Origin: Sphingobacteriales bacterium
GTDB taxonomy: Bacteria > Bacteroidota > Bacteroidia > Chitinophagales > Chitinophagaceae
Assembly: GCA_026391525.1 (NCBI GenBank)
Contig: JAPLEF010000060.1
Coordinates: 1-35,717, forward strand
DNA length: 35,717 nucleotides
Direction: 5' to 3'
Part shown: piece after piece, positions 1 through 35,717 of the stretch
How the letters are laid out: each line of letters begins with the position of its first letter
How positions within the stretch are numbered: the stretch's first letter is position 1
Made by a program: the position numbers and the translations under genes
Notes under the pieces: generated by a model
The model's input: only the letters and a program-made list of their open reading frames with translations
What the model was told of the DNA's origin: nothing
The model's database searches: none

Positions 1-168
1 CCTCATTGTACTATTTGTTTGATACCATCGGCATTTAAGATTTATAAAATATTGGCATCTTATATAAATCACATTGGTATTATTGTCAATTGATCAATGC
101 AAATTAAGCATGAAATTCTTAGTTCGCTAAAAGATAATTAAGAAAATAAACCGTGATGTTCAATAAGG

Positions 169-501
169 TTAGCGGGCAACTTGCTCAACCAGTTCATTCA
201 TGGAGATGCCCTGGTGGCTTTCTTCATAAACACATTCTCCATTACGGATAAGCAATACCTGTGGCGATTGATGATCTACCTTGAAATCTGCTGCAATCTG
301 ATCAGATAAGTTCCGGTAGGCCAGCAAATCGAGGTGATAAAATTGTATGCCCTGTGGTAAGCCACTTCGTTCAAGCCGGTTTTGCACCATGCTACTGATT
401 GAACAACGGGTGCTGTGTTTAAATATCACCTGAGGTACTGATCCGGATAACTGACGGATTTCCTCAAGTTGCTCTGGGGAGGTTAAACGGATCCAGGACA
501 T
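169..501 (-). CDS. ytxJ: Bacillithiol-system redox protein, YtxJ family (monothiol thioredoxin-like)
   Basis: The 110-residue protein has the small thioredoxin-like fold expected of YtxJ (DUF2847) proteins, which are associated with bacillithiol and are thought to reverse mixed disulfides on cytosolic proteins. The visible signature is KHSTRCSIS at residues 28-36, with a single candidate active-site cysteine at 33 and a serine instead of a second cysteine. Length is normal for the family and there is no signal peptide. The ATG at 501 follows the stop of a tiny lipoprotein gene by 9 bases, so the two are probably co-transcribed. The family call is firm; the exact substrate is unknown. Confidence 0.85.
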   Translation of the reverse strand: MSWIRLTSPEQLEEIRQLSGSVPQVIFKHSTRCSISSMVQNRLERSGLPQGIQFYHLDLLAYRNLSDQIAADFKVDHQSPQVLLIRNGECVYEESHQGISMNELVEQVAR

Positions 502-510
502 TTTTTGTTA

Positions 511-624
511 TTAATGAATGATTCTTTCCACACCCGGACAACCGGTTTTACGGCTTGATGCACAAGATGATAGCAGCGCTGCAGCAAGTGTAAAAATTAA
601 AGCAGCAAATAGCCATTTTTTCAT
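511..624 (-). CDS. Very small predicted lipoprotein (37 aa)
   Basis: This reading frame encodes 37 residues starting MKKWLFAALIFTLAAALL. It has a short basic N-terminus, a hydrophobic segment, and a lipobox-like LLSSC with the cysteine at residue 21, so lipidation by signal peptidase II is expected. The mature part is only 17 residues (CASSRKTGCPGVERIIH) and has a second cysteine at 29 in a GCPG setting. Tiny lipoproteins with a basic stretch before GCP are, from memory, common in Bacteroidota, but their function is not known to me. It sits 9 bases upstream of ytxJ, and a good -7 box lies 26 bases before its ATG. The promoter, start and lipobox all agree, which supports a real gene despite its length. 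Confidence 0.7.
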   Translation of the reverse strand: MKKWLFAALIFTLAAALLSSCASSRKTGCPGVERIIH

Positions 625-649
625 TTCGTCGGTTTTAGATATTATAAAA

Positions 650-657
650 CAAAAATA
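650..657 (-). promoter_or_regulatory. Bacteroidota -7 promoter box for the small lipoprotein/ytxJ pair
   Basis: On the minus strand this reads TATTTTTG, an exact match to the TAnnTTTG -7 consensus of the Bacteroidota primary sigma factor. The ATG of the small lipoprotein lies 25 bases further on. I see no clear TTG -33 element at the usual 19-base spacing, so this rests on one half-site. Confidence 0.45.
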
Positions 658-770
658 CGTTATTAGTGGGAAACGAAGAAAGACAGGAAAAATTACTTTT
701 GTTAATAAATTAATCGATTGTACTATCTTGCATTAAACACATCCTATTATCCACATAAAAAACCTTTCTG

Positions 771-1541
771 ATGCTTCAGTTAACCAGGCCACTTGCATTT
801 ATCGATTTAGAAACAACCGGAGTCAGTTTATCTACTGACCGTATTGTTGAGCTCGCCATAGTTAAATTGATGCCCGATGAAACGCGCCTCGTCAAACGTA
901 AACTGATCAATCCGCAAATACCGATTCCGGAAGCGTCTTCTGCCATCCATGGTATCACAGATGATATGGTGAAAGATGCTCCTAGTTTCAAACAGGCGGG
1001 AAATGAAATCAAGCAATTTTTAGAAAACTGCGATCTTGGAGGATACAACAGCAACCGATTCGATATCCCCATCCTGATGGAAGAATTCCTACGTGCAGGC
1101 ATGGATGTAGATTTAAGCAATCGCCGTATGGTTGATGTGCAGCATATTTTTTACACAATGGAACCCCGCACCCTTTCTGCTGCCTACAAATATTATTGTT
1201 CGAAAGAACTCGAAAATGCCCACAGTGCAGAAGCAGATGTGAATGCGACCATTGAAGTACTGCATGCACAAGTGGAACGTTATGAAAAACTGGGCGATTC
1301 TATCGACAGCATCCTGAGTACCATTGGTGAAGAAAAAATTGTTGATTATGCCCGCAGGTTTTCGTTCAATGAAAAAGGTATCGAAGTTTTCAACTTCGGC
1401 AAATTCAAGGGGATGGCGGTTACTGATGTGCTCAAAAAAGAACCTCAGTATTACGACTGGATGATGAAAGGAGATTTCCCGCTTCATACCAAACAAAAAC
1501 TGACGGAATTACTCAACAGGGCCCTGTTAAAAAATCATTGA
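771..1541 (+). CDS. DnaQ-like 3'-5' exonuclease with C-terminal DUF3820-type domain
   Basis: The 256-residue protein begins with an RNase T/DnaQ (DEDDh) exonuclease domain, residues about 8-165. The catalytic set is visible: D12 and E14 in FIDLETTG, D98 in NSNRFDIP, H151 and D156 in HSAEAD. Residues about 205-250 (FNFGKFKGMAV, then YYDWMMKGDFP) look like the small DUF3820 domain that often follows such nucleases. It is not fused to a polymerase, so it could act in proofreading, repair or RNA trimming; the substrate cannot be told from sequence. It is transcribed away from the lipoprotein/ytxJ pair. A hairpin overlaps its stop codon. Confidence 0.88.
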   Translation: MLQLTRPLAFIDLETTGVSLSTDRIVELAIVKLMPDETRLVKRKLINPQIPIPEASSAIHGITDDMVKDAPSFKQAGNEIKQFLENCDLGGYNSNRFDIPILMEEFLRAGMDVDLSNRRMVDVQHIFYTMEPRTLSAAYKYYCSKELENAHSAEADVNATIEVLHAQVERYEKLGDSIDSILSTIGEEKIVDYARRFSFNEKGIEVFNFGKFKGMAVTDVLKKEPQYYDWMMKGDFPLHTKQKLTELLNRALLKNH

Positions 1542-1564
1542 TCGAACAGGTAGCCGTTTTTTTT
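1520..1564 (+). terminator. Candidate intrinsic terminator overlapping the exonuclease stop codon
   Basis: GGCCCTGTT at 1520-1528 pairs with AACAGG at 1545-1550 and then GCC at 1553-1555, leaving a two-base bulge (TA). The 16-base loop contains the TGA stop, and eight T residues follow at 1557-1564. The shape fits an intrinsic terminator between the exonuclease and the next gene; the long loop and bulge lower confidence. Confidence 0.45.
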
Positions 1565-1617
1565 CCTTGATGTTGAAAGCGATAACACTTACTTTTGATA
1601 TTTAACGAAATCGCCTT

Positions 1618-2403
1618 TTGGAAAAAATTGTAATCATACCCACTTATAATGAGAAGGAGAATATTGAAGCCATCATACATGCTGTATTTTCGCTTCACAA
1701 AGGTTTTCATGTACTGATTATCGATGACGGATCGCCTGATGGCACGGCACTGTTGGTAAAAAATCTGTTCCCCAAATATCCCGGACAATTATTTCTTGAA
1801 GAGCGAAGGGGCAAATTAGGTTTGGGAACCGCATATATTCATGGATTTCGTTGGTGCCTCAACAAAGGATACCGGTTCATTTTTGAAATGGATGCCGATT
1901 TTTCGCACAACCCATCAGATCTGGAAAGGCTTTACCAGGCTTGTACAAACGGAGCTGATGTAGCTGTTGGTTCAAGATATGTTAAAGGTGGAGCAGTTGA
2001 AAACTGGCCTTCAAACCGTATCGCATTGTCGAAAGGCGCTTCGCTCTATACCCGTATCATCACCTGGATGCCGGTACAGGATCCAACTGCAGGATTTGTA
2101 GGTTACCGGCGGGAAGTTTTGGAAATGATCAATCTGGATAAGATCAGTTTCGTCGGCTATGCGTTCCAGATAGAAATGAAATTCGCTGCCTGGAAACTGG
2201 GTTTCTTAATAAAGGAAGTTCCCATCACTTTTGTAGACCGGAAACTGGGTGCCTCAAAAATGAATAAAGGCATCATCAAAGAAGGCGTTCTTGGCGTATT
2301 ACAACTGCGATGGCAAAGCTTGTTTAAAAATTACCGCAGCCAGGTTTCCAACAAAGTCATTCCTGCAGAAATATTGGTAAACACGCAGGATGCAGGCCTG
2401 TAG
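1618..2403 (+). CDS. Polyprenol monophosphomannose synthase-like GT2 glycosyltransferase
   Basis: The 261-residue protein is a GT-A fold family 2 glycosyltransferase of the dolichol-phosphate-mannose synthase type, which moves a sugar from a nucleotide donor to a polyprenyl phosphate at the inner face of the membrane. Visible motifs are IIPTYNEKENI near the start, DDGSPDGT at 36-43, and the metal-binding DAD at 92-94 followed by FSHNPSDL. The C-terminal half has AFQIEMKF and FVDRKLGASKM, typical of this family. There is no C-terminal membrane domain, as in soluble synthases. The start is TTG at 1618, because an in-frame stop lies at 1603-1605 with no ATG between. The donor sugar is inferred only. 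Confidence 0.85.
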   Translation: MEKIVIIPTYNEKENIEAIIHAVFSLHKGFHVLIIDDGSPDGTALLVKNLFPKYPGQLFLEERRGKLGLGTAYIHGFRWCLNKGYRFIFEMDADFSHNPSDLERLYQACTNGADVAVGSRYVKGGAVENWPSNRIALSKGASLYTRIITWMPVQDPTAGFVGYRREVLEMINLDKISFVGYAFQIEMKFAAWKLGFLIKEVPITFVDRKLGASKMNKGIIKEGVLGVLQLRWQSLFKNYRSQVSNKVIPAEILVNTQDAGL

Positions 2404-2425
2404 TACACTTTATAGTTTGATTTGA

Positions 2426-3334
2426 TTACAGTTTCCCTTTAAACCCCGGATGAAATTCCCGTAAAGTCTGGCGCAAATAATCACGGTCCAGATGCGTATA
2501 TATTTCTGTTGTAGTGATACTTTCATGACCGAGCATTTCCTGAACAGCACGTAAATCGGCACCGCCTTCAACCAGGTGTGTAGCAAATGAATGCCGGAAG
2601 GTATGTGGTGAAACCACTTTGTTAATACCTGCTTTGCTCACCAGTTGTTTGAGCACGAGGAAAATCATTACCCTGGTAAGTCCCCTTCCCCTTCTGTTCA
2701 GGAAAAGGATGTCTTCCTGGCCTAAGGCAATACTTTGTTTGTTCCGTATGTTTTGTTTATAGATATTGATATGCCTGATGGCTGAAGAACCAATCGGAAC
2801 CAGCCTTTGTTTGTCGCCTTTGCCGATCACTTTGATAAAACCTACATCCAGGTATAAATTACTGATACGCAAATTAACCAGTTCGCTTACTCTCAATCCG
2901 CAGCTGTACATCGTTTCAAAAATGGCTTTATTGCGAACACCTTCAGCCTTACTCAAATCGATAGCTGCAATAATTTGATCAATCTCTTCAAAAGAAAGGG
3001 TATCGGGTAATAAGCGTTTCAGTTTTGGGGATTCCATCAAAACGGTGGGATCCTGCGAACTGATTTGTTCCAGCACGCAATAACGATAAAAGCTCCTCAG
3101 TCCGGAAATGATCCTGGCCTGTGAAGTTGCCGTCATGCCCAATTCGTTAATCCATTTGATGAAAGCTTCAAGTTGTTTCAATGTGATGTCACCGGGCTTG
3201 GGTTCAGTTTCCTGAAGCGATAAGTACGCTGTAAACTTATTGATATCATGGAGATAGGCATCAACAGAATGATCGGCCAATGATTTCTCCAGTTGTAACC
3301 AGGCTTTAAATCCTTTTTTGTAACTATCCCACAT
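2426..3334 (-). CDS. xerD: Tyrosine recombinase, XerD-like
   Basis: At 302 residues this is the normal size for XerC/XerD, the recombinases that resolve chromosome dimers at dif. Residues about 4-90 form the SAM-like core-binding domain and about 110-295 the catalytic domain. The full catalytic set is present: R148 (GLRVSEL), K172 (GKGDKQR), H244 and R247 (HTFRHSF), H270 (LGHESI) and nucleophile Y279 (IYTH). The flanks are housekeeping genes with no integrase-type att repeats or phage genes, so a chromosomal Xer role is more likely than a mobile element. XerD rather than XerC is a judgement from overall sequence character. Confidence 0.88.
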   Translation of the reverse strand: MWDSYKKGFKAWLQLEKSLADHSVDAYLHDINKFTAYLSLQETEPKPGDITLKQLEAFIKWINELGMTATSQARIISGLRSFYRYCVLEQISSQDPTVLMESPKLKRLLPDTLSFEEIDQIIAAIDLSKAEGVRNKAIFETMYSCGLRVSELVNLRISNLYLDVGFIKVIGKGDKQRLVPIGSSAIRHINIYKQNIRNKQSIALGQEDILFLNRRGRGLTRVMIFLVLKQLVSKAGINKVVSPHTFRHSFATHLVEGGADLRAVQEMLGHESITTTEIYTHLDRDYLRQTLREFHPGFKGKL

Positions 3335-3418
3335 AATATATTTTCCTGCCGGTTGATGATGACATTTATTTAAACATTATTTTCGTCGTATCATAAACAT
3401 CACGCAATAATTACTTTC

Positions 3419-3922
3419 ATGCTCAATACGCAACTCAGGAGTTTCAAAAGAAAGCTGCCGCTTTTTAGAAAACCTTTCCGCCGATTTATTAATTACATAG
3501 ATAACAACAGTCCGAAAGGGCTCGACCCACTGCTTCCCGAACTTGAAAAAGAAGTTTGGGCTGAAGTAGACTGTTTATCATGTGCCAACTGTTGCAAAAA
3601 GATGACGCCCACTTTTACCAGTAAAGATATCAAAAGAATTGCTGCCCATTTCAATCAATCGCCTGCTGAATTCACAGAGAAATGGTTAACAAAAGATTCG
3701 GATGGAGATCTGGTGAATGTAAAACGCCCTTGTCAGTTTTTAAATTTATCCGATAACAAGTGTTCCATTTATGAAATCCGACCAGCAGATTGCGCAGGCT
3801 TTCCGCATCTTACCAAAAAGAAATGGAGCGACTATGCCGATACCCACAAACAGAACATTGATTATTGCCCGGCTACTTTCAAAATGGTTGAAAAAATGGT
3901 AGCCCGCATCGAATTTAAATAA
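3419..3922 (+). CDS. YkgJ family cysteine-cluster protein
   Basis: The 167-residue protein carries the cysteine pattern of the YkgJ (CxxCxxCC) family, thought to bind a metal or iron-sulfur centre; the function is not established. Cysteines lie at 52, 55, 58 and 59 (CLSCANCC), then 105, 115 (NKCSIYEIRP), 125 (ADCAGFPH) and 150 (DYCPAT). Eight cysteines in this spacing are diagnostic. The first 50 residues are basic and family-variable. It is divergent from the xerD-like gene and ends 16 bases from the convergent yraN. Confidence 0.85.
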   Translation: MLNTQLRSFKRKLPLFRKPFRRFINYIDNNSPKGLDPLLPELEKEVWAEVDCLSCANCCKKMTPTFTSKDIKRIAAHFNQSPAEFTEKWLTKDSDGDLVNVKRPCQFLNLSDNKCSIYEIRPADCAGFPHLTKKKWSDYADTHKQNIDYCPATFKMVEKMVARIEFK

Positions 3923-3938
3923 GTTCTGCCCTTTTTTT

Positions 3939-4289
3939 CTACAGATAAACATCCGGTATCAGGAAGTAAGCTATCGGTTCGCTAAGTGTGATTGCCAAAA
4001 TATCAAACTGAATCCATTTCCATTCGGGATGAATCTGCAGATAAACTTCCGCAGCACTGGTGAGGTATCTGATTTTTTTTACATCTACTTCATCTTCCGG
4101 ATAACCAAAGCGATTGCTGGTTTTGGTTTTCACTTCTATAAAATGAAGCATCTTGCCCTTGTTGGCAATAAGGTCTATTTCCCAATGGCTGTGTCGCCAG
4201 TTCTGGTGCAGGATCTGGTAATCTAATGCTTTAAAATAAGCCAGTGCCAACTCCTCCCCTTTTTTGCCTGTCTCGATATGTTTGCTCAT
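3939..4289 (-). CDS. yraN: YraN family protein (UPF0102), endonuclease-like fold
   Basis: With the ATG at 4289 the protein is 116 residues, the usual YraN size. An open frame continues 23 codons upstream, but that stretch has no family resemblance, while MSKHIETGKKGEELALAY is the classic YraN opening. Residues 5-100 resemble a Holliday-junction-resolvase/PD-(D/E)xK fold: GKKGEELA, then HWEIDLIA with the likely metal-binding Asp, and LHFIEVKTKT with the E-x-K pair. The cellular role is not well defined in any organism I know of. It is convergent with the YkgJ-type gene. Confidence 0.88.
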   Translation of the reverse strand: MSKHIETGKKGEELALAYFKALDYQILHQNWRHSHWEIDLIANKGKMLHFIEVKTKTSNRFGYPEDEVDVKKIRYLTSAAEVYLQIHPEWKWIQFDILAITLSEPIAYFLIPDVYL

Positions 4290-4371
4290 CTTTAAAATTA
4301 GGCAACGTTTAAATCCACAGTATGAGGAAAAAACGATGAAAAAGGAATGATAAAACAAAGCCTGAATTGCT

Positions 4372-4379
4372 TAATTTTG
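4372..4379 (+). promoter_or_regulatory. -7 promoter box for the DUF6580 gene
   Basis: TAATTTTG is an exact TAnnTTTG match, 16 bases before the preferred ATG at 4396. No convincing TTG -33 element is seen, so transcription would start very near the coding region. Confidence 0.4.
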
Positions 4380-4395
4380 GCGAAAATTGATGATA

Positions 4396-4941
4396 ATGTC
4401 TCAAAACAAGTTGAATATACTGATGGCTGTTGTGCTGATTATTTTTGCTGCTTTCATGAAAGTACTTACCTACCCTCATAGCTTTAATCCGATCATTGCC
4501 ATCTCTTTATTCAGTGGGGCTATGATTACTGATCGTAAAATGGCATTTGCCATGCCGCTGCTTGCCATGTTTTTTTCAGATGTTATTTTTGAAGTGTTCA
4601 ATATCGCTCCCGGTTTTTACGGGTGGGCACAAATCGGTAATTATGCCTCATTACTTGCAGTAACCTTACTGGGCTTTGCGATGAAAAAAATAACCGTATT
4701 GCATGTAGTTGGGTTTTCAATTGCCTCTTCTCTTTTATTTTTTGTTTTGAGCAATACCAATGTATTCGTATTCGACACTTACCCTACTTACGGAAGTGGT
4801 TTCAATGGCTGGGCAAAATGTTTATTGGCAGGCATACCGTTTGTAAAAAATGGATTGATCACTGATCTTTGTTTCAGTACCATTCTTTTTGGAGGATATG
4901 TTTTAATGCAAAAAACGTTTACCCGCAAAGTGATTGCCTGA
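4396..4941 (+). CDS. DUF6580 family multi-pass membrane protein (putative transporter component)
   Basis: The 181-residue protein is almost entirely hydrophobic, with about five predicted transmembrane segments and short charged loops. Recognisable features are PHSFNPIIAISLFSGAMI early and PLLAMFFSDVIFE in the third segment, as in DUF6580 proteins of Bacteroidota. These resemble S-components of ECF vitamin transporters in size and topology, but no substrate-binding evidence is visible and no ECF energising module is nearby. A TTG, two ATGs and an ATA crowd the start; ATG at 4396, giving MSQNKLN, is preferred. It is convergent with rnhA. Confidence 0.72.
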   Translation: MSQNKLNILMAVVLIIFAAFMKVLTYPHSFNPIIAISLFSGAMITDRKMAFAMPLLAMFFSDVIFEVFNIAPGFYGWAQIGNYASLLAVTLLGFAMKKITVLHVVGFSIASSLLFFVLSNTNVFVFDTYPTYGSGFNGWAKCLLAGIPFVKNGLITDLCFSTILFGGYVLMQKTFTRKVIA

Positions 4942-4962
4942 GTTTTTTTCTGAAGATTCAAA

Positions 4963-5433
4963 TTAATATCCCTTTTCATAACCCTCATCGGTTAGTAATC
5001 CTTTACCTGAAGCTGCAGTTGTAGCCAGTTCATCGCAACGGTTATTGTAGGGATTATCTGCATGACCTTTCACCCAATGCATTTTGATTTGAAAAGACAT
5101 AGCGAGTTGGTGATATCGTCGCCATAGGTCGGGATTCTTTTTCCCAGCTTTGAAATTGGTGCGCATCCAGTTTGTAAGCCATCCTTCTTCGATGGCACGA
5201 ACTACGTACTGGCTATCGGAATAGATATTAACAGGAATATGCTTTTTGGTAATGGCTTCCAATCCGGCAATCACGGCCATGAGTTCCATACGGTTGTTGG
5301 TGGTAAGCCGATATCCTGCAGAAAGCTCTTTACTATGTTGGCCATACATGAGAATGGTACCATAGCCTCCCGGGCCCGGGTTTCCTCTTGATGAGCCATC
5401 AGTATAAATAGTTATGGATGAAAGTAACGACAT
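4963..5433 (-). CDS. rnhA: Ribonuclease HI
   Basis: The 156-residue protein cleaves RNA in RNA-DNA hybrids. Catalytic residues are present: D12 in YTDGSSRGNPGPGG, E50 in NNRMELMA, D73 in YSDSQYV, H124 in WVKGHADNPYNN, and D134 in CDELA. Length and motif order match bacterial type 1 RNase HI. I chose ATG at 5433 over the TTG codon immediately before it. It lies 47 bases downstream of the acyl-CoA carboxylase gene's end on the opposite side of the convergent DUF6580 gene, so read-through from the carboxylase is not excluded. Confidence 0.93.
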   Translation of the reverse strand: MSLLSSITIYTDGSSRGNPGPGGYGTILMYGQHSKELSAGYRLTTNNRMELMAVIAGLEAITKKHIPVNIYSDSQYVVRAIEEGWLTNWMRTNFKAGKKNPDLWRRYHQLAMSFQIKMHWVKGHADNPYNNRCDELATTAASGKGLLTDEGYEKGY

Positions 5434-5480
5434 CAATTAAGTGAAATGAAATAATTGCTGATGCAGGAATACCATGTTAT

Positions 5481-7109
5481 TTAAACCTGTACCACTCCCA
5501 TCCTGAAAGGTTCTATCACAGGGTTCAAATTAGCAGCAGCGATTCCTTCTGCAATTACGGTTCGGGTTTGGGCAGGATCGATAATAGCATCTACCCATAA
5601 CCGTGATGCTGCATAAAACGGTTTCGTCTGCCTTGTATAATTGTCGCTGATCCTGTTCAGCAATTCCATTTCTGCTTCAGGTGTAACTACCTCGCCTTTT
5701 GCTTTCATACCAGCCACCTGAATCTGCAACATGGTTTTTGCTGCTTGCTCACCACCCATCACGGCGATTTTTGCAGAAGGCCAGGCATAAATGAATCTCG
5801 GATCATAGGCCTTGCCACACATGGCATAGTTTCCGGCTCCATAAGAATTGCCCACGATGATGGTGATTTTAGGCACAACAGAATTGGCAACGGCGTTAAC
5901 CAGTTTCGCGCCATCTTTTATGATGCCTGCATGCTCACTGCGGCTGCCCACCATGAAACCGGTTACATCCTGTAAAAAAACAAGCGGTATTTTCTTTTGG
6001 TTGCAATTCATGATGAAACGGGCTGCCTTATCGGCGCTGTCGTTGTAAATTACCCCTCCCATTTGCATCTCTCCCTTCTTACTTTTCACCACAATCCGCT
6101 GATTGGCTACGATACCAACTGCCCATCCTTCTATGCGTGCATATCCGCAGATGATCGTTTTGCCATAATCTTTTTTGAATTCATCCAAGCTTCCTTCATC
6201 AACAATACAATTGATGAGATCGACCATATTATAAGGCTTGCTGTTTCCTTCTGCCTGTATCCCATAAATAGCCGATTTATTTCCAACTGGAGGCTTTGCT
6301 TCTGCCCTGTTAAAGCCAGCAAGTGAAGCCGGTCCTAATTTATCCATGATGCGTTTCACCTGATCGAGGCATTCTTCTTCAGTTTTGAACCTATAATCGG
6401 CAATACCCGAAATTTCGGTATGGGTTACCGAACCGCCGAGGGTTTCGGCATCAATATCTTCACCGATAGCTGCTTTAACCAGGTATGGCCCGGCCAAAAA
6501 GATAGAACCCGCATTTTCTACCATCAGGGTTTCATCACTCATGATGGGTAGGTACGCTCCTCCGGCCACACAAGCCCCCGTTACGGCAGCGATTTGTGGG
6601 ATACCCATTGCGCTCATTTTGGCATTGTTACGGAAGATGCGCCCGAAGTGCTCCTTATCAGGAAAAATTTCATCCTGTAAAGGCAAATAAACACCTGCAC
6701 TGTCTACCAGATAAATCACCGGTAAATGATTTTCCATGGCGATTTCCTGCATGCGGAGGTTCTTCTTTCCGGTGATAGGAAACCATGCTCCTGCTTTTAC
6801 GGTTTGGTCGTTGGCCAAAATAACACACTGGCGGCCACTTACATAGCCTATACCGCTTACGGTTCCGCCGGCAGGGCAACCGCCGTGTTCCTCGTACATT
6901 TCGTATCCTGCGAAAGCACCGATTTCGATAAAGGGTTTATCTTCATCAAGCAAGTAACGGAGCCTTTCTCTGGCGGTAAGTTTGTTTTTTTCTTTCTGCT
7001 TTTGGGCTGCTTTTAAACCGCCACCCTCTTCAATTTTCTCCAGTTTCTGGCGCACATTGCTCCAGGCCATTTTCATGGCATCCTCGTTACGGTTGAATTC
7101 GTTGCTCAT
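5481..7109 (-). CDS. Acyl-CoA carboxylase beta (carboxyltransferase) subunit, methylcrotonoyl-CoA type
   Basis: The 542-residue protein has the two crotonase-like halves of a biotin-dependent carboxyltransferase, which moves the carboxyl group from biotin to an acyl-CoA. N-half motifs include LTARERLRYLLDE, HGGCPAGGTVSGIGY and YLVDSAGVYLPLQDE, followed by HFGRIFRNNAKMSAMGIPQ; C-half motifs include FLQDVTGFMVGS and GNSYGAGNYAMCG. The 'lvDSaG..lp.QdE.FPD..HFGRIF' arrangement and length fit methylcrotonoyl-CoA carboxylase beta better than propionyl-CoA carboxylase. The biotin-carrying alpha subunit is not in this window. The role would be leucine breakdown, but substrate choice is inferred. Confidence 0.85.
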   Translation of the reverse strand: MSNEFNRNEDAMKMAWSNVRQKLEKIEEGGGLKAAQKQKEKNKLTARERLRYLLDEDKPFIEIGAFAGYEMYEEHGGCPAGGTVSGIGYVSGRQCVILANDQTVKAGAWFPITGKKNLRMQEIAMENHLPVIYLVDSAGVYLPLQDEIFPDKEHFGRIFRNNAKMSAMGIPQIAAVTGACVAGGAYLPIMSDETLMVENAGSIFLAGPYLVKAAIGEDIDAETLGGSVTHTEISGIADYRFKTEEECLDQVKRIMDKLGPASLAGFNRAEAKPPVGNKSAIYGIQAEGNSKPYNMVDLINCIVDEGSLDEFKKDYGKTIICGYARIEGWAVGIVANQRIVVKSKKGEMQMGGVIYNDSADKAARFIMNCNQKKIPLVFLQDVTGFMVGSRSEHAGIIKDGAKLVNAVANSVVPKITIIVGNSYGAGNYAMCGKAYDPRFIYAWPSAKIAVMGGEQAAKTMLQIQVAGMKAKGEVVTPEAEMELLNRISDNYTRQTKPFYAASRLWVDAIIDPAQTRTVIAEGIAAANLNPVIEPFRMGVVQV

Positions 7110-7428
7110 ACTGTTGATCTGTTTAATACTTTGGCGGCAAATTACGACTGCAATTTTAATTTCAGCTTTAAAGGATCTAACTAAATCGAGAGTTGCTGAA
7201 TATTTTACCCATTATTTAATTGCACTGTGCAGAAATTGATCCTCAGGATAGAATGCGTTCACTATAAGGCAAAATGGCTTTTTAGCTTATTGCCTACTTC
7301 ACTCAATATTTTTAAACGCAAAACAAGTAAAAACAATACAATTGGCTTTGAAAATTGAAAAATACGCTTTTTTTATAATCGATTTTGTCATTATATTTAC
7401 AGCAAAAATCAACCTAAAACAAAATGGC
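7110..7428. other. Divergent intergenic region between carboxylase beta and the secreted protease
   Basis: This 319-base AT-rich gap serves two divergent genes. I see no open frame with family resemblance, no RNA gene and no strong hairpin. On the plus strand TATATTTA at 7392-7399 is one base off the -7 consensus and lies 29 bases before the protease ATG, but lacks a good -33 element. On the carboxylase side only an imperfect box (GTAATTTG) is seen near 7137-7144. Confidence 0.5.
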
Positions 7429-10400
7429 ATGAAAAAAACTTTACTCCTAACGGTATTGTGTGCGTTTATTGTATCCATCGGTTTTTCACAGTCAGACAGA
7501 TTTTGGTCTGCTAACTCTGAAAATCCTAAGAACATGCAAACAGACAAAGCTGTTGCTCGTCAAACATTCCCTAAAACATTCAAGTTATTCAATTTGAATA
7601 TTGCCCGTTTACGGGATGAACTCAATCTGGTTACAAACAACCGTGTCAGGCATACTACAGTTATTACCTTGCCAAATGTGGCCGGAGAACTGGAAGAATT
7701 TGAAGTGGTTGAAGCTTCAAACTTCGTACCTGAACTGCAAGCCAGGTTTCCTGAAATCAGGGCCTTTTCCGGAAGAGGAAAAACCGATAAGGCAGCAACC
7801 GTTAAATTAAGTATTTCTCCTCAGGGTATTCAAACTATGGTATTCCGTCATGGCAGGGAGAATGAATTCATGGAACCCTATTCACAAGATCATAATGTTT
7901 ATGCAGTTTATGTGTCACAACGTGATAAAGGAAGCTTACCATGGACCTGCAGCACTCAGGATCAGCAAATTTTTTCCGGTATCAATGCGCAAATTGCCAA
8001 TACCGGTCGTCCATTAAGCAATGCAGGTGAATTGAAAACCATGCGTCTTGCTCAATCTTGCAATGGTGAATATTCAAACTATTTTGGTGCTTTTAACAGC
8101 ACTCAAGTAGCACTGGTACTGGCTGCTTACAATGCAACCCTTACCCGTTGCAATGGCGTTTATGAAGAAGATCTGGCGCTTCACTTAAACCTGATTGCAA
8201 ACACAGATCTGGTAATTTATTATAACCCTGCAACAGATCCTTACACCACTTTAGCTAACTGGAACGCTCAGTTGCAATCCACTTTAAATACGGTTATTGG
8301 TGCTGCCAATTACGATATTGGCCATATGTTTGGCGCTTCCGGTGGTGGTGGAAATGCAGGATGTATCGGTTGTGTTTGTGGAGCACAGAAAGGAAGTGGC
8401 ATTACTTCCCCTGCTGATGGCATCCCTCAGGGAGATAATTTCGATATCGATTATGTTGCTCATGAAGTGGGCCACCAGTTAGGTGCTAACCACACCTTCT
8501 CGATGAATAATGAAAATTCGGGTGTAAACAAAGAAGTGGGTTCTGGCATCACTATCATGGGTTATGCCGGTATTACCAACCAGGATGTTGCACCTCATTC
8601 CATTGATATTTTTCATGAAGCTTCTATTCAACAAATACAGAATAATCTGGCAACAAAGGCTTGTCCTATTACCACCAATATTACAGCCGTAAATGCAACT
8701 CCTGTTGTTGCACCGGTTGCGAATTATACTATTCCAATCAGCACCCCATTCGCATTAACGGGTTCGGCTACTGATGCCAATGCTGGTGATGTACTCACTT
8801 ATTGTTGGGAACAGGATGATAATGGTAGTGCAGCCACAACAGGTAATGCCAGTGTGGCTAGTCCGGGTAAATCAACAGGACCAAACTGGTTAACGTTTAA
8901 CTCAAGCACTAACCCGGTAAGAACCTGCCCTATATTACCTACCATTCTTGCGGGCAATTTCATCACCCCTACTTTACCGGGTGGAGATCCGATTGCTAAT
9001 ATTGAGGCTTTGAGTTCGGTTGGGCGGAACCTTAAATTCAGGCTGACTGTTCGCGATAATTCGCCATATAGTTCTACTGCTCCGGTAAAAGTTGGACAAA
9101 CCGCTTTTACTGACATGACTGTAACGGTTACGAATACTTCCGGTCCTTTTGGAGTTTCTCAGCCTAATACAGCAGTTTCCTGGCAGGCATTAACAACTCA
9201 AACCGTAACCTGGACGGTAGCCAACACTACTAATGCACCTGTGAGTTGTTCTAATGTGAATATCCTTTTATCTACAGATGGTGGATTCACCTTCCCGGTA
9301 ACATTGGTTGCCAATACTGCAAACGATGGTACAGAAGATGTGATTATTCCTAATTCACCAACAACTACAGCACGCATTAAAGTAGAGTCGGTAGGCAATA
9401 TCTTCTTTGACATTTGTAATGCTAATTTTACTATACTTACTCCTCCAACAGGATTTACTTTTGACAGTCCTGCTGCTGCCAATCTCACTTGTGCCGGTGC
9501 TCCATCAGCCGCTATCACTTTAGGCACTGCAGCACAGGGTGGATTTTCAACACCTATCAATCTTACTTCAGCGGGTAACCCTGCAGGAACTACGGTAAGC
9601 TTTGCTCCAAACCCACTAACACCCGGAAGCAGCACTGTAGTAACCTTAAATAATACGAATACCCTTGCACCAGGCAACTATGATATTACGATAACCGGTA
9701 CTGCCGGAACGAGTGTACAAACCAGAATACTTTCCTTCATCGTTGCACCAGGAACACCTCCCTCTATTACAGCACAACCAGCTGATGTTGCTGTTTGTGC
9801 GGGAGCAAATGCAGTATTCAGTGTTACTTCACCATCAGGCTCTGTTACTTATCAATGGCAAGTGAGCACAGATGGTGGCATAACCTATACCAATATTGCG
9901 GGTGCAGTTGCATCAACCTATACAGTAACACCAACACTTGCTGAAAATGGCTATCGCTATAAAGTAATTGTATCTGCACAATGCGGATCAACTACATCAA
10001 ATGCCGCTTTACTTTCCGTGAATGCCTCACCTGCAATCAGCACACAACCTGCAAGTGCTACAGTTTGTGCGGGTAGCAGCAATACTTTCAGTGTTACCGG
10101 AACAGGTGGTGGCCTTACCTATCAATGGCAGGAAAGCACTAATGGTGGTACAACCTTTACAAACATTGCTGGTGCAACAAGTGCTACTTACGTACTTTCT
10201 GGTATAACTATCGCACAAAACAATAATCAATATCAGGTATTGATCAATGGCTCTTGCCCTGGTACCGCAACTTCTACAGCAGCGATCCTTACTGTTGGTA
10301 ATGCACCAAATATTACTGCACAACCTACAGATATTGTTGCTTGTAATGGCACTAGTGCCAGTTTCTCTGCCACAGCAAGCGGATCTAATTTAAGTTACCA

Positions 10401-11910
10401 GTGGCAGGTAAGTACAGATGGTGGTTTAACATATACCAACATAACCGGTGCAACAAATGCTACTTATGTAGTAACAGCAGATAACAGTTTAAATGGTTAT
10501 CTGTATAAAGTAATCATTACAAGTGCTTCATGCGCTACACCATCAACATCAAATGCTGCATTGCTAACTGTAAATGCCTTACCGGCAATTACTGCACAGC
10601 CTTCAAGTGCCACTTTATGTGCCGGAAGTAATGTTACTTTCTCTTCTGCTGCAACAGGTACAGGTATCAGTTACCAATGGCAATTAAGTACGAATGGAGG
10701 GGTTAGTTTCTCTCCTATCCCAGGGGCTACCAACCCTTCATATACTATTGTTGGAGCAACTGCTTCTCAATTCGGTTATCAGTATCAGGTTGTGGTTAAT
10801 GGTGTTTGTGCTCCGGCTGCAACTTCGTCTATTGCAACGCTTAACGTAATCAGTCCGGTTACAGTTACTTCCCAGCCTGCTGCTGCAGCAGTATGTGATG
10901 GAAGTAATACTACACTATCAGTTGCGGGCAGCGGTAGCGGTGTGTTGTATCAATGGCAGGTAAGCACAAACGGTGGTGCCAGCTATAGCAATATCGCCGG
11001 TGCTACAAATGCAACCTTGAACTTGAATGCCCTTACAACTGCTGCTAATGGTAACCTTTATCAGGTATTGCTTTCAAACAGTACTTGTACAAGTCCAACC
11101 ACTTCAAATACAGCCTTGCTCACAGTTAATGCACTTCCGAATGTAACCAGCGTTGCTTCAGAAACTAACGTTTGTACTGGCACACCGGTAACATTGACAG
11201 CTTCAGGTGCTACTACTTATAGTTGGGTACCAACCGGATTAACAGGATCAACTATCGTTGTTAACCCAACGGTTAATCCTGCTACTCCTTCATTACCCAA
11301 TACGATCACCTATGTTGTTACCGGTACAGATGGTAATGGTTGTGTAAACACCGACAATATCGCTGTTACCGCTAACCCGCTCCCTGTGGTAACTTTAACT
11401 GCCAATCCAAATATTGCGCTGTTACCTGGCCGCACGGTAACTTTAAGGGCAAGTGTTACTCCTTCAACCGGATTTACTTTTGTATGGAGGAAAAACGGAG
11501 TGATCATTCCGAATACTTCCGACAGTCTTGTAGTTACTGTTCAGGATGTTGGAGCATACACCGTTGAAGCTGCTGATGCAAACGGATTCTGCAACCGTAC
11601 TTCTGCAGAATTACTGGTTAGGGATTCTATTACCCCAACTGTTTTCCTATGGCCTAATCCAAACAATGGTAATTTCACCGTTTCTTATTACAACTACATC
11701 AGAAACGGCAATCAGATAAAAGAAAACAATATCACGATTTTCGACAGTCGTGGTGCAAGGATTTACAGTAAAACTTACAATGTAAACCAAGGTTATAATC
11801 TGATGGAAGTAAGGCTTAAAGGCCGTATCGCTAATGGAACCTATTTTGTGGTTTTACGCGACGGATATGGTAACAAGATTGCCTCTGCAGGATTTGTAGT
11901 ACATCAATAA
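7429..11910 (+). CDS. Secreted reprolysin-like metalloprotease with Ig-like repeats and T9SS sorting domain
   Basis: From the ATG at 7429 the protein is 1493 residues and starts with a clean signal peptide (MKKTLLLTVLCAFIVSIGFSQ). An upstream frame adds 29 codons without a signal, so this start is preferred. Residues about 200-420 form a metzincin zinc-protease domain: HEVGHQLGANH at 345-355 supplies three zinc ligands and Glu346, and TIMGYAG (Met377) is the Met-turn. A beta-rich region follows, then five tandem Ig-like repeats of 90-93 residues (about 780-1238), a degenerate sixth and another Ig-like domain, then a T9SS type A sorting domain from about 1404 (FLWPNPNNGNFTVSYYN). It should be exported through T9SS to the surface or medium. 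The substrate is unknown. Confidence 0.9.
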   Translation: MKKTLLLTVLCAFIVSIGFSQSDRFWSANSENPKNMQTDKAVARQTFPKTFKLFNLNIARLRDELNLVTNNRVRHTTVITLPNVAGELEEFEVVEASNFVPELQARFPEIRAFSGRGKTDKAATVKLSISPQGIQTMVFRHGRENEFMEPYSQDHNVYAVYVSQRDKGSLPWTCSTQDQQIFSGINAQIANTGRPLSNAGELKTMRLAQSCNGEYSNYFGAFNSTQVALVLAAYNATLTRCNGVYEEDLALHLNLIANTDLVIYYNPATDPYTTLANWNAQLQSTLNTVIGAANYDIGHMFGASGGGGNAGCIGCVCGAQKGSGITSPADGIPQGDNFDIDYVAHEVGHQLGANHTFSMNNENSGVNKEVGSGITIMGYAGITNQDVAPHSIDIFHEASIQQIQNNLATKACPITTNITAVNATPVVAPVANYTIPISTPFALTGSATDANAGDVLTYCWEQDDNGSAATTGNASVASPGKSTGPNWLTFNSSTNPVRTCPILPTILAGNFITPTLPGGDPIANIEALSSVGRNLKFRLTVRDNSPYSSTAPVKVGQTAFTDMTVTVTNTSGPFGVSQPNTAVSWQALTTQTVTWTVANTTNAPVSCSNVNILLSTDGGFTFPVTLVANTANDGTEDVIIPNSPTTTARIKVESVGNIFFDICNANFTILTPPTGFTFDSPAAANLTCAGAPSAAITLGTAAQGGFSTPINLTSAGNPAGTTVSFAPNPLTPGSSTVVTLNNTNTLAPGNYDITITGTAGTSVQTRILSFIVAPGTPPSITAQPADVAVCAGANAVFSVTSPSGSVTYQWQVSTDGGITYTNIAGAVASTYTVTPTLAENGYRYKVIVSAQCGSTTSNAALLSVNASPAISTQPASATVCAGSSNTFSVTGTGGGLTYQWQESTNGGTTFTNIAGATSATYVLSGITIAQNNNQYQVLINGSCPGTATSTAAILTVGNAPNITAQPTDIVACNGTSASFSATASGSNLSYQWQVSTDGGLTYTNITGATNATYVVTADNSLNGYLYKVIITSASCATPSTSNAALLTVNALPAITAQPSSATLCAGSNVTFSSAATGTGISYQWQLSTNGGVSFSPIPGATNPSYTIVGATASQFGYQYQVVVNGVCAPAATSSIATLNVISPVTVTSQPAAAAVCDGSNTTLSVAGSGSGVLYQWQVSTNGGASYSNIAGATNATLNLNALTTAANGNLYQVLLSNSTCTSPTTSNTALLTVNALPNVTSVASETNVCTGTPVTLTASGATTYSWVPTGLTGSTIVVNPTVNPATPSLPNTITYVVTGTDGNGCVNTDNIAVTANPLPVVTLTANPNIALLPGRTVTLRASVTPSTGFTFVWRKNGVIIPNTSDSLVVTVQDVGAYTVEAADANGFCNRTSAELLVRDSITPTVFLWPNPNNGNFTVSYYNYIRNGNQIKENNITIFDSRGARIYSKTYNVNQGYNLMEVRLKGRIANGTYFVVLRDGYGNKIASAGFVVHQ
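9766..11142 (+). repeat. Five tandem Ig-like repeat units inside the protease gene
   Basis: Units start at 9766, 10036, 10312, 10588 and 10864, with lengths 90, 92, 92, 92 and 93 codons. Each carries [IV]T.QP near the start, a Cys at about position 12, YQWQ[VLE]STNGG in the middle, an I.GAT..[TS]Y segment, a second Cys after [YL].V....., and an ALLTVNA-like end. Spacing of two Cys and a Trp matches an Ig/PKD-like sandwich. The DNA copies have diverged, so recent slippage is not evident. Confidence 0.85.
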
Positions 11911-11927
11911 TACGATCATTTCATTTG

Positions 11928-11960
11928 AAAATCCCTACAGTCATGTGGGGATTTTTTTTA
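11928..11960 (+). terminator. Intrinsic terminator after the secreted protease gene
   Basis: AAAATCCCTAC (11928-11938) pairs with GTGGGGATTTT (11945-11955) across a six-base loop AGTCAT, giving an 11-base-pair stem with one T-G wobble, and the T-run continues past the stem. It begins 17 bases after the stop codon. The symmetric A/T flanks mean it could also work weakly in reverse. Confidence 0.85.
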
Positions 11961-12003
11961 TTTATAACTCTGCAGGCTTTTCAATTTCACCGCTGCAAAA
12001 CAA

Positions 12004-13389
12004 ATGGCTACCTTTAAGAAGATGAATGCTTCAGTTTCACAAAAACGGTTCCCTGAAAAAACCGGATGGAAAGAACAACTATTTTCACCAGTTAGTAATA
12101 CCAATCTGGTTCTTTTCAGGATCATGTTCGGATTTCTGCTCGCCTGCCACTGCTTTTCACAAATACTAAACGGAACAGTAAAAAGCATATTTATTGAACC
12201 TCCTTTCACCTTCAATTTCATCGGGTTCGATTTTCTTCAACCCCTCCCAGGCAATGGTATGTATTATTATTTTACATTGATGGGTATCCTTGCATTGATG
12301 ATCATGACGGGAACATGGTACAAGATCAGCATGTTTTTGTTTGCCCTGATGTGGACTGCGGTATATCTGATGCAGAAATCCAATTATAACAATCATTATT
12401 ACCTTATGGTGTTGTTAAGTTGGATCATGCTTTTTCTACCAGCACATCAACGGCTTTCAGTGGATTCAATACGAAATAAATCGAACCGTAAAACATCCTG
12501 CCCCCGATGGGTTTATGGGTTGATGATTGCACAACTCTTTATAGTTTATACTTATGCCGGACTAGGCAAATTGAATATGGATTGGCTATCTGGCAGGTTC
12601 ATATCTATCCGATTTTCGAAACTGGCCATGCATAATATGCTCGGGATAATTTATGGTAACAGTGTTTTTCAGACTCTTGTCGCCTACAGCGGTTTGCTTT
12701 TCGATTTGCTGATTGTTCCATTGATGTGTTTCAAAAAAACAAGGCGGTTTGCATTCATTGCAGCAGTGATATTCCATCTCTTCAATTCCTATACATTCAG
12801 GATCGGCATTTTCCCTTATTTGTCGATAGCAATGCTGATATTCTTTTTCAAACCAATAAGGCTAAGATGGATAAGCGAAACTGAATTGTTATATGATCGA
12901 GGAAATAAAGTAAGCTCAAACCTTGAAAGTTTTATCATGTATGCCTTACTGTTATATCTCGTTATCCAGATATGGCTGCCTTTGAGAAGTCATTTATTTC
13001 AGGGTAATGTTTTTTGGACTGAAGAAGGATACCGGATGAGCTGGAGAATGATGCTGAGAACAAAATCGGGATCGGTTTTGTTCAGGGTGAAAGATGCTGC
13101 ATCTGGAAAGGAATGGCAGATCGACCCTTCGATGCATTTCAAACCAGTTCACCTGATGTGGCTTTCCGGGTCGCCTGATATCATCTGGCAATATGCCCAA
13201 CGGATCAAAAAAGCGTATAAGCGTAAAGGCTATCCTGATGTGGAAGTGTATGCCATCGGTAAGGTAAGTATGAACCGTTACCAAGCCCAGCCTCTCATAG
13301 ATCCCAACTGTAATCTGGCCGCAGAAAGATGGCAACTGTTCGGGCACAGCAAATGGATATTGCCTTTCATCGCAAAAGAAAAAGAATAA
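12004..13389 (+). CDS. Vitamin K-dependent gamma-carboxylase-like membrane protein (HTTM domain)
   Basis: This 461-residue multi-pass protein resembles the HTTM/vitamin K-dependent gamma-glutamyl carboxylase family. The segment SNYNNHYYL (His131) matches the NNH..L site of the human enzyme, LSVDS follows, and YAGLGKLNMDWL at 184-195 matches its AGIKKLDADW site, where the second lysine is the catalytic base; the equivalent here is Lys189. After the membrane part, GYRMSWRMM near 343 and the following beta-rich segment also resemble the eukaryotic enzyme's C-terminal region, so this is more than the membrane domain. Bacterial members are of uncertain function and the substrate is unknown. The gene follows the protease terminator, so it is probably transcribed independently. 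Confidence 0.8.
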   Translation: MATFKKMNASVSQKRFPEKTGWKEQLFSPVSNTNLVLFRIMFGFLLACHCFSQILNGTVKSIFIEPPFTFNFIGFDFLQPLPGNGMYYYFTLMGILALMIMTGTWYKISMFLFALMWTAVYLMQKSNYNNHYYLMVLLSWIMLFLPAHQRLSVDSIRNKSNRKTSCPRWVYGLMIAQLFIVYTYAGLGKLNMDWLSGRFISIRFSKLAMHNMLGIIYGNSVFQTLVAYSGLLFDLLIVPLMCFKKTRRFAFIAAVIFHLFNSYTFRIGIFPYLSIAMLIFFFKPIRLRWISETELLYDRGNKVSSNLESFIMYALLLYLVIQIWLPLRSHLFQGNVFWTEEGYRMSWRMMLRTKSGSVLFRVKDAASGKEWQIDPSMHFKPVHLMWLSGSPDIIWQYAQRIKKAYKRKGYPDVEVYAIGKVSMNRYQAQPLIDPNCNLAAERWQLFGHSKWILPFIAKEKE

Positions 13390-13419
13390 ATCCTTCACCA
13401 AAATTCCGTACTTAAATCA

Positions 13420-14706
13420 TCAGAATTTTAGAAAACGCTCTGAACAATTACGTTCCAGCATTTCACGGTCGTCGGGATGTGCAATGTTGATAAGGGCTTT
13501 TGCCCTTTGACGCAGATTCTTACCAAACAGATAGGCAACGCCGTATTCTGTCACTACATAGTGCATATGTGCTCTTGTGGTAACTACGCCTGCACCCGGC
13601 TTCAGGGTGGGTACAAGCCTTGCTATGCCCTTTGCCGTTCGGGATGGAATGGCAATTATGGGTTTACCTCCTGTGCTGAGTGCAGCCCCACGCATGAAAT
13701 CCATTTGCCCCCCTACTCCCGAAAACTGATAAACGCCTATTGAATCGGCACCAACCTGCCCGGTAAGATCAACTTCAATTGCACTGTTGATAGAAACCAT
13801 ACGATCGTTTCTTCTGATCACATGAGGATCGTTCACATAATCTACATCCAGAAACGCGAATGCCGGATTATCATTTACATAATCATATAATTTCTTAGTT
13901 CCTAATGCAAAAGAAGAGACGGTTTTATTCGGGTGGATTTTTTTATACTTATTGTTGACCACATCATTTTCAACGAGGTTGATGATGCCATCCGAGCACA
14001 TTTCGGTATGTACACCAAGGTCTTTGTGATTGGTAAGGCAACTCAGTACTGCATCGGGAATGGCACCGATGCCCATTTGAAGGGTGCTTCGGTCTTCAAT
14101 CATTTCAGCAATGTAAGCTCCGATACGACGTTCATTATCCCCTACTTTTTCTCCGAAAAGCGCTTCATGCAGCGGTTCATCGGCATATACCATAGCATTG
14201 AACCGGCTTGCGTGAATCATTCCATCGCCATGCGTGCGTGGCACTTGCGGGTTCACTTGTGCGATCAGGATACGGGCTGTGTTCACAGCACTTCTGGCTA
14301 CATCCACCGACACGCCCAGTGAACAATAGCCATGCTGATCGGGTTCTGAAACCTGCACGATAGCCACATCAATTGCAAAAAAATCTTTTCGGAATAATTC
14401 AGGAATTTCACTGAGGAAAACAGGCACATAATCGGCATGACCGTTTTTAACTGCTTCTCTGATACTGGCTGATACAAAAAGCGAATTGATTTTGAAATGC
14501 TCCCGAAATTCCGGACCGTCAATATGAAAATCGCCATAAACACTAATAGAAACCACTTCCACATTTTGAAGGCGGTAGGCTTCCTGAGCAAGATGTTTCA
14601 AAAGGAAAGTTGGCGTTTGTGCACTGCCGTGAACATAAATGCGCTGGTTCGACTCGATAAGAGAGAGCGCTTCTTTCGGACTAACATATTTTATTGGAGT
14701 AAACAT
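13420..14706 (-). CDS. Acetyl-CoA hydrolase/transferase family protein (4-hydroxybutyrate or acetate CoA-transferase-like)
   Basis: With the ATG at 14706 the protein is 428 residues, a normal size for the family that swaps CoA between a carboxylate and an acyl-CoA. Visible features are VSEPDQHGYCSLGVSVD in the first half, GIGAIPDAV at 213-221, the active-site region INSAIEVDLTGQVG with the likely catalytic Glu311, and the glycine-rich FSGVGGQMDF that helps hold the CoA. TEYGVAYLFGKNLR lies near the end. An open frame reaches a TTG at 14727, but ATG sits well after a good -7 box. The substrate pair cannot be told by sequence alone. Confidence 0.87.
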   Translation of the reverse strand: MFTPIKYVSPKEALSLIESNQRIYVHGSAQTPTFLLKHLAQEAYRLQNVEVVSISVYGDFHIDGPEFREHFKINSLFVSASIREAVKNGHADYVPVFLSEIPELFRKDFFAIDVAIVQVSEPDQHGYCSLGVSVDVARSAVNTARILIAQVNPQVPRTHGDGMIHASRFNAMVYADEPLHEALFGEKVGDNERRIGAYIAEMIEDRSTLQMGIGAIPDAVLSCLTNHKDLGVHTEMCSDGIINLVENDVVNNKYKKIHPNKTVSSFALGTKKLYDYVNDNPAFAFLDVDYVNDPHVIRRNDRMVSINSAIEVDLTGQVGADSIGVYQFSGVGGQMDFMRGAALSTGGKPIIAIPSRTAKGIARLVPTLKPGAGVVTTRAHMHYVVTEYGVAYLFGKNLRQRAKALINIAHPDDREMLERNCSERFLKF

Positions 14707-14724
14707 GATAATTTTATTGTATGG

Positions 14725-14732
14725 CAAAGATA
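14725..14732 (-). promoter_or_regulatory. -7 promoter box for the CoA-transferase gene
   Basis: The minus strand reads TATCTTTG, an exact TAnnTTTG match, ending 18 bases before the ATG at 14706. It overlaps the alternative TTG start at 14727, which argues for the ATG. A -33 TTG is not obvious. Confidence 0.5.
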
Positions 14733-14809
14733 GAAGATGAAAAAACTTTAGATGCCTGATATGTTTGGGAAAACCAGGTGATTCTTATCAGGAACATTCC
14801 ATATCAGAT

Positions 14810-14837
14810 AAAAAAATTGGCCCCAAAAGGAGCCAAT
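14810..14837 (-). terminator. Intrinsic terminator of the tRNA-Leu transcript
   Basis: On the minus strand ATTGGCTCC (14837-14829) pairs with GGGGCCAAT (14824-14816) across a TTTT loop, with one U-G wobble, and a run of T residues follows to 14810. The wobble becomes an A-C mismatch on the plus strand, which also lacks a T-run, so the minus orientation is clear. It lies 8 bases beyond the mature tRNA. Confidence 0.9.
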
Positions 14838-14845
14838 ATGTGTTG

Positions 14846-14929
14846 TGCCCAGAACAGGAATCGAACCTGCACATCCTTGCGAACGGCAGATTTTGAGTCT
14901 GCTGCGTCTACCAATTCCGCCATCTGGGC
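14846..14929 (-). tRNA. tRNA-Leu (anticodon CAA)
   Basis: The 84-base class II tRNA has acceptor stem GCCCAGA/TCTGGGC, discriminator A at 14846, and D-arm sequence with AATTGGTAGAC. The anticodon stem is GCAGA/TCTGC around the loop CTCAAAA, giving CAA, which reads UUG. The variable arm is long, followed by a T-arm with GGTTCGATTCC. CCA is not encoded (CAA follows). It lies 49 bases after hscB and is followed by its own terminator, so it may be processed from an hscB read-through transcript. Confidence 0.96.
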
Positions 14930-14978
14930 TAATAGAAAGATGGTAAAACTGTTACCATTAACGGGCTGCAATATTACA

Positions 14979-15467
14979 TCAATCGCCTAACCTTTCCAAA
15001 ATACGATTTAAATATTTTTTCTCGAAATAGTACTGTTTGAGTGGCTCCCACTGTGTTACCGTGCCATCATCGATATAGTCGCTTCGGTAAATGGCTGTTT
15101 TTTCCTTCAGAGAATCCTGGAGTGCTGTAATTTTTTGGCGAAGCATTCCCTCCTCTTCTGTTAACAAAGCTTCGTTCAATTCCATCATTTCCATTAAAAA
15201 ATCGGGAGATAAAGTTTGTTTATCCTCGCCATCGATCAGGCCTTTCGATTTCAAAAAATAACCTATAGTAAGGTCTTCATCCTGTAAGATCCGGAATGCC
15301 TCATTCACTGCTGCCGACTGCTTTAATGCTTCCTCTTTCTCATCTTCAGTTGCCTGTGTAAAAAAATCAGGATGATGCTGTTTTTGCAATTCAAAATAAG
15401 TTCTGGCCAAACCGGCCCTATCAATGAATGCTGAAGCGGGTAGCCCGAACAGTGAAAAGTAATCCAT
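14979..15467 (-). CDS. hscB: Fe-S cluster assembly co-chaperone HscB
   Basis: The 162-residue protein is a J-domain co-chaperone that recruits the Hsp70 HscA to the scaffold IscU during iron-sulfur cluster transfer. The N-terminal J-domain begins YFSLFGLP and has the HPD triad at 32-34, with NEAFRILQDEDLTIGYFL after it. The C-terminal part is the helical HSCB oligomerisation domain (DFLMEMMELNEAL). No hscA or iscU lies nearby. The gene has a -7 box only four bases before its ATG. Confidence 0.9.
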   Translation of the reverse strand: MDYFSLFGLPASAFIDRAGLARTYFELQKQHHPDFFTQATEDEKEEALKQSAAVNEAFRILQDEDLTIGYFLKSKGLIDGEDKQTLSPDFLMEMMELNEALLTEEEGMLRQKITALQDSLKEKTAIYRSDYIDDGTVTQWEPLKQYYFEKKYLNRILERLGD

Positions 15468-15471
15468 CCCG

Positions 15472-15479
15472 CAAAGGTA
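15472..15479 (-). promoter_or_regulatory. -7 promoter box abutting the hscB start codon
   Basis: The minus strand reads TACCTTTG, an exact consensus match, followed by CGGG and the hscB ATG at 15467. A start site at the normal distance would give a leaderless or nearly leaderless message. Confidence 0.55.
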
Positions 15480-15529
15480 GTAGGGGCAATACTAAATATA
15501 AAATGTAAATTGCCGCCGAATTAGTTTTT

Positions 15530-16732
15530 ATGATTACAATCGGATTAATCAGAGAAGGCAAGGTTCCTGCTGATAACAGAGTTGCACTTACACCGGCACA
15601 TTGCAAATGGATCAACAAAACGCAGCCCCTCTTAAAAGTAATTGTACAGCATAGTGATTACCGCTGCTATAGCGATAAGGAATATGTTCAGGCCGGCATT
15701 GAAGTGAAAGAAGACATCAGTGAATGTGATATCTTTCTCGGCATCAAGGAAGTACCGGTGGATATGCTGATCAAAGGCAAAACCTATCTTTTTTTTTCAC
15801 ATACTAAAAAACTACAACCTCATAACAGGGGTTTATTGCAATCATTAATGGCCAAGAAGATAAGGCTGATTGATTATGAATGCCTCGAACATGAAGATGG
15901 CAGACGAATCATTGGCTTCGGATTTTTTGCAGGTGTGGTTGGAGCGCATAATGGCATGATGGCTTATGGAAAAAGAACAGGGAGTTATGCATTAGAAAGA
16001 GTGAAAGCGTCGCGGAATTTCAACGGACTGATTCATACTTATTTTGGATTACAACTTCCCCCGATTAAAATTGCCGTAACCGGGAGCGGAAGGGTTGCCC
16101 ATGGTGTACTTGAAATTATGAACCTGCTTGAAATTCATGAAGTAGAGCCTGATGAATACCTCCAAAACGATTTTGAATATCCGGTTTATGTGCATCTTAA
16201 AGGAGCTACTCTTTACAGCCATAAGGAAAAAGGAACCTACAACCGGAATGATTTTCACCTGCATCCTGAATCTTACCTTTGCAATTTTGAAAAATATATT
16301 CCATATACGGATATCCTGATGAATGGTATTTATTGGGATAAAAATATTCCCCGTCTTTTTGAAAATGAAGCGTTGAAATCGCCGAACTTTCGCATCCAAA
16401 CTATTGCAGACATCACAGATGATGCCAATGGTTCGATTCCCTGTAACCTTGGTGATTCCAGTATTGAAGACCCGGTTTATGGTGTAGATAAAATCAGCCT
16501 TAAAAAAACAGTTCCCTATTTACCGGGCAGTGTAGATATTATGGCCGTTGGAAACCTTCCCAATGAAATGCCACGTGATGCCAGCAGGTATTTTGGGGAG
16601 CAATTGATTAAACATGTTCTCAAAGATCTGATCGAAGGCAACAGTAAGATCATTGAGAAAGCTACCATTACCGCTGATGGACAATTAACCGAAGCATTTC
16701 TATATATGGATTCCTATGCAAAAGGGATGTGA
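15530..16732 (+). CDS. Saccharopine dehydrogenase-family oxidoreductase, lysine-ketoglutarate-reductase-like
   Basis: The 400-residue protein has an AlaDH/PNT-like N-terminal domain (IGLIREGKVPADNRVALTP) and a Rossmann domain with VTGSGRVAHGVLEIM near 182. Segments FFSHTKKLQPHNRGLL, RLIDYECLEHEDGRR and PRDASRYFGEQL match the lysine-ketoglutarate reductase half of the bifunctional LKR/SDH enzyme, as does the GSIPCNLGDSSIEDPVYG stretch. It may make or break saccharopine in lysine metabolism. The glutamate-forming saccharopine dehydrogenase partner is absent here. Alanine dehydrogenase is a common alternative annotation, but the LKR-type motifs argue against it. The gene is divergent from hscB and ends 12 bases from the convergent trmN6. 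Confidence 0.8.
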   Translation: MITIGLIREGKVPADNRVALTPAHCKWINKTQPLLKVIVQHSDYRCYSDKEYVQAGIEVKEDISECDIFLGIKEVPVDMLIKGKTYLFFSHTKKLQPHNRGLLQSLMAKKIRLIDYECLEHEDGRRIIGFGFFAGVVGAHNGMMAYGKRTGSYALERVKASRNFNGLIHTYFGLQLPPIKIAVTGSGRVAHGVLEIMNLLEIHEVEPDEYLQNDFEYPVYVHLKGATLYSHKEKGTYNRNDFHLHPESYLCNFEKYIPYTDILMNGIYWDKNIPRLFENEALKSPNFRIQTIADITDDANGSIPCNLGDSSIEDPVYGVDKISLKKTVPYLPGSVDIMAVGNLPNEMPRDASRYFGEQLIKHVLKDLIEGNSKIIEKATITADGQLTEAFLYMDSYAKGM

Positions 16733-16744
16733 TCTAAACTAAAG

Positions 16745-17461
16745 CTACCAGAGGTAATAGTCATTCAACAAGCCACAAAAAGAATCGGAATAAATTCCCG
16801 AAGCAGATTTGATATACATTTCTTCTATCACAGTAGGCATTGCAGCAGTTTTTCCAAAGTAGATACAGGCTCTGAAAAAATCGTGCTCAGGAGTTTGTTT
16901 CACTTTAAGGATCTTAAGAAGATTAAACCCTAAATCCTCCGCTAAGGTTGAAAATGTTTCCAAACGGCTGTATGGCAATAACAACGAAGCTTTACCTGTT
17001 TCATTTAGATTACCGGAAATAAATTCCAGCAAAGGTTTTAAAGTAAGTGCTTCGTCATGATGAGCGATATTTTTTTGAAGCTTTGCTGATGTTAGACTAT
17101 TTTCATAAAAAGGCGGGTTACTGAAAATGAAACCGAACTTTTCTACAGTCTGAAACTGCATAACATCTGCGTTTAATATTCTTATACGGTCTTTCCATGG
17201 AGTAAGCTGCACATTTTGATTCGCCTGAATGGCTGCAGCTTCATCTATCTCTATTCCCAGTATTGGGTTGTCATGTTGCTGAGCCATCATCAAACTCAAA
17301 AGGCCGGAACCGGTTCCGATGTCCAGCATTCCTGTATCTTTTGGAATATCAGTTTGACTCGCCATCCAGGCACCAAATAAACAGGAATCGGTACAAACCT
17401 TCATAGCTGATTTATCCTGATGAACTGTGAACTGCCTGAAATTGAAAAAACTGTTTGCCAT
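16745..17461 (-). CDS. trmN6: tRNA1(Val) (adenine(37)-N6)-methyltransferase, TrmN6/YfiC family
   Basis: The 238-residue protein is a class I S-adenosylmethionine methyltransferase. The opening FRQFTVHQDKSAMKVCTDSCLFGAW matches YfiC/TrmN6 (only the first and last parts are needed: FRQFTVHQ and KVCTDSCLFGAW). LDIGTGSGLLSLMMAQ at 46-61 binds AdoMet, and the NPPF motif at 115-118 (FSNPPFYENSL) is the N6-adenine signature. The family methylates A37 of tRNA-Val(UAC) in E. coli; the same target is inferred. It lies 35 bases after tsaD, another A37-modification gene, in an apparent operon. Confidence 0.88.
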   Translation of the reverse strand: MANSFFNFRQFTVHQDKSAMKVCTDSCLFGAWMASQTDIPKDTGMLDIGTGSGLLSLMMAQQHDNPILGIEIDEAAAIQANQNVQLTPWKDRIRILNADVMQFQTVEKFGFIFSNPPFYENSLTSAKLQKNIAHHDEALTLKPLLEFISGNLNETGKASLLLPYSRLETFSTLAEDLGFNLLKILKVKQTPEHDFFRACIYFGKTAAMPTVIEEMYIKSASGIYSDSFCGLLNDYYLW

Positions 17462-17496
17462 ATCTAACGTAAACGATTAGATGATATTTTTTTGCA

Positions 17497-18537
17497 TTAC
17501 CAGCTTGCCCTTGCGGAGGGAGAAATATCTAGAGGCGCAAATTGTGAAGCCAGAAATTTGTAATGGCCTGTAATGGCTATCATTGCTGCATTATCGGTAC
17601 AATATTCAAAAGCCGGAATGTATACATTCCACCCTTCAGCTGAGCCGATGCGTTTGATAGCTTCTCTCAACCCGCTATTTGCACTTACTCCTCCAGCGAG
17701 GCATATTTCCCTAATCCCTGTTTCATGCGAAGCTTTCCGGAGTTTATTGAGCAAGATGCTGATGATTCTCTCCTGAACGGAGGCGCAGATATCATTCAGG
17801 TTTGCGCTGATGAATGCCTGCCTTTCTTCAGGAGAAACCAAAAAAGTTTCTTTATATACATTACTTTTCCCGGCATTCTGCAAAAAATAAAGAATAGATG
17901 TTTTTAATCCCGAAAAACTAAAATCTAGCGCCGGTATTTGGGGTTCTGTAAAGCGGTATGCATGAGGATTGCCTTCTTTCGCATATTTGTCTATCAGCGG
18001 CCCTCCGGGATAAGGCAGTCCAAGCATTTTAGCTGTTTTATCAAATGCTTCACCAGCAGCATCATCAATAGTTTGTCCGATTACCTTCATATCCAGCGGA
18101 CTATCACATCGTACTATCTGGGTATGTCCTCCACTTACGGTGAGGCAAAGAAAAGGGAAACCTGGTTTATGTTCCGGAATCAGGTTGGCTAGTACATGAG
18201 CCTGCATATGATGAACGGCAATCAAAGGAATAGTAAGAGACATAGCCAAAGATTTTGCAAATTGTGCCCCTACCAACAGTGCCCCGATCAATCCGGGTGC
18301 TTGGGTGAATGCGATGGCATTGATATCACGGATTGTTAATCCACTTTGGTTCAGGGCTTCATCAACTACCGGAACGATATGCTGAAGATGCGCCCTGCTG
18401 GCCAGTTCTGGAACCACACCGCCATATTTTTGGTGTACTTGCTGAGTGGCAATGATATTCGACTTAATCATTCCATCTACACAAACGGCCGCAGCGGTTT
18501 CGTCGCAGGAAGATTCTATGGCAAGTATCGCTGGCAA
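17497..18537 (-). CDS. tsaD: tRNA threonylcarbamoyladenosine synthase subunit TsaD
   Basis: The 346-residue Kae1/Qri7-family protein transfers the threonylcarbamoyl group to A37 of ANN-decoding tRNAs, together with TsaB, TsaE and TsaC. It opens AILAIESSCDETAAAV and carries the iron-binding HHMQAH at 109-114 (His110, His114), SGGHTQIV, GEAFDKTAKMLGL and CTDNAAMIA near the end. The start is TTG at 18537; an in-frame stop lies 15 bases upstream with no ATG between. It is 25 bases from osmC and 35 from trmN6, suggesting co-transcription. Confidence 0.95.
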   Translation of the reverse strand: MPAILAIESSCDETAAAVCVDGMIKSNIIATQQVHQKYGGVVPELASRAHLQHIVPVVDEALNQSGLTIRDINAIAFTQAPGLIGALLVGAQFAKSLAMSLTIPLIAVHHMQAHVLANLIPEHKPGFPFLCLTVSGGHTQIVRCDSPLDMKVIGQTIDDAAGEAFDKTAKMLGLPYPGGPLIDKYAKEGNPHAYRFTEPQIPALDFSFSGLKTSILYFLQNAGKSNVYKETFLVSPEERQAFISANLNDICASVQERIISILLNKLRKASHETGIREICLAGGVSANSGLREAIKRIGSAEGWNVYIPAFEYCTDNAAMIAITGHYKFLASQFAPLDISPSARASW

Positions 18538-18562
18538 GGTTGACTTTAATTATTTCGTAAAA

Positions 18563-19042
18563 TTAAGATGCATCCGCACAGGTGCAATGCGGATGATGGC
18601 TGATTTCTATGGAACATGAATTGGCAATAAAACAAAACTCATTGGCTTTTTGATGTAAGGCGATCGCTGTATGGATCATGGTAGCATCAGATACTACGAT
18701 TTGTGGTGACAGTACAACTTCAGTAAATCTCCCCTTCCCCTGATCATCGATGGTTAAAGTACCTTTAGCCTGATCTTGATAAGCAATTACCACTATCCCT
18801 GCATCGGCACAAAGATGAAGGTACCAAAGCATATGACAGGAAGATAGGGATGCCAGAAAGAAATCTTCCGGGTTGTGCAAAGCCGGGTCGCCCATGAATG
18901 GAGAATCAGAAGAGCAAACCAATTCTTTTTTACCCGCAATAGTCAAGCGGTGATTCCGGCTATAAGCTTTATAGGCAGAAGTACCTGAACCCAGATTACC
19001 CGTCCAGGTGATTTGTAGTTCGTATAGATGCTGCTTTCCCAT
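18563..19042 (-). CDS. OsmC family protein
   Basis: The 159-residue protein has the OsmC/Ohr fold of thiol-dependent hydroperoxide reductases. Key features are a long N-terminal beta-rich part, DPALHNPEDFFLASLSSCHM with the catalytic-type Cys69, and a later cysteine in the FCFIANSCSIE segment at about residues 134-140. The C-terminal tail HHPHCTCADAS is rich in His and Cys, which is unusual. It may detoxify organic peroxides or be an OsmC-like protein of other function. It lies between an FtsX-type permease and tsaD with gaps of 47 and 25 bases. Confidence 0.85.
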   Translation of the reverse strand: MGKQHLYELQITWTGNLGSGTSAYKAYSRNHRLTIAGKKELVCSSDSPFMGDPALHNPEDFFLASLSSCHMLWYLHLCADAGIVVIAYQDQAKGTLTIDDQGKGRFTEVVLSPQIVVSDATMIHTAIALHQKANEFCFIANSCSIEISHHPHCTCADAS

Positions 19043-19089
19043 TTACAGATGTATTGGCGTTTATTCCTTACTGTTATATAAAATGATTA

Positions 19090-20331
19090 TTAACTTCTTA
19101 TCGCAACTACCGGATCCATCTTTGCTGCCTGCGAAGCGGGGATGATTCCTGCAAGAATCCCTACCAAAAGGCAAATGATGATAGTGGTAAACAACATGGG
19201 TAAAGAAATATAAACCGGAAATTCAAGCGGGCCGGATAACACAAGTGTGAGCAGGTAAACCAAAACCAACCCTATGGCACCTCCAAGGATACATAGAATA
19301 GTGGCTTCCAGCAAAAACTCAAAAAGGATAGTACCCTTTCTAGCGCCGATCGCTTTTTTAAGTCCGATCACGGAAGTGCGTTCCTTGACGGTTACAAACA
19401 TGATGTTAGCGATACCGAACATACCCACAATAAGACTGATACCGCCGATGATGCCACCAACAATATTGATGGTTACGAAAGAATCGGAGATGGCTTTACT
19501 GAATGCTTCAACACTGTTGAGTGAAAAATTATCTTCCTGTGTAGGGCTTAGTTTTCTCACCTGCCGCATGATGCCTCTGAGGTCTTGAGTGAGGGCATCG
19601 GTACTCACTCCTTCCTTTCCTTTCACAATCAGTATCGGATTTGCAAATTCAGGATCAAACAATTGCTTTGCATACTTGTTGGTCAGCATCACACATTCAT
19701 CATAATCCCACCCGATAAAACTTTTCCCTTCTTTTTTGATTACACCGATGATTTTTGATTTACGACCTTTGATATCTACTTGTTTCCCGATGGCCCTTTC
19801 AGCAGAACCGAATAAGTTTTCCGCATTCATGAAACCGATGATGCAGTTATTGGTTCCATTGCTGAATTCGGAAGAAGAGAAGTACCGACCGGCTTCAAAT
19901 TGTAAAGGTTGGATGTTGATCTGAGCTTCACTGATCCCATATACCCGAACATTTTGCAACAGATCATCCTTATGTGAAAGGTTAGCCCCGGTTTGCATCA
20001 GATAAGTTACTTCACCGGTAAGGCTCGAACGTTCACGGATATGTTCTGCTTCATCGCTCTTCATAACCGGTCGTGCACGAATCTTCCACATAGGTTGATT
20101 AGGGCCACCACTATAATCCCATTTATCAATATAGATAGTATTGCTCCCTAAACTCTTCACCTCATTTTGGATGTTGCGTTCCAAACTATTCACTGTTGCC
20201 AATACACCGATGATGCAAAAAATGCCGAAAGCAACACCCGTTAAACTTAAAGCGGTACGAAGCTTATTTACTTTCAGTTCCTGAAAAGTGAGCTTGAGGG
20301 AGTTTTGGAGTATGCTGAGTGTTTTACGCAT
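19090..20331 (-). CDS. ABC transporter permease, MacB/FtsX family
   Basis: The 413-residue protein has the MacB-like layout: an N-terminal membrane segment (about 27-48, TALSLTGVAFGIFCIIGVL), a large periplasmic domain (about 50-285), and three C-terminal membrane segments with the FtsX domain (GGIIGGISLIVGMFGIANIM, then GARKGTILFEFLLEA). It ends AAKMDPVVAIRS, the typical tail. Such permeases pair with a LolD/MacB-type ATPase and act in mechanotransmission, export or lipoprotein handling. No ATPase gene is beside it, so the partner must be elsewhere. Substrate is unknown. Confidence 0.88.
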   Translation of the reverse strand: MRKTLSILQNSLKLTFQELKVNKLRTALSLTGVAFGIFCIIGVLATVNSLERNIQNEVKSLGSNTIYIDKWDYSGGPNQPMWKIRARPVMKSDEAEHIRERSSLTGEVTYLMQTGANLSHKDDLLQNVRVYGISEAQINIQPLQFEAGRYFSSSEFSNGTNNCIIGFMNAENLFGSAERAIGKQVDIKGRKSKIIGVIKKEGKSFIGWDYDECVMLTNKYAKQLFDPEFANPILIVKGKEGVSTDALTQDLRGIMRQVRKLSPTQEDNFSLNSVEAFSKAISDSFVTINIVGGIIGGISLIVGMFGIANIMFVTVKERTSVIGLKKAIGARKGTILFEFLLEATILCILGGAIGLVLVYLLTLVLSGPLEFPVYISLPMLFTTIIICLLVGILAGIIPASQAAKMDPVVAIRS

Positions 20332-20493
20332 GGATGAATTTTTTGGTCAATTTCAAAACACTCCTGATCAATTAGGTTTAACAAAGCGATCTGATGCATC
20401 ATTTGTTCAAGTCAAATCAACTAAAAAACCAAATCAATAAAGTTGAGCTATTGCATAGCCGAAAAAGTCAGTATTATAGATTGATGATAAAAT

Positions 20494-20501
20494 CAAAGTT
20501 A
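20494..20501 (-). promoter_or_regulatory. Possible -7 promoter box upstream of the permease gene
   Basis: The minus strand reads TAACTTTG, an exact TAnnTTTG match, in the 228-base gap between rseP and the permease. It would give a 5' untranslated region of about 155 bases. There is no clear -33 element, so the support is weak. Nothing else is seen in the gap. Confidence 0.25.
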
Positions 20502-20559
20502 GTGTTATTCCATGGGTTGAGTGTGCCGTTCACAGACGGAAGCAACCCCACAGCTAAAA

Positions 20560-21939
20560 TCATTTACCCCAACCGAACCAATCATTACCATTTGCATAAA
20601 GCATCAATGCCAACAAGAGCACCATGCCTGCTATCTGAGCGTATTCCAGGAACTTTTCATTGGGCTTTCTGCCGGTGATCATTTCACCCAATGTGAAAAG
20701 TACATGGCCGCCATCCAAACCGGGAATAGGGAGCAGGTTCATGAAAGCAAGAACGATGGAGAAAAATGCGGTGATCGTCCAGAAATGTTCCCAATCCCAA
20801 CCATAGCCAGAAAAAACAGAACCCATGGCTTTAAAACCACCAACACCTTTATAGGCGCCGGTTTCGGGGGATAGGATTTTTTTAAACTGGTCGATGTAAA
20901 ATTTCAATTCATCGCCAGCCCTTCTTACACCGCCTGGAATGGCTTCTAAAAAACTGTATTTCTTTACCACATATTTGTAAATGCCAAGGCTATCAAATTG
21001 TTGCGGGGCAACAGGTGCGCCAAAACCCACAAGTCCGTCCTGAGGAAGTACACTACTAAAGGTGAGCATAGCATCATTGCGTTTAACCGTAACAGATACC
21101 GACTCTCCTTTTTTCTTTTTCTCCAGAACGGTTGCAAACTGGTCATAGAAATCAGTTGTAATGCTGTCAATTGCTATAATTTGATCGCCTCTTCTTAGCC
21201 CTGCCTTATAAACTGTTGCTGTATCGGGCACATACAAAACCAGTACCGGAGTACGTGGACTGATCATCGGTTTTTCTGTTTTCTTTCGTTTTTCTACCAA
21301 ATTACCGATAAGATCTACAGGCATGGGTAAATTCAGGTTTTTACCATCTCTGCTGATGGTTACTTCCTTATCTACAATAAGGAGTTTTTTTAGTGTTTCC
21401 GTATAATCAGTCACCGGTTTGCCATCAACAGATAGTATCTTATCACCTTGTTTGAATCCAAGTTCCTTAAAGAGCGGGTCGTTGAACGCAATACCATATT
21501 TGAGAGAATCTGAGGGGATTTTCTTTTCGCCCCAAACCATGAGGATCATGGCATAAATGATAAAAGCAAGGATCATATTTACCGTTACGCCCCCCAGCAT
21601 GATAATCAATCTTTGCCAGGCGGGTTTGCTCCTGAACTCCCATGGTTGTGGAGGTAAGCTCAATTGCTCTTTATCCAGACTTTCGTCTACCATTCCTGCA
21701 ATTTTCACATAGCCACCTAAGGGCAGCCATCCGATACCATACTCCGTTTCGCCAACCTTTTTTTTGAAAAGCGAAAACCAGGGATCGAAAAAAAGATAAA
21801 ATTTATCCACCCGGCATTTAAACCATCTGGCGGTGATATAATGCCCGAATTCGTGAAGGATTACAAGGATGGAAAGTGATAATAACAACTGAGCTGCTTT
21901 CAAACCAACACTACCCCAGTCTATAGCTAAAAATATCAT
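20560..21939 (-). CDS. rseP: RIP (site-2) metalloprotease RseP
   Basis: The 459-residue intramembrane zinc protease has HEFGH at 29-33 in the first membrane segment and the second metal site in NLLPIPGLDGGH close to the C-terminus. Two PDZ-type domains lie between: one around KELGFKQGDKILSVDGKPV and one around YKAGLRRGDQIIAIDS. Family members cleave anti-sigma factors or leftover signal peptides in the inner membrane. The pairing directly downstream of dxr (79-base gap) is widely conserved in bacteria and supports the call. Confidence 0.94.
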   Translation of the reverse strand: MIFLAIDWGSVGLKAAQLLLSLSILVILHEFGHYITARWFKCRVDKFYLFFDPWFSLFKKKVGETEYGIGWLPLGGYVKIAGMVDESLDKEQLSLPPQPWEFRSKPAWQRLIIMLGGVTVNMILAFIIYAMILMVWGEKKIPSDSLKYGIAFNDPLFKELGFKQGDKILSVDGKPVTDYTETLKKLLIVDKEVTISRDGKNLNLPMPVDLIGNLVEKRKKTEKPMISPRTPVLVLYVPDTATVYKAGLRRGDQIIAIDSITTDFYDQFATVLEKKKKGESVSVTVKRNDAMLTFSSVLPQDGLVGFGAPVAPQQFDSLGIYKYVVKKYSFLEAIPGGVRRAGDELKFYIDQFKKILSPETGAYKGVGGFKAMGSVFSGYGWDWEHFWTITAFFSIVLAFMNLLPIPGLDGGHVLFTLGEMITGRKPNEKFLEYAQIAGMVLLLALMLYANGNDWFGWGK

Positions 21940-22018
21940 ATTCTTTTAAATTAAAAATGAGTCGCTGTTGAAGAATCCCATCTGAAAAATCAAACCAGAC
22001 CTAATTCTGGCAAGCCTA

Positions 22019-23188
22019 TCAGAGTTTCATCAAAGAAGCTGCAAAGTTACGTGCCTCTCCATCGCTTTCAAAATATTCCTGAAGGGTGGGTTTGGCAACA
22101 AAAGGAATTTCTGCCATGGTTTTTTCAACAACGGCTGTGATGTCGAGAAACCCGATCCGGTTCTTTAAAAATGCCCATACCGCTATTTCATTTGCTGCGT
22201 TGAGCACACAGGCGGTATTGCCTCCTTTTTGCAAGGCCTCAATGGCTAAACCCAGATTTCGGAAGGTTTTAGTATCCGGTTCTTCAAAATTGAGGGCCGG
22301 GTATTTCCTGAAATTCAAACGGGGAAAGTCGTTTTTGATCCTGTTGGGGAAACCTAAGGCATATTGGATGGGTAATTTCATATCCGGAAGCCCCATTTGT
22401 GCTTTGATACTGCCGTCTTCAAATTGCACCATGCTGTGGATGATGCTCTGTGGATGGATGACCACTTCAATTTGTGAAGGTTGCAGGTTAAAGAGCCATT
22501 TGGCTTCAATCATTTCAAGGCCTTTATTCATAAGGGTGGCCGAATCGATGGTAATTTTCGCACCCATGCTCCAATTGGGATGTTGCAGGGCATGGTCGCG
22601 TTTTACATTTACCAGAAAATTGGGTTTCTTTCCGAGGAATGGCCCGCCACTTGCGGTGAGGATAATCCTTTCGATCGGATTTCTGCCTTCACCCACCAAA
22701 CACTGAAAAATTGCCGAATGTTCACTATCTACAGGAATGATAGGAGCCCGGTTTTCCAAAGCCATTTGCATCACGATATCACCTGCAACCACCAGGGTTT
22801 CCTTATTGGCAAGGGCAATGATTTTTCCTTTTGATACTGCTTTCAGCGTGGGTTTTAGTCCGGCAAAGCCTACAATAGCAGCAATCATCACATCATAAGT
22901 ATCAAAATCTGCCACTTCTTCCAATGCCTTTTCGCCACAAAAAACCTTGATTGCTGTAGAGGCCAGGGCTGCTTTTACATTATCGTATTTCTTTTCGTTC
23001 ACCACTACAACGGCATTGGGCTTGAACTCCAAAGCCTGTGTGATGAGCAATTCATCATTGGTATGGGCGGTTAGGATTTCAATTTCGAACAAACCCGGAT
23101 TTGCCCGAACCACTTCGAGCGCCTGAGTACCGATTGAACCTGTTGAGCCAAAAATGGCTACCCTTTTTTTGGGAGTTTCACCTGCCAT
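22019..23188 (-). CDS. dxr: 1-deoxy-D-xylulose 5-phosphate reductoisomerase
   Basis: The 389-residue enzyme converts DXP to MEP with NADPH, the committed step of the MEP isoprenoid pathway. The N-terminal Rossmann part starts AIFGSTGSIGTQALEVV. Active-site segments are NKETLVVAG, PVDSEHSAIFQCL, TASGGPF, and HPNWSMGAKITIDSATLMN followed by KGLEMIEA, then HPQSIIHSMV. These give the expected Asp-Ser-Glu metal site and NADPH contacts. Length is typical. It forms an operon-like pair with rseP. Confidence 0.96.
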   Translation of the reverse strand: MAGETPKKRVAIFGSTGSIGTQALEVVRANPGLFEIEILTAHTNDELLITQALEFKPNAVVVVNEKKYDNVKAALASTAIKVFCGEKALEEVADFDTYDVMIAAIVGFAGLKPTLKAVSKGKIIALANKETLVVAGDIVMQMALENRAPIIPVDSEHSAIFQCLVGEGRNPIERIILTASGGPFLGKKPNFLVNVKRDHALQHPNWSMGAKITIDSATLMNKGLEMIEAKWLFNLQPSQIEVVIHPQSIIHSMVQFEDGSIKAQMGLPDMKLPIQYALGFPNRIKNDFPRLNFRKYPALNFEEPDTKTFRNLGLAIEALQKGGNTACVLNAANEIAVWAFLKNRIGFLDITAVVEKTMAEIPFVAKPTLQEYFESDGEARNFAASLMKL

Positions 23189-23311
23189 GAGTGTTTGCTT
23201 TTAAACAAATAGTAATAAGAAAGGCAATTTACAGGAATAATTGCGTAAAGAAGACCTAAAATTGCAGACGGTTAAATTCTGTATATGATGAATAAGAAAA
23301 GGATGATGCAG

Positions 23312-24808
23312 TTAATTTACTTTAAAGCTTTCAAGGGCATTGGCGATTTGGCGGTCGTTCGATAATCGGGCCACTTTATTTTGCCCTCCCAGTTTTCCAA
23401 CGCTCTTCATATAATCTACAAAACCGTTCCTGCGTATAGGAGTTATTTTCAATGGTTCAAGGATATTGCCTTTGATCAGGTCGTCGTAATATACATTCTT
23501 CAGACGGAGCATTTCGTTTAGTTCCTCAGCGAATTCAGGCAAAGTATCCGGGTCTTTTTCAAACTCGATAAACCATTCGTGATAACTTTTTCCCTGCTGC
23601 GAACTCACAAATGGAGCAACCGTAAATTCAGTGATAGTGATGCGATGCTTTCCGGCAGCGGCCAGGATAGCAGCTTCCACTTCTTCTACAATTACATGTT
23701 CCCCAAAAGCAGAAATGAAATGCTTGGTTCTACCGGTAACCAATAAACGATATGGATTGACCGATACGAATTTCACCGTATCTCCTATATCATAAGCCCA
23801 TAAACCGGCGTTGCTGCTGATGATCATGGCATAATTCACCTGTACTTCCACGTCGCGGAGCATAAGCCTTTCGGGGTTCGGTTTACCAAGTTGGTCAACC
23901 GGAATGAACTCGAAGAAAATTCCGCTATTGCTGTTGAGCAGTAATCCGGGTGTTTCCTGCGAATCCTGAAAGGCGAAAAAGCCTTCTGATGCGGGGAACA
24001 GTTCAATGGTATCGATAGTGCGGCCAATGCTTTCCGTTAGTTTCGCTTGATAAGGTTCATAGTTTACGCCACCCTGCACCATCACACTGAAATTGGGAAA
24101 GAGTTCCCCGATTTTTTTTCCTGATTTTTCTATGAGCCTGTCGAAGTACATCTGCATCCATGGCGGAATACCGCTGATCAATGTCATGTTTTCATGAATG
24201 GTTTCTGCAACGATCTTATCTAATTTCTGTTCCCAATCTTCAATGCAGTTGGTTTCGTAGGAAGGCAGCTGGTTTGCCCTCAGGTATTTGGGCACATGAT
24301 GGTTTACGATGCCGCTCAAACGGCCTGTTGGAATGCCGGCAACTCTTTCCAATTCAGGGGAACCGCTAAGGAAAATCAACTTTCCATTGGCAAACTGGGT
24401 ATTGCCTGTTTCGGCCATATAACAGAGCAATGCATTTCGTGCCGTATTGATATGATTAGGGATGGAATCGCGTGTGATTGGTATATATTTCACCCCACTG
24501 GTGGTACCGCTTGTTTTGGCGAAGTAAATAGGCACCCCTTTCCATAGCACATTATGTTTCCCTTCCTTAATTTTTTCGATATAAGGGCGTAGTGCTTCAT
24601 AATCCCGAACCGGTACCTGTTTTACAAATTCTTCGTAACCCTTTATTTTCTCAAAGCCGTGTTCTTGTCCGAATACTGTTTTCTGAGCACCCTTCAACAA
24701 TTGTTGTAGTAACTGTTGCTGATCAGCTACCGCAGTTAACATGTTCTTTTTAGTTTGCCGGTATATATAATTGGCAAATGGTTTTGCCAAAAAAGATTTT
24801 ATTTTCAT
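23312..24808 (-). CDS. GH3 family acyl-adenylating/amide-forming enzyme
   Basis: The 498-residue protein belongs to the GH3 family, relatives of ANL adenylating enzymes that in plants join amino acids to acyl hormones. The ATP-binding motif YFAKTSGTTSGVKYIPIT spans about 95-112, with LFPASEGFFAFQD near 266-278 and YDIGDTVKFVSVNPYRLLVTGR near 340-361 as the nucleotide-binding elements (the first five and last five residues suffice to find it). Bacterial substrates are mostly unknown, so an acid-amine ligase role is inferred. A -7 box lies before the start, and a DUF4258 gene precedes it by 61 bases. Confidence 0.85.
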   Translation of the reverse strand: MKIKSFLAKPFANYIYRQTKKNMLTAVADQQQLLQQLLKGAQKTVFGQEHGFEKIKGYEEFVKQVPVRDYEALRPYIEKIKEGKHNVLWKGVPIYFAKTSGTTSGVKYIPITRDSIPNHINTARNALLCYMAETGNTQFANGKLIFLSGSPELERVAGIPTGRLSGIVNHHVPKYLRANQLPSYETNCIEDWEQKLDKIVAETIHENMTLISGIPPWMQMYFDRLIEKSGKKIGELFPNFSVMVQGGVNYEPYQAKLTESIGRTIDTIELFPASEGFFAFQDSQETPGLLLNSNSGIFFEFIPVDQLGKPNPERLMLRDVEVQVNYAMIISSNAGLWAYDIGDTVKFVSVNPYRLLVTGRTKHFISAFGEHVIVEEVEAAILAAAGKHRITITEFTVAPFVSSQQGKSYHEWFIEFEKDPDTLPEFAEELNEMLRLKNVYYDDLIKGNILEPLKITPIRRNGFVDYMKSVGKLGGQNKVARLSNDRQIANALESFKVN

Positions 24809-24837
24809 TCGAAGCCTTTGCTGGATGAGCGAACGGT

Positions 24838-24845
24838 CAAAATTA
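24838..24845 (-). promoter_or_regulatory. -7 promoter box for the GH3 gene
   Basis: The minus strand reads TAATTTTG, an exact TAnnTTTG match in the 61-base gap between the DUF4258 and GH3 genes, 29 bases before the GH3 ATG. No TTG -33 element at the correct spacing is seen. Confidence 0.4.
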
Positions 24846-24869
24846 AGTAATAAAAGAGCATTGTTGTAT

Positions 24870-25271
24870 TCAATGACAATCGCATGACCATTCTTGACGT
24901 AAATCGATTACTGTTACAACAACAATTTTTTCTTCATGAGGGGCAACCACAATCCTTAACAACTGGCCATCACGGCTTAGTCCTTCAACGGGATAAGTAG
25001 TACCCCGGGTCCCTTTCTGAATCTTACTTTCGTTAATCGTGCCCGATTTTAAAAGTTCTTTAATTTCTTCTTCATCTATATGGCGGCATGCCATACGGCA
25101 TCTTGCATGCTTGCTGAAAACCAGGTTGGGGTTTAACCGGTTGAAAACTTCCTTACTATATCTGTTAGTGCCGGCTTTACCGGAATTGGTAAGTGTTTGC
25201 CTATAGATAAGAAGGACCAGAAAAAATCCGGCTACCAATGCAAAAATCAAGGTCAGTTTCCGTTGTTTCAC
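24870..25271 (-). CDS. Membrane-anchored DUF4258 domain protein
   Basis: The 133-residue protein starts at GTG 25271 and opens with a single hydrophobic segment at about 7-22 (TLIFALVAGFFLVLLI) after a basic N-terminus, so it is probably a signal anchor. Residues about 53-128 form a DUF4258 domain: FSKHARCRMACRHI, then EEIKELLKSGTINESKI and LLRIVVAPHEEKIVVVTVI. DUF4258 resembles RelE/toxin-like small domains, but many single members have no partner and no known role. Cysteines at about 58, 62, 130 and 132 would lie outside the membrane. No antitoxin gene is adjacent. Confidence 0.75.
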   Translation of the reverse strand: MKQRKLTLIFALVAGFFLVLLIYRQTLTNSGKAGTNRYSKEVFNRLNPNLVFSKHARCRMACRHIDEEEIKELLKSGTINESKIQKGTRGTTYPVEGLSRDGQLLRIVVAPHEEKIVVVTVIDLRQEWSCDCH

Positions 25272-25399
25272 TTTACAAAATTGGGTGAAATGATGGATAA
25301 ATATCAGTATAATTATTCCTCACACTAAATAAAAAATGATCGGAATTACAAGGAAGTTAAAGCATTCAGCTCCGATGCAAACCAGAATCATGATTTTAG

Positions 25400-25407
25400 T
25401 ACCTTTG
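25400..25407 (+). promoter_or_regulatory. -7 promoter box abutting the mtaB start codon
   Basis: TACCTTTG is an exact consensus match, followed by CGGCC and the ATG at 25413. The spacing implies a leaderless or near-leaderless transcript, the same layout as hscB. No TTG -33 element is evident. Confidence 0.55.
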
Positions 25408-25412
25408 CGGCC

Positions 25413-26681
25413 ATGCATAAAACAGTTGCTTTACATACGCTGGGTTGTAAGCTGAATTTCAGCGAAACCACTGCCATAGGCAGGATGCTGGAGCAGGAGG
25501 GCTTTAAACAGAGGACGTTTGAAGAGGTAGCAGATTATTATGTAATCAATACTTGTTCAGTTACTGAAAATGCAGATAAGGAATGCCGGCAACTGGTTCG
25601 GCGTATTCAACGTAAAGCCCCTGAAGCGATGGTAGTGATCACCGGTTGTTATGCCCAGTTGAAACCAGCAGAGATCGCTTCCATTCCGGGAGTGAACCTT
25701 GTACTGGGTGCTGCTGAGAAATTCAATATCAGCAGCCACCTTAAAACGCTCAGACCAAACGATCCGGCTAAAATATGCAGTTGCGATATTGGGGATGTTC
25801 ATGAATTTAAGGCATCACATTCTGTTCATGAACGCACGAGGGTATTTTTAAAAGTTCAGGATGGTTGCGACTACAACTGCAGTTTTTGTACGATACCCCT
25901 GGCCCGGGGAAAAAGCCGGAGCGACGCCATTGAAAATGTGTTGGAAAAGGTTGCTGAAATAGCAAAGGAAGGTGCTAAAGAAGTGGTATTGACCGGTATC
26001 AACCTGGGAGACTTCGGTCGCGGACTTTCAGGAGGAAAGAAAAAGGAAGAAGATTTCTTTTCGCTGATCGGGGCCTTAGATGCTTTTGAAGGAATAGAAC
26101 GCTATAGGATATCATCCATCGAACCCAACCTGCTTTCGGATGAAATGATCGCATTCATTGCTCAAAGCAAACATTTTATGCCGCATTTCCATATCCCTTT
26201 GCAAAGCGGATGCAATCAAACCTTATCGGATATGCGCCGGCGCTATAAAATCGAATTGTATGCAGATAAGGTAGCGCTGATCAAAAAACTCATGCCGCAT
26301 GCAGGTATCGGCGCTGATATGATTGTAGGGTTCCCGGGAGAAACTGATGAACATTTTGCAGCATCGGCAAATTTTATCGCATCACTCGATATCTCTTATC
26401 TGCATGTATTCACTTACTCCGAACGGAGCAATACACAAGCCCTGGAAATCAAACCTGTTGTTCCGATATCGTTGAGGCATGAACGTAACAAAATCCTCCG
26501 CACCCTTAGCTTTAATAAGATGCAGGCCTTTGTAGAAAAGAACTCAGGCGCTGTTCGCCCGGTACTTTTTGAATCAGTAAATAAAAATGGGATGATGGAA
26601 GGCTACAGCGATAACTATATCAAGATCGCAGCGCCTTTCAGGAAAGAGTGGGAAAATGGCATCGTGAACTGGACCATCTGA
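25413..26681 (+). CDS. mtaB: tRNA t6A37 methylthiotransferase MtaB
   Basis: The 422-residue radical-SAM enzyme adds a methylthio group to t6A37, making ms2t6A. The N-terminal UPF0004 domain holds the auxiliary-cluster cysteines C12 (TLGCKLN), C48 (INTCSVTE) and C79 (ITGCYAQ). The radical SAM cysteines are C152, C156 and C159 (CDYNCSFC). IPLARGKSRS and DMIVGFPGETDEHF follow, with a short TRAM-like C-terminus (about 375-420). It works downstream of TsaD, which is also in this window but in a separate operon. Confidence 0.93.
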   Translation: MHKTVALHTLGCKLNFSETTAIGRMLEQEGFKQRTFEEVADYYVINTCSVTENADKECRQLVRRIQRKAPEAMVVITGCYAQLKPAEIASIPGVNLVLGAAEKFNISSHLKTLRPNDPAKICSCDIGDVHEFKASHSVHERTRVFLKVQDGCDYNCSFCTIPLARGKSRSDAIENVLEKVAEIAKEGAKEVVLTGINLGDFGRGLSGGKKKEEDFFSLIGALDAFEGIERYRISSIEPNLLSDEMIAFIAQSKHFMPHFHIPLQSGCNQTLSDMRRRYKIELYADKVALIKKLMPHAGIGADMIVGFPGETDEHFAASANFIASLDISYLHVFTYSERSNTQALEIKPVVPISLRHERNKILRTLSFNKMQAFVEKNSGAVRPVLFESVNKNGMMEGYSDNYIKIAAPFRKEWENGIVNWTI

Positions 26682-26691
26682 TCCTTCTAAT

Positions 26692-27429
26692 CTAAATTAT
26701 GGTATTCCACGATTTACCGAAGAGGTGTTTTCTGAATATTTTCTTGCTATTAGCATCTGAAAGGGCCGCTAGGTGCCGTTCATGATGTATATCGGTTCCA
26801 AGAAAACTATACAAGTCTTCTTTAAGAAGGTAATTCGCAACTTTAGCGGCATCTTTCCCATAGTAACCGGTAACCGACAAAAGATTGAGTTGCAGTTTGA
26901 AACCCAATTCAACAAGATGATGAAAAACCTTATAGTTATTATAGTAGTAAGGATATCTTTCAGGATGGGCAAGTACCGGCTGATAGCCAGCCATGATGAT
27001 GGCAAAACTATATTTACCGGGTTCATCAGGCATCGAGGCATAGGAAAATTCCGTTAAAAGCAATTTATCCCTCAAGGTGAGTAATGGATTGCCGCTATTC
27101 AGCAATTCGAAAAAGTAACTATCCAGCATGTATTCTGCAGCAGTATGCAATTCAAAATCCATTTGTTCTTTTTTCAATGCTATTTGCAACTCACTTTTTG
27201 CTGCAGCAATAGTTGCAGGAGTATTCCGGTACATATCACTGATGATATGTGGTGTTGCAATTGATTTAGTAATTCCTAATGCCATCAACCCTTTGATAAG
27301 GCTAATAGAAGTAGCTACATCCGGTGATCCGTCATCTATTCCCGGCAGGATATGAGAATGCATATCTGTACTGATAGGAAAAAAAGAATCTGACTCCGGT
27401 TGACTTTTTTTTTGAAAGAGCGAGAACAT
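26692..27429 (-). CDS. CpsB/YwqE-like PHP-fold tyrosine phosphatase
   Basis: The 245-residue protein has the PHP metallophosphatase pattern: DMHSHILPGIDDG at 22-34, ATPHIISDMY, an EY pair near 107, AHPERYPYYY and GTDIHHERHL. The CpsB/YwqE family dephosphorylates bacterial tyrosine kinases that control capsule and exopolysaccharide length. It is the last gene of the polysaccharide run, 20 bases after a GT2 gene, and ends 10 bases from the convergent mtaB. No Wzc/BY-kinase is present, so its substrate must be coded elsewhere. Confidence 0.88.
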   Translation of the reverse strand: MFSLFQKKSQPESDSFFPISTDMHSHILPGIDDGSPDVATSISLIKGLMALGITKSIATPHIISDMYRNTPATIAAAKSELQIALKKEQMDFELHTAAEYMLDSYFFELLNSGNPLLTLRDKLLLTEFSYASMPDEPGKYSFAIIMAGYQPVLAHPERYPYYYNNYKVFHHLVELGFKLQLNLLSVTGYYGKDAAKVANYLLKEDLYSFLGTDIHHERHLAALSDANSKKIFRKHLFGKSWNTII

Positions 27430-27449
27430 TTTATCCGAAATGAAGTGGG

Positions 27450-28202
27450 TTACTTTTTGTAATATTGTGGTAATTTGCTCAACGGCTTTAAAATGGATAC
27501 CAGAAATGCAAGTGGAATCTTATTGCGTTTCATGGCCAGGTAATCGCGGCGGTTTGCCCTTAACCTGATTCTTAAATTACTGTTGCTTTGTCCGCCCCGG
27601 CGCATCTTGACAATAAGTTTCGGCAGATAATACGATGAAATCCTGAACCGGTAAAGATACCTTGCCATGAATTCGTAATCGGCAGCACTGTAATAATGGG
27701 TTTCATATCCGCCACATTTCCCAATTAATTCCCTTTTGAAATAGAAGGTTGGATGTGCCGGCATCCAACCCATGCGGAACAAGCTTCTTTTGTATGGTTT
27801 CCCTTTCCAGATCCGGTAAATCTTGTTCGTATCATCCGGGTCTACATATTCCAGATCGCCATAAATACTATCTACTTTTTTTTCTTCAAAGCTGGCTACA
27901 ACGGCTTCAATAACATCATTACTAGCCAGCATATCGTCACTATTAAGGATGCCGACGATATCGCCGGTTGCCATGGCCATTCCTTTATTGATGGCATCAT
28001 ACATCCCACGGTCGGTTTCGGAAACCCATTTTGCAACATGGGCTTCATACTTTCGGATAATGTTTACAGTTTGATCGGTGGATTTTCCATCGATGATGAT
28101 CAGTTCGATGTTTTTATAACGCTGTGATATGATCGATTGAAGGCAACCTTCCAGATATTTTTCTGAATTATACGTTGCCGTTATTAGCGTCACTTTCATC
28201 AT
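27450..28202 (-). CDS. GT2 family glycosyltransferase
   Basis: With ATG at 28202 (a second ATG follows at once) the protein is 250 residues. A longer open frame begins at TTG 28226, but ATG gives the standard opening MMKVTLITATYNSEKYL. GT-A motifs are IIIDGKSTDQT at 36-46, VSETDRGMYDAINKG and ILNSDD at 85-90 for the metal and nucleotide sugar. It resembles WcaA/WcaE-type transferases that extend exopolysaccharide repeat units on the inner face of the membrane. Donor and acceptor are unknown. It lies between carbamoyltransferase and CpsB-like genes. Confidence 0.88.
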   Translation of the reverse strand: MMKVTLITATYNSEKYLEGCLQSIISQRYKNIELIIIDGKSTDQTVNIIRKYEAHVAKWVSETDRGMYDAINKGMAMATGDIVGILNSDDMLASNDVIEAVVASFEEKKVDSIYGDLEYVDPDDTNKIYRIWKGKPYKRSLFRMGWMPAHPTFYFKRELIGKCGGYETHYYSAADYEFMARYLYRFRISSYYLPKLIVKMRRGGQSNSNLRIRLRANRRDYLAMKRNKIPLAFLVSILKPLSKLPQYYKK

Positions 28203-28263
28203 ATCCGGTTTTCTTTTCCACCACAATAATAAAGTTTATTCGCTAATTGCTGCCGAAAGGAGT

Positions 28264-29994
28264 TTATTTTCTTGATACAACGATGTTTTCCATCACCAGC
28301 ATATCCATTTGAGTTCGGAGAAAACAGTCGATGGCTTCTTCAGGCCGGTTTACGATCGGTTCATTTTCATTGAAAGAAGTATTGAGCAGAATTGGCACTC
28401 CTGTTTTGTTATAGAATGCTTCGATAAGTGCATAATAACGAGGAGAAACCAACCGGTCTACGGTTTGCAGCCGACCAGTTCCGTCAACATGGGTGACTGC
28501 GGGAATGATGTCCTGCTTCTCTTTTCGGATTGGAAATACTTTTTCCATGAAAGGCACAGGCTCATCCAGTTCAAAATAGTCAGCTACATGTTCTTTAAGT
28601 ATGGATGGGGCGAATGGGCGGAAGCTTTCCCTGCGCTTGATCTTGCCATTCAGTAAGGCTTTCGCATCTGAACGTCTGGGATCGGCAATGATTGACCTTC
28701 CACCAAGGGCTCGCGGACCGAATTCGGCTCGTCCGCTCATCCATCCTACCACACCGCCGCCAATCAGACATTCCGTAACCTTGTCATAGAGCTGTGCATC
28801 TTCCATTTGGGTGAATGCGATGCTTTTCTCCTGCAGCACTGCCGCAATCTCTTCATTGGTATAACGGCTACCAGTATACGCCGAATAGATGGGTTCCTGC
28901 CTGGGCACTTTCAACAACTGATGCTGCACATAAAGCGCTGCACCCATCGAAATGCCGGCATCATGGCCTGCTGAAGGGATATATACTTCCCTGAAACCGG
29001 TATTTCTGGTGATCTTTCCATTTGCCACACTGTTTTGGGCAACGCCGCCTGCTATGCACACCCGGGAAAGACCTGTCTTCCTGTGCAGATGGTTAAGCAA
29101 ATGAAAGAGTACTTCTTCCGTCATACGCTGCACCGAGGCAGCCAGATCCATATGATGTTGCGAAAGTGGCTCATCCTTTGCCCTTTGCTTGCCAAATTTA
29201 TCCGCCATGACTTCGCTGAACATTGGTGCAACCATCGGAATATGATCATCGCCGTAAGAAATTACACCGGATGTGCCCTTACGGAAATAATCCAGATCAA
29301 GTTTAAACAATCCATCATCGGTAAGTTTTACCACATCATGTAATAAATTAAGGTATTTGGGTTGGCCATAAGGTGCCATCCCCATCACTTTATATTCATC
29401 ACCATAATGCGGAAACCCGAGCAATTGCGTAAAAGCGGTATAAAATATCCCGATTGAATGAGGAAAATCAACCGATTGTAAAACGGTGATATCATTGCCC
29501 CTACCCGTTGCAGTCATAGTAGTGCTGAAATCACCGGAGCCGTCGATCGACAAACAAGCTGCCTCTTCAAAAGGAGATGCGAAGAACGCGGATGCCAGGT
29601 GGCTGCGGTGGTGTTCAATATTCTTCACTTTATCTGCAAAACTTGCTTCAGGCAGTGAAGATAAAATCGAAAGTTCCTTTTCAATTGAAGCTACTTTCTT
29701 ACTATTGTTCAGTCTGTCGCGGATCACAGCCAAGCTTCCTGAAGGGTTAGCGGCCAGATATTTTAGTTTACTGAATAGCTTTGCCTTAGGATCCCTGCCG
29801 ATAGCAAAGTAATCTACATCAGCGTAGGAAACACCTGCTTCCTGCAAACAAAAAGCGATGGCTAAAGTTGGGAAGCCTGCCCAATGTTTAACCCTGCGGA
29901 ATCTTTCTTCCTCGATGGCTGCAATCATTTTACCATCCACGAATATTGCCGCAGACGAATCGGCATGATAGGCATTGATTCCAATTATGATCAT
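28264..29994 (-). CDS. NodU/TobZ family O-carbamoyltransferase
   Basis: The 576-residue enzyme transfers a carbamoyl group from carbamoyl phosphate, via carbamoyl adenylate, to a hydroxyl on a sugar or natural product. The N-terminal Kae1-like domain opens IIGINAYHADSSAAIF and has the metal-binding HHRSHLASAF (H128, H129, H132) and SIDGSGDFSTT at 149-159. GGVAQNSVANGK follows, and the C-terminal domain starts near AEFGPRALGGRSIIADPR and ends with ILLNTSFNENEPIV. Length is typical. Its place in the polysaccharide run suggests glycan carbamoylation, which is inference. Confidence 0.92.
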   Translation of the reverse strand: MIIIGINAYHADSSAAIFVDGKMIAAIEEERFRRVKHWAGFPTLAIAFCLQEAGVSYADVDYFAIGRDPKAKLFSKLKYLAANPSGSLAVIRDRLNNSKKVASIEKELSILSSLPEASFADKVKNIEHHRSHLASAFFASPFEEAACLSIDGSGDFSTTMTATGRGNDITVLQSVDFPHSIGIFYTAFTQLLGFPHYGDEYKVMGMAPYGQPKYLNLLHDVVKLTDDGLFKLDLDYFRKGTSGVISYGDDHIPMVAPMFSEVMADKFGKQRAKDEPLSQHHMDLAASVQRMTEEVLFHLLNHLHRKTGLSRVCIAGGVAQNSVANGKITRNTGFREVYIPSAGHDAGISMGAALYVQHQLLKVPRQEPIYSAYTGSRYTNEEIAAVLQEKSIAFTQMEDAQLYDKVTECLIGGGVVGWMSGRAEFGPRALGGRSIIADPRRSDAKALLNGKIKRRESFRPFAPSILKEHVADYFELDEPVPFMEKVFPIRKEKQDIIPAVTHVDGTGRLQTVDRLVSPRYYALIEAFYNKTGVPILLNTSFNENEPIVNRPEEAIDCFLRTQMDMLVMENIVVSRK

Positions 29995-30004
29995 CAGTTT
30001 ACTA

Positions 30005-30030
30005 AAGGTTTAACGTTTAAGGTTTAACGT
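30005..30030. repeat. Two-copy 12-base direct repeat between exosortase and carbamoyltransferase genes
   Basis: AAGGTTTAACGT occurs at 30005-30016 and again at 30019-30030 with two bases between, so the period is 14. It fills most of the 47-base gap between the exosortase stop and the carbamoyltransferase start. Confidence 0.7.
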
Positions 30031-30041
30031 GAGTACAAGGA

Positions 30042-30596
30042 TTACGAAGCTCTTATCCCGTTTCTTTTCTCAAAAGCCCAGATCATGAGTGCTATTGCTG
30101 TATAAGCAACAATATTAAACCAGGTATGATGATCCCATCCCAGAGGCATTTTCCAACCTTTATTGATAGCCACTAAAAACAATCCGATCCGAAGTTGGTT
30201 AATGGTATAGAGAAGCAATAACCCGAATATGATCCATATCAATTTACGTTTCCAGGATTGCTGATAAGCCAGCATCAGCGCAGCCCAGAAACTATACACT
30301 CCGTACCCTACACAATCAAATGCAATGATCACCCCTCTTTTACCAACCACCCTCACCAAATATCCTGGTTCTTCAATGGTATCGTAACCAAACCAGGATG
30401 CCACAAATGCAGCCCCTTTCATTAATAATTTCTTGATCCAACTTATATAATCCAGATGTTGCTCAACAAAGGGACTGTATAAACCGCCCGGAGCAGCTAA
30501 ACCAATCCAGAACTGAGTGCCTAAATAGAATACCAAAAAAAGAGCCAGAAAGGTTAATAGGAAACGGATGAATTGCTTATCGTTATACCAGCTCAT
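30042..30596 (-). CDS. Exosortase/archaeosortase family protein (XrtY-like)
   Basis: The 184-residue integral membrane protein has about five hydrophobic segments and the exosortase catalytic set: Cys95 in AFDCVGYGVYSFW, Arg136 in NQLRIGLF and His156/His157 in WDHHTWFN. Exosortases are transpeptidase-like enzymes that cleave a C-terminal sorting signal and pass the protein to a surface glycan pathway. The length fits the short Bacteroidota exosortases. The neighbouring glycosyltransferase and Wzy-like genes resemble what I recall of the XrtY group. The start codon is ATG, 3 bases after the upstream gene's stop. No sorting-signal substrate was found in the window. Confidence 0.82.
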   Translation of the reverse strand: MSWYNDKQFIRFLLTFLALFLVFYLGTQFWIGLAAPGGLYSPFVEQHLDYISWIKKLLMKGAAFVASWFGYDTIEEPGYLVRVVGKRGVIIAFDCVGYGVYSFWAALMLAYQQSWKRKLIWIIFGLLLLYTINQLRIGLFLVAINKGWKMPLGWDHHTWFNIVAYTAIALMIWAFEKRNGIRAS

Positions 30597-30599
30597 GTA

Positions 30600-31721
30600 T
30601 CAGTTTGATGAAAGGGAGAATAATTTGGAATACGACAAATCGATTTCCTTTGTGTTTATTCTATTGGCAGCATAAGCTATTGCTGATTCACAACTTTTAT
30701 CGTATTCATCCTGATTCATTTTCCCAAAAAATAAAATAGCCTCTTTGATTGCCTTTACAGTCAAATCGGAATTGATACCTGCCTGAGCGGCTTCCAGATC
30801 GTTCCAGGGTGTAAAACGGCTGGTGATCACTGGCCGCCCTGCATTAAGGGCTCCCAGTAACGCATGTCCGAAATTTTCGCTCTTACTCGGCAAGATAAAA
30901 ACATGAGATTGAAGTAATGGAATCTCTAACTTTTCCGGTGGCAATTCACCTTCGTATTGCACTTTGATATTTACGGGCAATTTATTTATAGCTTCCTTAC
31001 ATTGCTGCCAATAATTGACATCCTTTATGGGGCCACAAATTTTGTACTCCACTATAAGTTCAATCTGTTGCAGCGCCTCTATGATGAGTAGATGATTTTT
31101 CATGGCACTGATCAACGCGATACTCACGAGGTTAATCATACCCGGCATTTTTGCGGCTACCGGTAAGGGTTTGGTTATGGCAGGATAATTACCGGCAATT
31201 GCAATGGTTACTTTATCGCCCATTTCCTGCCTGATATATTGGGCTTCAGTAACGTCTGTAGCATGGAAAACAACTTTTGCGGGAATACCTAAACTTTTCA
31301 TCAGCAATAGGTATATTTTCTTTTTAAAAGATTTCTGCGACAATGCGCCGGGATGCAACATCCCACGGACTGATATGATTTTTTTGGCAGCTGTTGAATA
31401 CAACACCGGGTAGATAGTGAAATTAAGATCATATAATCCGATACAAAAAAGGATAGTTGGCTGAACCTCTTTTAGTATAGTTCTTAACTGGTTTCTTCGG
31501 CCACTTGATTTGGCATACCAAACCTTAGTATTGCTACAGTAATCTACCCATTGGCTTTCGGGAACGGTTAAACTGATTCCATTAAGATCGGTATTTCCAC
31601 AGTAGATATAAAATCTGGAATCTCCAGGAAACTGCTTAACGAGATTGGCAATCGACTGTATCGGTCCGCCTGCCCTGAAAGCCGGATGAAACCAGGGTAT
31701 GCAAATCAATACTTTTGTCAA
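30600..31721 (-). CDS. GT4-type glycosyltransferase, possibly the exosortase-associated XYAG1 type
   Basis: The 373-residue GT-B enzyme opens KVLICIPWFHPAFRAGGPIQSI, of which RAGGPIQSIANLV is the donor-side glycine-rich loop typical of family 4. SVRGMLHPGALSQK (117-130) and SKSENFGHALLG (279-290) follow. The last motif is normally E-x7-E; here the first Glu is E282 but the second position is Gly290, a notable change. The start is TTG 31721 preceded by AAAGG, which may act as a weak ribosome site. It lies 3 bases upstream of the exosortase and 13 bases after the MBOAT gene. Donor sugar is unknown; association with an XrtY-type exosortase is from memory of that group. Confidence 0.82.
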   Translation of the reverse strand: MTKVLICIPWFHPAFRAGGPIQSIANLVKQFPGDSRFYIYCGNTDLNGISLTVPESQWVDYCSNTKVWYAKSSGRRNQLRTILKEVQPTILFCIGLYDLNFTIYPVLYSTAAKKIISVRGMLHPGALSQKSFKKKIYLLLMKSLGIPAKVVFHATDVTEAQYIRQEMGDKVTIAIAGNYPAITKPLPVAAKMPGMINLVSIALISAMKNHLLIIEALQQIELIVEYKICGPIKDVNYWQQCKEAINKLPVNIKVQYEGELPPEKLEIPLLQSHVFILPSKSENFGHALLGALNAGRPVITSRFTPWNDLEAAQAGINSDLTVKAIKEAILFFGKMNQDEYDKSCESAIAYAANRINTKEIDLSYSKLFSLSSN

Positions 31722-31734
31722 CCTTTGTTACTGA

Positions 31735-33189
31735 TTAAAATTGAAAATAAATAAACTGGCTGATCGGCCGAAGGAAAATAACTACCAATGCAACTGCAAC
31801 AGAAAGCGCAATCGTATCTAATATTGAACCTACTACCCATTTATTCAAGATGGGTTTCACTACTTCAATCCAGCAGTAGGTTAGCAGCATCAGCACCAAT
31901 AATAAAAAAGTAATCAGGTAACAATTTTCCCTTAAACCAAGCCATGTATATTGCGATGGATGAACCAGTTTTGATGCATAATGACCAAGGTCATGTAAAT
32001 TGGTTGTACGGAATGGAATCCATCCCAACATCAGCAGTGGTAATGAAATACACCAACCCATAAAATTCCTGAATTGATGATTGATGTTTTTGAAAAAATG
32101 AAGAGACAACCGATGCATCGTTACTAGAATGGCATGGTACAAACCCCAGATCACAAAGGTCCAACTAGCCCCATGCCAGAAACCCATGATGGCCCAGGTT
32201 AAAAATAATGCCATATAACCTTTAATCGTGTAACTGTGCCTGATTTCGGAAATGGCCTCAGGTTTGCTGTGCAGCATTTTTTGTCCGGTTAAAGGCAAAT
32301 AGAGATAATCCCTGATCCAGTTGGAAAGGGTGATATGCCAGCGTTTCCAAAAAGCTTTTGGCGAAACCGCCAGATAAGGGAAATTGAAATTTTCCGGGAA
32401 ATGGATTCCCATCATTTTCGCACTGCCAATAGCAATATGGGAGTAGGCACAAAAATCGAAGTAAATTTGAAAGCCGAATAGAAAGGATAAGGTCCAAACA
32501 TCTACTGCACTAACATCATTTGTTGGAAGTGCGAAGCCCTGATCAACAAGAGGTGCGATATTATCTGCCAACACCACTTTAAGAAACAATCCAATCAAAA
32601 CCCTCCTGAAACCTTCAACCAGAAAATCGACTTTGAAAGCCTGCCTTCCTGCCAATTGAGGAAGGATTTCGGCTGCACGAAGGATAGGGCCTGCAATAAG
32701 ATGTGGAAAGTAAACCAGAAAAGTAAGGTACCTGATGAAATTCCTTTCCGGCTTGATATGTCTGCGGTAAACATCAACCGTATAACTGATGGTTTCAAAA
32801 GTATAAAAACTGATTCCGATGGGCAATATGATTTTAAGAGATGGAAGAATGGATACATGCAAACCGAGCATGTTCAAAATTCCTTCAAGGTTGTCGGTGA
32901 AGAAAATCAGGTACTTAAAATAAAAAAGGATGGCAAGGTTTAACCCGACGCTCAGTATCAGCCAACGTTTACGCTTTATGGGATTTTCATGCCGGTCGAT
33001 TTCAATGGAAACAAAAAAATCGAGCAATGCGGCAAACAGCAACAATAAAATGTAAACCGGTTTCCAGAAGCCGTAAAATACAAGGCTCATCAAACACAGC
33101 ATCCAACTGCGGTACTTGCCCGGCAAAAACCAATACAGCAAAACTACCAATGGCAGAAATATGAGGAATGTGATCGAGTTGAAAATCAA
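31735..33189 (-). CDS. MBOAT family O-acyltransferase (AlgI/DltB-like)
   Basis: The 484-residue multi-pass protein has the MBOAT core: FPHLIAGPILRAAEILPQL near 161, FDFCAYSHIAIGSAKMMG near 245, WKRWHITLSNWIRDYLYLPL with H285, and GFWHGASWTF with the catalytic-type H339. Family members acylate polysaccharides or teichoic acids across the membrane. The gene starts at TTG 33189, because an in-frame TAA lies just two codons upstream, and it follows an SGNH-type gene by 3 bases. That pairing is the AlgI/AlgJ-AlgX or DltB/DltD arrangement, so it probably acetylates the glycan made by this locus. Confidence 0.92.
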   Translation of the reverse strand: MIFNSITFLIFLPLVVLLYWFLPGKYRSWMLCLMSLVFYGFWKPVYILLLLFAALLDFFVSIEIDRHENPIKRKRWLILSVGLNLAILFYFKYLIFFTDNLEGILNMLGLHVSILPSLKIILPIGISFYTFETISYTVDVYRRHIKPERNFIRYLTFLVYFPHLIAGPILRAAEILPQLAGRQAFKVDFLVEGFRRVLIGLFLKVVLADNIAPLVDQGFALPTNDVSAVDVWTLSFLFGFQIYFDFCAYSHIAIGSAKMMGIHFPENFNFPYLAVSPKAFWKRWHITLSNWIRDYLYLPLTGQKMLHSKPEAISEIRHSYTIKGYMALFLTWAIMGFWHGASWTFVIWGLYHAILVTMHRLSLHFFKNINHQFRNFMGWCISLPLLMLGWIPFRTTNLHDLGHYASKLVHPSQYTWLGLRENCYLITFLLLVLMLLTYCWIEVVKPILNKWVVGSILDTIALSVAVALVVIFLRPISQFIYFQF

Positions 33190-33192
33190 AAC

Positions 33193-34335
33193 TTAAAGTA
33201 GAGAAACAAAATGATGAAAAATGGTATCAGCAACTAAGCGGTGGCCTTCCTGTTGAAAATGCATGTAATCAAGTTGCTCATTCACCGAACCCTCCTGCGC
33301 GTTGATTAGCCTGTCCCAATACTGATTAGGCACTACCTTTTCAAGATCAAGAAAATGGGCACCTGTTTTTAAACATTCCTTTCTGAGTTCCATTTTAAAT
33401 TCTTTATACAAATCCGATTCATAAGGGATAGGCGCATCATTCCGTAATGGAGGAATATAAACCGTTAGTCGTATTTGCTTATTGTTGCAGAAATCAAGGA
33501 TATGGTGGAATGCCAGCAAATTGGCCCGATATCTTCCAGGAATCATTTTACGTATGGTAGTGGCATCAATACCCATCATCCGGTTTCTCACATTATACAA
33601 AGTATTGAAAAAATTCCCCCGCATATCGGCCCTTTTTTCCCAGGTGTTAAACCAGGCTGAGGCTTTCGTATTCAGAAAACGTTCGGTTTTTTCCTGGGTT
33701 GTTTCTTTGATGCCTTCAAAATCGGGCGAAACCTGTTCTTTGGGAGTTAACTCGGTTTTTTCAGCTGTTAATGCTTCAAAGCTTGTTAAGCCGGAAACAA
33801 ATGCTTTTTGTGTTCGGCAAATTTCTTTGAGTTCATCGGTTTGGAGAATGGTACGTAAGCCATCTTCCCTCAGATCGTCGTAAAAAAGCGGAATCAGTAC
33901 ATCCTTTACCGCAAGTTTTTTACTGACTAAAAGCAAAGTGGCTAGTAATTCCTGCAGGTTGGCATTGGGATAACTAACGCCTACCACTTCCCTGTTTAAG
34001 GATTGAAGGCTATCCCACAACATGCCCACGGCATTCTGCTGCCCCTTTTGGTATAGATTGATTCCATGCAGTTGCGAATTGCCCAGCCAAAGGATGGTAT
34101 GCCTGGACCCTCTCATTTTCCAGCCCTGCACGAGGGTATCAACATAAGCCGGATTCATGATATGAATAGGGAAATCGCCACGCTTGGGTTTGAATGCTAT
34201 AGTTCGTTTACCCAGCCCTATTTCTGCAGAAGCTCTTATGCGGTCTTTGTAAAGTACAAGCAGAAAACAACCCAATATAACGGGAAGCAATACCTGAAAA
34301 AAAAACCGATATCGATGAAGAAATGACAAAATCAA
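33193..34335 (-). CDS. Membrane-anchored SGNH-type protein (DltD/AlgJ-like partner of MBOAT)
   Basis: The 380-residue protein has one N-terminal membrane segment (about 12-28) and a large extracytoplasmic domain. WLGNSQLHGIN at 83-93 resembles SGNH block I with candidate nucleophile Ser87, and DYMHFQQEGHRLV near 356-368 carries the Asp356-x-x-His359 pair of block V. Hence it is an esterase/transferase-like fold that probably completes acyl transfer to the glycan with the MBOAT protein. It starts at TTG 34335, 2 bases after the Wzy-like gene's stop. I do not recognise a more specific family name. Confidence 0.7.
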   Translation of the reverse strand: MILSFLHRYRFFFQVLLPVILGCFLLVLYKDRIRASAEIGLGKRTIAFKPKRGDFPIHIMNPAYVDTLVQGWKMRGSRHTILWLGNSQLHGINLYQKGQQNAVGMLWDSLQSLNREVVGVSYPNANLQELLATLLLVSKKLAVKDVLIPLFYDDLREDGLRTILQTDELKEICRTQKAFVSGLTSFEALTAEKTELTPKEQVSPDFEGIKETTQEKTERFLNTKASAWFNTWEKRADMRGNFFNTLYNVRNRMMGIDATTIRKMIPGRYRANLLAFHHILDFCNNKQIRLTVYIPPLRNDAPIPYESDLYKEFKMELRKECLKTGAHFLDLEKVVPNQYWDRLINAQEGSVNEQLDYMHFQQEGHRLVADTIFHHFVSLL

Positions 34336-34337
34336 AA

Positions 34338-35705
34338 TTATTCCTGCGGTATGAACCGATAATGCGTTGGGGTAACTTTAAACACATGATTCCAAATCTG
34401 AATCATTACAAAGATAAGGAAACAGGATTTGATGAGATGTCCGAGTATGGTTTGCAATTCACAATCTGGTCGAATCGGGAAATAAAAAACCATGGCAGTA
34501 AATAGGATAAGAATAGGATAATCGGGACTGAAATAATTGAATGCTTTCAACACTTCACTGAAAAACATACCATAAAGCAGCATGAACAGGGCGCCACCAA
34601 CCACTCCGAAATTGATGTAAGCATCTCCTACCGAAGACAACCCCATCGAAGTGCCCTCTGCTAAGGGCATACCCGAATATTTCATAAAAAAATCTCTGTC
34701 TCCTGCATTGAGTTTATTGGGGGCCAGTATCCTTGGCATGATCGCAGCTTCAAAAATCTGTGCCATTTCCTCACCTTTTGCAAAAGGAACGCGTGCAGGA
34801 ATATTGCTCATAATATTGGTAATGATAAAACCCTGATTGATCCTTACATTACTAGTACCAAGTTTCTCCATACTAAAGAACCCTGATTTTGATTTACTTT
34901 CTTCAACTGTTTTTTGAAGGGTTTCGAGCCCAGTTTCTTCCCCACCCTTCCATGTGGCTTCACGGTAATCACCCTTTACCAACTGAATGGTAATTGCAAG
35001 TAGTATAAACCCGAATGTAACGATTGCTTTTAACTGTACTGTTGGTTTATACTTTATGGCCAGTACAGAACCCAAAAATACCAGCCAGGTAAGCAGATCA
35101 TGAAACATAGCATTTCCTAGTGAAGAAGCAATAACGGATCCGTATACAAGAAATAAAAATAACGGTCGGAGTTTTGTACCACTTAGTATAATTAAGAATG
35201 TTCCAATGAATTTGAAACAAGCCAGTAAAGTGAATACAAAACCTAATTCAGCACCAAATAATCCGGATACGAAACTTGATACAAAACCGATCCCAATAAA
35301 AAAATAAGGCAGTTTGGGATTCTCTTTTACAAATCGCTTTATTTTCTCCAGATCAACCACTTCGCCTTCCAGCATACCTGCCCTTATATGTAGGCCTAAG
35401 ATGAAACAGATCACTGCAGGTATCACGTAAAGGAAATATTGCTCTTCTGGTATCTGCATTTTCAGGAAGCCACGCTGGTATTGATCCAAACCATTGTATG
35501 CCAATGTTGGTCCAACGAACATTTGCAGACACATAAAAGATCCAAGCAAATAGCGCACTGGTATTACTGATCCTATTGAATAAAACAACAGCAGGAATTG
35601 AAAAGCTGAAATCATTATTGCCGTATAAGAATACCAGCTAATCTCCGGGAACAACAAACGGGAGAAAATCATCAGGCACAAATAAAGGCCCCAATTAATC
35701 TTCAC
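34338..35705 (-). CDS. Wzy/EpsG-like polysaccharide polymerase membrane protein
   Basis: The 455-residue protein has about ten to twelve hydrophobic segments and one large loop at about 245-350. The loop holds KGDYREATWKGGEE and NVRINQGFIITNIM, followed by PNKLNAGDRDFFMKYSGMPL, and the next segment (SVGDAYINFGVVGGALFMLLYG) is typical of Wzy-type polymerases. It resembles the Wzy-like protein I recall beside XrtY exosortases. The assumed start is GTG 35705. The frame remains open to the window edge (35717), so the true N-terminus could lie outside. It would polymerise undecaprenyl-linked repeat units on the outer side of the inner membrane. Confidence 0.75.
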   Translation of the reverse strand: MKINWGLYLCLMIFSRLLFPEISWYSYTAIMISAFQFLLLFYSIGSVIPVRYLLGSFMCLQMFVGPTLAYNGLDQYQRGFLKMQIPEEQYFLYVIPAVICFILGLHIRAGMLEGEVVDLEKIKRFVKENPKLPYFFIGIGFVSSFVSGLFGAELGFVFTLLACFKFIGTFLIILSGTKLRPLFLFLVYGSVIASSLGNAMFHDLLTWLVFLGSVLAIKYKPTVQLKAIVTFGFILLAITIQLVKGDYREATWKGGEETGLETLQKTVEESKSKSGFFSMEKLGTSNVRINQGFIITNIMSNIPARVPFAKGEEMAQIFEAAIMPRILAPNKLNAGDRDFFMKYSGMPLAEGTSMGLSSVGDAYINFGVVGGALFMLLYGMFFSEVLKAFNYFSPDYPILILFTAMVFYFPIRPDCELQTILGHLIKSCFLIFVMIQIWNHVFKVTPTHYRFIPQE

Positions 35706-35717
35706 TTTAAATAATGA

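Follow-up and report, generated by a model that had tools for sequence, protein, structure and literature searches.

An XrtY-like exosortase in the tail of a surface-glycan gene cluster of Chitinophagaceae, with a PID-CTERM mini-protein as its candidate substrate

The window, by which we mean the whole stretch of DNA analyzed, is the entire contig C53 (35717 bases). Its open-reading-frame list contains eight frames that lie head to tail on the minus strand between positions 26692 and 35705. These genes are the tail of a surface-glycan cluster that also bears an exosortase, in a host of the Chitinophagaceae, and the last gene of the run is convergent with a radical SAM gene:

34338..35705, minus strand: Wzy-like polysaccharide polymerase, 5' end probably cut by the contig edge (position and topology; aligned with 16 relatives)
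33193..34335, minus strand: SGNH-type protein, probably acting with the MBOAT protein as a periplasmic O-acyltransferase (weak Pfam GDSL match; conserved blocks)
31735..33189, minus strand: MBOAT membrane O-acyltransferase, AlgI/DltB type (PF03062, E 3e-21)
30600..31721, minus strand: GT4 glycosyltransferase (PF00534, E 6.9e-15)
30042..30596, minus strand: XrtY-like exosortase with Cys95, Arg136, and His156/157 (NF046083, 139.7 bits, cut-off 160)
28264..29994, minus strand: O-carbamoyltransferase (PF02543/PF16861)
27450..28226, minus strand: GT2 glycosyltransferase (PF00535, E 8e-28)
26692..27429, minus strand: CpsB/CapC-like tyrosine phosphatase, last gene of the run (CpsB_CapC PF19567, E 2.4e-43)
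25413..26681, plus strand: radical SAM gene of the MiaB/MtaB kind (PF00919/PF04055)

The number of genes and their lying on one strand are as given in the preliminary description, which put the gaps at 2 to 61 bases; counted from the CpsB/CapC-like gene, the gaps measure 20, 37, 47, 3, 13, 3, and 2 bases, a range of 2 to 47. The open frame of the Wzy-like protein reaches the contig edge, where it reads SLFKVKINW, and its relatives read M..LF..K.NW in our alignment. Given both observations, translation of this gene probably does not begin with the GTG at 35705 and the locus is cut, and the window holds just the tail of an exopolysaccharide (EPS) cluster.

Profile searches gave no Pfam or NCBIfam match for the Wzy-like protein itself, and a fold search with its AlphaFold2 model (pLDDT 85.3) gave no clear match. 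The alignment with 16 relatives contains 43 invariant columns, and position and topology suggest a polysaccharide polymerase. Other Wzy-like clusters that occupy this place match NF046084 or, weakly, TIGR04370/PF14296; at a Mucilaginibacter locus (L101), a different protein upstream of the GT4 gene is a full member of the NCBIfam family "exosortase Y-associated Wzy-like protein" (NF046084, 735.7 bits, cut-off 420). The SGNH protein falls under the Pfam cut-off for GDSL (E 0.026, 15.5 bits vs. 32.9), and a G-N-S-Q block and a D-x-M-H block, which we take to be the SGNH blocks, are kept in all four SGNH-type sequences, including that of the window. The MBOAT protein has a solved relative in DltB (6bug, E 4.1e-29). 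The carbamoyltransferase matches both the N-terminal (PF02543, 218.3 bits, E 2.5e-64) and the C-terminal (PF16861, 229.5 bits, E 2.2e-68) domain models and has solved relatives in decarbamoylnovobiocin carbamoyltransferase (9s2t, E 6e-96), GdmN, and TobZ; it is an O-carbamoyltransferase of the NodU/TobZ/NovN type, with predicted transfer of carbamoyl to a sugar.

The exosortase scores above the cut-offs of its superfamily (TIGR04178, 44.8 bits, cut-off 23; PF09721, 27.6 bits, cut-off 25.7), is the sole TIGR04178 match in its genome at E ≤ 0.01, and has a structure model with a pLDDT of 91.0. Its C95, R136, and H156/157, presumably the catalytic residues, are invariant in an alignment of 20 sequences. 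Among the exosortase classes, XrtY is the best by far, followed by XrtX (69.4 bits, cut-off 170), and the XrtF model gives 33.4 bits (cut-off 90). The score of 139.7 bits against the XrtY model NF046083 lies below the curated cut-off of 160, the GT4 protein reaches 70.7 bits against the XYAG1 model NF046085 (cut-off 400), and the NCBIfam profile search found no match to the XrtY-associated Wzy model NF046084 among the window proteins. Where the preliminary description invoked the XrtY class with its Wzy-like and glycosyltransferase partners, the likeness thus stands and full membership does not, and we call the enzyme XrtY-like rather than XrtY proper.

The earlier proposal of one exosortase-linked glycan system with carbamoyl transfer was made to depend on linkage in related genomes, and glycan genes of the window's families do lie beside the exosortase in 33 of 51 related loci, which we refer to as EPS type; the absence of linkage that would have refuted the proposal is thus not what is seen. 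The GT4 gene, the commonest neighbor, is at most six genes from the exosortase in 31 of these 33 loci, a GT2 gene occurs in 26 and a CpsB/CapC-like gene in 18, and a gene order that includes carbamoyltransferase or WcaF-type acetyltransferase, GT2, and CpsB recurs. The carbamoyltransferase does not hold as a fixed partner: its slot contains a carbamoyltransferase in 20 EPS-type loci, a WcaF-type acetyltransferase in 11, both in none, and neither in two, and the best exosortase tree needs nine switches between the two. Ginsengibacter hankyongi (L065) is an example of the WcaF type. The carbamoyltransferase is therefore one of two mutually exclusive alternatives in one slot and no defining partner, and the swap beside the exosortase suggests that the glycan is modified at a fixed point. 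The SGNH–MBOAT pair, present in only 4 of the 33 loci, is an occasional add-on.

PID-CTERM signals go with XrtX and XrtY exosortases. The genome of the window encodes one PID-CTERM protein over the cut-off (NF046080, 37.7 bits, cut-off 26; G000:C93), located outside the window, and three further matches at E ≤ 10 that are all below it; no PEP-CTERM protein in this genome exceeds the cut-off (PF07589, best 14.1 bits vs. 20.7). The PID protein has about 70 residues and consists of a signal peptide, a short middle with two cysteines, P-I-D-G-G, a membrane helix, and a basic tail, so that processing would leave about 16–25 residues with the two cysteines. The preliminary claim that proteins are attached to the glycan narrows to this one tiny peptide, whose attachment we infer.

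Family-wide, across 147 genomes, PID-CTERM proteins (E ≤ 0.1) are found in 39 of 43 genomes with an exosortase match vs. 23 of 104 without (Fisher p 4.5e-15, with no correction for kinship). A PID gene lies within 1 kb of at least 12 of 37 exosortase matches, which gives the enzyme–signal pairing a basis beyond the glycan loci, and we regard this pairing as well supported. Among the 26 genomes with related loci, PID-CTERM is over the cut-off in 22 and present at E ≤ 0.1 in 24, with sub-threshold matches only in G147 and G169 and none in G167 and G170. In 12 of the 26, the PID gene is on the contig and strand of the exosortase, 21.8–60.9 kb upstream. The full layout is seen in Ferruginibacter sp. 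HRS2-29 (L067/G148), a carbamoyltransferase-type locus in which PID–Wza–Wzc stand 31.6 kb upstream. Contigs extend at least 22 kb beyond the exosortase on its upstream side in 20 of the genomes, the 12 linked ones included; the eight unlinked cases among these 20 are G154, G163, both Segetibacter, and all four Mucilaginibacter, and in G154 the PID gene heads Wza–Wzc on another contig than the exosortase.

The next same-strand genes after PID are Wza–Wzc in 14 of 32 PID loci, counting three (L151, L186, L197) with called opposite-strand frames between and one (L206) counted by reading; in the other 18, Wza–Wzc do not follow within the stretch seen, in some because the contig ends. In the genome of the window, contig C93 terminates with the PID gene, and C125 opens, rightly oriented, with a Wza–Wzc set whose Wzc is 68% identical to that of L199. 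The ends of C93 and C125 share no overlap; the PID gene, the Wza–Wzc contig, and the window presumably form one cluster.

Our preferred mechanism, to which we give about even weight, is that the exosortase cleaves the PID mini-peptide and links it either to the decorated glycan or to the lipid that carries this glycan, where both the cleavage and the acceptor are deduced. The PID mini-protein, encoded at the head of clusters of this kind just before Wza–Wzc, would be the one main substrate of the XrtY-like exosortase. Glycosyltransferases would build the repeat unit, and in the cytoplasm the carbamoyltransferase (elsewhere the WcaF-type acetyltransferase) would block one hydroxyl. The unit would then be flipped and polymerized by the Wzy-like protein, and periplasmic O-acylation may be carried out by SGNH–MBOAT. 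The exosortase would cut the mini-protein before its helix and attach the C-terminus so formed to the glycan or lipid carrier, and the polymer would exit via Wza bearing the peptide end, which may serve as cap or anchor. An exosortase may be dispensable for making the glycan, given that EpsH disruption in Methylobacillus is reported to have left methanolan production unaffected (PMC1569441).

An alternative that we consider possible but unlikely is that the exosortase processes the mini-protein and lipidates or merely releases it, with the glycan genes nearby through shared regulation and surface function and no covalent product. Archaeosortase substrates are reportedly lipid-anchored, according to the title of one study (PMC7157517), and, of the exosortases within 1 kb of a PID gene, the 10 whose surroundings were examined have no window-family glycan gene above 60 bits nearby; against this reading stand the glycan genes beside the present exosortase subgroup and the position of PID before Wza–Wzc. 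That other, unrecognized substrates are served and the PID-CTERM peptide is incidental is improbable given the cross-genome pairing and the repeated linkage, although signals may be too diverged for the NCBIfam model in the four genomes with weak or absent matches. Finally, an ordinary Wzy-type locus with the exosortase as a passenger without bearing on the glycan would fit the standard families of most glycan genes and the 15 of 51 related exosortases labeled without these neighbors (a few of which are on short contigs or belong to Mucilaginibacter, where the locus has different glycan genes), but is very improbable given the closeness of GT4 and the repeated gene order.

The proposed peptide–glycan system resembles the XrtY system (NF046083, NF046084, NF046085, NF046080) in its XrtY-like exosortase, Wzy-like and GT4 neighbors, and PID-CTERM protein in the genome, a likeness that includes the Mucilaginibacter Wzy-like protein; it differs in that its exosortase, GT4, and Wzy-like proteins are all below the curated cut-offs, and the NCBIfam model names, the only level compared, mention neither the WcaF/carbamoyl slot nor CpsB nor the two-cysteine peptide. 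With the XrtA/PEP-CTERM system it shares an exosortase with EPS export genes and, in L219, an asparagine-synthase-like amidotransferase (TIGR03108, 331 bits, cut-off 817; Wza-like TIGR03027, 70 bits, cut-off 180), whereas the present genome is without PEP-CTERM over the cut-off and has one tiny recognized substrate. The cyanoexosortase CrtB/hormogonium polysaccharide locus is likewise described with Wza, Wzc, and Wzy homologs, and its authors propose that cargo is possibly linked to polysaccharide, but it is cyanobacterial and has several PEP-CTERM cargo proteins (PMC12188702). XrtF of Flavobacterium johnsoniae is also a Bacteroidota exosortase with an adjacent partner gene, reportedly needed for surface colonization and biofilm, but belongs to another class, and its substrate is given there as unknown (PMC10936215). 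One study speaks of the acceptor to which exosortases attach cargo as an unidentified compound (PMC7468200). With a single detected exosortase, a single recognized cargo (about 70 residues), and an EPS cluster to match, the present genome would offer a small and testable case for identifying that acceptor.

The gene upstream of PID, also outside the window, encodes a type IX secretion (T9SS) type A tail in all 10 tails tested, including that of the window genome (TIGR04183, 26.2–40.3 bits, cut-off 23). A decidedly doubtful extension is a one-enzyme, one-substrate system in which a disulfide-capable mini-peptide (CDPLDPACPIDGG class) would be joined to the carbamoylated or acetylated glycan and its end held by this giant neighboring type IX secretion protein, tying capsule to adhesin. 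By eye, 8 of 14 relatives have a terminator-like hairpin after the PID gene, which may mean that the cluster as a whole is not transcribed as a single simple unit. In G034, of the same genus, a flippase gene and not a T9SS cargo gene precedes PID.

The eight genes highlighted in the preliminary description are present on one strand of the window, separated by gaps of 2 to 47 bases. That observation stands, and the reading drawn from it is upheld in part. The family names it gave them are confirmed for most by Pfam and NCBIfam; however, the Wzy-like protein matches no model in either collection and the SGNH protein has a weak match. The locus and three other genes of the window are as follows.

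26692–35705, − strand: Wzy-like, SGNH, MBOAT, GT4, exosortase, carbamoyltransferase, GT2 and CpsB/CapC-like genes
7342–11910, + strand: reprolysin-like metalloprotease, 1522 residues, with PKD and Ig-like domains
12004–13389, + strand: protein with HTTM and vitamin-K-dependent gamma-carboxylase lumenal domains (PF05090, PF22777)
23312–24808, − strand: GH3-family protein; OlsH, the lyso-ornithine lipid synthetase model, matches at 402 bits (cut-off 620)

The window spans an entire contig (C53); given that the Wzy-like frame continues past the contig edge and a radical SAM gene lies tail to tail with the end of the locus, the window contains only the tail of the cluster. Comparison with relatives suggests that the true Wzy-like start lies beyond the window.

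The exosortase, a membrane protein of 184 residues, is the only one detected in this genome with the general model TIGR04178. Its Cys95, Arg136 and His156/157 are invariant in an alignment of 20 sequences; its structure model is confident (pLDDT 91.0) and has no PDB match at E ≤ 0.001. XrtY is its best NCBIfam class, yet the exosortase scores 139.7 bits (cut-off 160), and the adjoining GT4 scores 70.7 bits for the XrtY partner model XYAG1 (cut-off 400). From these scores we term the exosortase XrtY-like without assigning it to XrtY; the locus is related to the XrtY-type EPS loci of NCBIfam but has diverged from them. In other loci a different Wzy-like cluster lies upstream of GT4, and that protein in L101 is a full member of the NCBIfam XrtY-associated Wzy family.

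The linkage of exosortase and glycan genes recurs in relatives. Scanning genome contigs with a seven-sequence alignment and one peptide pattern covering the His motif yielded 50 loci (by title, 39 from Chitinophagaceae genera or bins, five from Mucilaginibacter and six from bins at the Bacteroidota/Bacteroidetes/Chitinophagales level), to which we added the window and the whole-genome locus L034 and from which we removed L113, which lacks a called exosortase frame. Of these 51 loci, some of which are near copies (e.g., L064 and L066), 33 have a same-strand gene that matches the window's GT4, GT2 or Wzy-like family at >60 bits no more than six genes from the exosortase. Counting the window, these 33 include GT4 in 31, GT2 in 26, carbamoyltransferase in 20, Wzy-like in 19, CpsB in 18, and SGNH and MBOAT in four each, numbers that are lower bounds because some contigs are short.

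The carbamoyl partner emphasized in the preliminary description occurs in 20/33 glycan-linked loci; in 11/33 an acetyltransferase of ~180 residues takes its place; no locus has both near the exosortase, other hexapeptide transferases occurring elsewhere in the clusters, and two (L079 and L112) have neither. The one acetyltransferase tested, from L065, belongs to the WcaF family (223.5 bits, cut-off 192). Including three Mucilaginibacter loci brings to 34 the number with either enzyme. On the best exosortase tree the two states require nine changes, and the window and its closest neighbor, L071, have opposite states. Compared with shuffled labels, the carbamoyl state shows more clustering (1/500 as low) and the acetyl state does not (136/500 as low). 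Structures have been solved for relatives of the carbamoyltransferase, namely decarbamoylnovobiocin carbamoyltransferase, GdmN and TobZ, enzymes whose targets are hydroxyl groups on small molecules.

A probable exosortase substrate is encoded outside the window. The C-terminal signal model NF046080 (PID-CTERM) has a single match over cut-off in this genome, on the − strand of contig C93 (72–140, 37.7 bits). From its ATG the frame encodes ~70 residues, comprising a signal-peptide-like start, QSDPGCDPLDPACPIDGG, a hydrophobic helix and a basic end; the mature length of ~16–25 residues is an estimate, signal cleavage having been placed with a rough rule and visual inspection. We hand-picked 26 genomes, which correspond to 26 of the 50 loci, most of them of the glycan type and on longer contigs; a PID-CTERM match is present over cut-off in 22 and at E ≤ 0.1 in 24. 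In 12 of the 26 the PID gene lies on the exosortase's contig and strand, 21.8–60.9 kb upstream, the contigs having been paired by exact length. At least 22 kb of upstream contig is available in 20/26, and eight of these 20, among them the Mucilaginibacter and Segetibacter genomes examined, show no linkage (G154, G163, G165, G166, G167, G168, G169 and G170). Family-wide, PID-CTERM occurs in 39/43 genomes with an exosortase versus 23/104 without, a comparison that ignores kinship and admits weak exosortase (E ≤ 0.001) and PID (E ≤ 0.1) matches; 46/147 genomes have a PID match over cut-off.

The next same-strand genes after PID are the export genes Wza-Wzc in 14/32 PID loci, 13 identified by script and L206 by reading (the PID frames of L206, L209 and L210 fall outside the script's pattern; L206 and L210 were inspected individually). 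These are usually followed by a NusG-like gene and often by an asparagine-synthase-like gene. In G034, a genome of the same genus, the head continues on one strand for 23.5 kb into genes for Wzy-like, exosortase, GT4, SGNH, MBOAT and carbamoyltransferase proteins. In the window's genome the PID gene lies at the end of C93, and contig C125 starts, in the right orientation, with Wza-like, Wzc (68% identity to that of L199), GDP-fucose-synthase-like (490.7 bits, cut-off 500), asparagine-synthase-family, GT4 and probable ABC export genes, the last called from resemblance to those of L149; since C93 and C125 share no overlap, we infer their join. The asparagine-synthase-family gene (L219:4366–6159, on C125) reaches 331 bits with the amidotransferase model of the XrtA/PEP-CTERM system (cut-off 817), and its product could make an amidated sugar as acceptor. 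Two further Wzc-like genes of this genome (L220 on contig C68 and L221 on contig C121; 39% and 30% identity to L199's Wzc) lie among apparent other polysaccharide genes.

At least two cysteines before the signal, one directly preceding P-I-D or P-V-D, occur in 11/14 Wza-linked peptides; among 17 other scored peptides, including that of the window's genome, eight have at least two and five have one directly before. By eye, a hairpin and T run lie 3′ of the PID gene in 8/14 relatives, which suggests that the mini-peptide has its own transcript; C93 terminates within a hairpin. A same-strand gene of >300 residues lies ≤150 bases upstream of PID in 19/31 rows, and all 10 tails tested among these score above cut-off for a T9SS type A domain, including that of the 3359-residue protein directly upstream in the window's genome (L148:301–10380, on C93). 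Given that a flippase gene precedes PID in G034, the T9SS neighbor is common but not constant. T9SS-tailed proteins also precede PID where Wza-Wzc does not follow (e.g., L184, L187, L202 and L205).

Each enzyme has a usual step within its family, and from these we propose a pathway. Cytoplasmic glycosyltransferases and the carbamoyltransferase would produce a capped repeat unit, the Wzy-like and SGNH-MBOAT proteins would work at the outer face of the inner membrane, and the exosortase would cut the mini-protein and couple the resulting end to the glycan or to its carrier; the cut, acceptor and purpose are what we infer. PMC12188702 proposes similar logic for larger cargo, possibly linked to polysaccharide; PMC7468200 describes the exosortase acceptor as unidentified and notes asparagine-synthase genes adjoining exosortases. 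EpsH loss is reported to have reduced EPS in Methylomonas LW13 (PMC11072679); we count against our proposal the eight unlinked genomes and a report that EpsH loss left methanolan unaffected in one species (PMC1569441). In the literature searched on XrtY exosortases, PID-CTERM, and exosortases with carbamoyltransferases, we found no report of the cluster-head mini-peptide, the acetyl/carbamoyl alternation or the frequent T9SS neighbor, which appear to be new as far as we are aware.

At least 12 of 37 exosortase matches have a PID-CTERM gene within 1 kb (G138, G004, G098, G066, two in G077, G028, G094, three in G136, and G050). No window-family glycan gene >60 bits lies near the 10 whose surroundings were examined, which suggests that the exosortase-PID pairing also exists in a second layout free of glycan genes. 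Two stand-alone exosortase relatives have a neighbor whose end resembles PID-CTERM (23.8 and 13.6 bits; cut-off 26).
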